Positions 1-64,000 of a stretch of DNA of 64,000 bases are shown in pieces. The notes beneath the pieces were generated by a model that did not search any database, had not been told where the DNA came from, and worked only from the letters and a program-made list of their open reading frames with translations. This DNA comes from Pteria penguin (lineage: Eukaryota > Mollusca > Bivalvia > Pterioida > Pteriidae): positions 49,814,790 through 49,878,789 of the forward strand of contig CM068583.1 in assembly GCA_035048485.1 (NCBI GenBank). The letters are read 5' to 3'. Within the stretch, counting starts at the first letter, position 1. The number at the start of each line of letters is the position of its first letter. The position numbers and the translations under genes were made by a program.

Positions 1-3000
1 GTTGGATATTATTTCGAGAAAAAACGCTCGTTTGCAATGGGTTTGGCTGTATGCGGGTCTGGAATCGGTACTTTCATATTTGCTCCGGTATCCAAGCTAT
101 TGGTAGACGAGTACACGTGGAAGGGGGCCACATTGATAGAAGCTGGGATTATACTGAATTGCATATTATGCGGTGCCCTCTTTCGACCTCTGGTTTCCGC
201 CCGTACAAACTCTGAAACAGGACAAATAGAGCCAGAAGAAAAGGAAGCTCTGATGATACTAGAAGAACCAAATAACAAAGGGAATTTGCCAGATATTCAA
301 ATTTCTCTTGACACTCCAATTATAAATAAAACCGTCAATAGAACTCAGGTGGAAAATACTCCAACGCACTTCGCTAAAAGTGATGGTGCCTTGCATAAAA
401 TGCAAGTTAATGCCTCACTATCTGCATCCAATACTTCCCATACATTCAGACGCCAGACGTCAACACAGTCGCATCACCTCACACCAGGTCCTATGTACAG
501 AAAGGATATATTTTACAGTGGCTCCTTGCTGAACATTCCACAATATAAATCTAATCCCGATCTCTACGTCACTAGTGTGACAAGTTTGCCAGACGTTATC
601 CCAGAACACGACGATTGGGCAGTGTTCCGATTCCTCAACTTATCTCCGGAAATGAAAGATGCCATTCGCCAGATGCTGGACTTCTCACTATTAAAAGATA
701 TCATATTTCTATTGTTCGTCATCTCAAACTTTTGCACTAGTATTGGTTTTAACATGCCCTATATCTTTCTTGTGGACCGGGCAAAAGAGGCAGGCATTAA
801 TGAAAGAGATGCTACATTTCTAATCTCTGTAATGGGCATTGCCAACACCGTCGGGCGTATTGTGTTTGGGTGGATGGCGGACCGGAAGGGTGTGAATCGT
901 CTATGGTTATACAGCACAGCGCTGGTGATATGTGGAATAGGCACGGCTGTTAGTCCACTTAATGACAGTTATGCTTATCTCGTCTGCTACGCCGCTGTTT
1001 TCGGTGCATTTATTGGTAAGAAAACACTATCTTATTATATCAAGTTGCATTACGATATTCCTTCTTTGTACACTAAATGATTTAATTAAATTGTAATCAA
1101 AATATATAGCAATGGATAATTGTGCCGATAACTAACTATTTCCATGTCTTTTTTTTCAAATCCATTTAGGTCAAGAGCATTTACTGTATTTCAAAGCATT
1201 ATTGGAAGAATTCTTTCCATCTTTTCAAAGATTAAAAAGTCCACAATTTTTACCAATAATATTATCAATTTATACCAATAATATTATCAGTAATATTAAA
1301 TCAAAAACACTGTTCTTCAAACGATCACTACAGTCTAGTACAGAATGCTAGTTATTTTAAAAGAACATTGAGACAATTCAGTTCGTCGGCTTAATTGCTG
1401 CAAGAGGGTACAAGAATAGAACATCTACCAGGGATTTTTGTAGACATCTATAGAGTAAAGCTAAGAGAGGACGTAAGCAATATAGCGCAGCAATAAACAA
1501 CCCTGAGAATAAGATGACAGGAAAAAAACATACATTGTCGGATCACGGTGTTGTCTATTGTATCATGTACTGATTGATTCTTTTAAGTTGATGGTTATAT
1601 AAGCTTACCGATGAATGCATGAAACCTTTATCAGTATTTAGACAATAATATAAGTATTCAGAGTGTGCAGTATCTTAAGAACGACTTCAGTCAGTATTTT
1701 AAATAGATTGCTTGATTAATAAAATACTTATTCAAATAATTTATCCACCGCATAAGGTAAAAAGATATCCAGAATCTAACAAGTATGTCGCTTGTTGTAT
1801 GCATATTAAGAATATTAATTTTGCATATTGTTTATTGAACATTTTTTGGAGAAACATGAAGTATAGCGATATGACACTTACCAGTAAATGGAGGCACAGT
1901 CGAAAATTTCAATACTAAATACGAAAAGGGGGAAATCACGGACCCCTGGAAGAACTTACTGCGGACAGATTTATACCACTGTCTTCTTCAGAAGTACTGA
2001 ATCGATTTTGATGAATTATGGTAGGAATGAAGTATTCAAGGTTCCCTACAAGTGTTGTTATTTTTGGTCAGAACCTTCAAAAAGATGGATCCAGGACAAG
2101 GCAAAATAGACCCCAAGACGTTATTTTCCGTTAACATTTTTCTCTTCAGATCAGCTTGACATAACAAATGCATTAGAGTGATATAGAAGGGTGCGACTGT
2201 CTTTAGAAGAATTGTCGTTTAAGGTTTCACTCAGAAATCAATTTTTAGACGATTCTTTCGCTCTTATTATCATTATTGTTATTATTTATTTATTTATTTA
2301 TTTTTTAATTTTTATTATTATTATTTTGTAAGAATTTATTCTTATTCTTTGATATTGAAAATAGAAAGAAAATGTTTGCTTGAAGTGCTAAGATGAACGA
2401 TATAAACCCATTTTGAACCTTTTGGCTAGGGTTCGATTCCCGGTGTGGTACGTGAGATGGTGAGGCTGTCACCAATCTGGGTTTGTGGGTTTTCTCCAGG
2501 TACTCCGGTTTCCTCCCACACAAACGACACCCTTACGCCAAGATTTGTGCCAACGAGCAAGATTTATATAAGATGTTAACTTGTTTCTTAATCGTTGTAA
2601 AATAAATAAAGTTTAATTTTTAAAAATTTGTTGCGGGCCTACCATACACTAAATTCAGTTCAGTTTGGAGAAGTCAGACGAATCCTTTGCCCAACAGTTT
2701 CGGTTGTTTTAAGCTCACCTATGCCAAATGTTCAAGTAAGCTATAGTGACCACTCTTCATCCGATGTCTGCTTTTCCTTCGTCTGTCCATCCGGCATAAC
2801 TTTCTATACCGTAGTGTCATCGACCCAGAGCGGGGCCCCAGAAAGTGCACTTATTTGACAATTATCGTCTTCAAGCTGCATTAAAAGGGCCTAGAAGCGT
2901 ATCTTACGAAATGTTGTTTTTTAGTTTCATTCCAGAATCAATTTTGGTCGGCATTTTATTTCTTTATGGAATTTCTAGGCTTTGTGCATTATACTGGTTA

Positions 3001-4314
3001 ATTATTATACACCCGTCGTAGATGGACGTAATATGGTATGACATTGTGGGTCTGTCCGCACCTTGTTAACACGATACAGGCCATACAGTTTAGACATAGA
3101 CTTTCAAACTTGATACACTTATTTCTTATGGCATGAGGACGAACCTTATTGTTTTTCAATATCAAGGTCAAAGGCCAAGGTCATTTTGGGGGCAAAAATA
3201 GCAAATGTTTGAGACTGTTATTTGTAAACAAAGCACAGACAAAACTGTTTATGCTAGAACCAGAGACATTGACTACCTGCGATTGAAGTCTATGTCTGTG
3301 CTAGAACTTTTAAACTTTGCACAATTATTTCTTATGGCTGGAGGATGAACTTTATTGATTTTCAAGGTCATATGTACAAGGTCAAGGTCAAAGTGCTTTT
3401 GTTCGGTAGATTCTTGTCCAGGCCATAACATTTTACACCTTGTATGAATTTGAATAATATTTCACAGAACTGTTGCCCAGGACGCAAAAATGTGTCATGA
3501 CTTTGACTCAAAGGTTATGGCTGCAAGGTCAAGATCACAATGCATATGATGAGTATTTCTTTGTTCGGATCATAACTCTTTACTGCTAACATGGATTTGA
3601 TTGATTTCACAAAATTGTGAAAGACCCAAGGGTGTGTCATGACCTTGAACTAAGGCTATAACTTCAATGTCAAGGATACACTGCGTATGATGGTACATAT
3701 TTGTTTGGGCCATACCTTTTACCCCTAACATGGATTTGAATAATGTTTCACAGAATTGTTGCCCAGGATCCAAGGGTGTGTCTTGACCTTGAATCAAGGT
3801 CATATCTGCAAGGACAAGGTCACATTGCATATAATGGTAAATCTTTATCCGGTTCATAACTTTTACCCTTTGCATGGATTTGAATAATATATTACAGAAT
3901 TGTTGGCAAAGGGGAATGTTTCCATATTTTTAAATTTCATCCCTTCAAACTAAGCGACGGACGTATTATGCCACGAAAGCGTTGCTCTTGTGTTTCTCGA
4001 TTAAGATTGCTTGTCGAAAAACTTTCTCTAAACTGAAATGCACAACCCCCCCCCCCCCCCCAAACTTTATATATGACAAACCTCTAGCAATCTTGGAAAT
4101 TCGGGGGGGGGGAGTCTTGGTGTAGTGGTTAAGCGCTTGGCTTGGGGCGCCGACGATCCGGGTTCGATTTCCGGGTTGCATCACTATGTTTAAGAGGTTG
4201 GTAACCTCCTGCTTCCATGTCGCGATATAACTGAAATATTGTTGAAAGCGACGTAAAAAAACGTAAAACACCAATCAACCAACCAATCTTGGAAATTCGG
4301 TTAGATTTTGATGT

Positions 4315-4379
<65 letters not shown>

Positions 4380-7135
4380 GAAATTGATAGTTTCCATGGT
4401 ACAGATTAAATATAAGTTGTAATAAGTTCGAAAATATCACATTTTGGCGTTTCGGCTCTTCAGACATGCAGAATTCGGTCTCTGGAATGCGACACTAGAT
4501 TTAAATTTAAAAAAAAATTCTCAGAAGCCGCATTATTCAGTCTATTAATGGTATAACAGTCACAATCAGTGCAAAGTCGCCATTGGTGCATGGTGTCATT
4601 TCATACTACCATGATACCAAATGCCTTCGGTAAGTATGCAAGTTAATGGTACCTTAAGCAATGTTCATCTGTTTTAGGTGTCTATGTAGGATTAACGTCT
4701 GTGGTGTTAGTAGATCTCTTGGGTATTGACAAGCTAACCAACTCCTTTGGTTTGTTGCTGATGTTCCAAGGTATAGCTACGCTGATTGGTCCACCTATAG
4801 CAGGTAAGACACAACTTGGAATTAAAAGGTTGACTATTATACACAGCTGTTTTCTCTGTCCAAAATAATTGCAGAAGTCAAAGTGAACTATTTAGTTAGT
4901 TACCTACCTTTACCCTCCCATAAAATGGACAAACAAAGGAAATGCATACGAAGTGTTTTAAAGCATGTAAAACTCTATAGTGATTGTTTCTTGAGTGACT
5001 TTGTGTTTCAAATATGAAGTATCTGTCATGTTCTGATTTTTGTATTTATTTGGGGGTGGTTAATACAAAAACTAGAACATGACAATTGTATTTACCACCC
5101 CAAGTAAATTCTAAAATAAGAACATGACATATCTATAAACGCTTAGAAAGGTGTATTCGATAACAACTTGGTATTTAGAAGGAAGTATAAAGCAAAACAA
5201 TGAAGCCGTCACAAGTAAACAACAACAAAAATACAGAGTATTACAATACACTGCTGAAAATTTATTTAGCGGTTCTATCTATTTATATTTCATAAGTATA
5301 ACAAATAACTGTCCTCGGTTACTCAGACATAATTTCTAAACGAATTTTGGACCGAAAATTATTAAAAAACGATTCTCGTGTTGTTTTTGTGTTACTGTCA
5401 ATTTACTTATATTTTAACAAATCGGGACTTTGTTCTGTTTAATAAACGCGCATCTGGTATTGCACATTACCAAACATGACAATTTTATGTAAAATTATGA
5501 AGAAAATATCCCTCGCTAGTTCAGGTGGGTCCGGTGTCATAGAAGGCGTGGTACAGATCCCTCGCTAGTTCAGGTGGGTCCGATGTCATGGAAGGCTAGG
5601 TACAGATTCCTCGCTAGTTCAGGTGGGTCCGGTGTAATGGAAGGCGTGGTACAGATCCGTCGCTAGTTAGGTGGGTCCGGTGTCATGAAAGGCATGGTAC
5701 AGATCCCTCGCTAGTTCAGGTGGGTCCGATGTCATGGAAGGCTAGGTACAAATTCCTCGCTAGTTCAGGTGGGTCCGGTGTAATGGAAGGCGTGGTACAG
5801 ATCCCTCGCTAGTTCAGGTGGGTCCGATGCAAAGGTATAAATTTCTGTTCATTGCGCCAGGAAGATATCGTCGTTATAGTGCAATAATACTGTTAAATCG
5901 AGAATCGTATAAAATAATATTACAGTAATTCTAGGTGAGATTTACACCGCGTTGTATATTTGTGAACGACATATTTATGATCGAGATTATAATTTCTCAC
6001 ACATAAGACTGAAAAATCTTTTCATTTTCCTAGAAGAGTTTTTGTTATCTCTGCCTAGGCATGGAATAGCTGAAACCGGAAGTTCCGGAGCTACTTTTCA
6101 GACATGACCCAATTCCATTGTCTGTTTTGTTTACGCTGTGAAAATTTACGATTTTCAACTTTCTGGCTTTTTCTTGTCTGATAACGGAAAAAAAGAAAAT
6201 TATCAACATTACAAAACCACTAGATCTAGTCCAAAAGCTTTACTTCTTGGGTAGTAATATTGTGCATGACATAGGTACAAGAGTTACCTTTCTTTGACTA
6301 CAGTACAATATGGGAAAAATTAAGGTGTGAAAAAAAGGTTTAAACGTCAGAGAGGGACAGAAAATCTCAGTCATCGTGCCCATGCCGACTAATATCCATG
6401 ACTCGGCAAGCCTCGTCATATATATTACTCGACATGGGCACTCAGATTAAGATTTCTTTGAGTTTGTCCTTCCCAAACCATGGTGTTAGAGATTCTGTTG
6501 TCCTCGTTCCCTTTTCCATATAAATTGGTGATTTGGTATCGTATCATTGGATCTTGTACCTTTGTATATTGATTCCACAGTGCATTCATTCCTCAGATAG
6601 ATGTTCACTCTAAGAGGACCCCAACGAGCGTGCTAAAATTAATTTAGTAAATACCTACTTTGGAATGATGTCAGAGTAAGCATACACTGTAGCTGTGGGC
6701 GTATACTTATAATTTTTTGTATGTTTTGAATCCAGTCTTGTATGTTTGCATTACACTGCATTTTGATCATAATTAAATTTGTCTGTACAACTTCAATATC
6801 AATTTCGCCAAAGTTAGTCGGAATTTGACCTTCTTCGAGTGCTGTGCTTTTCATGTTTGAAATCTAATATCATTCAAGATATAAACCAGATATCTGTTTC
6901 TCTAATTAAAGCAGTATCGGCTAATGCCATTATCACTGGTTGATATTTCCTTGTTTGTCCAGGTTGGTTGTATGACGGAACAGGAAGCTATGACGTATCA
7001 TTTTACGTGGCGGGCACAGTGGTCGCCGTCAGTGGTGCAATGCTGTATTTCATCCCATGTGTCAATCGGTGCTTAGGTAAAAACAGACCAATGCTACAGA
7101 AGGATATTGAAATAGACATGGAAGTAGTTAATTGA
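1..7135 (+). CDS. Monocarboxylate transporter-like (SLC16 family) gene, 3' part, three exons
   Basis: Coding exons are <1-1015, 4678-4803 and 6963-7135. Junctions use tattg|gtaag, tttag|gtgtc, agcag|gtaag and tccag|gttgg, all phase 1, giving 437 codons then TGA at 7133-7135. The frame is open from base 1, so the start codon and first membrane segments lie upstream. The first exon begins with the SLC16 stretch [14 protein letters not shown], then a helix region ending near GALFRPL. A polar loop of about 165 residues follows, as between TM6 and TM7 of MCTs. A second helix block starts at [13 protein letters not shown], includes a charged FGWMADRKG loop, and continues into exons 2 and 3 ([19 protein letters not shown], then [11 protein letters not shown]). 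The C-terminal tail is short and ends EVVN. By family it is a plasma-membrane 12-TM solute carrier for monocarboxylates or related metabolites; it looks closest to the orphan MCT members, so the substrate is unknown. No poly(A) signal is obvious nearby. Confidence 0.9.
2420..2614 (+). repeat. SINE-like dispersed repeat, tRNA-like B box plus conserved core
   Basis: A B-box-like GGTTCGATTCC lies at about 2429. It is followed by a core containing TTTTCTCCAGGTACTCCGG and TTTCCTCCCACA, a block I recognise from invertebrate SINE-type repeats. The 3' end is AATAAATAAAG. The A-box half of the tRNA head is not visible, so the copy is 5' truncated. Confidence 0.55.
3000..3910 (-). repeat. Diverged tandem array, ~145-bp AAGGTCA-rich unit (inverted orientation)
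   Basis: The phrase 'atggatttgaataat(a/g)tttcacagaattgttgccc' recurs at about 3441, 3591, 3730 and 3874, a period near 145 bp. Each unit carries AAGGTCA or TGACCTTGA. The reverse complement matches the unit of the 62-63.7 kb array (caacaattctgtgaaatatt), so this is the same family on the other strand. Confidence 0.7.
4105..4284 (+). repeat. tRNA-derived SINE with perfect 16-bp target-site duplication
   Basis: The tRNA-like head has an A box (tggtgtagtggttaagcgc) and a B box (GGGTTCGATTTCC). The body contains gatataactgaaatattgtt and the tail is atcaaccaacc. The 16-bp sequence aatcttggaaattcgg is present at 4089-4104 and 4285-4300 without mismatch, so the insertion is fairly recent. A G/C-rich slip tract of nine or more G separates the left duplication from the head. 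Confidence 0.85.
4319..4374. repeat. (GT)n microsatellite
   Basis: About 28 uninterrupted GT dinucleotides. Confidence 0.95.
5507..5830 (-). repeat. 49-bp minisatellite, apparently derived from a SINE segment
   Basis: About 6.5 copies of a ~49-bp unit with agatccctcgctagttcagg and tgggtccggtgtcatggaagg. The unit resembles the reverse strand of the SINE cores elsewhere in the window, which read 'agatccctcactgcttcggg' and 'tgggtccgttgcaaaag'. Right of the last copy the sequence continues 'gcaaaggtataaatttctg', again like the next part of the SINE, so the array probably grew inside a SINE copy. Confidence 0.75.
5831..6962 (+). other. Remainder of second SLC16-like intron
   Basis: AT-rich sequence with no convincing ORF. 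It ends in the acceptor tttgtccag used by the last exon. A possible hairpin lies near 6385-6440 (catgccgac / ctcgacatg). Nothing else is recognisable. Confidence 0.5.
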
Positions 7136-7929
7136 CAATCGAAACTTACTTATCCTTCCATACGCCAGTATATGTATATCAAACACAAGTAGAGGTGTTA
7201 AAATTATACAAATCCATTAACTGTTCGAGAACATATATGTTAAGTATGTCCTTAAAAATATATGTAACTAAATTCACACTGATGCCTACAGTAGACTATT
7301 ATGCTCACATTACAAGTATCTTTACATATCTTTGTAGCCTTTTAGTCCAATTTGTATTCTAGTTTTGTCAATTGTCAATGTTATTGTGCCTTTCATAGTA
7401 TGACTCTGTATTGTGATATGTCATTCTTGTTTTCTTATAAATGCATTTATATGAACTACCAAGAAACACCTCCAATGCCTGAACAGGTGAACATACAAAC
7501 ATACATACTTATATTTAATGACATACTACAATCTATTTCTTTTTGCATTTGTGTAAGTATGGTCAGTAATACCACTCAGTGAGTACCCATGAATTCCAAA
7601 TATGGTGATATGGGTACGTTGCTTTATCTAATATGCGAAAATTAGATCATAAGAATCTGAAACATTTTATAAAGGTCATATGTGACATTATGTTATGTTG
7701 TAAAATCAAATGATTTTATTGCAATATTGATAACCTTGTAACCTCAAGTTAATCAAAATTCTACATTCTATATCAAATGTCTAACACTTTAAAACCACTG
7801 TGCATTTGTAATATATGGAAACTAGTTAAATATTTCTATTTTTATACCAGATATACATTTATCTGATCAAATCATATAGAACTACTATTGTTAATCAAGA
7901 TGAAATGGCTGATAAGTGTTTTACAGTAG
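7136..7929. other. Downstream flank / possible 3' UTR of the SLC16-like gene
   Basis: AT-rich sequence directly after the stop codon. Short open frames show no recognisable protein features and no AATAAA is evident. Best read as 3' UTR plus spacer. Confidence 0.4.
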
Positions 7930-8998
7930 CCGGGTAGCTGACTTCTGATGGATCAATGAGAGTATTCCAGCCAGGTAGCTGGCTTCTGTTGGGTCATTGA
8001 GAATATACCCAGCCAGGTAGCTGGCTTCTGACAGTCATTGAGAATATCCCCAGCAGGGTAGCTGGCTTCTGATGGGTCATTGAGAATATGCCCAGCCAGG
8101 TAGCTGGCTTCTGATGGGTCATTGAGAATATCCCCAGCCGGGTAGCTGGCTTCTGATGGGTCACTGAGAATATCACCAGCTGGATAGCTGACTTCTGATG
8201 GGTCATTGAGAATATGCCCAGCTGGGTAGCTAGCTTCTGATGGGTCATTGAGAATATCACCAGCCGGATAGCTGGCTTCTGATGGGTCACTGAGAATATC
8301 ACCAGCCGGGTAGCTGACTTCTGATGGGTCACTGAGAATATGTCCAGCCAGGTAGCTGGCTTCTGATGGGTCATTGAGAATATCCCCAACCGGATAGCTG
8401 GCTTCTGATGGGTCACTGAGAATATCACCAGCTGGATAGCTGACTTCTGATGGGTCATTGAGAATATGCCCAGCTGGGTAGCTGGCTTCTGATGGGTCAT
8501 TGAGAATATCACCAGCCAGATAGCTGGCTTCTGATGGGTCACTGAGAATATCACCAGCCGGGTAGCTGACTTCTGATGGGTCACTGAGAATATCCCTAGC
8601 CGGATAGCTGACTTCTGATGGGTCACTGAGAATATCCCTAGCCGGATAGCTGGCTTCTGATGGGTCATTGAGAATATCCCTAGCCGGATAGCTGGCTTCT
8701 GTTGGGTCATTGAGAATATACCCAGCCAGGTAGCTGGCTTCTGACAATCATTGAGAATATCCCCAGCAGGGTAGCTGGCTTCTGATGGGTCATTGAGAAT
8801 ATGCCCAGCCAGGTAGCTGGCTTCTGATGGGTCATTGAGAATATCACCAGCTGGGTAGCTGACTTCTGATGGGTCATTGAGAATATGCCCAGCTGGGTAG
8901 CTGGCTTCTGATGGGTCATCGAGAATATACCCAGCCAGGTAGCTGGCTTCTGATGGGTCATTGAGAATATCACCAGCCGGGTAGCTGGCTTCTGATTT
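7930..8998. repeat. 42-bp minisatellite, about 25 copies, with higher-order structure
   Basis: The unit runs agctggcttctgatgggtca, ttgagaatatc, cccagccgggt (42 bp). The length is a multiple of three and lacks stops in some minus-strand frames, so long repetitive ORFs (14-residue repeat, DPSEASYPAGDILN-like) cover the array. One-unit variants with a deletion (tctgacagtcattg at ~8027, tctgacaatcattg at ~8743) shift the frame. A multi-unit block near 7960-8140 recurs near 8690-8860, and 8150-8260 resembles 8410-8520. I read it as non-coding. Confidence 0.9.
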
Positions 8999-9424
8999 CC
9001 AGGAGTCAATAAGAATATTCATCTTTGTGCATTGTTTTAAGTGCCACAGGGACACAAAAACACTTACATCTTGCTTATTTTACATTAAAATATATGGGTA
9101 TATGTACATGAAGCATGTTTGTAACATCAATTTAAAGGGGATCAAACAGATATGAATTTGATCAGAATGCTTACTATTGATATTTTGTTACTTTTTCGGA
9201 TGCTCAATCAAACAGTTCTTATTTTTAATCTTTGTATGAAGATAAATGTGAATTGCCCTGTAGTTAACTACATTTCTGATTGAAAAAAAAAAAGAAATGA
9301 TAAATCTTATATTCAAAATTAATGTAATATACATTATTATATATATGTGTATGTAATCGTAATACTTGGCCAGTGTGTATACTTGTGTATGTATGAGCAT
9401 TTATGTTTATGATATTATGAAAAT

Positions 9425-10848
9425 AAACTATGAGAGAATACATTGAAATTAATGTAGTAGTGTCCTTTACGTAGTAAAGAGAGAATACACTGAAGTAAAT
9501 GTAATGTGTCCTTAATGCAGTAAAGAGAGAATACACAGAAATAAATGTAACAGTGTCCTTTACGTTGTAAAGAGAGAATACAGTGTAATAAATGTAATAG
9601 TGTCCTTTACATAAAGAGAGAAAACACTGTAATAAATGTATTAGTGTCCTTTACATAGTAAAGAGAGAATACACTGAAATAAATGAAATAGTGTCCTTTA
9701 CGTAGTTAAAAGAGAATACACTGTAATAAATGTAATAGTGTCCTTAATGTAGTAAAAAGAGAATACACTGAAATAAATGTAATAGTGTCCTTTACATAAA
9801 GAGAGCATACACTGTAATAAATGTAATAGTGTCCTTTTTGTAGTAAAAAGAGAATACACTGTAATAAATGTAATAGTGTCCTTTATGTAGTAAAGAGAGA
9901 ATACACTGTAATAAATGTAATAGTGTCCTTTATGTAGTAAAGAGAGAATACACTGAAATCAATGTAATAGTGTCCTTTACATAGTAAAAAGAGAATACAC
10001 TAATAAAGGTAAAAGTGTTCTTTACGTAGTAAAGAGAGAATACACTGTAATAGATGTAAAGTTGTCCTCAATATGTATAGAGAGAATACACTGAAATAAA
10101 TGTAATAGTGTCCTTTACATAGTAAAGAGAGATTTCGCTGTAATAAATGTAATAGTGTCCTTAATGTGCAAAGAGAGAATACACTGAAATCAATGTAATA
10201 GTGTCCTTTACATAGTTGAAAGAGAATACACTGTAATAAATGTAATAGTGTCCTTTATGTAGTAAAGAGAGAATACACCGTAATAAATGTAATAGTGTCC
10301 TTTATGTAGTAAAGAGGGAATGCACTGAAATAAATGTAATGTGTCCTTAATGCAGTAAAGAGAGAATACACTGTAATAAATGTAATAGTGTCCTTTACAT
10401 AAAGAGAGAATACACTGTAAAAATGTAAAATTGTCCTTAATATGTAAAGAGAGAATACACTGAAATCAATGTAATAGTGTCCTTTACGAAGTAAAGAGAT
10501 AATTCACTATAATAAATGTAATAGTGTCCTTTATGTAGTAAAACGAAAATACAGTTATAAATGTAATAGTGTCCTTAATGTGTAAAGAGAGAATACACTG
10601 AAATCAATGTAATAGTGTCCTTTACATAGTAAAAAGAGAACACTGAAATAAATGTAATAGTGTCCTTTATGTAGTAAAGAGAGAATATTCTGAAATCAAT
10701 GTAAAAGTGTTCTTTACGTAGTAAAAAGAGAGTACACTGTAATAAATGTAATAGTGTTCTTAATGTAGTAAAGAGAGAATGCACTGAAATGAATGTAATA
10801 GTGTCCTTTACGTAGTAAAAAGAAAATACACTGTAATAAATGTGTCTT
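9425..10848. repeat. 47-bp satellite array, about 30 copies
   Basis: The unit is agagagaatacactgtaata followed by aatgtaatagtgtcctttat and gtagtaa. Variants include a shortened 'cctttacataaagagag' form and CTGAAATAAATG versus CTGTAATAAATG alternation. AT-rich, no plausible gene. Confidence 0.92.
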
Positions 10849-10853
10849 ACGAT

Positions 10854-10929
10854 ATATTTGTAATTTGGAAAATTAAAACATACATTGATAGTCATTCGTG
10901 CATGTTTTAATTTCCCAAATTACAAATAT
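10854..10929. repeat. Near-perfect inverted repeat at the end of the 47-bp array
   Basis: Arms 10854-10881 and 10902-10929 pair at 27 of 28 positions around a 20-base loop. Arm core is atatttgtaatttgg. It directly abuts the last 47-bp unit. Confidence 0.85.
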
Positions 10930-11159
10930 GTCATAGGACAAATGAGGAGCATGTGTATATATGTCTCTGGACAAATGCAATAGTATGTATATATTTAAGT
11001 TTTAACTTTAACAATTTTTCGCGAAGCGGATTATAAAAAACTGTGCACCGCTTCAAACCATATTATATCTCAATAAACTGCAAAATTGTTAAAGTTAATC
11101 CTTATAATTTAATTAGAGACTAGGATAATTTGAATAATTTGAATTATCAACATTAGATT

Positions 11160-11910
11160 ATTTTTCAAACTGTAAATAAAAATGTAACAAGAGCGGAGGA
11201 AAATATCCTCATAGCTGGTTGCTCCTAGCAACCGACCAAACCAATTTATGAAGCTATAATATGCTTTCAACGGCCAATCAAATTTCTTGTTTCATAAGAA
11301 ATTAAATTATATATATATAATTTAATTTCAGAGGCAAACGCCGTATAAAGCCTATTTAACCGCACACAAAGAAATTTCGTTTATACCTCGATGGAAGTAA
11401 AAAAAAAGTCATGTGATAATTGGCCACGCCTATCGTTAGACGTTCTATGATAAGCCGTTAATTTTGACTGGTTGGCGTGGCTATCAATGCACTAAATTTA
11501 AAATTAATATATGTATGTCTCTGTATGGAACGCAATAACTTTAGTAAATGTCAACTGTTTTTCATGAAACTAATACAGAATGCTTGAATAGGGTAGGGGA
11601 ATCGGCGTTGTGATTTTGAGCAAATTCTGTTTTGTCGTTACGGAATTTTGGAACTTGGAATTTTTACTATGATAAGATGCTATGGAGATGCTATGTAACG
11701 CGATAACTTAAGTAAACCTCAGTTGTTTTTCATGAAACTTATGCAGAATGCTTAAATGGTGTAGGGGAAGTCACCTTTTGGCTTTCAATATTTCATAAAA
11801 GTATTGCCAAAGAGACCCAAGTTTGGGGGTAATAAAACTATACGTTCACATTGATTCCGTCCAAAGTAAGCGACGGGCGTATTAAGCCTTGCTAGGCGTT
11901 AGTCTTCGGG
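11160..11910. repeat. Old dispersed repeat with an internal ~90-bp duplication
   Basis: Segments 11518-11606 and 11685-11773 share 'gtttttcatgaaact', 'cagaatgctt' and 'gtaggggaa' and are diverged direct copies about 167 bp apart. The stretch 'agcgacgggcgtattaagcc' (about 11867) resembles 'agcgacggacgtattatgcc' near 3950, so the family is dispersed. Confidence 0.5.
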
Positions 11911-12466
11911 GTTTTTTTTTATTGGTTTGGGGTTTTTTTTGGGGGGGGGGGTGTTGGAATTATAACACTACTGTTTAATATGTATTTTATCTTGACTAAG
12001 ATATAGAAATTATTCTATTGCGTAAGTGTATCAGTGTATTTTATGCATAATTCAAGTGAGGCTAGAAAAAGAGTCTATACATGCGCACTTACTTGGCACA
12101 TTCGCCTTTACTTTCCAATATATCTAACGTGCAGGTAGACATAAAGTCTTGTTTAGTTAGTTGGGAACTCCTGGTTTTTTTTTTTTTTTTTTCTTTCAGA
12201 CACGAAGAGCACTGCTTTGCTCAGTGTACTCATTCGTTTTAAGAAATAAACCCATGTTCCTGTGTATAGGCTATTGTGTATGACATCTTACGAAATTTTG
12301 CTTCTGTCTGTATGATATAATTATATATTTGTTATATATTCATCAAAATATTCAAGAAGATGTCGGAAAAGTCGATACAGTAACGAGCGTTGGATGTCAG
12401 AATTAAGCAAGATGATTTTCTTTTACGGATGCCCAAATTAACATTGCGTTTCAAGGTTGTATGTGT

Positions 12467-12498
<32 letters not shown>

Positions 12499-13460
12499 GT
12501 TTGTTTGACTTGGTACCAAATAGACTTTCGACTGGATGCGTTTCTTTTTATGAGTGAGTTTATGGTTATAAACGCCTTCGACATGGAAAGTATGACCGCG
12601 AGGTCATCGGTAAGACCATACTATTAGGTCTTTTGCTGGGTCCCTCTATAGCCCAGTACAGACTTTTTACTTGAGTGTTGCACACTGACTAACAGGATGG
12701 TTGGTACTCTATGACGGGGCTTGTCCAAACCTTTTCAGAGGAGACAAGGTGCTGATCCCCTCTGTCTGTTAGTCGGTGCTCCTACAAATGAAGGGTCTGA
12801 GCTCGCTTACAGACGAGCAGAGCACGGTTAACTCGTGTTAATGTCGCCTTGCATATTTTTGATACCAGCATATTATTCTGTAAACATTTCGTGAGAAAAT
12901 ATTTCTATGACCTCTTTCCCTGAGAAACCTGTTGATCCTTGTTCTCTATATGAAAGATTATTTATCTTTTTTTTTTAAATGTGTGTCCTTTGATTGTGCT
13001 GCTTTTACGGTGAGTAGGAAGGTGGGCGCCCATAAACCGGTTAATCACACCGAATGAGTGACGTTTGTTTGTTTGCATGTCCTTGGTGATTTTGTCATAC
13101 AGCTTTGTCAGATGTCTTCTTTTTAATTAACCGTCCTAAGTCGGTATCGTAACTGTAGTACAATCGAATATTTTTGTAATGTTTTCTGTGTATATTTTTA
13201 TATTATCATATTTTATGTGCATATCCTTGGTGATTTGTGTCATACAGCCTGATCAGATGTCTTCTGTTTTCTCTTTTACAGAGACAGACTACTTTCAGAG
13301 TCTCTGGTTGTTTAAAGATCTTTCTTTTTTTTTTCTTCTTTTTTTTTTTTTTTAATGTTTTCGGACATCGCAATAATCGAAAAAAGAACCCGGTAATTAA
13401 TAGTAAATAATTGCGTGGCCAACATTGAATACAATACAAGGAAACATGGAGCAAGACTTT
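11911..13460. other. Intergenic region with poly-T tracts and an unexplained G/C-richer island
   Basis: Long poly-T runs lie at about 12174-12192, 12470-12498 and 13323-13352. Around 12540-12850 is a less AT-rich island with a short inverted repeat (atgaccgcgaggtcat) and no ORF. A ~50-bp element (ccttggtgatttgtgtcata) occurs twice, near 13080 and 13223. No gene is identified. Confidence 0.45.
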
Positions 13461-13462
13461 AA

Positions 13463-13803
13463 ATAGTTTTCGAGTGCATAGAATTTAACTGGAGTTATTC
13501 CCTTTTCCGCCATCCTGAAGGTATATGGCCGCATATCTGTGCATAGATTAACCCTAATAATAACCTTAACCCTATAAGAGATTTCTTCAAACGAAAGATG
13601 CTTCTTGATTTTTTGCAATTTTTATGCAATTTTAAAGCCATTGTACAATGTTAAAATGTTTTTAGAGGAGTGAAAACATAAACATCTTTCTCAAAATCAT
13701 TTAGTAAATTTGGTATGAATATGAACCAAAAACTCCATCTTCACCCCTAAAATGGCAGAAAAGGGAAGTAAATCCGATTAAATTTCATGCATTCGAAAAC
13801 TAT
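13463..13803. repeat. Imperfect long inverted repeat (foldback/MITE-like)
   Basis: Arm 13463-13513 (atagttttcgagtgcatag) is the diverged reverse complement of 13752-13803 (ctatgcactcgaaaactat versus catgcattcgaaaactat), about 85% over 50 bp by eye. The interior is AT-rich and non-coding. Related sequence seems to continue in diverged direct form to about 14110 (aggaaa..aaat, atcaaaacgaaag). Confidence 0.55.
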
Positions 13804-14787
13804 CTATACACTAGGAAACTAAATCTGCATACACGTACAACATGAAACAGAACGACATGGTGAGAACGTCAAAACGAAAGCGTGAACATCCAAAGGAATT
13901 GAGTGTTTCTACGAAAAGGAGAGCGATATGAAGCCGTAGGATCCGAAAATTTCCATTAAAAGCATTAATCTAAGGGTAATGCCTATTTTTCTAGCATCCA
14001 ATACACAAGGAAAATAAATTCGCATGGACTCACTCATGCGTACAATAGGAAAACAGAGCAACGTGAACATGGAAGGATTATCAAAACGAAAGCCGGCAGT
14101 CAAAGAAATTAAAATTTTCTACATAAGGGAGGGGAAATTCAGTAGACATAAGGAACGTATACAAAATAGAATTTACATAGGTAGTTATCCCCCCGAGTGA
14201 AATGCAAAAGTACATTTATCATTCTAATTAAGATTCGGATAAACAACTTAAATGTACTTCCTTCGTTAAGTTATTTAAAGTCATTGCGATCATTGTGCGA
14301 GAAGAAAATATCCAATAATATCTCCAGATTTTCGTCTCTGTTGTAAATCTTTTATTTATATTGACTTCCTTATAAATGCTGCAGCATTCCAAATGACACT
14401 CCCCGACGTGTCACTGTTGCTGCGTCTAAAACACACAGGAGACACAAAGCAAGGATAAACATAACTTTGTAGATAGATTCACCAAAACTTGTCTTGTTCA
14501 TTATCTACTATAGGTCCACATAACGAATTCCATAAAGCTTTAGGTACACTAGCCATGTCGAGATATCCGGATTTATTGAATTTTGTTCTATAGAACGTTA
14601 CAACAATTGGGTACGTGTACACATTTGACTTTAAGATAAAGGCATGGGCTAGGCCTCAAAGATTCCCACCAATGCCCGCGTAACCCCAAACAACTATCCC
14701 TACATATTGATTCCACAAACTACCTCGACATGGGACATTTCGAACCCACAAACGGAATATTTTAAGTTGCCACAAACCAGTCCAGAT

Positions 14788-15628
14788 ATGCAAAGCATTA
14801 TTGGAATATTTCTCCTTTATGTGGTGATTACGGTAAGAAATAGCAATCGTTTTAAACACAAATTATATATTGGTGGGGTTTTTTTTTTTTTGGTCTTTGT
14901 TTTTGTGGAGCTTTTTTTTTTTGTCCAAATTCAATTATATAATAATTAGTGTTTAATATTTCTTCACTTATAATACTTTTTCCTTTTTTATAATTCTGTG
15001 TTTTTATATCGTGCCCCCTTTAAATTCTGAATTTTAATAATCTTTTTATATTTTATTAGCGCCACATATTTATTACTAAAAATCCAGATTTGGCACAAAA
15101 ATGGCTTAGTTTGGATAATACAGATGTGATCCCCCCTTTCCCCCTTTTCGGAAATCCTGGATCCGCCACTGGCATGACATTTATCATAACCTTTACATGT
15201 AAGAGTATTTAGGGATTCTTGATTTGGTAACTATGACAGCTAAAATCTACATGATATGGTCATCTGTAAACATTCAGTAAAAAGATTTTAGAATTTACAT
15301 CACTTTAAATATTAAAATGATTTATTTTCTTAATTCAGATAAAAGGAGATGAATACATCTCGTTGAAATTTTTACACTACGAGAATATACGGAATCGAGT
15401 GTTAGCAATGCATAGCCCACCTGCAGTTTGCTGTGCAGGGTTGGGCACCAATACCTGCAATACTTCATGTACCCCATACCTTCACATATGCCTGCAGTAA
15501 GTACTCACCAGAGCACATAGACCAAAAACTGCATTAAAAATGAATTCAAAACGTTTTACATACCAGCTACCAAATATAAAGCAAGGAATGAGCGATAATA
15601 CTTGTAAGGAACGCAGAAAAATGATAAT

Positions 15629-15670
<42 letters not shown>

Positions 15671-18600
15671 AAATAAGGAATGGGAAGTAGTGATAATATG
15701 GCCGCAATTCTGTGGTTGTTTTTTGTTCAAGCTTTTTTGATAAATGAAAGATTGTCGATAGCGATGTAACACACCATCAGCCAGCCATATATCATATAAT
15801 ATCTGTGAAAGTGTAACTGAATGTGAACTTACTGTAAACTATACATGTAGCTAAATATTACATTTTGCTCTGATGTTTTGCAGTTCTGACAAAGGTTCGG
15901 ATAAGCACTGCATACAAGAAATGACCAGTTCTAGCTTTGGGAAGGTCAACCATACAAACTTCGGAAGTAGAATTGGAAATCTTTCTAATCCAGTTATATT
16001 TAGAATAAAGGACTGGAAGGTAAATGATTTGATATGTGATGATGAATTATTGTTCCATGCCAGTTAAAATCGGGATTTGTGCCGAATTCCGTTTTACTTT
16101 GCTATATTATATTTATTTCCATATCTTTTTTTTTCTCACAGTCTGAGAAAAAAAACCGTCATTTGATATATAAAGATACTTTATTTGTCATAAGGTAAGA
16201 GACTTTGCTCCAATGGCTACCCATTTGAAAGCCTTGTTATGTCAATACATTTGACACATTTCGTATGAAAAAGGGAATTGAAAATGGCGGTTCAAGTTTT
16301 CAGAAAATCATCATACTTATAAGGTGATAATCTGATAACATTAACAAAAGTATTTCAATAATAAAACTAGAATGTGTATAAACCTTCATGCATACATAAA
16401 CAAGAGGCCCAAATGGCCCTATATCGCTCACATGAACACTATTTGCTCAGCCACAAACACTGAACTGATTGCTTGCAGATTTTCGCAAAGGTATATACAT
16501 TCTCTTGCTGATTACGTTTTTGACAACTGAAAAAAGACTGTAAACTTGCATCTTTACACTGAATAAATCAAGACTATGATGCTCATCATTATATGTATAT
16601 AAATGTATAATAGTTTATCCTCCACTCTTTAATCCTAATAATAAATGCAAAAAATCCTGCAAATTATTATTGTATTCCAATTCTATTCAATAACATCTAT
16701 CACAATAAAATCAGTTAATTAAATTACACAAAATAAATGCATTATATGCAACCTACCAGAAGAAAATCTAAACAATTACTTGAAAATAGGCGAAAATGAC
16801 CTATTAAAACCTAATAGATAAATAAATACTACTACTACTGCTACTGCTACTACTACTACTACTGCTGCTGCTACTATAAAATAAAATAAAATAAAAAGGG
16901 TCCAAATTTTTGTTTCACAATAGAACCAGATTCACCGACACGTCATCCTTCTAGATCACCCTGGTGCATTTGGATTGATGATCAATGCAGCTGGTCTGAT
17001 GAAGTCTCTCAAATGAGGGTACCCTCCTTAGCCTATGCTGCTTTGCCTGGATCCATCTCTTGATAGATCTGACCGAAAATAGCAACATATATAGTGGCCC
17101 TGAGTACTTCATATTTACAAAGTTTCATCAAAATATTTCAATCAGTTTTAAAAGTCCGTCCTCTTTTATCTTAAAAAGTTGTAAAACATCCGAGAAAAAA
17201 TATTTCCGTTTTCCTTATCTTTCCAGTTACATTTATTACAATAAAATCAGTTAAAATAGATATGAAGAAATTAACTGAAATTATGCTAAAATGACAAAGT
17301 CAAAAAAGACGTAAAAATACCCTTTTCTGCTTTGAACGGAAAGAACAAATTTTGATATTACATCCTTCTAGAACACTCAGATAGCATGAGCTTTTAGATC
17401 CATTTATGTCTTCTTCTGAAGAAAATTTTCAGAGGAGGGTGCCCTTTTTGGCATACCTTTATCTATGGTGACACCACCTGTTGACAGATCTGAATAAAAA
17501 CACATTCACTGTAGAGGTTTACGAGTATTGTAGATATATCAAGTTTGACCAAAATCTGTCAGGCAGTTTAGAAGTCGAAATATGAAGAATTTACGACGAC
17601 GGACGGATGACGGACGAAGCGCTATGACAATAGATCAGGTGAGCTAAAAAGGTGTTGGCTAGAGTTACCAAAGCACAGGCGATTTGAACCTACGTTGATG
17701 TTGAGTTATCTCAGTCATAGTTCGCCGCTTTAGTGATATTGATGAGTTATATCATTTATGGTTTCTAATTATATTTGTACTTATTTTGCACAGTACGACG
17801 AAATCAACACGGTGTCGATATCAGTACTGGACAGCAGCAGTAGCTCTAATGTGATTTTGGTCAACAGATACCACCTGAATGTAAAGCCATATGCAAGTTT
17901 TGGTAATGCCGTGGAAGTAATATTGAAGGGCACAGATGTAAACACGCAAGCAGTGTGAGTGTTTTCATTTGCTATATGTTTCTAGTCATGATAGTCCCCT
18001 GAGCCACCTCTCATAATCAGTTTTATCTAATGTTTTATAAGATAGGTTAGTTTTGGACTTGAACCAAGGTGAAATAGTTAATATTGTCAAGACGTAACGT
18101 GTGATCAGAAGGGGAGCACTTTTCAAATGTCTCAACATGGTGAAGGCATAGTAGCTGAATGCAAAACACTATTGTTTTTACACGCCCGTCATTTGACGAG
18201 AAGTATTGTGTTACCGAGATTTCCGTCCATCTGTCCGTCCGTGACATTTCGTACGACCCATAGTTTTTACATGCCTTACTGACTGAATTCTATACTTGGG
18301 AGGATTGATCCTTGCAAGGAGGCGTTGTGTAATGACATTGAGCTAATGTCATAAAATTATTCCAAGGTTAAGGTTACTGGATTTTGGCGAGAGTTTTTGT
18401 CCGACCAATATAGGCTAATAATTTAAATATGCCTGGTCCCAGAAAATTTATACTTGGTACAATTGTTTCTTATAAGAAGGCGGTGTGTCATTGCCTTGAG
18501 CAAAGGTTATAGTTCCACGGTCAAGATCATGGTGGACTGTTTTTCTCTTTTTTATTATGTTGACTGTATTTCACCTCTTATTCATAATAAATGTCTACTA

Positions 18601-21600
18601 AAATAATCTTATGTCAGTGTCAATAATATGTTTGGCAGAAAGTCCCGGTTGAAAAACGCGCAGGCGACGCGACTGTTCATAAAGACAAAACAGATTGATT
18701 GATTGATTGATTGATTGTTTATTGTTTTTTGTTTTACGTCACTTCACGATTATTTCACGTATATGGTGACAGCATCTGCCTGAGGCATTGCATAGAAATT
18801 TAGACTTTTGCAACGGACCCACCCGAAGCAGTGAGGGATCTTTTACGTGCCACGCCTACCGTGACACGGGACCTCGGTTTTTACTGTCTCATCCGAAAGA
18901 CAGAACAGCGGTGTGTCCAGGGCGGGAGTCGAATCGGGGACCTCTCGATCACGGGCCGAGCACCTTATCCGCTAAGTCACACCGGCTTAGACAAAACAGA
19001 AAATTACAGACTGTATAAGAATAATTGATCGAAAGCGGAATTATGTGATTTACACTTAGTTTTGAACTTAAATTTCCCATTTTAATTACGCATATAATAC
19101 CGTATGTGTCCTTATCTTACTTAGACTACGTATTTCATACCGTATGTGTCCTTATCTTATTTAGACTACGTATTTCATACGATATGTGTCCTTTATCTTA
19201 CTTAGACAACATATTCCATACCGTATGTGTTCTTATCTTATTTAGGCTACGTATTTCATACCGTATGTGTCCTTTATCTTACTTAGACAACATATTCCAT
19301 ACCGTATGTGTCCTTATATTACTTAGACTACGTATTTTATACCGTATGTGCCCTTATCTTATTTAAGCTACGTATTTCATACCGTATGTGTCCTTTATCT
19401 TACTTAGACAACATATTCCATACCGTATGTGTTCTTATCTTATTTAGACTACGTATTTCATACAATATGTGTCCTTATCTTATTTAGACTACTTATTTCA
19501 TGCTGTCTGTGTCCTTTTCTTATTTACACCACGTATATATACCGTATGTGTCCTTATCTTATTTAGACTATGTATTTCATAACGTATGTGTCCTTATCTT
19601 ATTTAGACTACGTATATATACTGTATGTGCCCTTATCTTATTTAGACTACGTATATATACCGTATGTGTCATTATGTCATTTAGACTACGTATTTCATAC
19701 CGTATGTGTCTTATCTTATTTAGGCTACGTATCTTATACTGTATGCGTCCTTTTTTATTTATTCTACGTATATATACCGTATGCATCCTTATCTTATTTA
19801 GACTACGTATCTCATATCGTATTTGTCCTTATCTTATTTAGACTATGTATTTCACACCGAATGTGCCCTTTATTTTACTTAGACTACGTATATATACCGT
19901 ATGCGTCCTTATTTTATTTATCCTTCGTATATATATCGTATGTGTCCTTTATCTTCCTTAGACTACGTATACGTTCCGTATGTGTCCTTTATCCTCCTAC
20001 GTATTTGTACCGTACGTGTCCTTATCTTATTTAGGCTACGTATATACCGTATGTGTCCTTATCTTATTTAGGCTACGTATTCCATACCGTATGTGTCTTT
20101 ATTTTATTTAGGCTACGTATATACCGTATGTGTCTTTATTTTATTTAGGCTACGTATTCCGTACCATATGTGTCCTTATCTTATTTAGGCTACGTATTTC
20201 ATACCGTATGTGTCCTTATCTTATTTAGGCTACGTATTTCATACCGTATGTGTCCTTTATCTTACTTAGACAACGTATTCCATACCGTATGTGTCCTTAT
20301 CTTATTTAGACTACGTATTTCATACCGTATGTGTCCTTATCTTACTTAGACTATGTATTTCATACCGTATGTGTCCTTTATCTTACTTAGACAACGTATT
20401 CCATACTGTATATGTCCTTATCTTATTTAGGCTACGTATTTCATACCGTATGTGTCCTTATCTTATTTAGACTACGTATTTCATACCGTATGTGTCCTTA
20501 TCTTATTTAGACTACGTATTTCGTACCGTATGTGCCCTTATCTTATTTAGGCTACGTATTTCATACCGTATGTGTCCTTTATCTTACTTAGACAACGTAT
20601 TTTATACCGTATGTGTCCTTATCTTATTTATATTAGACTACGTATTTCATACCGTATGTGTCCTTGTATTATTTAGACTACGTATTCCATACCGTATGTG
20701 CCCTTATTTTATTTATACTACGTATATATACCGTATGTACCCTAGTATTATTTAGACTACGTATTTCATACCGTATGTGTCCTTATCTTAATTAGGTTAC
20801 GTATGCCAAACTGCCGTGACATTCTAAGTCCCATACCGGTGAAAGCACAGGTGCTATAGGTTTCCTCGCTGTCTTAACATTTGTTCGTCCAGCCGTCCGT
20901 CTGTCTGCCTATGCGAATAACCTTGTCATCGCAACTCCTACACCCTTTAACAGATCTTCACCATACCTAGCAAAAATGAAGAGCAGCATATAAAGATGTG
21001 CATGAAAGGAGATAATTTTATTCTGTACAATTTTACGAGAGTAATGGTAATTTGAACTTCGAAAATGTATGCATTTCATTGAAACATCATGTCATCGCAA
21101 TTCCTTCACCAATATTCAACGTAATTTCACCAACACTGTCAGAAATGAAGAGCAGCATATTAAGATGTGCATAAAGGAAATATTTTTGTTTTATTAACTG
21201 CAAAAGTTATGGCCCTTTCAACTTAGAGATGACCGGAAGAAAAACGCGCAGGCGACGCGACTGTTCATAAAGACAAAACAGATTGACTGATTATTGTTTT
21301 ACGTCACTTCACGATTATTTCACGTATATGGTGACAGCATCTGCCTGAGGCATTGCATAGAAATTTAGACTTTTGCAACGGACCCACCCGAAGCAGTGAG
21401 GGATCTTTTACGTGCCACGCCTACCGTGACACGGGACCTCGGTTTTTACTGTCTCATCCGAAAGACAGAACAGCGGTGTGTCCAGGGCGGGAGTCGAATC
21501 GGGGACCTCTCGATCACGGGCCGAGCACCTTATCCGCTAAGTCACACCGGCTTAGACAAAACAGAAAATTACAGACTGTATAAGAATAATTGATCGAAAG

Positions 21601-21929
21601 CGGAATTATCTGATTTACACTTAGTTTTGAACTTAAATTTCCCATTTTAATTACGCATATAATACCGTATGTGTCCTTATCTTACTTAGACTACGTATTT
21701 CATACCGTATGTGTCCTTATCTTATTTAGACTACGTATTTCATACGATATGTGTCCTTATCATATTTAGACTACTTATTTCATGCTGTCTGTGTCCTTTC
21801 CTTATTTACACCACGTATATATACAGTATGTGACCGTATCTTATTTAGACTACGTGTTCCATACCGTATGTGTCTTTATTTTATTTAGACTACGTGTTTC
21901 GTACCGTATGTGCCCTTATCTTCTTTAGG

Positions 21930-22023
<94 letters not shown>

Positions 22024-25000
22024 TTTGTGTCCGTATCTTATTTAGACTACGTATATATACCGTATGTGTCCTTATCTTATTTATACTATATATATATATA
22101 TATACAGTATGTGTCCTTATCTTATTCAGACTACGTATTTCATACCGTATGTGTCCTTATCTTATTTAGACCATGTATTTAATGCCGTATGTGTCATTAT
22201 GTTATTTAGACTACGTATTTCATACCGTATGTGTCCTTTTCTTATCTAGATTATGTATTTCATATCGTATGTGTCCTTGTCTTATTTAGCCTACGTATTT
22301 CATACGATATGTGTCCTTATCTTATTTAGACTACTTATTTCATGCTGTCTGTGTCCTTTTCTTATTTACATCACGTATATATACCGTATGTGTCCTTATC
22401 TTATTTAGACTACGTGTTCCATACCGTATATGTATATATATACAGTATGTGTCCTTATCTTATTTAGACTACGCATATATACCGTATGTGTCCTTATTTT
22501 ATTTATACTATATATATACAGTGTGTCCTTATCTTATTTAGACTACGTATTTCATACCGTATGTGTCCTTATCTTATTTAGACTATGTATTTCATACCGT
22601 ATGTGTCCTTATCTTATTTAGACTATGTATTTCATACCGTATGTATCCTTATCTTATTTAGACTACGTATTTCATACCGTATGTGTTCTTATCTTATCTT
22701 ATCTTATCTTATCTTATCTGATTGATTGATTGATTGATTTTTGTTTAACGTCACACCACAAATATTTTAAGTATATGGCGACGGCATCTGCCTGATGCAG
22801 GGCATACAAATTCTGACCTTTGCAACGAACCCACTCGAAGCAGTGAGGGATCTTTAACGTGACATGCCTACCACGACACGGGACCTCGGTTTTACTGTCT
22901 CATCCGAAAGACAGGACACCGGCATGGCCAGAACGGGACTCGATCCCCGGCCTCCCGATCAGGAGTCCAGCGCGATACCACTAGGCCACGTCGGCTTCTG
23001 CTCTTATCTGAAAGATATAAGCAGCTGTAGCCCAGTGGATGAGTTGTTCGTCTTGTGACCAAGAGGTCCGGGTTCGACATCTGTCAGGGACACACCGGTG
23101 CTCTGTCTTTCGGATGAGACAGTAAAAACCGAGGTCCCGTGTCATGGTAGGCATGGCATGTAAAAGATCCCACTGGGCAAAGTCAATGACCTTGAGACCT
23201 TCACCGTTACCTTTTTTGCTGCTGGGGACATGGTGTTCCACAAACACATCTTGCTTTTTTTTTCACTTTTGGAAGGTTGTGGCCCCCTCCCACTTTTCAC
23301 TGCCGAGCTACGCCACTGCGTATGTCACACTGTGTGTCCTTATTTTATTTAGACTACGTTTGCTATACTATATTGTCCTTCTTTTATTGTGGCGGATCCA
23401 GGATTTTCGAAAAGGGTGGCCCACTTTTGTATTAGCCGACCTACTCAACCATTTTCGGTGCAAAATCTTGAATTTTATTAGTAAATATGTGGCCAAAAAG
23501 GGGGGGGGGGCCCGCCCCTCCCCCTCTAAATCCGCCACTGGATTACGTGTGTCATACCGTATGTGTACTTATATTTTTAGATTACGTATGTTACTATCAT
23601 TCGTCAAACTTATTGAAACAACATGTAACCGTATTTTATGTTTCTCTGTTAAATGTGAACTGCTTCACCTTAATGATGATATGTGATTAGGAGCAGTATA
23701 TATACTACCAGAAAAATCTAGATACTCTTCCCTGGATACATTCCCTCAACTTAAAAAAAGGTCTAATATCGCTCAGTAATAAATACAAATATGTATGTTT
23801 AATTGGAGATTTCAACAGTAGATCTGCTAATTTAAACGATGTTATTGATTGATTGATTGATTGTTTTTGTTTAACGTCACACCACGAATATTTCACGTAT
23901 ATGGTGACGGCATCTGCCTGATGCGGGGCATACAAATTTTGACTTTTGCAACGGACCCACCCGCAGCAGTGAGGGATCTTTAACGTGCCATGCATACCAC
24001 GACACGAGGCCTCGGTTTTCACTGTCTCATCCGAAAGACAGGACACCGGCATGGCCAGAGCGGGAATCGAACCCCGGCCTCCCGATCAGGAGTCCAGCGC
24101 GATACCACTATGCCTTGCCAGCTTCGATGTTATAGATGTAAGTTATCTGAAAATGATAATTTTGAACGTGAAGATAAATTTTCAAACGTTATACATTTTC
24201 TGGAAAATATGAGAATACCCAGAGCTAGAATGTCATGTGATGATAGAATTAATTTCATTTCGTCATTCATCATTTACTGGACCACCGTGAACTCAGTACT
24301 TTGTACTAAATGGTAGAGATGGTGCTAATAAAAAAAATCGTGAATTTCACATCTAAAACCCAAGTGTCATTGACTGTTGTATGGCTTATGTGAATTTTAT
24401 CACTTTAATAGCTGATTTTCGTATATCACCATTTACCTCTATACACAAGGCATGTGAATGATAACTACGATGTGGTAACTAAATTTTAATGGGATGACGA
24501 TAAGAAAATTGAGTATAGTGAAGGAATAACTGATCGTAGGGGCAATATTAATAGTATAGTTGACGAGTTATTACATGTCAGTGCTAATGTTATCAACAGT
24601 GATTTTATCGATGAAATGGCTGACAATATTTCAACTCTTTTGTTTCCACCGCAAAACAAGTCTTTGGTACAAAAGTTAAACGTACTAATTCTGTAAGAAA
24701 ATGTATGGTGGTGACATATTAAAATGGCTTATATGTCAAAGAGAGAAATAAAGAAGTCCCTTCCTATATGTATTCACTTATTCCACAAAGTGTTCATCAG
24801 GTCAGCCAAAGAAATCGGAGGTCAAGGTCAAATCTTCAAACACCAGTATGTAGGTCGAACCTGTACCAAAATTCTTTTATTTGTAAAACTGTAAAAGATT
24901 GGAATGCGCAATCAGAAAGCGCAAGAGACATACGGTCAATTTCAGAATTCAAGAGATTTTAGACAAAGATAAAAAGAAAGTTCCAAAACATTTTTATTCA

Positions 25001-28000
25001 GGAGAACGTAAAGGTCAAATATTGCACGCTCGTCTTCGATTGGGTTGCATCTGTCTGAATGCTGATTTTTATAAAAATCATCTACGTGATGATGACAACT
25101 GTGTCTGTGGTCTCCCGGAAACGGCAAATCATTTCTTTTTGGAATGTACTAACCATAGTGAATTACGCAATAGAACTATCAATACATTATCAGTTCAAAT
25201 AAACATAAATATCTTGTTATCAGGTTGACCCTGTATGATGATGATGTAAATGGAGAGATATTTGCTCAAATGCAAAATTTCATTATCAATAGTAATAGAT
25301 TCTCTTAAGTAAATCTTACAGACATGATCACACGAAACGTGTAAACTTTCCACTTTTTTATCATTCATTTAATATCAGGGCTTTTTTCCCACTTAAATAA
25401 AATCATGAAATAGAAATTAAATTTCTCATCTGATTAGCATCCACTACCTTCAGCCTGTACCCTCTTCCTATATTTACTTTTTTTCTTTCTGTTTTCTTAT
25501 GTCCCTTTTTCTTCTTCCTTCTTTCGTTTTACCCTTATTGTTATTTATAAGGTTTAAACGAGATGGTAAATATAAGCATGAAATCTATACTTATGAATTT
25601 TCATTTATGTATTTGTATTATATATAATGTTGGCCAATTATATATACTAGTAATTTCATGTTGGATTTCAAGAGAGAGCTTTATATAAGTCCGAGACTTG
25701 TTGCTCAATCCTATATATATGTGTTATGTTATACGATTCATGCGATTTTCTAAATAAATACTGTTTAAGCCAAAGAGAGAAAATATAAACAAATTTTAAT
25801 AAGGTCAGTCAGACATCATGAATCTGCGTTAAAAGCTACACTTGGCTCGTTGAGGTCTAAAACTCCGAAAGAATATTGGAAGAATATCAATAGGAATCAT
25901 GTAAAATCAAAACCGAATGTGCCTATTAATGAATTATATGAATTTTTCAAGGAATTGAATATTTACTATAATGAACAAGTGTTTTTGTCTCTGAGGAAAT
26001 GAACATATCATCAGCTATAAATGTGTGATGTCATTGAAGCGAAACAGATCATGTGGTGAAGACCATATGTATAAAAAGAATATGTTATAAATTTCATTGA
26101 TTCTTTGATGCCAGTATATATTGCTTTATTCGATACAGTCTGTAATAGTGGTGTTGTACCTAGTAATTGGTTACCAGGAAACTGTATTGTGCCAATTTAT
26201 AGAAGTAAAGGTGATGGTCAATGATAAAAAAACAAACTATCGACCAACAATTACACTTATCAGGTGTGTTGGTAAATTATGAACCTTTTTACTTCACCAA
26301 AGGTTAACTATTTATGCTGACACTGCAGAAATTCTTTTGGAAAATCAAGCTGGGTTTAGAAAAAAAATACTCAACTGTCATTCGTAAATCTTCTTTATAT
26401 AGTCTCATTGAATTGTTTAAAAATAGGGGGGAAAACTTATATTGTACGTTCATTGTTATTGTAAAGTATGTATAATGGAATTAAAGCAAGAGCTAAGGTA
26501 GATAATAATTTCTCCGAATGTTTTCCATGTACGAAAGGGATTAGTCAAGGACAAAATTTGCCCCCCCCCCTTTTATTTTCAATATTTTTAATAACTCTGA
26601 TAAATTTCTTCCAACGCGTGAATCAAAGGTGCTTGACTCAGTTTCTAAACTATATGCTCAAAGTATTTTGTCAGAAATAGGTATGAGTGATTTATTTACT
26701 AGTTGTTGTGAACTAGGTATTACAAATATATATGGTGCAACGTTAAACAGCATTTTGCTGACATTTATAAACAGTCTTTAATTGCTGATGTAAATTCATT
26801 GTCAAAATGACATATAGTTGATTATGTAAATTTACAAACTTATTTGACCAAACCTATCTATAATCAATACAAGAAATACATTTGTATGTTGAGACTATCT
26901 TCGTATTGCATATCAATTGAAACTGGTCGTTATAAAATGTTCCTTTAGAAAAAAGAATTTATCCTTTGTGTAAAAGTGATGTTGAGGATGAATTTCATTT
27001 TATGCTGACATGTCCCGCTTATTCGACTCTTAGAGAAAAGTTATTAAATAGATATTATTTTCAACGCCCCCGTATTTAAATTGAAACAGAACGGAAACTT
27101 ATTAGGGACATGAAAAAATTTTATATCTCGCCACGGCGAGTTACTATCTCGCAATGTTAAATGAAAATTTTACACGTGGTCATGTGCGGCAGATTACATA
27201 GTGTGTCGTAAGTAAACTTAAGCTGTTTAGTTATTGATACCATTTTTAAATACTGATTCTATTAATTTATCAAAGGCTAGTATCTCGCCGTGGTGAGATA
27301 GTAACTTGCCATTGCGAATTAGTATACTATCTCGCGGTGGCGTGATAGTAACTCGCCGTGGTGAGATTTTTTTCATGCCCCTAATAAGCTTCCGTAGGTA
27401 CAGCTATTTAGCTCCACCATAGCCGCAAGTAGTGGGCCTACATGAATGTAGGGCCACTACTTGCGGCTAGCTCCACCAATACAAAGAATTGAGAAACAGG
27501 TAAATATATTTAAAAGCTTTTGATATAAGGAAAAAGATAAGAGCTTACGTACATGTATCTATGTATTTACACATTTATTTTCGGTACTTGGTGATATACA
27601 TGTATGTCTTTGTATTTGTATATATTTGTTTGTGTAGTATTTATATGCTTTTAGGCATTTGATAAATAAACTATTCTATATGAAAATCAAATTAATATTT
27701 ATCTTTAGTTGTTTGTGCTGTTCTATCCTGATGACACGGTCCATGCTCATGCTATAAATGCTTCAGTATAATATCAATCGTTTTGTAACTTGAAAAAGGT
27801 TAAGTAGCCGATAATTCGTAATTGAGTGTTCTTTTTATTATTATTGAAATCGTTAATAATTTTCAGTATTTAGGTGTATTATTTTCAAGAACCGGGCGTT
27901 TCGGAATCATATTAAATACTCATATAATAAAGCTATGAAAGCTGTGTACAGTGTAATCTCTTCATCCAGAAACCACAATCTATTAGTTGTCAATTAGATT

Positions 28001-31000
28001 TATCTGATAAAATTGTTATAGCTGCGAGATATGCTTCTTTTCAAATAGAGAAGTAGTAGAGAAATTACATTTAAAATTTGGTAAATATATCCTGAATCTT
28101 ATCTACTCTATTCCAAATTATATGCTATATGGTGATCTGGGAAGATACCCTTTAGCTATAAATATAAAAGTACGAATAATAACTTTTTGGGCAAAATTGG
28201 TATACTCAAATGGACAAAATGGTATGCTCTTTCACATACAGTAACGTGTATACGATGGATGTGATGTATAAAATGTATTCTTGACGAATGTGGTTTATCA
28301 CATATTTTGGTTGTCTGATACATTCTCTAGCGTGAATTGGTTGCGAAATACTGTTTGTGAAATATTGTTTGATCAATTTGTACAGAAATGGCAGAGCGAT
28401 GTTTTAATTCTCCTAAAGAATCCTACTATAGAATTTTAAAAACAAAATTGAGTTTAGAAAGTTATCTCCTACACATTCCAATAAAAACAAAAAAGCAAAA
28501 TTACTATGTAAATAAAGATAATGTAATCTTAATTTACCAATGGAAACTGGTAGGTGGCATAAAAGATCAGTACCATTATATTCTTGAATGTAACATCGAT
28601 ATCATATCCATCAGAAAATTTGTTTACTTGAAATTTACTTTGTCAATCCTAATACATTTAAATATGCAAAACTTTTTAAAGTCAAACGATAAAATTTTGT
28701 TGTCAAAATTATGTGATTTCATTAGTTATATAAAGGACAGAGTCCAACTTCCATGTTGATTTATTTACTGCGCATCTGCTGATATGTATTGTATATATGT
28801 GTATATCTCTTTTGTTCTGTACACTGATATTATGTACAGTTTGTGAGAATAAAGAACTTGTCATTGTCATTCTGTGCATGTACTTCAGGTCAGCAAGATA
28901 CAGATATAAGAGTAGGCATCTTGTGATTTCTCACTTCACTGTTTTCGATCCCTGAAGTAGCGCAAAAGGACAACACTATCTTTACTCGTATATGAATTCC
29001 ACCAGAATAAGTACATATACAATGAGTACACTTTTATTACGCGGTAACAATTTATTTATATACACTAGAAATGATGTCAGATATAATCTCATATATTTTT
29101 CAGGTTAAAATACACCGCCATGTTTTATTCCTGTGCGAGGTCGCCGGACAGTCATGTGATATGCAATGAAAACGGACAGACGCAGTGTGGCCCGACATTT
29201 TATGGACCAGACTGTACTATCAAATGTGTTCCTAATTTCCATGGGAAATGTGATGAAAACGGAACTCTTATTTGCGATACAAATTTCTACGGGAATGACT
29301 GCCAAACGTTTTGTCGTGATGTTGCTCACGGGCGATGCAATTTAAACGGAACATTGGAGTGTGACGTCAACTTTTACAACAATAACTGTACACGTCTCTG
29401 CATCACGCCCACAAATGGCCAGGGTAGATGCGATACTGATGGATTTTTACATTGTGCAAATAGTTTCTATGGCCAGGACTGCTCCATCAGCTGTACAGAC
29501 ACCCACAATGGTAAATGTGACTTGAATGGGAAACTTGTGTGCAATACTGGGTACTATACCTCAGATTGTAGCATCTACTGCAAGCCTGCTAATACCCATG
29601 AGATATGCACAGAAAATGGGACAGTAATATGTGAGCAAAATTATTATTCCAGTAATTGCTCTCGGTTTTGCAATTCTACAGACAATGGTGTTTGTGATAA
29701 AGACGGGAACCTCATTTGTAAAAGAAACTACTACGGAGATGGCTGCTCCATTCATTGTGTGCCAAGCATACGGGCAAGTTGCTCTGTGAACGGAACTATG
29801 ATCTGTAATGAAGGTAAGAGATATTTTCATACCATATTTACATAAAAAGCTGAATCAAAATTATTTGTGGAAATAATATAGTAGGCAAATTGTAATACTG
29901 CAATTTAAAATAAAAATCTGTTTAGTTATGTTTCAATGTGTATATGATAATCATAATAATACAATAATGAGGTCACTCATTTATCAAAATATAGAAGCAG
30001 GTTGGTACAGTGGTATCGAACAAGACTAACAACAAGTTACTAACCTAGTCTAGTGCGATACCACTGTGACTAGACGTCAAATCTGAGGACCCATGTTCGG
30101 TTACGAGGGTGAGCTCGGATTTTTCTACGTTGATTTCTCATATTCTGCCTCCCTATTTGTCCTTCGAATGAGACAACATAAACCGAGGCCCCGTGTCACG
30201 GTATAGACCGGAACTCTGTGTCACTGTATGTATCGAGAACCCGTGTCACTGTATGTATCGAGGTCCCGTGTCACGGTATTGACCGAGGTCCCGTGTCACG
30301 GTAAAATAAACCGAGGTCCCGTGTCACGGTAAAATAAACCGAGGTCCCGTGTCACGGTAAAATAAACCGAGGTCCGCGACACGGTATAAACCGAGGCCCC
30401 ACATCACGGTATAATGCACCGGGGTCCTATGTCACTGTATAAACCGGGGCCCCGTGTCACGATATACCTAGGCACGTAGAAGATCCCTCACTACTTTAGA
30501 TGGTTCCGTAGTATAGGACAGAATTATGAAGCAATGCACCAGACAGGTGCCGCCACCTTATTATTGCCTTAATCTTGGTGTGGCGTTAAACAATAACAAA
30601 TCAAACAAGATTTATGAAGAGAAAGAGAATTGATCAGATGGAAGATTCAGCAATGTTCCCGTTTCTTGTCAATAATTTAAGCCGGATTTATAACCTAATT
30701 ATTGTACTTTGCTTTGATATTATCGAGATATTTGACACTCATGCGAATAAATAATTTTGGCAAAGCGGAAAAATGCAGTTTTTTTCTATATGCTCTAGTT
30801 TATACTGCATATCATATCAAATAACAAGATCTACAACTTAAAGCATTTGTGCTGGATATGTCTATGCCCCCTACTTGTTCTAAGGCTTTAATACTGTACG
30901 TCCGGAAACATCAGTGTTTCGCAAACGCATCTTCTTATTACATACCTACCATAACCATTTTGGCAAATACATAGTATATCTTCTCTTCGTCGGTACCTTT

Positions 31001-34000
31001 AAACAAAGAAACACAATCACACGACGTTTTATATCTCAGTAACTCATGGATTGCTGTGGAAAAACTAAAAACTTGTTGATTTTCTGATTAAGCTGTATAA
31101 CCAGAAAACCATTGCATCGGTACACTACAATGTCTTATCGGACATTGACAATCAGTATGCGACGCAAAAGCTTTCGTAATTCACTATAATCGATTGTCAT
31201 ATGTGGTATGGTTAATCCTTGACCTTAGCTTTCTGTCAACATCAGATCTCCTCACCAAGCCCCTCAAGGATTTAACAAATAACGTTTCTGCGTTACTTCA
31301 AACATGTATTGATATGTAGGAGGGCATGAGATCATAGTATAGGCATTGGTCAATATTCCCTTTATGAACACGCTCATCTCAACATGTCCTAGTGTTTGTA
31401 GTAGCATCAATGCCTGAAGGGCTACTTTCGAAGAATCAACTTTAAACCAGTCACTGAGCTTTATCAACCCCTTAATTTTAATTGCTTTCGGGTCATCTTC
31501 TGAATAAATCCGTTCCGTCTTTCCCCAGTAAGACTACCAAAGAATGTACCATTTGTCTATTTATAAATTCCGACATTTACCAAGTGATCACATGACTACG
31601 GTAGTCATGTGATCACTTTTGATAAGTATCAGAAGTGTCTTTTTCTAACTTTAAATTTTTCTTATAGTCATGTGCTCAATTTAAATAACAAAAATTTAAA
31701 GTTAGAAAAAGACAGAAGTTAAACAAAGACACTTGTATCCCTCGAACAAAAAATTAGAAACTGTTGTTTCGTATCTAAACTTCTTTGGTGCGGCTTCGTG
31801 AGCTGTAGTGATATCTAATTGATACTTTGCGTAATTCAGCTTTTAACTTTCTCAAATTTACAAAAGAACAGGGTGATTCAAACATGCTAAAAGAACATTT
31901 AGAAAGTCCATTCTTTCCTGCTCATTGACCACAATATGTGTCTACAGTCGTTTGTTTTTAAGTCTATCCCTATCATAATTTTTCCTCATTTATTTCAGGG
32001 TGGTATGGCAGCAATTGCTCAAACAAATTTTGTCAAAATAACGGGGTACAGATTCCGGATAAAAACTCCGCATCAGGTTTTCGGTGTGCATGTCCAAATG
32101 GTTATTCGGGAAAGCATTGCGAAGTGGAAATTAACGAATGCAGTGATCCTATCATGTGTCAAAATAATGCTACATGCAACAATTTACCCGGAACTTACAT
32201 TTGTATCTGTACAATGGGATGGACAGGGAAAGCATGTGACACGAACATAGACGAGTGTTTGAGTGATCCTTGTATACACGGGAATTGTTCCGACAAGCCG
32301 GGAGGATTCGTTTGCGATTGTGATGTCGGATGGGAAGGAAAATTATGTGGCAATGATATTGATGAATGCAAAACACAGCCTTGTTCTAACAACGCCTCCT
32401 GCTTAAATTCGGGCGGAGGGTACAGCTGCTCATGTCCATCGGGATTTACAGATAAAAACTGTAGTACGAACATAGATGAATGTTCGGGTGTGGTTTGTCA
32501 AAACCAGGGAACATGCAAGGACGGTATCAACAGTTACTCGTGCCAATGCTCATCAGGTTTCACTGGAAACTTATGCCAAACAGATGTAAATGAATGTCAA
32601 AGTAACCCGTGTAAAAATGGCGCCACGTGCATTGATCAAATCGATGCTTATTCTTGTAGTTGTGCAAATGGTTGGAATGGTACGAACTGTGATCTAGATA
32701 TCAATGAATGCCTCTTTGAAAATTGTTCAGGTCATGGAATTTGTGAAAATACAAACGGAAGTTTCTTCTGTAATTGTTCAGCAGGATATTATGGATATAA
32801 CTGTAGCAGTGACAAAGACGAGTGTGCTGTTATGCCGTGTAAACATGGCGGTACATGTATAGATGCAGTGAACGGTTATCGGTGTATTTGTCCTACACGA
32901 TACACAGGTACAATGTGTGAATTTCAGAACTATTGCTCGTTTCATCCGTGTAGGAATAATGCAACCTGCATCAACCGACAGACTGAATTTTATTGCAACT
33001 GTTCATCTGGTTGGAAAGGTTTGTCATGTGACATTGATATTAACGAGTGCTCATCGTCTCCCTGTCAACACGGAAATTGCTCGAACACTCCCGGGAGTTA
33101 TGTATGCACATGCGATCCTGGATGGGAATTGGACCACTGTGATACTGATATAAACGAGTGTTTGATGGATCCATGTGAAAATAATGGCACATGCAACAAT
33201 TATAACGGAACATACGACTGTGTTTGTCCTACTGGGTTCATGGGTAGTAACTGCTCAATCAATATAAACGAATGTCAGAACGTTACTTGTCAAAACAATG
33301 CTACTTGTATTGATTTGGTAAACGCCTTTGAATGTAAATGCGAAGCAGGGTTTAGGGGAACTTACTGCGAAACGGACATCAATGACTGTAGCAACACAAC
33401 TTGTATGCATGGTAACTGTACGGACCTTATCAATGACTTCTACTGTGATTGTGCGCAAGGGTGGACAGGAAAGAACTGTGATACGGACATAAACGAGTGT
33501 GCCAGTAATTTAACTAATCTTTGCGTGAATGGATCGTGTATGAACAAGAGAGGTGATTTCCATTGTAACTGTATACCGGGATTTACCGGCCATCTCTGTG
33601 ATACAGACATCAATGAGTGCGACTCAAATCCCTGTATGAATAATGGCAGCTGTCTTAATGGCTTGAACCGATACGATTGCAGTTGTGCGTTTAGATTCAC
33701 AGGAGAATCTTGTGAATACGAAGATTATTGCCTGTATCATCCATGTAGAAATAATGGCACTTGTGTGGAAAATGGAACAGAATTCAGTTGCATATGTCCT
33801 CGCGGCTGGACTGGAATAGCATGTGACGTCGACATTGACGAATGTGCGTCTAACAATAGCAACCCATGTAATGGGCAGAGTAAATGTGAAAATATTCCAG
33901 GATCTTACCTGTGTCATTCATGCTCTTCCCTTGTATGCAAAAATAATGGCACGTGTACACCTCATATAAATGGTCCGAGATGTCATTGTTCAAGGGGTTG

Positions 34001-36885
34001 GACAGGAAATACGTGTTTGGAGAAAGATTTTTGTAATGAAACTGGAATCAACCCTTGCCCAAGAAACTTAAGTTGCTCCAATGCATTCGATGGTTTTACA
34101 TGCCATGATTTGTGCATGACGACTCCATGTAAGAATGGGAAATGCAGTATGGTGGCTGGATCATACATATGTGATTGTTATAAAGGGTACCGGGGCCACA
34201 ATTGCGAACTCATTGATAACTGTCAAAATGACACGTGTAAAAATAATGGCACGTGCAACAATGTAGGCAACTCTTATAACTGTACCTGTCCTGTGGGTTT
34301 TGAGGGTAAACATTGTGAAATAGAAGATGTTTGTTCTAACATTTTGCCGTGTTCCAACAACGCCACATGTGTAAATACTGGATCAAATTACACGTGCTCT
34401 TGCATGAAGGGTTGGACAGGAACAAACTGTAACAAGACAGACTACTGCGTCAATTTTCCGTGTCAAAATAATGGTACCTGTAATAATGATGACACTGGAT
34501 TCAATTGTGCGTGTTCGACTGGTTGGGTTGGGAATTACTGTTCCAACCAAGACTTCTGTCTCAATAGACCGTGTCTTCATGGTAACTGCTCCAATCTGAA
34601 CGATACCTATGAATGCACTTGTTCGCAGGGATTTGCAGGAGAAAACTGTACAGATACTGATTTCTGTTTACTGGATCCTTGTCAGAATATGGGGAAATGT
34701 CAAACTTTCCCAACAGGGCATTATTGTTTCTGTGTTAATGGGTTTAAAGGTGAAAATTGTACAGACGATATTGACGAATGCGCAGAAAACACGCATAATT
34801 GCCCCACGATTCTTGGGCTGCATTGTCACAACAAAGTCGGTGGATATGATTGTTTGCCCTCTAAGAGAACAGCGAAATTTCATGGCGCAATTGAGCAAGG
34901 TATATTATTTGTAAACAAAAGTATGTATTCTCTATGAAAGTATTGTTTCTAGAGGCCATTTTAAGAGAGTGACTCCATTAAGGTTGTCCACGGAAGTAGA
35001 AATGGAGGGATATAGAAGTTGTGTATTTAAATAGACTTTTCTTATTTCCATGGTGATATAGTCAGTCAAGTAGCAGTCACTTTTATATACTTTACCGTAA
35101 CATGCAACATACATACATAAAGAGAGGGGGGCAGACCTTGAATACCAAATATTCAAAATCTGCAGACTATGTCATAATTAACAGAAGTCTATGATTCTAT
35201 TTCTGTCTGAAAGTATTAATCAGTAAGAACAAGTTAACACAAATTCTAAACCAATAAAATAAGTTTATGTAAGCAATTTCATCAAAGTGACCAAATGACC
35301 AATAAAGATGTTTATTACAATAGGTTTTCAAAAAAGAAAAAAATATCTCCAACTTTATCAAGTTGAAAAAAAAAACTAAAGATACATTACTAACAAACAG
35401 AGGTACAAAAAATACATGAATAACTAATACAATTTGTTAAAAAACTTCATTTTCAAACAGTACTGAAATATATAATTTCTCTATCACAAACTCACCTGAT
35501 TTAACTAGCCTATACAAAGCACAGGTGGTATGTATGTCTCGATTTCTAATGACATTATCCCCCAAAAATGATATACATATGGATTTTAAAAGATGTATTA
35601 ACGTAGTATGATATATGAAAATGTAACGTTCTAGATTAAAGTAGTAAGGACCTAGTGACAAAGCGGCTGGTGAATTCCACATTGTAACACTTGAAATCGG
35701 TTTTTGGTATATAGACCATCGATACCAATGTAAACGAATGTCTAATAAACTTTGTTAGGTAGTTGTATGGGTCAAATTTCTATGCATTGTAACGTGTGTT
35801 ATCTGAGAAAATCCATTCCTGTGCTGACAAAAACATCATACCCCATCCGAAAACTTTGACAGAATGTGCATATGATCGAAAATGCAACTATTTCAAGATG
35901 GTACGAGATAAGTTGTACTGAATTTAGTAACAGGTAATATTTCATCCTACATCACTCATTATACTAACACCTTTGTTTTATATCTATAATTTAGGGAACG
36001 ATTCTTTTCTTCATCTTAATCGCATCGGGTTGGCAACCGACTATCAGCGCTTACAAAAGTATTTAGAAACCGTTGTGATACAGAATTTCTGTGCAATGAA
36101 TGGGAAACAAGTGGCAGTGGATCTGGACAGTATCTCCGTCAATTCTAGGTAATGTTTGATGTAATGTATTATAATCCGTTGTTCAGACGAAACGCATTAT
36201 TGCAAATGTCGTCAACACACAATACAACAAACTGAATATATTCGCCTTCGTCGTTATATAGAGCTACCTTGATTATTTCAGTCCGTAGCATGGATCAATT
36301 GTCTCAATGTCCCAGACTTTTACAGGGGCGGTCCAGGTTTTGGGGCGAAGTCGGACGAGACCAAAGCGGTTTCCAGCAGGTCCAAGGCGGAGCCCTGATG
36401 GGGGGCCAAGGGAGAAGCTCCTGCAATCAGACCATTTCATGGCCTGAAATTGCGCAATTTCACCATCCTATTGTCAGAACCACCGCGTAATTGAAGCTTT
36501 TTGTGATGTTATAAAAATAAGTCTCGTCCATACCTTGTTATTTTTGTACCTGTGGTGGATTCCGTCATACAGCCGAGTCACATCTTATATTAGCTGCATC
36601 GCAAAACCTACCATCATTTTATTTTTTGCATTTTCTTACGTACTGCAACGACAGGTAATACTGGAGCCAATTATGACGAGCCTGATTGTGCTCTATAGTT
36701 TAAAATATAATATTCTCTTAAAATTATGATAATACAGTATAATTCATATATTCAATGAACTACATGTACCTAATATCCTTTTTTATAGCACGGGGTACTC
36801 TGAAGTTGGTATTCGGGCAAGATGTAACCACGAGGACATAACGATACCTCTTTTGGACAGCCTTCACCACACAGACTTTCCTTAA
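14788..36885 (+). CDS. Notch-ligand-like protein: MNNL + seven tandem DSL modules + about 26 EGF
   Basis: Coding exons are 14788-14832, 15339-15496, 15884-16019, 17794-17954, 29104-29813, 31999-34899, 35995-36148 and 36789-36885. Total length is 4,362 nt, exactly divisible by three, about 1,453 residues. All junctions are GT..AG and phase-compatible. The product has a hydrophobic N-terminus (MQSIIGIFLLYVVIT), an MNNL-type domain as in Delta/Serrate/Jagged, a run of DSL-type modules, and a long EGF array with many calcium-binding D-I-D/N-E-C starts. A C-terminal globular stretch of about 80 residues follows and then a stop. By family it should be extracellular and act in Notch signalling. Odd points: canonical ligands carry one DSL domain, this has seven; the first module lacks its leading cysteines; no transmembrane helix is visible before the stop, so it may be secreted or the 3' end may be broken. 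An in-frame ATG at 14707 would add 27 residues; I prefer 14788 because the signal peptide starts there. Confidence 0.88.
15339..17954 (+). CDS. MNNL-domain exons 2-4 of the Notch-ligand-like gene
   Basis: Exon 2 (15339-15496) encodes IKGDEYISLKFLHYENIRNR then a cysteine cluster AVCCAGLGTNTCNTSC and HICLQ. The CC...C...C...C spacing is typical of the MNNL domain of Notch ligands. Exon 3 (15884-16019) gives KHCIQEM and a GSRIGNLSNPVIFRIKDW block, matching the 'G..L.NPI.F.F..W' segment of the family. Exon 4 (17794-17954) gives YDEINTVSISVLDSS and a beta-strand-like ending, VEVILKGTDVNTQAV. Donors are ctgca|gtaag, tggaag|gtaaa and gcagt|gtgag; acceptors are attcag, ttgcag and gcacag. In known ligands this domain with the first DSL contacts Notch EGF11-12 and membranes. 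The introns carry a (GT)n tract and a ~1.25-kb dispersed repeat. Confidence 0.85.
15632..15669. repeat. (GT)n microsatellite in intron 2
   Basis: About 19 GT dinucleotides between 'aatacgt' and 'gcaaataagg'. Confidence 0.93.
16400..17650 (+). repeat. ~1.25-kb dispersed non-autonomous repeat in intron 3
   Basis: It starts 'acaagaggcccaaatggcc' then 'ctatatcgctcacatgaac' and ends 'gctatgacaatagatcaggt' then 'gagctaaaaa'. The same start and end phrases bound 41541-42765 and partly 48195-48635. Short terminal inverted similarity (cgctcac / gtgagc) is present. Internally there is a (CTA)n/(AAAAT)n tract at about 16828-16900. No transposase is seen. Confidence 0.65.
18651..19190. repeat. Left copy of a ~0.54-kb segmental duplication (SINE plus satellite edge)
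   Basis: From gaaaaacgcgcaggcgacgc through a reverse-oriented SINE into the first satellite units, this block is nearly identical to 21239-21750. The offset falls from 2,588 to 2,565 bp across the SINE tail because the (GATT)n tract is shorter in the right copy. Confidence 0.9.
18695..18988 (-). repeat. tRNA-derived SINE (tail left, tRNA head right)
   Basis: The left end is (GATT)n, the reverse of an (AATC)n tail. The right end is the tRNA-like head with B box GGGAGTCGAATCGGGG on the reverse strand. It is flanked by the 12-bp duplication agacaaaacaga at 18683-18694 and 18989-19000. Confidence 0.85.
19085..20815. repeat. 40-bp satellite array, left block (about 43 copies)
   Basis: The unit is cttatcttatttagactacg followed by tatttcataccgtatgtgtc (40 bp). 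Variants of 38-41 bp replace 'tttcataccg' with 'tatataccg'. The unit includes TACGTA and a near-palindrome CATACCGTATG. ORFs such as 'YLDYVFHTVCVLILFRLR' across it are repeat artefacts. Confidence 0.95.
20816..21238. other. Non-satellite spacer between satellite blocks
   Basis: About 420 bp of dispersed-repeat-like sequence. It holds two related phrases: 'tgtcatcgcaactcctacac' and 'catcgcaattccttcaccaa', each followed by 'gaagagcagcatat.aagatgtgcat'. No ORF. Confidence 0.5.
21239..21750. repeat. Right copy of the SINE-plus-satellite segmental duplication
   Basis: Nearly identical to 18651-19190. It includes the same SINE (21283-21553) and the same target-site duplication agacaaaacaga (21271-21282 and 21554-21565), so the SINE inserted before the block was duplicated. 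Confidence 0.9.
21655..22690. repeat. 40-bp satellite array, right block, containing (TA)n
   Basis: Same 40-bp unit as 19085-20815. At 21931-22020 a pure (TA)45 tract replaces the 'tatata' part of a unit; shorter (TA)n expansions sit at about 22086-22104, 22431-22442 and 22508-22518. The (TCTTA)n pentamer tract at about 22688-22716 forms the right edge. Confidence 0.93.
22720..22998 (-). repeat. tRNA-derived SINE inserted at the satellite edge
   Basis: Reverse-oriented: (GATT)n on the left, tRNA head with B box GGGACTCGATCCCC at about 22938 on the right. Left flank tcttatctga (in the pentamer tract) recurs right of the SINE at about 23003-23012, a likely 10-bp target duplication. Confidence 0.8.
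23028..23215 (+). repeat. Second SINE copy, forward orientation, 3' truncated
   Basis: The tRNA-like head has A box tgtagcccagtggatgagtt and B box GGGTTCGACATC. The body reads 'tctttcggatgagacagtaa' and 'aaccgaggtcccgtgtca' as in the other copies. It stops near 'agatcccactgggcaaag' without the usual tail. Confidence 0.75.
23395..23542. repeat. Short repeat with gtggcggat / atccgccac ends (MITE-like) in satellite remnant
   Basis: It begins gtggcggatccaggatttt and ends taaatccgccactgg. A related fragment in the opposite sense ends 'atcctggatccgccactgg' at about 15153-15173. Satellite-like units flank it (23320-23380, 23545-23600), so it may have inserted into the array. It contains a poly-G run. 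Confidence 0.55.
23690..25775 (+). pseudogene. Decayed non-LTR retrotransposon A (endonuclease part plus C-terminus)
   Basis: The plus strand encodes the AP-endonuclease-like signature IGDFNSRSANLND near 23799-23840. It is interrupted by a SINE and resumes as VSYLSENDNF...NMRIPRARMSCD (to about 24240). A fragment typical of the EN-RT linker follows (24490-24640), then the C-terminal region with NSFICKTVKDWNA, LHARLRLGC and the zinc-knuckle-like CVCGLPETANHFFLEC (24765-25230). The reverse transcriptase core is absent, so there is a large internal deletion. The 3' end is gctttatataag ... aaataaatactgtttaa at about 25677-25770. Stops and frameshifts make it inactive. Confidence 0.75.
23846..24124 (-). 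repeat. SINE nested inside the endonuclease domain of element A
   Basis: Reverse-oriented SINE with (ATTG)n on the left and tRNA head (B box GGGAATCGAACCCC) on the right. The 9-bp duplication cgatgttat lies at 23837-23845 and 24125-24133. Removing it rejoins the endonuclease reading (…SANLNDV into DVIDVSYLSEND). Confidence 0.88.
25776..27090 (+). pseudogene. Decayed non-LTR retrotransposon B (reverse transcriptase and C-terminus)
   Basis: Broken frames give the pre-RT linker PKEYWKNINRNHVKSK near 25870 and ELYEFFKELN near 25935. RT pieces follow: GVVPSNWLPGNCIVPIYRS near 26150, YRPTITLIRCVGKL near 26240, LENQAGFRKKYST near 26340 and CTKGISQGQ near 26528. The C-terminal zinc-knuckle-like YPLCKSDVEDEFHFMLTCPA lies near 26950-27015. 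Multiple stops and indels. Family resembles CR1/L2-like APE-type elements, but I cannot assign the clade. Confidence 0.75.
27092..27393. repeat. ~300-bp foldback element with ~60-bp terminal inverted repeats
   Basis: Left terminus 27092-27152 (ggaaacttattagggacatg..., ctcgccacggcgagttacta) pairs with the right terminus 27327-27393 read in reverse (ggaagcttattaggggcatg..., caccacggcgagttactatc). Inner 'tatctcgccgtggtgagata' palindromes recur. The interior has no ORF. Confidence 0.8.
27420..27467. repeat. 48-bp palindrome flanked by an 11-bp direct repeat
   Basis: Arms tagccgcaagtagtgg and ccactacttgcggc surround a short centre (gcctacatgaatgtaggg, itself hairpin-like). The 11-mer tagctccacca occurs immediately left (27409-27419) and right (27468-27478), as a target duplication would. 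Confidence 0.8.
27690..28865 (+). pseudogene. Decayed non-LTR retrotransposon C (3' half)
   Basis: A post-RT motif FQYLGVLFSRTGRFG near 27868-27910 is followed by KAMKAVYSVISSSRNHNL. The C-terminal part includes DQYHYILECN (about 28568) and KLFKS/NFLKSNDKILLSKLCD with FISYIKDRVQLPC just before a stop at 28757. The 3' end is 'gtgagaataaagaacttgtc' then (attgtc)2, typical of a short-repeat LINE tail. Broken frames, inactive. Confidence 0.72.
29104..29813 (+). CDS. Exon 5 of the Notch-ligand-like gene: seven tandem DSL-type modules
   Basis: One 710-nt exon (phase 2 in, phase 1 out) encodes repeats of about 32 residues. Pattern: C-x(3)-[FY]Y-x(3)-C-x(3)-C-x(4-8)-C-x(2)-[ND]G-x(3)-C. Successive starts are CGPTFYGPDC, CDTNFYGNDC, CDVNFYNNNC, CANSFYGQDC, CNTGYYTSDC, CEQNYYSSNC and CKRNYYGDGC. 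The last unit is closed by GWYGSNC from the next exon. This cysteine layout with the [FY]YG signature is that of the Delta/Serrate/LAG-2 domain. A leading partial unit (FYSCARSPDSHVICNENG) precedes them and lacks the first two cysteines. Several units carry N-glycosylation sequons at ENGT/LNGT. Confidence 0.88.
30000..30600 (+). repeat. SINE copy expanded from within into a minisatellite
   Basis: The left part is a SINE head (ggttggtacagtggtatcg, 'tgttcggttacgagggt') followed by 'tccttcgaatgagacaacat'. From 30178 to about 30475 the SINE piece 'accgaggtcccgtgtcacgg' is repeated about 12 times at 23-31 bp spacing, with spacers such as taaaataa. The SINE then resumes (gcacgtagaagatccctcac, 'tggtgtggcgttaaac'). 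Confidence 0.85.
31582..31618. repeat. Perfect 37-bp palindrome
   Basis: aagtgatcacatgactac, one G, then its exact reverse complement gtagtcatgtgatcactt. Confidence 0.95.
31637..31713. repeat. Perfect 24-bp inverted repeat with 29-bp spacer
   Basis: Arm 31637-31660 (gtctttttctaactttaaa...) and its exact reverse complement at 31690-31713 (...tttaaagttagaaaaagac). The spacer holds 'agtcatgtgctcaa', echoing the palindrome just upstream. Confidence 0.93.
31999..34899 (+). CDS. Exon 6 of the Notch-ligand-like gene: about 26 EGF-like modules
   Basis: A single 2,901-nt exon, phase 1 in and out. After GWYGSNC closes the last DSL unit, EGF-like modules run to the end. The first lacks its third cysteine (CQNNGVQIP). 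About fifteen begin with a calcium-binding consensus such as TDINEC or NIDEC; others begin EFQNYC, LIDNC or TDYC. Two modules are shortened or fused: one near 33,830-33,925 (ENIPGSYLCHSC) and one near 34,030-34,120 (SCSNAFDGFTCHDLC). Fourteen modules match the O-fucose consensus C2-x4-[ST]-C3 (for example CQNNATC, CKNGATC, CRNNGTC). The last, IDECAENTHNC…, leads into a non-EGF tail (SKRTAKFHGAIEQ). EGF arrays form the stalk of Notch ligands. Confidence 0.92.
34900..35994 (+). other. Intron 6 of the Notch-ligand-like gene
   Basis: Donor ag|gtatat (after gagcaa) and acceptor aatttag. AT-rich, no repeats or ORFs that I can identify. Confidence 0.6.
35995..36885 (+). CDS. C-terminal exons 7 and 8 of the Notch-ligand-like gene
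   Basis: Exon 7 (35995-36148) encodes DSFLHLNRIGLATDYQ, FLETVV-like LQKYLETVVIQNFCAMNG and KQVAVDLDSISVNS. Exon 8 (36789-36885) continues STGYSEVGIRARCNHEDIT and stops after HHTDFP at TAA 36883-36885. Junctions are gag caa g|gt...ag|gg and tct ag|gt...ag|c, both frame-preserving. The alpha/beta look and position are like the juxtamembrane region of Jagged-type ligands, but I cannot name a domain. No hydrophobic helix follows. In the +1-shifted frame, coding-like sequence continues to a TAG at about 36992 (LHVRVNTLYSILAEWYHM, ...VVEVKIINF), which may mean a frameshift near 36880. The exon 8 assignment is less certain than the rest. Confidence 0.62.
36281..36490. repeat. G/C-rich dispersed repeat in intron 7
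   Basis: The block 'caggggcggtccaggttttg' to 'gaagctcctgcaatcagacc' is more G/C-rich than its surroundings. It gives a 73-codon ORF, but splicing it to exon 7 would meet a TAG at once. It resembles a non-coding dispersed element; the family is not recognised. Confidence 0.4.
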
Positions 36886-38940
36886 AAGATTATTACATGT
36901 TCGTGTTAATACATTGTATTCCATATTAGCAGAATGGTACCATATGCACGCCAACTTGTCACCTGTGGTAGAAGTGAAGATCATCAACTTCTAGGGATTC
37001 AGTCTTCACTTTGAAAATTTTAGTGGTTGGCAGCTATGGTACAATTATTTCTTTAATCTGATATTAATATACATGTCATGTAGATGTATAAATTTCACAA
37101 AACTTGCACAATTCTTAAAAATCATTATCCTCACGATAGCCATATATGACCCTGGCGTGGGCTCAGTTCATAGCATCAACCTAGTTTTCCTAGCCAACAT
37201 TTAACTGTATGTTTCATAAGCTATAACTCCTATTAGATATTAGCATTAGGGACCTTGACCTTCGACCTGTTGTCCTCAAAATCAGTCAGCATCCTTTCCT
37301 TTTGATAAGATATAATACATCCGAATATAGTTTGTAAAGGATGCATGATGTTTGATTTTCATCCAGAAACCAATAATTTCAGTCTGGTATTACCAACTGT
37401 GACCTTGACCTTTGATCTATTGGTCTTAAATCAATAAACGTCTTCTTCTAAGTATTAATATCCAAATTTGGTTTGGATAGAATGCAAGGAACTTGAGTTA
37501 TCATTCAGAAATCAATAACTGCAATCTCTTTTATAGTGAACAGGACCTTTGACCTAATGACCCCAAAATCAATAAGCATCTTCCTCTTTTGAAAAGTATC
37601 CATGTATCCAAATTTAGTTTGGATAGGATGCAAGTAGCTTAAGTTATCATCCAGAAGCTAAGTGTAAGATGGAAGGACAGAATGATGGAATAACAAACAC
37701 TGAAAACACTTGATACTTCAGGCTATGCCTGGTGGGGGACTAAAATGTGGATAATAGTCAACTCTTCAACCATTCAGAAAAGAATGTGAAATTTGGATGA
37801 TTTTAGATTCTTATATTAATGATGACATTATCAAATATGTCGGAGATTTGTGAGACCTACAATTAAGTCATCACGATTAACTTTTGTACTTTAAAGAAAG
37901 TAAATAGGAGAAAAATATGATGTCCTTCCTTTAATATGTATTAAAAATAACAATGCCATTTAAAATGTATGTGAATAATTTCTGCAATAGAGATGTTATG
38001 CAATCTATAATTCAAGAACTATGAATGACAAAATTTTGAGAAATGATCTGAAACACCAGAATTTTGGATTATGAATATGATTGGTTATAATCCTCAGTGA
38101 CTGTTGGTTGGTTCATATCTCATTTGAATATTAATACAGTTGGTGATAATTAAAGCGACTTTGTCTCATAGCTGTGACAAATTTCTACAGGTAAAATAAT
38201 ATTATACACAAAATTAAAACTAGAATATCAGTAAAACTGATGGATGTTCCTCGAACTGCATCAAACCAGGAAAAAAATTGTTTGGTGTCAATTGATAAGA
38301 ACAAAAAATAGCCTCCAATGAGGTATGAGCTGCTTCCCTTCAACATGCTGGTAGTTATTTATATTAAATATAGGAAAAACCAAAAATATAAGTAAAATTG
38401 ATGGATGACACTCATTAAACCAATGACAATTATTGTGTAGAATTATCATGAAATGTTGAAAAATTTCCGAAATTAAGGCCTGAGTGAGTATTGATCAAAA
38501 GTACCTTGCCAAAGGAAACTATGTCTGAAGGTAGAATTGTGTGAAATATGATAAAATTCTGAATAATAGTCAATGAGATATGCCTTTCCCAGCTTTTCCG
38601 GGATTTGTGCTGAGTGCCCTTGACCTTCCAGAAATGACATTTGTCCAAAGTACCTGTCCTATAAAACCATCCTAATGAATGTTTTAAGAGATATAAGGTC
38701 TTTCCCGATATTTAAGGGATAATTGCTGAGTGATCTTGACCTTGCAAATATTGCTTTGAGTGGCCTTTATCCAAAAGTTCCTGTCCCAAGGAACATTTGA
38801 GTGAAATATGATAAAATTATAAGGAAGTTTTTAAGATATATCAGCTCAGAGACAAAATGATGACTATATCCTAACCTGAAATTCCTCAGAGAGAGTAATA
38901 AATCAAGATATAGCACCCTTCATTAAATCATTCATTGAAC
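36886..38940. other. Intergenic: diverged ~170-bp tandem repeats and AT-rich sequence
   Basis: From about 37200 to 37680, three diverged units share 'gaccttgacctttgacct' and 'aaatcaataa.c.tcttcc', then 'ccaaatttagtttggatag' and 'atgcaag.agcttgagttatc.tccagaa'. A second set with 'gtgaaatatgataaaatt' and 'cttgaccttg' spans about 38300-38860. No gene. Confidence 0.5.
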
Positions 38941-38944
38941 ATTC

Positions 38945-39955
38945 CATGAAAAAAGGGACACAAATGGGCCTGTATTGCTCACCTGAGGACATTTATTCCA
39001 AATTTTAACCATTAGTTAAGCTAACCAATAGTTAAATTTTATCAGACTATATCTTTGAAAAAAGAAGATTTAAAGTCATCATCTGTGTACTGATTAATAA
39101 CATATAAAACCAGCACTGTAATATAAATTTAGGAATTTATACAGAAATCTTATAAATTAAATTGTCTCTCAAACTTTAACCGAGGGTTAGCTTAACCAGT
39201 GATTAAAGTTTCGAACAACTGGTCCCTAAGCATTTTGAGTACATGATTAAATCAGAGAATATCAGCATCTCAAATAAAAGTATTATTTGTCAGTAAATGT
39301 TTCATTTTAGAGTCAACCCTAAAACAACACATTCTTCTACATCACATTAATATACCAAGTTTTTCATTCTATGTGCTTCATCTGAAATTTCTTGGACCTT
39401 ATTTGTCACACCAGTAACTTATTCATGGGTGGATCCAGCAGAAAAGAATCAACTCTTGTAAAGACAGAGTATTTCACTTATGCCAAGTTTCATCAAAGTC
39501 TTTCAATAGGCTTTAAAAACTTTAAAATCTAGTGTATATATCCTGTAGAAGTCCCTAATGTCATTTTTAAATCTTAAAAAAAAATATTACAATAAACTGT
39601 TGAAAACAAGTAATGGATTGCAAAGCTTATTTTAAAATCTTGAGAACAAATATTTATCCATGGAATTTTTGTCAAACTGACCCCGTTTCATATGATATCA
39701 AAAGTTAATATCGAAGTCACCTTGCATGGAAAATGCCAAGTTTATTGTCCTTCTTCATTTTAAAATTGTGAGAAAAATCAGTCAACTATGGAAATATGCA
39801 AAATCCTACAAATCTAGTTTTTCTGAAACTAGTGCTAAGTTTAAGTCTGTTGTTTCTGAAATTTTTGCTAAATAAGAAACTTTATCAGAATGTTAACTGA
39901 CAGTTGGACAGACAGAAAAACCAACAGACACCATTAATCTATAGAAGGTAATTGT
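38945..39955. repeat. Partial, diverged copy of the 'gggcctatatcgctcacctga' dispersed family
   Basis: It starts 'gggacacaaatgggcctg' then 'tattgctcacctgagg'. Phrases such as 'tcatcaaagtctttcaatag' and 'ttgagaacaaatatt' are like the other copies. The end is indistinct. Confidence 0.45.
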
Positions 39956-40060
39956 TTGCAATCAAACCAAAATTTATTTCAGCATTCCAGTTCTTTAACC
40001 TTTATCATCCCCTCGCCCATCTTGTTGCGGAGGAGATATAGTAACGCCACCATCCGAGTG

Positions 40061-40063
<3 letters not shown>

Positions 40064-40094
<31 letters not shown>

Positions 40095-40122
40095 TGTATG
40101 TATGTATGTATGTGTGTGTGTG
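40064..40122. repeat. (TGTA)n/(TG)n microsatellite
   Basis: About 13 TGTA tetramers followed by a short TG run. It marks the left edge of a ~147-bp array. Confidence 0.92.
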
Positions 40123-40124
40123 TT

Positions 40125-40680
40125 CGCTTGTCTGGGCCATAACTTTTTAACACCTTGATGGATTTCAATAATATTACACATGATTGTTGCTTGTATCTCA
40201 AGAAAGTGTCATGCCCTTATCTCAGGGTCAAATTCTCAAGGTCAAGGTCACAATGGGCTGTAATGATAAAAACTTGTTCAGGCCATAACCTTTTAGTGCC
40301 TTGATGGATTTCAATAATATTACACATGATTGTTGCTTACATCTCAAGAAAGTGTCATGACCTTGTCTCAGGGTCAAATTCTCAAGGTCAAGGTCACAAT
40401 GACTGGAATGATAAAAACTTGTCTGGGCCATAACTTTTTAGTGCCTTGATGGATTTCAGTAATATTACCCATGATAATTGCTTACATCTCAAGAAAGTGA
40501 CATGACTTTGTCTCAGGGTCAAATTCTCAAGGTCAAGGTCACAATGGCTGGAATGATAAAAACTTGTCTGGGCCATAACATTTTAGCTCCTTGATGGATT
40601 TCAATAATATTACCCATGATAACTGCTTACATCTCAAGGAAGTGTCATGACCTTGTCTCAGGGTCCAATTTTACAACATT
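40125..40680 (-). repeat. ~147-bp tandem array, about 3.8 copies
   Basis: The unit has cttgtctgggccataacttt, gatggatttcaataatatta and 'ctcaaggtcaaggtcacaat'. Copies start near 40128, 40271, 40420 and 40566 and are about 90% alike. It belongs to the same family as the 3-3.9 kb and 62-63.7 kb arrays, in the orientation of the former. Confidence 0.88.
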
Positions 40681-40849
40681 TTAAGTGTATTTCAATTTTA
40701 TGCCACATGAAGGGATGCTCTGCTTAGCGTTACTCATTGTTGTCTTAATTTAATGATAAAACAAGTGTAATGCCAACATAGCATAATACCCCCATCATTT
40801 ATCATATCAAATGCATCACATATCTTGCTGCGTTTATCTTAAAAAGATT

Positions 40850-41110
40850 ACACAAATCAAATGCACTGTAACCTTGGCCATGGAGGTGTGACTTTGTCAT
40901 GGTCATGATACATTCTTGATTCATGGGCAACAATTCTAAGAAATATTATATAAATCCATGGAGACAGTAAACAGTTATGGTCCAGACAAGATTTTACCCA
41001 TCAATTTTACTGTACCTTGATTGTGGAGGTATGATCTTGGGTCAAGGTCATGACAAACCCTTGATTCATGGGCAACAGTTCTGTGAGATGCTTTACCATA
41101 ATACACCACA
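40850..41110 (+). repeat. Two diverged units of the ~145-bp family
   Basis: 'gtcatgatacattcttgatt' + 'catgggcaacaattctaag' near 40900 and 'gtcatgacaaacccttgatt' + 'catgggcaacagttctgtg' near 41047 match the 62-63.7 kb unit. Confidence 0.7.
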
Positions 41111-41540
41111 ATTTATGACTACAAGAGGAGTTATATGTACTTGTTTATAGACAGATTATTAGACAGACTGACCATATGGAGGGATGGATGGAGAGATTGG
41201 CCATGGACAAAATGATACCTATGTGATGTATTATTTTGCAGGTGACATATCAAAATAAAGTACTTGCATAGCTCTTGCACCATACTGAAATTTTTTCTAT
41301 TTTTTACTTGAAAGTGAGCTTGATCTTTGTTCTGACCTTGACGATCAACAGGCTTCTTTCTCAAAATTTTTAAAGAAATAAGTTTTCCAAGTTCGAAAAT
41401 TAAACTACTGCAGTAGTCTGAATGGTTTTGTCTTGGTCTTGTTTAAAGGCACAATTTATTATTGGAGCTTATATTGTTAACACCCACCCACCCCTTCTCC
41501 TTCTTCTACAAGAAAAATTTTGAAAGTATGAAATATATTT

Positions 41541-42765
41541 TAACAAGAGTCTCAAATGGGCCTATATCGCTCACCTGAACACAATTTGCTTATTCCACTT
41601 ACAACTTGTTAATAATGGGAAGATAAATCTATATATTCCCTGATGTTTATTGTGTTGTGACTACATTTTGTACTGAAAACTGAATGTAAAATTTCAATCA
41701 TCATAATCATTAAGCAATTGATTATGCAGGTCAAATTAAAATTCACAAACCTTAAATCTATAATAATTTACAGCAAATGAATGCTAAAAAACTTGTACAC
41801 AAATCTGGATGAAAAACATCAAAGCTTGCAAGAGACCATGAGTACTTCATTCATATCGAATTACATCAAAATCCTTTAAATGGTTCTGCAGCAGACGTTG
41901 AAATTGTGGAAAAAAGAACCCCCCCCCCCTCCCCCAATAGGGATATTGACAAAATTCTTTCACAGTAACATTCCTTACCATAATCATGATATGACATATT
42001 ATAAGACCTACAGCACATATTTTCACAGCTTTTTAAATTGTAAATACTGACATGGACTCCCCCTAACACACATATTTTATTTATAGTGAGATGATGTCGC
42101 ATATACGGTCCTTCACTTTAATGGAAGAAGAAGATAAAAATAAATCAAACTTGTCTACTCTGAAGAAGTTTGTCAAAGGTCAGTACCTACTTTTGCCTAT
42201 GGTGGAACCAGTTGTTGACAGATTTGGATGAAAAACAACATCACTTGCTGGGGACCATAAATATTTCCTTCCTACCAAATTTCATAAAAAGCATCTTTAC
42301 CATAATTATGATGAAAAGAAACCAAATTAATGCATCATCATCACCTAAAGGAGAAAAATTGCACTTTTCTGCATTGAAATCACCCAAGTCCAAAATAATG
42401 TTGAAAAAATGTCACACATTTTATTTAGGAATAGAACTAAGAACAACAACACTTCTTCATACATCCCTCTAGATCAATTCAATGCATTCAATTTGTCTTT
42501 ATAAGCAGCTGGTCTGAGGAAGTAGTTAGTATAAAGAGGGTACCCTCTGTGAGATACTTTTGTTTGTGGTGGTGCCTTCTTTTGAGGATCTGGAAAAAAA
42601 ACCACACCTGTAGGGGATCATAAGTACTTCATGCCTACAAAGTTTCATCAAAATCCTTCCAGTGGTACTGAAGAAGTCAAAAATATGAAAAGTCTACAAC
42701 GACTCCTGGACGACATGCTATGACAATAGTCCACTTGAGCCTTGGGCTCAGGTGTGCTAAAAAAA
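41541..42765 (+). repeat. ~1.2-kb dispersed non-autonomous repeat
   Basis: It starts aacaagagtctcaaatggg then 'cctatatcgctcacctgaac' and ends 'gctatgacaatagtccactt' ... 'ctcaggtgtgctaaaaa'. Layout matches 16400-17650: repeated 'gtacccTcTttg...' and 'tttcatcaaaatccttc' phrases and no ORF. Confidence 0.68.
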
Positions 42766-43058
42766 CACCTGTAATATTAAAGGTCAGACCTAATTCTTGA
42801 GCAAGTAATGAATTTTTAAATTTTCACTTTTTGCCTAAAATGACCTTGACCTATGACCCTGACATTAAAAATCAAAAAGCTACATCCTCATTTCATAAGA
42901 AATAAGTGTACAAAGTTTGAAATTCCATACCTTAACTGTCTGGATCTTGTTGAAAAGGTTCATTCTCCAAACTTTGCTATTTTTGCCTCTAAAATGACTT
43001 TCACCTTTGACACCAATATTGAAAATCAATCAGCTGTATCATAATACCATAAGAAGTA

Positions 43059-43291
43059 TTGATTGATTGATTGATTTTTGTTTAAAGTCACACCATGAAT
43101 ACTTCATGTATATGGTGACGGCATCTGCCTGATGCGGGGCATACAAATTTTGACCTTTGCAATGGACCCACCCGAAGCAGTGAGGGATCTTTAACGTGCC
43201 ATGCATACCACGACATGAGGCCTTGGTTTTTACTGTCTCATCCGAAAGACAGGACACTGGTATGACCAGAGCGGGACTCGAACCCCTGTCT
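43059..43291 (-). repeat. 5'-truncated tRNA-derived SINE with 12-bp target-site duplication
   Basis: (TTGA)n on the left; B box GGGACTCGAACCCC at about 43273 on the right. The rest of the tRNA head is missing. The 12-bp ccataagaagta flanks it at 43047-43058 and 43292-43303. Removing it restores 'cataagaagtaagtttac', so it inserted in an older repeat. Confidence 0.88.
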
Positions 43292-43304
43292 CCATAAGAA
43301 GTAA

Positions 43305-44400
43305 GTTTACAAAGTTTGAAAGTCCTAGCCTAAACGGTATGGTCTGTATCTTGATAACAATGTGCAAACAGACCCACAATGCCATACTAGTACCACAACA
43401 CATCCGTCTATAACGAGCATATAATAAAACTAGAGCACTGTATGCTTCAGATCTCCTGAAAGATGCCTGTTATCATGTTGCAGTTTGTGAATTCTATTCT
43501 ATCCTACAGTTCTTATTACAAATATATGTACTTCAAACTTTGCATTGTATTATTAGCTTATAGTAATAAGCATATCTCTAATTAAGATGTTTCTGTTAAA
43601 AGGGGATATTGTAGAATTATGAAAAGGAGCCATAATAGAACTCCATGACCATATGTGAAAATTTGTGTTCAAACAAGCAAATTCAGAGAATTGTGTTCCC
43701 CTGCTTTTGGGGTTCTATCTGTAAGGATGCAGAGATCTGTGACATATTGTCATGGTTGTGCATGTCTACATGTATCAGCAGCGGGACCTTGTAAAGTTTG
43801 ATGACATTATACTTGATTCTAACATAATTGAGAATCAAAGGTCACAGTCAATATCACAATAAGAACTGAATAAATATGTGTTTCAAACGTATTTCAATGG
43901 ATTAAATTTGACTTTTAGCACTTTTGTTAAGGATCTTCAGTTCTAGTCTAGATACCATATGTTATGACTATTAGACAAAAATTTAATGAGCAGTCTATGC
44001 AATCATATCTATGAAAAAGAAACGCAATAATGTTCGGTACTTCCTTTCACAAAATATATAGAACACTTAGTAAGACCTTAAATTAGCTCATTTGACGTTC
44101 AAGTCTAGTAGAAGAGTTGATCTAAATACAACTTACAATGAGAAATTCAAGAAATATCTTGAGAAATTGTTCATAAGTTATGCCATCTTTACAAGTTCAA
44201 ACTTTGCACATGAGGAACAAAGCATTAACATTGTGAAGATGACATTGTCCATGCACCCCATCAGAAAAAAATCTCCGAATAGAGTACTATTTTGCAGTTC
44301 AACCTCCCCTCCCTCCATTCAAATACCTAATTTAGGGGTATCATGGGTATTTCATAAAGCAAGATTTCTGAGACGTTTGTCATAATTTGATTTCACACAC
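43305..44400. other. Intergenic stretch without recognised features
   Basis: AT-rich; a 97-codon ORF at 44092-44385 has no family features and no coding-like context. Nothing else seen. Confidence 0.45.
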
Positions 44401-44404
44401 AAGT

Positions 44405-44600
44405 GTAAAGCCAGCCTAGCTCAGTTAAGAGAATGCTTAGTTTGAGACTGAAAGGTCTTGTATTCAGTCAGAGGAGCACTTACTTTGTGACTGAAAGATC
44501 CCATATTCAGTCAGGAGAGTGCTTACATGTAGTTTGAGATTGAGAGGCCTCAGATTCAATCTAAGTGGTGACTCATCAGTGTCCACTCTTTCTGATGAGA
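44405..44600 (+). repeat. tRNA-like SINE head with tandem triplication of its 3' half
   Basis: An A-box-like 'agcctagctcagttaagag' is followed by three successive variants of 'gcttagtttgagactgaaag' + 'gtc..tattcagtcag' at about 44433, 44478 and 44520. The third leads into 'ctcatcagtgtccactctttctgatgag', which resembles a SINE body. Confidence 0.6.
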
Positions 44601-45274
44601 TGCTAATGTATACAACCAGTCCAAATAAGTTTATCAAAGTAGGATACATTTCTTGGCCCTGATTTGGATCCAAGGCTTTTAAAAATCTGAGCGAAAACCT
44701 CAAAATCTTTACAGAAGTTCTAAAGATGTAAGAAATATAAAAATGTGCACTTCACAGATGGTTGGACAAGGAATGATCAGAGAAGCTCACTTGAGATACT
44801 GGCTCAAAAAAAAGAACAATACATATCTCTTTTCCTATGGCTGTATAATTTATATATCAAAAGCTCCATTCACTCTCTTTCTCCCTCATTCATAATTTGT
44901 ATGAAACTGGATTTAAATTATACATATAAGAAAAATAAAAAAAAAAACCCCAAAACATCTGCATTATATTACATATTACTAATGACTATAGTAATATTGA
45001 CTCAATATGGACTTCTTTGCCCACATCATATGAAAAAAAAACTTGGCCAAAATTCAAAACTGACTCAATACTGAAAAACATGGCCAATGTTGAATCACAT
45101 GATGTTTTGGGAATCTAGAGCAAGAAAAAAAAACAAGAATGCAGACTTATATGACCTAACATGATGAATAATTTTATAAAATAAGCTGCACATTGTTTAA
45201 ATTACAAGAAATGAGCTGTAAAATATTAAAGGAACAAACATTATACAAAGCATGGTGCATGAACAAAAAAATAC

Positions 45275-45415
45275 AGGTATATGACTAATCACACACACAC
45301 AATACAGGTATATGACTAATCACACATACAATACAGGTATATGACTAATCACACATACAATATAGGTATATGACTTATCACATACACTATTGTGTGTGTG
45401 TGTGATTAGTCATAT
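45275..45415. repeat. 30-bp tandem repeat and inverted (TG)n copy
   Basis: 'tacaggtatatgactaatca' + 'cacatacaa' occurs four times, followed by an inverted piece 'tgtgtgtgtgtgattagtca'. The two can pair into a hairpin. Confidence 0.8.
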
Positions 45416-46096
45416 AGGCTTGGTCTGCCATATTGAACAAGTTGTTAAAGTATTTACACTTCACCTGCTGCTTCCACATTTGCAGGATTCGATGTCATGT
45501 CTAGGGTATCATTGAAAACACCCTCCATTGAAATGTAATATTTAACATGTACACATCAAATGAGCTTGCAACATGGCTATTTTCTTACTCTGTAACACAA
45601 CATCACACTACGTTATACATGAGATAAGTCATCGCAGGGCAATGATTCTCCTATAATTCACGACAGGGCAATATTCTCCTTATATATATTCATATCATGC
45701 TAGAATGTGGTTCTAAATGTAATTTATACAACAGCAGTAATACATGCACGGTTTTTTACATTTATAAAATTTTTTCCATAAGAACTCTCAATAGTTCGGC
45801 TGTAGTTCTCTTGGTCCTTTATCACCTCAGATCTAGACCATACATCATATACATAAATGTAAACCTCAAATCTTTTTTGCAGCTAAAGCAATACTATTCT
45901 GTAGCTTTACTATTCCATTCTAGTTTCTTTATGTAAGTAAATTTACTACTTCTTGCAACTAAAACTTACCCATAATGTGTAAGTAAAACAGTTTATCAGT
46001 TCTAGAGTTAAGGGATATCAAGGTAAGAGAAACTTATATAAATGACCATATCCTCTTTTCTGCCTTATAAAGCTTTGGGAGCAAACACCTCACTTA

Positions 46097-46463
46097 CAAT
46101 TATATCCATACTCAGTACGATTATATCCATACTCGGTACGATTATATCCATACTCGGAACGATTATATCCATACTCGGTACAATTATATCCATACTCAGT
46201 ACGATTATATCCATACTCGGTACAATTATATCCATACTCGGTACGATTATATCCATACTCGGTACGATTATATCCATACTTCGTACGATTATATCCATAC
46301 TCGGTACGATTATATCCATACTCCGTACGATTATATCCATACTCGGTACGATTATATCCATACTCGGTACGATTATATCCATACTTCGTACGATTATATC
46401 CATACTCGGTACGATTATATCCATACTCAGTACAATTATATCCATACTCGATACAATTATATA
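46097..46463. repeat. 21-bp minisatellite, about 17 copies
   Basis: Unit cgattatatccatactcggta. It is a multiple of three with no stops, so it is open on both strands (TIISILG on +, SMDIIVP on -). It lies just downstream of the PARP14-like gene. Confidence 0.93.
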
Positions 46464-46464
46464 C

Positions 46465-46470
46465 TTTATT
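46465..46470 (-). promoter_or_regulatory. Candidate poly(A) signal of the PARP14-like gene
   Basis: AATAAA on the minus strand about 238 bases past the stop codon, immediately before the 21-bp minisatellite. Candidate only. Confidence 0.35.
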
Positions 46471-46707
46471 ATAAAACTTGTGCTAGATTAATCCTTGTCA
46501 CTTAACTGTTAAGTAATAGATGACAGTTATGCTTAGAGCATGGTATAAGCAGTGATCTAGGACTAATAAAACTAAATACCAATGTATTACATAATGAGTA
46601 GCGGTATCGAGGAAAATGTAAACCTATCTGCTGTGCAGTAACTTTGAATAAGTCTAGTGAAAGTGATCACTCTACACTTCTACAATGACCTTGACTTCTT
46701 GGATGTT

Positions 46708-49700
46708 TTATCTGAAGACAATGTGATACGTTGGGTATGCTTGACTATCATGGAAGATAATATACATAGATGGATTTGCAAGACTGTTGGTAGCAGAGTC
46801 ATATGTCTCATGCAGTTGATGTCCCGACTTTTGTGGTAACACCGTCATTCCACTTTGTCCTTGACATGTTTCTCCAGTTAGAACCTGGACAGAAAAGATG
46901 TGTTTGAGCCCATTACTGTCTGCACTACAATAACCAATGGAGTATGAAGCATTCACAGCAAAATACACTCCATTCCCATATGCGGTACCTGAAGAACAAT
47001 AATATCATTTACATTCATTCATCATGGCCTTCAATAGTTTGTGTTATTACTTTTCAAAAATTACGAGACGTTATTAATTTGAAAATTATTCAAATGCAGT
47101 TGTCCTTAATAAACATAATGATTAGAGGAACACTACTGACTGCACAATAATAGATCAAGGTTACAATTATGAAAACATACGACATATTATCTCCTAAATT
47201 TTTAATTATTTATACTTCATATTTATGACAAGATTTAGAATATTGTACTTATGATGTGATCTTGGGGAAAGTTGGAAATCAAAGTAACAATAAAATTCTA
47301 TTTAAATACAAAAATACTATGTTAAAAAGATTACATACTAAACTTCTTGCTAACGAACAAGAATGAGGGTCTCAAAAGCAAAACTAAATGAAAGAGGTCA
47401 ATTTCTGTTTTTATAACGGTGATTTAAGAAGTGTCATTTAGCTTGGTTCCATTACAGAACAAAATTTTTTACGCTTTTTAGCATCATTTTGGACTTAATT
47501 GCTTTTGCACATTTTGAGGTAATTTCTATCATTTTCTTCTAGCAGGTTGCATATTATGCATAAATTTTTTTTTCATAGTAATAAAATTTTTACAAATCTT
47601 TAATTGTCTTTGAATTTAAATTCTTAAGAATTAAATTCTTTTTTCTTAAATCTGATCATATACACAAAATTAATGCATCATGAGTAATCTGCAATGAGAA
47701 AATCACAGAAAAATACCTGAAAATAAATACAATGTATATGCAAAAATAAAGTCTGGAGAGATGTCATAAAAAGTGTCAAAAACCTGATTTCAGAATGCTC
47801 CACAAAACATCAACTTTGTGAAGAGGCCCTTCTAGATCACTTTGATTCATCTGATTTTCAACTGATGCACTCAGTATGAAGAGTAAGTTTGTCTAAGGAG
47901 GGTACTCTTTGGGCTTATATCACTCCACTCTCATTCCATCCTCTCACAGATCTGGCCAAAAATGCAAACACTTATAGGGGACATTCAGTACTTTACCTCT
48001 ACAAAGAGTGCATTCCCCCCTTCCTCCTTAATCCTAACATTTCTAATAAAAGTAATTTTTGCACTCCAATTCTTTATGATAGTACATATTTACATTAATT
48101 AAGATTAAATGCACAAAATTAATACATTATAAGAAAATCTTCAATAAGATTATAGAAACTCCTGAAAATTTATGATGAAGTTAAAAAAAAAACAAAAACA
48201 AGATGCCCAAATGGGCCTATATTGCTAAAGTGTGCATGTAAGAATCTAGAAAGTATCAGCATGTTTATTAGAATATCATCCTGTAAGTTTTATCAAAATC
48301 ATCCTATATTTTCATCAGAAGAACTTCATCAAAGCTTTAAACATGTATAACATTTTTGCACACAACACAACCCTTCCTTTTTAAACAGATAAACGTCTGA
48401 AAATATTCTTTAGTTTATTTCTGCATTCAAATTCTTCACCTTGATAATTATTTCATAAAAATCAGATAAAATTCACAAACTGAATGCATTATAAACAACT
48501 TTGTTGCATTCAGTTAGTTGATCAATGCAACTGGTTTGATAAAAAAATTTGTCAAGGGGGTACCCTCTTGGACCTATGTTACTACCCTGGATCTATCCCT
48601 TGACAGATCTTTTGCTTGAGTGAGCTAAAAGTGGAAGATGGGGATGGGGGGTATATACTACTTGTATTAATGATAAGCTTTGATGGACTTCTTCAGAACT
48701 GATCGAAAGATTTTAAAGAAATTTGGCATGAATAAAGTACTCCAAATGCCTTACAAATGTTGCTGCTTTTTGGCAAAATCCGCCAAAATTTGGATCCAAG
48801 GGGGATGACATAGGCAAAAGAGATACTTTTCTTTGACAAACTTCTTCTTCTGATTGGCTGTATATATTGCTAAACCAAATACACCAAAGTGATCTAGACA
48901 GTTTTATTAAGAAATACTTTTATTTTTAGATCCATTTGGAAATCAAAATTCAAGTAATTTTTTTCCAGTTTCCTGTGATAGGTTTCTCATAATTGGTAAT
49001 TTAGTGCATTTTAACTCATTTTATCAACATAAATTTATGTAACTGGTTGATTGATTGGTAATTAACATCAATTTCAACAATTTATCAGTCACATATCAAC
49101 ATGGATGCAAGAGTCAACCAACCTCAATACTAGTATAGCGCAATCCAGGAATCTAATCTAGATTACTTGAACCACAAGACAAGTGTTTAAGTATAAACAG
49201 TTTATTTTATGTTTGTATTTAATGATGTCGGCACTTGTTTATATCTATGTAAATTGACTTCAAGGAGAGGGCTTTATATAAGAATTTTCTTGTTGCCCAA
49301 TCCTGATCTTTTATTGTTTTTAAACATTTCCTATGCATTCTAATAAATAAATACTGTTTAAACTAAGTGTTTAACTGCTGAACTAAATCTGTCCTTGAAT
49401 AAATCTAATTGGAAAGAAATGGAATATAAAATAACATTTAAAATTTTTGCCATTTCTTTTTCAGTCTGAATGTATCAGAGTGATCAATCTTAGAGGTATC
49501 TTGAGAATTCTGACTTTGTTATTTTTGCATATTTTAGGTGGTTTCTATTATATTTTTCCTTATAACTTATCAAGTATTTAATACCTATAATATATTGGAT
49601 TTAAGTTATTTTATTGGAACTATTGTAGCTGCAAAGAACTTAAATGCCAAAATAATTTGTAAAGTCTTTTCTTTATCTTTCTCAGATCAAACAGAACAAG

Positions 49701-51878
49701 AGCAACGCCTAGTGTGGCATACCAGTAATATGCCCATCGCTTAGTTTGACAGGAAAATTTTAAAGTGTGGAGGCTCCCCCCCTCCAATTATTCAAGGCTC
49801 AAGATAACACATGCTTTGGTTCAGGGCAACAATACTGTGTAATATTATTGAAATCCATAAAGGCAGTGAGAAATTATGGCCAAGAGAAGAATTTAAACCT
49901 CCCCTTTTTTTCTTCTACATCAAAAATGTAAGAATACAGAAGAAATAAAAACCAGTAATATATATTCATTTTAAAGTTCATATATAATTCTAGCACAAAT
50001 TTAAATTTGGAAGAGATTGAGTGAGAAATGAATTTCCTAAAATTTTTTCAAAAATGAAATAAAACAAAGACCCATAACTCTGTGCTGACAAAGGGGATAT
50101 TTTCAAAATCAAAAGGCATATTCTTTTATTTTCTCAGAGTATTCTGTATAAGTTTTAGGAAAATCAATTTGTAATTACTGAAGTTATTATATCCCATAGA
50201 AACTGCCATCAGACTATCAATAAAAAAAGCAAAATTTCTAAGTTCAAGGGCCATAACTCTGGCAAAACCAAGTCAATCATACCAAAATGCAAACTGGTAC
50301 CTACCCTTAATAATATAAAGTTATGTGCCAAGTTCCAATCCAATATCTTGAAAGACTGCAGAAAAAAGTCTCGAAAACTTTGAAATTCTTCAAGGGCCAT
50401 AACTCTGGCAAAACCAAGTCAATCATATCTAAATACAATCTGGTACCTACCCTCATTGATATAAAGTTATATCCCAAGTTTCAATCCAATTTTTCTGAAA
50501 GACTTCAGAAAAAAGTCCAGAAAACATAACCTCGGATGCACAGACAGGCGCACACACAAGGAAGGACAATGCCATAACATAATAAGACCTGTCTTTGACG
50601 GGTGAATAAAAATTCTGATAAAACTTTGCATGAATGAAGTACTAAATATCCTTTAAAAGTACTGCTGCTTTTTTGGCTAGATCTGTACAGAGACTGGTCA
50701 TTGGTGTGGCAAAGTAGGTCCAATTAAGGTACCATATTTTGTGAACAAAAATTTAATATATGTTACATAGAATGAAAATCTATATGTATAGAAATGTTTT
50801 AGAATGATCTGTAGTTTTTTTTTTATTATAAAATAAAATTACAGAAAAAGGTTGCCTTACTTAGAGAACTTTCCAATACTTTTTAAGTTTCTTGTGTGCT
50901 CAAGGCACTCAGTTGGACGATACTGACCCATTTGGGCCTTTTGTTACATATAAAATGTACCAAGAATTAAAACAGGAAAGTAATAATAATTACTGATAAA
51001 ACAAAACAAATGAATGACAGGATTCTGTCACCTACCATTTTTGCCACAATAACTACGATTAAAGCCATTGTTGATGATTTGAGTGACAGTGTTTGCTGAT
51101 GTACCATGCCATAGCCATTTTTCAGGATTTTTGCCATTTCTTTCTTGGATTGCTTTACGTTTAGCTGCAAACTGTTGGTAGAGGGGCGCATTCTGTACTC
51201 TATATATCTGTCAGTAGAGATGCTTTGAATTAGTATGCAAACTGACAACAGTTACAGACATTCTTTGTCCTAAATCAATACAATTTAATATTGAGACACA
51301 CACTTACAATTCTAAAGTTATACAACAATTAACACAATAAGAACATATTTACATGTATTTTCAATCACTCATTAATAATTAAACAAATTTGTTACAAATA
51401 AATCTTTTTTATAATTAAAATTTTTTTTATAACATTATATGTTCATTTTATTACACTGCCCATTACTTGATGCTAAACAAAATTTTGTACACTTTCAATA
51501 TAAACGATCTGTTATAATGTAATTAATTATGACTTTCAATGAAATTATTCTTTTTTTAATTCAAATTTTCTCTGCTAAATACTGTTTTTCTGCAATATGT
51601 TGTTCAGTATGTGCTAGTGAATAAAATTATAGGAAATAACTCTGATACTTTTTCATTATTTCTATTTATTTGACAACAAAAAAATCAATACATATAAAAA
51701 TGCAATATGCTTTCAGAATGTGGGTTTACCTTGTGTATTGCTTGTGATCCCCCTGAATTCCTGAATTCTTGGCTCACTCTATCATATTCTTTGCTTCCTA
51801 CCTTCAGCTCCACTTCTTCCATTTTACCATCACCTTTTATTCCCTCCCATGTACCAGGAATACCAACAACTCTGGATC
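46708..51878 (-). CDS. PARP14-like: ART catalytic exons of the PARP14-like gene
   Basis: Exon 51878-51730 encodes SRVVGIPGTWEG and the acidic lead VGSKEYDRVSQEF. Exon 51207-51036 encodes IYRVQNAPLYQQFAAKRK and the NAD-binding WLWHGTSANTV with the catalytic His. Exon 46988-46708 encodes TAYGNGVYFAVNASYS (catalytic Tyr) and the last strands NPSMYIIFHDSQAYPTY. At the third triad position, where poly-ADP-ribosylating PARPs have Glu and PARP14/15 have Leu, this protein appears to have Met (NPSMYII). So it should be a mono-ADP-ribosyltransferase. The Cys-Gly-Lys-Asn|Gly-Thr junction is split in phase 1 between the last two exons. Confidence 0.9.
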
Positions 51879-54800
51879 CTAAAATAGTAATATATATCCA
51901 TCAAATACATCTTTATTGCTTTTTATTTTTCAGACTAGTCTATGCCAGATGCATTTGTGGGTTAAATATTTTGTAAATTTATATGAAAAGCAATGTGGGG
52001 CTCACTGGCCTTTTCGTCACCTGAGTACAGACTGTGAATCATAGTTTTAGATTTCTTCAAAGAACTCATGCTCTTAATAATTATGCATAGCATTTACAAT
52101 CACAATGAAAAGGAATAAGAATTTGGAAGAAGAAATAAACCAAATGGACCTGCCATTTGTGGATCCCCAATTCCTGCTCTAAGGATGAACTGCCAACTTC
52201 AGTGCTGGGCTTCATCGTTAACATGTTCATAAACAGTTCATCAACATAAGACACAGGAATAAGGAAGAACATTTGCTGAAATCTGATACATTTTCAATAT
52301 TTAAAACAAAATGCACCTGGCCCTGGATCCTGAAAATCAGTCCCATGGATAATCAATATTGAAATCTTCTGCTCTTTATAACCATGCAAACAATTTACAA
52401 TAAAAGTCACAAAACCTTTTTAATTGGTAACATATAGGCTCTATCCTAAAGTGTCAACTTCTGGCCAAAGTGTCAATGCATAAAAGGCACATGAGCATAG
52501 AAGACAGTTTTCTAATAGTTTACACAATTCTGATACACATGGTCAAAGGTAGATGATGAGGTGAACTTTAATTGTATACACATATTGTGATTTGAAAATA
52601 CATGTAAAAGTTAATAATAAGGTCACTTATAATAAAGCCCAATGCCTAACATGTAACAATTTCATGGGAAAAATCAATGTAAATGTCTTTAATAACAACA
52701 CAATAACACTAGATCTGTTCTAAATGGACAAAAAAACCCCCCCTCCACAGCCACAAATTGGTCCTTGGCTCAGTTGAGATATGACCCTAAGTTAAGATCA
52801 TGACACACTCTTATACTGTGTGTAACCATAGTGATGTCCTATTTTTGAAGTATCAAGAATTTAAGATGAAAAGCTAAGGAATTAGAGTTTGGAAAAAGGT
52901 TTCAATAAAGCAATATCTCGTAACCTTGACATACTGATCCTTTCAGTCTAAAACAATGTGGATCCTCTTTAGATTATGAGTATCCTATGTGCCAAGCATA
53001 ATGACTCTGGGATGAAAAGCAATTGTGTAACAGTCCAGAAGCTTTTAGCGAACTAATTTCCAAAAAGCCATAACTCAAACAATAATAATTCAAACAGAAT
53101 CAAATTCAAACTTGATCTGTAGGTGTTGGTAATAAAGATGTGTTCCACGTTTCAGACCAAAAAATGAATTTAAAAAACTGATTTTGGAAAAAACCCATAA
53201 CTCTTGTAAAAGCATGTCAACCAACACCACTGCCAAAGTAATAGAAAAATAAAACACACAATGACTCAGTAGTTGTTGATAATAAAGATGTGTGCCAAGA
53301 TTCAGTCAAATATCTTTTAGGATGTGTGAAAAAAAGTCTGGAAAGTTTGAAGAACTAATTTCAGACAAAGTGACCTTATTTTGTAAAAAGTGGTTCAACT
53401 GACAAAATTCAGACTCAGTCTTTAGTTTTTGATAATAAAGATGTGTACTAATATATGGTACATTATGGTATTTTTAAAAAATGCCCAGAAAACTTATTCC
53501 AGAAAAAGTGAGTCATTTCAGCACAATAGGTTAACTGTGGAAAAATGCAAAGTAGGTCCATTGTTATTGGTACTAAAAATGCAAGCCAAGTTTCAGTTCA
53601 GTATTTCACAGGAAGAATGTGAAATGTTTGGAAAACTAAAGCCACCACAGACAGATGGACACAAAATCCAGTATATACCAATCTACCCCCATCACCACCA
53701 CCACAACTTTTGTTAAAGGGTATATAACAAAAAAAGTAACAAGATTTTTTAAGGAAAAAAGATTCATAATACTCATTCAACTTATATATCATGTTACGTA
53801 GTTTACCCTAGAATTTAAGGACATGCTGTTTACCTCTTTGTCTTACATCTGATCTTTGAATCTTATAGATCTTGGAAGGATTTCTTTTTTCACATTCCAC
53901 CATCTTCTTAATGTCAACTTCATACTCTACCCCTAATCTGTCCTTGATCATAATATGGGTTTTTTTGTCACCATATGCTTCTTCCAATTTGGCATTGACA
54001 GAAGGATGAAATTTACACCATTTATCACCTATTAAATACTGCCATTGTACAAATCTAGTCAATGTTGCTGCTTTTTCAGTTTCTTTCAAATTTTTCTCAA
54101 TTTCACCAAGCACCTCAGTGATTTGAAGTTGAGCATTTAGAACATGTTCTCTCTGTCCCTGAAGTAAGACGGCTCCCCTCTTTAGGTCAAAGTGTACTGA
54201 TACTTTATTTTCCTTTCCAACTGATCTGATATGCCTCTCCTACAATTAAAGCAAATTGATTAATTAAATACATCATGAAGGAAAAAGGTGAATATAAACT
54301 AACTCAATGGCTTTGATGTACTGACAGTACGATGTATGATCAAAAGTTCTCAGCCCAATATCCTTTGATAAAAGAGATAAGTAAAAAAAAACAATAAAAC
54401 CCTCATTTAATCATACTGAACGTTTTTGGAAGAGAGTAGTATTTCAAAGCTTTTGATTATACGCAGAATCTGTTGATAAAGTTGAAAGGATAGTCGAACT
54501 GCCAAAATGGATAAAACTGAAGTTAGAGCAGTGACTGCGTCTCTATGACTCCCAAAGAAATTCATTAAGTTTCATGAGAAATCCTGATAAGGTGTCTTCT
54601 CATATTATGACATATAGTACTGATAAATCTGGGATGCCGAATTTAGAAAGATGATGGTCTGGACATCACAAGAAGGTTACTACAAAACATTTTCAATTTT
54701 AATTGACATCATAGGCATGTCTAAGGTCTCAGCTAGATGGGTCCCTAGAATGGTGACTGATGATCAAATCAGGAACAGGTATGATGTTTTTTTGCATGGC

Positions 54801-57800
54801 TCTGACGATTATATGGTCAAATTGTCACTCAGGATGAAACTTGGGTTCACCATTTTGATCCTTAATCTAAGAAACAAAGTATACCTTCTAAAACATTCAA
54901 GAGAAGTTTCTTTAGCTTGAAAAGTCATGCCATCTGTAGGGACAATCAGGGAATAATCTTGACTGATTTTCTTGAGGAATGTGCACAATAACTGGTGCAT
55001 ATTATGAAAGCGAGGTCAGGAGATTGTAAGAAAGAGGAAATCTAACCAGAGGCAATCTGATCTTGCAGAACACTGCATGTGCTCACCCTTACCAAGCTGC
55101 AATGACAGCTGTGATAAAAAAGCAGCTTTGAGTTTCTTTCTCATCCCCCAAATTCTCCAAATTTAGCCACATCTGACTTCTATCTGTTCACAAAACTAAA
55201 ATCTTACCTATGTGATAGGAATTTTAAGATCAATGAGGGTGTCATGGATGCTGTATATGAGCACATAGAGGACCAGAATTAAGCATTTGAAGGGATTCAG
55301 AAATTGAAACAGAGATGGAGAAAGTGTATCGAAATATCACATGAAAAGAGAATACACTGAAAAATAATGACAATTTTTTCAATCTTGGGTATTTCTGAGT
55401 ACACAGGGCTGAGAACTTTTTGATCATACCTCATATAACCAGTAAATGATAATGTTTGTTGAATTTTTAACTAAAGCCATTTAGTTATTTCTTTATCAAA
55501 ATCTGTTTATATACCATTTTAGCAGAAAAGCTCACTTCTTTGAAAGTTACCTGTTGTTCCGTAAGTTTCTGCACTGCGTCTTTGTACTTGTCTATACACC
55601 TTTTACAGAACTCTTTTTCCAGAGTTTCATCTAAGAAGACCTTTGCTTTATTTAATTCAGTAAGTGATTTGGACCACAATATGAATACAACTTCTCCTTT
55701 GGAAGTTTCAGGGGATCTTGATCTTTGTTTTCCATCTGTATTATCTTTATTATCACTCCGTGATAAAAAGTTTTTGACTTTTTCAGTACCTATAAATATT
55801 AAAAAGCTTATATACAATGTATTTATTTTAATAAACAATTCCAAATTAATCATAGATCATTAGTAAATCAGCATAACTTATATTGTGACCAACATTGAAG
55901 TGGAAGATTGAATTTAAATTCCATCAGACACCAAATGCAAGTTATTTAAGATGTGTATTTGAAGGTGAAGTTGAACAGATTGGCTCTGTTTAAAATGTCA
56001 CTGGTTACCAGAACTGACCTTGGTAACAGATCATTATATTGAAACGTGCACTGTAACATGTACACACAAAGATATACAGGAAATACCCCTTAACAATGTT
56101 ATAAACAACATCAAACAAAAACAATCATATACCAATAAGCTAAAAACATGACTTAACAATGATAAACAAGAGCTGGTAGAGATTATTTACTAAATCTTCA
56201 TTCCGAAAACTACTGTCCACTGACCACAAAACCTGTGTGCTTGAACAATCGTGTCTATTCCAATATTCTCAACATAACAAACAAGATTCTTATAAATGTC
56301 TATCAAATACATTTTGTTGAAAATTTCAAAACTAGTTTTTACTAAAACAGAAGCACTGTGACAAATGTGACAGAGCTATTAACATTGCCAAGAATGATAA
56401 CCCTGTAGGAGAAATTGTTTGAAAAGTATATCTTTCAAAATTACTGACATCTCTTTCATACTTGTTGATTAAATTTATATCATAATTGTGAATACATTTA
56501 TGGCAGAACTTTTCATTCTTATCTGAACTAGAACTGTCCTATAGGGACAAATCTGCCCTGCAGCAGCAAAATTTGAATAACAACAAATCTATTCAAAGAC
56601 TAACAGCGAATCTTGATCAAAGTCATGATGTACATTTGTACGTATATTAAAACCTTAACCCTTACTGTTAAAAAGGTATAATCAATGACAAAAACTAAAA
56701 AGTCCACACAAATTCATCTCTATGGAAAGTCCCGAAATGAAATAAGTGCACTATTTCCCAAACATGACAAAAACACCAAAAATGTTTCACAATGGCTCCA
56801 AAGAGATGAAAATGGGAGGTGCACACCTTTATATATAATGAAGCTAAATCTACAATTTCAATGGAATCTATACGAAAGTAAGCAAGAAAAACTCCACACA
56901 AGTTTGTATCTAGAAAACCAAGTCCTAACAAGAATTGTCAACAGAGCTCAACAGTGGCAACCAAATTTAAATAGCAAAAGTTTTTTTTTTATGTAGGTCA
57001 ATATTAAAGGTCAAATTCAAAATGTAAAATATTTTTATATGTAATGAAAGGTCTTGTCACAAGGAATACACTCTCTTACTGTTCATTAGTTAAGATCAAG
57101 GTTAAAGTTTTTTTTAAAGTATGTCAAACTTCAAGGTCAATTCACAAGGTCAAAAGGTAAAAAAAGTTGGTACTTATTGAAAGGTCTTTGCACAAGGAAC
57201 ACACATGCGAAATATTAAAGCCCTGTCTCTAATGGTTCTAAAGCTATGATCCAGGTTAAAGTCTTAGTCTATGGATGACGAAAACGATGCTGGGGGTTTG
57301 ACAATAGCTCTCCAGACCTTTATCCGAGCAAACTAAAAATGGTAAAATCTTTTTTAAATGGCTCCAAAGAGATGAAAATTGGAGGTGCACACCTTTATGT
57401 TCATGAAGCCAAGTCTACATTTTCAATGGAATCTATAGAAAGGTAAATGAGTAAAAACTCCAGACAAGGTTGTATCTTTTATTGAGGATCAATGTGATTA
57501 AATGAATCAATGTAAGCTGTTAGTTTCATCAAATCCACCTAATACCTTGGGAGGAGATGATACTTTGGAAATTAATGGGCAAGTCCTCTAACAGGACATT
57601 GGGGGTAGGGGGTTCAGATCCTCATGAAATTTGGTTTGAATTAGTATCATTTCAAAATTCAGCACAAAAAGGGCTTAGGTCCTTACAAGAAAACAGCTGC
57701 CAGACTGCAGGGCCTATATATATCACTCACTTAAGAACATGAAAACCTTAGAAAGCATCAGACTGTTCTTTTCTAACACAAGTATTCTTTTCAAAATTAT

Positions 57801-59602
57801 TATTTCAGAACTGAACTGAAACCAACGCCATATCATTTTAAAGCTCATACATTATAAAAATAACAGAATCAAGACCTCTGCTCTGGAGCTATTAGATTGT
57901 CTGTTTTGAAAAGTCACTTCACTTGCATTTCAGTGGCAGGTTTAGTCCAGGAAGGGCAATGGGGCATGACAGAAGACAGACAGACAGACAGACATTACAT
58001 ACATACATACATACAGACAGACAGAAATAAAGTGCGACAAAGAGAGAGAAAGTTACTGTTTTTCATCATGTATTTCATTTCAAAATTTTTGAAATTGGGC
58101 ATAATATGCTATAATCTACACAATCCAGTCAGTTTAAAAATTATGTTATTTTGGAGTTTTTAACTGTAATACTATGATTATTATTGTTTATCATATCACT
58201 ACATCAATTAAACTCATCAAATTTGTAAAGAAAATACTGTAAGATAATACATTTTTCAATGCAATTGGTGTTAATGATTTTCATCCAAAGATGACCAAAC
58301 TTACACGTCCAACATCAGGACATGTCAAAAGTTATATACAGGAGGAATCTATGATTGTATAGTGGAAAAGCATTCATATAGGCAAAATGGCAAGTGCCTG
58401 AACAAAGTTCCCTCCCCCCAAAAAAATGAAAGAAAAAGAAGATTAAGAGGAAGAGAATGATTTGAGACTGCATAATTTAGTGTCAATTTCTAAAAATCTT
58501 CCTGGGGGAGACTGGCCCAGACTCCCATCTGTGGGAGAGGATGGCCCCTCTTGCACTTAACCCCTATAATCACTACATGCCTCAGTGAAGCTTTTGGCTT
58601 CGTTTTGGTTTGCACCCCACTCCTCCCCAGCATATAGGCTTCTGCTTCCAACCTTGCTTCTCTGTTCTATTCATCAATAGTTCTAGATTTTATAGTTTGG
58701 AATTTAACCCGTGAAAATCTGATATATTGTCTACTGCAGTTTGACCCTTATTCACTTTGCTCCACTAAATACAGACATAAAAGTAGAAATCTCTTAATGG
58801 TATGAAACAACCCATTTAACTTCTCATTCTAAAATATACACTTTTAAAACTTCTTAAATGTAGCTATCCATATTCTGAACTCAAAATCGATAGGGCACAT
58901 CCTTGACTCACCATGAGTGTGTTTATGAAGTTCACATTAATGTGTGAAAAGGGAATTCAATATGGTTCACAAGCGTATTCTGTTATTCATGCTCTGTGAT
59001 CTTTTCCTTTAACCTTCTGATCTCTAAATCAACAGGGCAAATCCCTGACAGATGGAAATCCTGATCCTGAATCTAAAGTTCCCAACCATAGGTGTAAAGG
59101 AAATTCAGTTGTGTTTCAGAAACCATATTCAGTTATCCACGCTCTGTGACCTTGAACTTTGACCTTTTGAACTAAAAATTAATAGGGCACATCCTTGACT
59201 GACGGGGAATCTGCATGTGAAGTTTACCTGCCATAGGTATTAAGAGATTTCAGTTTTGGTCCAATAACCATATTGAACATGGTCCAATAACCATACTGAA
59301 CATAGTCCAATAACCATATTGAACACAAAGACAGACAGACAGATGGACAGAAAGGGCGATTCCTATATACTCTCCCCACCCCAATGTTGTTTGTAGGCGG
59401 TATAAATATCCCATGACAACAATATTCTCTTTACCTTTAGCTATAAATCCTTTATTGAAAGATGCTAATACTTGTGAGAAATTTTCCACCATTTCTCTCT
59501 GAAATACTACTACTCGGACAGTCTTAATGTGTAAGGCTGAAAACATTTGAGTGGCTTCGAAAATTGCTTTAGCAACTTCTTCTGGTGTGCAACCCTGACC
59601 TC
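46708..59602 (-). CDS. PARP14-like: PARP14-like mono-ADP-ribosyltransferase gene, 3' half (six exons)
   Basis: Exons in transcription order: 59602-59435, 55789-55515, 54239-53834, 51878-51730, 51207-51036 and 46988-46708. All junctions are GT..AG and frame-preserving, giving 482 residues then TAA. Domain order is the C-terminal part of a macro domain (GCTPEEVAKAIFEATQMF), a Lys/Ser-rich linker, a KH-like region (KRCIDKYKDAVQKLTEQQV), a WWE domain (QWQYLIGDKWCKFHPSVN) and the ART catalytic domain (EKWLWHGTSANT, YGNGVYFAVNASYS, QAYPTYHIVF). This is the C-terminal half of PARP14/PARP15-type enzymes, which transfer single ADP-ribose units to proteins. In vertebrates the family is interferon-linked and antiviral or immune. 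The 5' part (more macro domains) must lie beyond 64000; I found no further exon in 59603-64000. Introns are packed with repeats. Confidence 0.9.
48195..48635 (+). repeat. Truncated copy of the 'gggcctatatcgctcacctga' dispersed family
   Basis: Starts 'acaagatgcccaaatgggcc' + 'tatattgct' and ends 'acagatcttttgcttgagtg' + 'agctaaaagtgg'. The middle is deleted relative to 16400-17650 and 41541-42765. Confidence 0.6.
49205..49370 (+). repeat. Isolated 3' tail of the non-LTR element A family
   Basis: 'gagggctttatataagaatt', 'ttgttgcccaatcctgatc' and 'aataaataaatactgtttaa' parallel 25670-25770 ('gagagctttatataagtccg', 'ttgttgctcaatcc', 'aaataaatactgtttaag'). No coding part precedes it: a strongly 5'-truncated insertion. 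Confidence 0.72.
49745..49900 (+). repeat. Single diverged unit of the ~145-bp family
   Basis: 'gggcaacaatactgtgtaat' + 'attattgaaatccataa' and 'gagaaattatggccaagaga' match the 62-63.7 kb unit. Confidence 0.6.
50215..50530. repeat. ~138-bp tandem pair
   Basis: 'ataactctggcaaaaccaag' + 'tcaatcata' occurs at about 50254 and 50398, each followed by 'ctggtacctaccct' and 'atataaagttat.t.ccaagttc' and 'ctgaaagact.cagaaaaaagtc'. Non-coding. Confidence 0.75.
51208..53040 (-). other. Introns around exon 4 (51730-51878): AT-rich, few features
   Basis: Apart from the exon at 51730-51878, this stretch is AT-rich introns. 52700-52830 has 'gtcatgacacactcttatac'-like fragments. No gene or clear mobile element. 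Confidence 0.45.
53040..53660. repeat. Diverged ~130-bp tandem repeats in an intron
   Basis: 'ttgataataaagatgtgt(a/g)cc' with 'ttcag' and 'gaactaatttc.ga.aaa' recurs near 53130, 53280 and 53430. About four diverged units. No coding potential. Confidence 0.6.
53834..54239 (-). CDS. PARP14-like: WWE-domain exon of the PARP14-like gene
   Basis: A 406-nt exon, acceptor ttgtag|gag and donor caaagag|gtaaac. The first part, ERHIRSVGKENKVSVHFD then RGAVLLQGQREHVLNAQLQI, looks like a KH-type unit. It is followed by the WWE signature QWQYLIGDKWCKFHPSVNAK and EYEVDIKKMVE. WWE domains bind ADP-ribose-containing ligands. The exon ends in the basic NPSKIYKIQRSD leading to the catalytic domain. Confidence 0.88.
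54325..55440 (+). pseudogene. Dead mariner-type (Tc1/mariner) transposon in an intron
   Basis: Terminal inverted repeats: left 'gtatgatcaaaagttctcag' (about 54333-54353) and right 'gggctgagaactttttgatc' (about 55406-55425), the latter followed by 'atacctcatataacc'. The plus strand between them encodes broken mariner transposase: KVSARWVPRMVTDDQIRNR near 54722, then LTDFLEECAQ near 54957, LSHPPNSPNLATSDFYLF near 55135-55190 and KLKSYLCDRNF. Many stops and frameshifts. The catalytic DDD region cannot be intact: the SPDLAPSDFY-type motif reads SPNLATSDFY. It lies opposite to PARP14-like transcription. Confidence 0.85.
55515..55789 (-). CDS. PARP14-like: Linker/KH-like exon of the PARP14-like gene
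   Basis: 275-nt exon, acceptor tttatag|gt and donor aaaatg|gtatat. It starts GTEKVKNFLSRSDNKD, an acidic/basic linker, then GEVVFILWSKSLTELNKAK and a helical lysine-rich segment. The position between macro and WWE domains is where PARP14 has a KH-like region. Confidence 0.8.
55790..59434 (-). other. 3.6-kb intron of the PARP14-like gene
   Basis: Contains short direct repeats. 'tggctccaaagagatgaaaa' + 'tgggaggtgcacacctttat' occurs at 56792 and 57360. (CAGA)n/(CATA)n lies at 57976-58024. ~135-bp units with 'ggcacatccttgac' and 'tctgtgaccttga' occur at about 58880-59240, then three 22-bp copies of 'ccaataaccatattgaacat' (59259-59325). Confidence 0.65.
59435..59602 (-). CDS. PARP14-like: Macro-domain C-terminal exon of the PARP14-like gene
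   Basis: 168-nt exon, acceptor tttcag|ga and donor ctaaag|gtaaag. Residues GGQGCTPEEVAKAIFEAT and VRVVVFQREMVENFSQVL match the last helix-strand-helix of a macro domain, an ADP-ribose-binding fold. The N-terminal half of that macro domain, with the binding loop, is not in the window. Confidence 0.85.
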
Positions 59603-59874
59603 CTGAAAAATCATATACCAATAAGCTAGAAATTCCAATACATAAAGAATAAGAACAAGATATTAGATAATATAGAAATAATTTTCCCTAACAAATGTTA
59701 AAATATCAAAAGAAAATTTTATTCAGCATTGAAATGTCATGACTTACCACTCAATCATTCAGTGAGTACTATAATTTGATCAACAATGACAAACTACATG
59801 TAATGAAGACATACAGCAAAGATCAAGGTAGAGATAACTCTGACTGTTGATTCATAAGAAAATGCCCTATTTAG

Positions 59875-59906
<32 letters not shown>

Positions 59907-60034
59907 AAAGCACAAGTAGGAAATATAACAACGTTCACTATTCAAAAATGTCGGATCAACCGTGGGTCAATGCAAGCCGCAAATAAAAAAAAAAGGGTGT
60001 GGGGATGTAAGCACAAAGTCAACAGAACAGGTGT
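59603..60034. other. Start of upstream intron with (TA)n
   Basis: AT-rich, with a (TA)n tract at about 59877-59907. Downstream of it are 'gtcggatcaaccgtgggtca' and a poly-A run that could belong to the 3' end of the adjoining Penelope-like element. Confidence 0.5.
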
Positions 60035-61600
60035 TTAATACTTTTTGTTCATTTGGTAGACATCCATCAGTTTGTTGAGACCAATAGGTTCTACAGTCTT
60101 AAGCGCGAATTGCCAAAAATTTTCTTTGGCAATTCTTTCTTCTGTCATCCACATGATGTTATGGTCTATGGCCACAAACATCATATCCTCCCAACAGTGG
60201 TCAACCTTGTTAAAATGCTTACCCACAGGTAAATGCATTTTTTTAGTGGTGATGGACGACCTGTGGTTATTTACTCGCATGTTGAGCGCATCCTCTGTTT
60301 CCCTGACATATTGTTTCTTACACACTCTGCATGTGATTAGGTACACCACATTTTTGGATTTGCAAGAGAGCTTTTCCAAAATTTTGTACTCATGTCCTGT
60401 AATGGAGCTTCTGAAGCCAGGTGGTTTGTGACTGGGGACAAAGTTTGCAGCGTTTGTTGTTGCAGGTTGTGAATGAACCAACAGGTAGTGGATTGTCAAG
60501 CCTGGATCTGACAATATGATCTTTAATGCTTTTCGGCTTTCTGTAGGCGACAATGGGGCGCGATGGAATGACCTTAGCCATATGCTTGGATTTGTGGAGA
60601 GTAGGGAGGTGCTTATGTAGAATGGAGGATAGGCCTAGTAGAGATGGATGGAAGGTGGTGACCAATGGTATTCTTGGTGCAGCGTCATTGATCTTGTATT
60701 CGAGCAAATTAGTTCTACCAATGAACTTGGCATCGGAAATAGCTCTTTCGACGGAGTTCCTATTATAGCCTCTGTGGCAAAGTCTCTGTTTGAGTTCCGA
60801 GCTCCTGGTACAATACAAGTCCTCGGTCGAGCATATTCGCCATACTCTAATGGCTAGACTTTTCAGGATGCCTTTGAAGACATGGGGAGGATGACAACTA
60901 TCGGGCCTAAGGTAGAGGTGAGAATCGGTGGGCTTAGTGTAAAGATCAAAGGTTATATTTCCGTTCAGGAGGGTTGATCTGGTATCCAAGAAGACATTAG
61001 TGTGTGTCAGAAATATCAACCGTGAACTTTATGGAAGGATGAAACTTGTTGGCAAAAATAATGAATTCATCCAGATTCTCTCTACCAGCTGTCCATTTCA
61101 TTTCAATGTCATCAATAAAACGAAGCCAACTCATAGGTTTGACTGGGGCCTGGTCAAGAAGGCTTTTTTCTAACTCACCCCTGAAGATGTTAGCGTATGA
61201 GGGCGCCATCTTGGTCCCCATGGATGTACCATGTGAGTGTGTGTTCAAGGAGATTTACCAAAAGACTCGGTGGAGGGCTTTTTGTTTTGCCTCGAATCCC
61301 ACACTTTTCTTCGTCGTGAGGGATATTGGTATACAAAGAGGTGACACCCATGGTTACAAAGAGGGTGCCGGGTGGTAAACTACTACTAGGTGTTTTATCA
61401 ATGTAATCTGTTGTGTCTTTGAGATATGATGGTAGCTGCACAATGTGTGGACGCAGATGGTAGTCTAGAAATTGTGATATTTTCTCAGTGGGATGACCAA
61501 TAGCACTGATGATGGGACGGCCAGGGATGCCCTTTTTGTGGATTTTGGGAAGCAAATAAAATTGACCTGGCCTACAGTTTGTAGGGCAAAGGTAATCTAA
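60035..61600 (-). pseudogene. Decayed Penelope-like element (reverse transcriptase plus GIY-YIG)
   Basis: Minus-strand frames in order: [37 protein letters not shown] and [11 protein letters not shown] (about 61600-61420), the Penelope RT signature. [10 protein letters not shown] follows (about 61330), preceded by Met-Gly where the catalytic Asp of motif A is expected. Then [18 protein letters not shown] and LRFIDDIEM (motif C, about 61110). A long linker follows (60390-61019). Last comes a GIY-YIG-like endonuclease: NVVYLITCRVCKKQYVRET, where family members have Gly before ET, and NNHRSSI (about 60230-60350), ending MNKKY near 60035. At least three frameshifts. The 5' end is truncated at a (TA)n tract. 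Confidence 0.88.
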
Positions 61601-61605
61601 TATAA

Positions 61606-61660
<55 letters not shown>

Positions 61661-61665
61661 TATAT
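61606..61665. repeat. (TA)n microsatellite at the 5' edge of the Penelope-like element
   Basis: About 22 TA dinucleotides, then 'cacatatatatata'. The element's open frame ends here. Confidence 0.9.
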
Positions 61666-62059
61666 ACCCTTTCACATTGCTCATTGGATGGTATTAAAAT
61701 AAATTCTTTTTCTATGAAGAAGACATTATGCATGTAATACATGAAGTGGGAAGGTACTGCCTTTTACAGATGGTACTAGTTCTGTTCACAAGAACAACAC
61801 ATTATATAGTATCATATAAGGAACAGAACTTACTTTCAGATCAGGTCATGCAAATGTTATTTATGGAAATTGAATAACTACCAAGGCAGCATTCTCATTT
61901 TTCTTTCAGAGTATATCTGTCAAAACTAGAGCAGTCCTAACGGGACAAATACAACCCTGCGGCAACAAAGTAGAAACATGCAATAATTCATCCCAATATA
62001 CATCACTGGTATAAGCGTAATGGATGTCCCACTTACAAGCACATTTCGAGATATAATCA

Positions 62060-63765
62060 ATGAAAACATGATTTTACCCATTCTGTCTATTGTGACCTTG
62101 ACCTTTGACCTATGACTGCGATTTAAGGTCATGACACATCCTTGGATCCAAAGCAACAATTCCATGAAATATTATTGAAATCTGTACACAGGGTGAGAAG
62201 TTATGGCCTGGACAAGGTTTTTCTTATTGTGTCTATTATGGCCTTGACCTTTGACCTAGGTTCAAGGTCAAGACACACCCCTGGATCCTAAGCAACAATT
62301 CTGTGAAATATTATTGAAATTTGTGCACAGGGGAAGAAGTTATGGCCTGGACAGGGTTTTCTTATTGTGTCTATTATAACCTTGACCTCTGACCTATGAA
62401 CTTGGTTTCAAGTTGTGACAAACCCTTGGATCCTAAGCAACAATCCTGTGAAATATTACTGAAATCCATGCTCAGGGGAAGAAGTTATGGAACGGACAGG
62501 GTTTTACTTGTTGTGTCTATCATGACCTTGACCTTTGACCTATGACCTTGATTCAAGTCATGACACACCCTTAGATCTTAAGCAACAATTCTGTGAAATA
62601 TTATTAAAATCTTTGCACAAGGGAAGAAGTTATGGCCCAGACAAGGTTATACCAATTGTAGCTATTGGGACTTTGACCTTTGACCTATGACTGCGGTTTA
62701 AGGTCATGACACATCCTTGGATCCAAAGCAACAATTCCATGAAATATTATTGAAATCTGTACACAGGGTGAGAAGTTATGGCCTGGACAAGGTTTTTCTT
62801 ATTGTGTCTATTATGGCCTGGACCTTTGACCTAGGTTCAAGGTCAAGACACACCCCTGGATCCTAAGCAACAATTCTGTGAAATATTATTGAAATTTGTG
62901 CACAGGGGAAGAAGTTATGGCCCGGACAGGGTTTTCTTATTGTGTCTATTATAACCTTGACCTCTGACCTATGAACTTGGTTTCAAGTTGTGACAAACAC
63001 TTGGATCCTAAGCAACAATCCTGTGAAATATTACTGAAATCCATGCTCAGGGGAAGAAGTTATGGAACGGACAGGGTTTTACTTGTTGTGTCTATCATGA
63101 CCTTGACCTTTGACCTATGACCTTGATTTAAGTCATGACACACCCTTAGATCCTAGGCAACAATTCTGTGAAATGTTATTGAAATCTGTGCACAGGGTGA
63201 GAAGTTATGGCCCGAAAAAAGTTTTCTTATTGTGTCTATTATGACCTTGACCTTTGACCTATGACCTTGGTTCAAGATCATGACACACCCTTGGATCCTA
63301 AGCAACAATTCTGTGACATATTATTGAAATCTGTGCACAAGGTAAGAAATTATGGTGTGGACAAAGTTTTTCTTATTGTGTCTATTATCACCTTGACCTA
63401 TGACCTTGTTTCAAGGTCATGACACACCCTTGGGTCATGAGCAACAATATTGTGAAATATTATCTAAACCCATCCACCCAATAAAAAGATATGGCCTGGA
63501 CACGATTTTAACAACCAAGTTCACAGTGACCTTGACCTTTGACCTTGGGTCAAGGTCATGACACACCCTTGGGTCATGGGCAACAATCCTGTGAAATATT
63601 ATCTAAATCCATCTACCCAATAAAAAGATATGGCCCGGACACGGTTTTAACAACCAAGTCTACAGTGACCTTGACCTTTGACTTATGACACACCCTTGGG
63701 TCATGGGCAACAATATTGTGAAATATTATCTAAATCCATCCATCCAATACAAAGATATGGCCCGA
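62060..63765 (+). repeat. ~145-bp tandem array (about 12 units) rich in DR1 nuclear-receptor motifs
   Basis: Each unit has gaccttgacctttgacctat, 'gaccttggttcaaggtcatg', 'acacacccttggatcctaag' and 'caacaattctgtgaaatatt'. TGACCTTTGACCT, a perfect AGGTCA-A-AGGTCA direct repeat on the reverse strand, recurs about nine times. TTCAAGGTCA, an extended half-site, is also common. A four-unit block at about 62110-62640 is repeated at 62685-63160 (offset about 575 bp). Units at the right end are shorter and more diverged ('acccttgggtcatgggcaac'). Confidence 0.9.
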
Positions 63766-64000
63766 ACACGAATCGGGACGGACAGATGGAACCCCCCCCC
63801 AATTGAGGGAAATACGTTTAAAGGCGAAAATGGCATATATCCAGTAAACATTTACAAATGTTCGCAACAAATTATTGTAAACAGAATATTATGCAAACCC
63901 TAAAGAAATATCATGTTCACAAATCCTGTCTGTATTTATATTTTCCCAATTTCTTTTAATCCTTTCAAGAGGTGGAGTGTCCATAACACTACTAACTATC

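Follow-up and report, generated by a model that had tools for sequence, protein, structure and literature searches.

DSL is regarded as a single receptor-binding domain, with an odd fold whose origin is unsettled. In the passages of each source drawn on here, the definition of a canonical Notch ligand includes a transmembrane segment and an intracellular domain (PMC5356439), and the conserved Notch-binding face of JAG1 consists of F199, R201, R203 and F207 (PMC3415683). The latter work also raises the idea that DSL originated by truncation of tandem EGF domains, since two of the loops of DSL superimpose (PMC3415683). A screen of 138 lophotrochozoan DSL genes describes, in the sections cited, a bivalve-only branch that lacks EGF and carries DSL or tandem repeats of it, and another branch, to which Delta and Jagged belong, with DSL, EGF and further domains; the methods give numbers to multiple DSL domains within one gene, and the study reports mollusc Delta2 ligands without a transmembrane domain (PMC8166818).

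The window analysed here is a stretch of 64,000 nt from the bivalve Pteria penguin (C4:49814790-49878789 of an 838-Mb assembly). It contains a gene that we model as eight exons encoding 1453 aa, in the order signal peptide, MNNL-like region, DSL array and EGF array (Table 1), which bears out the Notch-ligand-like order proposed in an earlier, sequence-only reading of this DNA. Each of the seven introns has GT-AG ends and fitting phases, including those at the junctions 17954/29104 and 29813/31999, and the frame stays open throughout. The account that we favour, and consider probable, is that the gene encodes a secreted protein related to the Notch ligands, of a type shared with scallop, in which DSL has been amplified into a periodic chain that likely serves a role other than Notch signalling.

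Table 1. Features of the DSL-array gene, in window coordinates
Feature	Position	Strand	Evidence
Exon 1, start codon and likely signal peptide (hydropathy only)	14788..14832	+	1.62 over 19 aa at residue 4; donor GT, phase 0
Exon 2, MNNL-like first part with its cysteines	15339..15496	+	sole Pfam family MNNL, 16.0 bits, E 0.0089, sub-threshold
Exon 3, MNNL-like middle part, IGNLSNPVIF motif kept in scallop	15884..16019	+	alignment with P0121
Exon 4, MNNL-like last part	17794..17954	+	GT-AG, phase fits; no Pfam family
Exon 5, DSL array	29104..29813	+	Pfam DSL 81.5 bits, 8 stretches
N-terminal half DSL unit, without first C..YYG..C hairpin	29132..29185	+	DSL 19.6 bits, sub-threshold; same truncation in P0121
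DSL unit 1	29186..29272	+	28.7 bits DSL
DSL unit 2	29273..29359	+	31.2 bits DSL
DSL unit 3	29360..29452	+	28.3 bits DSL
DSL unit 4	29453..29539	+	27.5 bits DSL
DSL unit 5	29540..29629	+	26.0 bits DSL
DSL unit 6	29630..29716	+	28.4 bits DSL
DSL unit 7	29717..29803	+	38.3 bits DSL including closing hairpin, partly in exon 6
Exon 6, end of closing hairpin (to 32018), then EGF array	31999..34899	+	Pfam EGF 395.6 bits
Exon 7, C-terminal region, inferred	35995..36148	+	GT-AG, in phase; no Pfam family above cut-off
Exon 8, C-terminus, inferred; stop TAA 36883-36885	36789..36885	+	splice sites/phase

The open frame of exon 5 (29105-29812, plus strand) encodes a periodic, cysteine-rich stretch of seven four-cysteine units. 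Whereas the exon as a whole matches Pfam DSL (PF01414), the runner-up family, EGF_TEN, scores 44.4 bits and falls under its own cut-off of 65. Units were also scored singly, each piece bounded by and including two successive C-x8-C hairpins, with one hairpin common to adjacent pieces. All seven exceed the curated DSL cut-off of 24.2 bits (range 26.0-38.3), and on every one of them the non-DSL families lie at least 11 bits below DSL, the top EGF-type score being 15.2 bits and the top score of any other kind 17.3 bits (gamma-thionin, unit 3). The EGF exon of the same gene yields no Pfam DSL match at E <= 10, and none of ten shuffles of exon 5 with fixed cysteine positions matches DSL at E <= 1. 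The single-unit scores and these two controls together indicate that the DSL array is real and reflects more than cysteine spacing. A loose cysteine pattern applied to all six frames of the window recovers the seven units and one chance site in the EGF exon (34074). The earlier call of seven DSL-type units in a single exon therefore holds, and an assignment to EGF- or laminin-type families only, the outcome that would have overturned it, is not what the profiles give, DSL being the top family on all units.

In two respects the array departs from that first description. Its pitch is 29-31 aa rather than about 32 residues, and its units are not separate modules. Each period contains four cysteines, arranged as a C-x8-C hairpin and a C-x7-9-C loop, and this spacing matches that of DSL apart from a shorter C3-C4 loop, with consecutive cysteines predicted to pair as disulphides. 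A canonical DSL domain corresponds to 1.5 periods, and adjacent DSL matches therefore have a hairpin in common, each C-x8-C hairpin closing one match and opening the next.

EGF repeats of the MEGF/SCARF type that had lost one disulphide could come to resemble DSL by convergence. A PDB sequence search with the array does return SCARF1 as the best match (8hna, E 1.6e-8), ahead of JAG1 (E 0.00066), and SCARF1 ranks second by Foldseek. We nevertheless consider such an origin improbable, given the margin by which DSL exceeds every EGF-type family in all seven units and the MNNL-like character of the region that precedes the array, which in the scallop relative described below comes within a fraction of a bit of the MNNL cut-off.

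Our assignment of the units to DSL raises the matter of Notch contact. The C3-C4 loop, which corresponds to the contact loop of canonical ligands, is 7-9 aa long in all seven units as against 11 aa, and the contact residues are mostly missing: F199 is retained in two of seven units, R201 in one, and neither R203 nor the FGH motif in any. By one pattern, FGH is absent from all 193 array units counted in the genome (the 7 of the window and 186 in the 180 kb around a cluster on C9) and, by the same pattern, from all nine units of the scallop protein, whose loops are 6-8 aa long. The shortened loop and the missing key residues make a role outside Notch signalling the most likely one, and from sequence the earlier suggestion that the array might serve something other than Notch binding is probably right. 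The companion proposal of a multivalent Notch ligand finds no support in a protein with a shortened contact loop, no FGH and no transmembrane segment found.

The genome is one that retains canonical-looking Notch ligands alongside the array genes. Among its best eight DSL loci, four (L001, L002, L003 and L008) combine FGH with a loop of 11 aa, and the first three of these (two on C8, one on C6) are judged to be canonical-looking ligands because they lie on the same strand as, and 2.4-46 kb from, the three strongest MNNL matches. In three further loci (L004, L005 and L007) the loop is 11 aa long and lacks FGH; that of L006 is a variant containing an additional cysteine, again without FGH. Since some loci with a full-length loop thus lack the motif as well, its loss alone is no proof of lost Notch binding. 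The three 11-aa loci without FGH form a group of DSL exons at C1:32.90-33.01 Mb with loops of the type KPSDNTSGHY, and are putatively other DSL genes besides the canonical ligands.

The main rival to our account is a soluble Notch antagonist or decoy, in which the MNNL-like head and the array would still touch Notch weakly and the many units would provide avidity. The Notch-ligand domain order, the presence of seven units and the mollusc Delta2 ligands without a transmembrane domain (PMC8166818, in the sections cited) are all compatible with it. What makes it unlikely in our judgement is that the contact loop is shortened in every unit, that FGH, kept at the three canonical MNNL + DSL loci, has disappeared from every array unit counted in Pteria and scallop, and that exon 5 carries seven N-glycosylation sequons, of 52 across the gene model.

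The region between the signal peptide and the array matches a single Pfam family, MNNL (PF07657), at 14.2 bits over 158 aa and 16.0 bits over the first 60 aa, both below the cut-off of 22.5; its last 91 aa have no Pfam match, and MNNL is not among the matches of the 445-aa N-terminal piece as a whole. Of the MNNL domain that the sequence-only reading had placed before the array, the family identity thus stands as the sole Pfam candidate, and a match above the cut-off does not. An hhalign comparison of three MNNL-like regions with jagged-2 is weak (probability 5%, E 0.0072). Genome-wide, MNNL was found at 15 places at E <= 1, seven of them above the cut-off, and the window is not among the 15. 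With the window's own MNNL-like part as query, seven matches were obtained in the genome at E <= 1, four in the window and three on C9. The C9 matches (C9:36312386, C9:36113585 and C9:50529186) are weak (E 0.25-0.85) and correspond to exon 3, and they sit 235, 149 and 1426 bases downstream of three of those 15 MNNL places, on the same strand in all three cases. Because of this position just downstream of Pfam MNNL places, we name the head MNNL-like and think it a diverged MNNL. A run of several sub-threshold MNNL matches also occupies C9:35.83-36.31 Mb, two of them closely trailed by exon 3 matches, and perhaps represents a further group of MNNL-like genes adjoining the DSL-array cluster.

A search with residues 14-404 returned two proteins at E <= 10 among 1668 candidates (proteins of about 800-2540 aa). 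One, from the scallop Mizuhopecten yessoensis (P0121; annotated 'neurogenic locus Notch protein-like' and 'Fibropellin-1'), aligns at 36% identity over 90% of the query (E 5e-81); the other is a dictyostelid EGF protein (E 3e-21). The combination of MNNL and repeated DSL, for which a search of molluscan proteins had been suggested, accordingly has one scallop relative. P0121 consists of a hydrophobic start, an MNNL-like region, one strict DSL unit, a second MNNL-like region, seven strict units and EGF repeats, and it matches Pfam DSL with 69.3 bits in 10 stretches. Its first MNNL-like region scores 22.3 bits against the Pfam cut-off of 22.5, and the second, which has no Pfam hit, runs into a half DSL unit resembling that of the window. 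Its two MNNL-like regions perhaps reflect a fusion of two neighbouring genes in the annotation. Unit identity between the window and P0121 averages 39%, the same as among the window units themselves, and no nucleotide tandem repeat was found in exon 5; for these two reasons the array looks old. Other protein queries were less informative: with the 445-aa N-terminal piece as query, none of 979 candidate proteins (about 245-780 aa in length) matched at E <= 0.001, and a PDB search with the MNNL-like part and first units gave a single, meaningless match. Residues 130-560 matched 220 proteins; the 120 matches listed were mostly crumbs, eyes shut and Notch-type EGF arrays, and two of the 120 contained Pfam DSL, in one stretch each (P0107 and P0118).

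These comparisons also bear on whether our model joins two genes, with MNNL-like exons belonging to one and the array, 11 kb downstream across minisatellites, to another. The intervening intron (17955-29103) does contain two long minisatellites. Such a fusion is nonetheless the least probable of the alternatives, and very improbable on the whole: the phases fit at all seven introns, and three of the C9 arrays are preceded, 6-12 kb upstream and on their own strand, by MNNL-like sequence, the two being joined there by position only. The passage of the scallop MNNL-like region into a like half unit and array supports the splice 17954/29104.

Exon 6 encodes 22 EGF units by a strict six-cysteine pattern, or 24 Pfam EGF stretches, somewhat fewer than the 26 or so first estimated. 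By hydropathy, no transmembrane segment was found in the 1453-aa model, whose last exons are predicted; the strongest hydrophobic segment beyond the N-terminus reaches 0.89, compared with 2.74 in jagged-2 (P0118) and 2.61 in an Asterias DSL-EGF protein (P0107). Exons 7 and 8, predicted from sequence alone, match no Pfam family above cut-off, and a downstream scan to 46.7 kb revealed hydrophobic open frames, none of which could be linked to the gene by splice sites. The protein is thus putative in its C-terminus and probably secreted.

Elsewhere in the window, a PARP14-like gene occupies the minus strand (46711-47004 and 53811-54239), with PARP catalytic (40.9 bits) and WWE (43.2 bits) matches and sub-threshold matches to KH_PARP14. 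Broken retroelement-like frames lie at 60038-61606 on the same strand; they have no Pfam hit at E <= 0.01, and we take them to resemble Penelope-like elements. There are six long minisatellites, at 7928-8996 (42 nt), 9432-10843 (47 nt), 19097-20804 (40 nt), 21662-22697 (40 (120) nt), 46095-46462 (21 nt) and 62080-63463 (145 nt), two of them inside the 11-kb intron preceding the DSL exon. The same intron contains identical 82-aa frames at 18770-19015 and 21335-21580, two copies of one repeat element.

Exon 5 belongs to a family within the genome. A search with it gave 80 matches at E <= 0.001 (77 candidates), comprising a single copy on C4, a cluster spanning C9:36.707-36.844 Mb, one place at C9:21.48 Mb (E 3e-26) and weaker matches at C9:2.50 Mb and twice on C1. 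Open frames in the cluster hold 13, 5, 18, 8, 6 and 132-134 units, the final range coming from counts with two patterns, and two others hold one unit each. At C9:36755400-36756287 on the minus strand (L014), DSL units pass straight into EGF units within one open frame, which makes this the second site in the genome, after the window, with that succession.

The largest array (C9:36831935-36843886, plus strand; L022 and L023) comprises, at its length in the assembly, 3984 aa of open frame and about 134 DSL-type units. Part of it, in L022, is a 174-nt two-unit higher-order repeat of 43.6 copies with 94% matches. We rejected the openness of this frame as proof of coding, because the antisense strand is open too, as a period divisible by three allows. 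Coding is supported instead by three other observations. Among 58 sampled 174-nt stretches, differences per pair number 11.7, 8.9 and 18.2 by codon position, most at the third, with register slips where the unit pattern missed a unit. The first 121 codons, compared with the 18-unit neighbour, give dN 0.165 and dS 0.867. Three pieces upstream of the giant array resemble, in the same order, those upstream of that neighbour (48% over 44 aa, 56% over 27 aa and 44% over 34 aa), and one of them is also found by an MNNL-like profile built without it (E 0.008), the other two strong matches of that profile being its own seeds. Inside the array, sampled pairs of the two unit types give mean dN/dS values of 0.055/0.093 and 0.043/0.135, so that constraint there looks weaker. 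One family member, it seems, has an exon of 12 kb with about 134 units.

Under the account that we favour, the window's array would form a single unbroken stalk, rich in disulphides and probably rod-like, that links the MNNL-like head to the EGF rod. Bearing its N-glycosylation sequons, the stalk would most likely act outside the cell as a structural, adhesive or recognition element, in adhesion, in matrix or in recognition, and not activate Notch. A broader formulation, to which we give slightly less than even weight, is that DSL, far from being a closed unit, is 1.5 turns of an open-ended repeat that a bivalve family uses as a polymer, of 5 to about 134 units with the contact loop cut down, to build long extracellular rods on MNNL-like heads. 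If this is true, the relationship of DSL to tandem EGF-like repeats, proposed earlier from the crystal structure of JAG1, can be read directly from the array genes. A natural chain whose neighbours have that hairpin in common makes the EGF-truncation idea testable by structures and trees. The array genes also present a ligand-like head that a gene family has put to a new use, apparently one away from Notch.

Within the PMC literature we found no description of a protein combining an MNNL-like region, multiple DSL units and EGF, of a DSL hairpin common to array neighbours, or of a DSL array of more than 100 units. Tandem DSL in bivalves is already published, and it is common to those genes and the window gene; the branch described there is without EGF, whereas the window gene has EGF after the array and an MNNL-like head before it, an architecture not found in the sections cited (PMC8166818). 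The scallop protein P0121 may be among the genes of that study. It resembles the window gene in its MNNL-like region, half unit, DSL array and EGF repeats, and differs in having two MNNL-like regions each with DSL units, a shorter EGF part and a different C-terminus. SCARF1 and MEGF-type EGF arrays are likewise elongated, have a similar hairpin and provide the best PDB sequence match, but each of their repeats contains extra C-x-C cysteines and their profiles score far under DSL. With Delta and Jagged/Serrate, the window gene has in common the order of signal peptide, MNNL or MNNL-like region, DSL and EGF, and the match to the DSL profile. It has EGF repeats after DSL as canonical ligands do; its MNNL-like region lies below the family cut-off, and in place of a single complete DSL with the contact face it has a chain, without the first C..YYG..C hairpin after the MNNL-like part, with a contact loop of 7-9 rather than 11 aa that lacks FGH, and with no transmembrane segment found in a model with predicted last exons.
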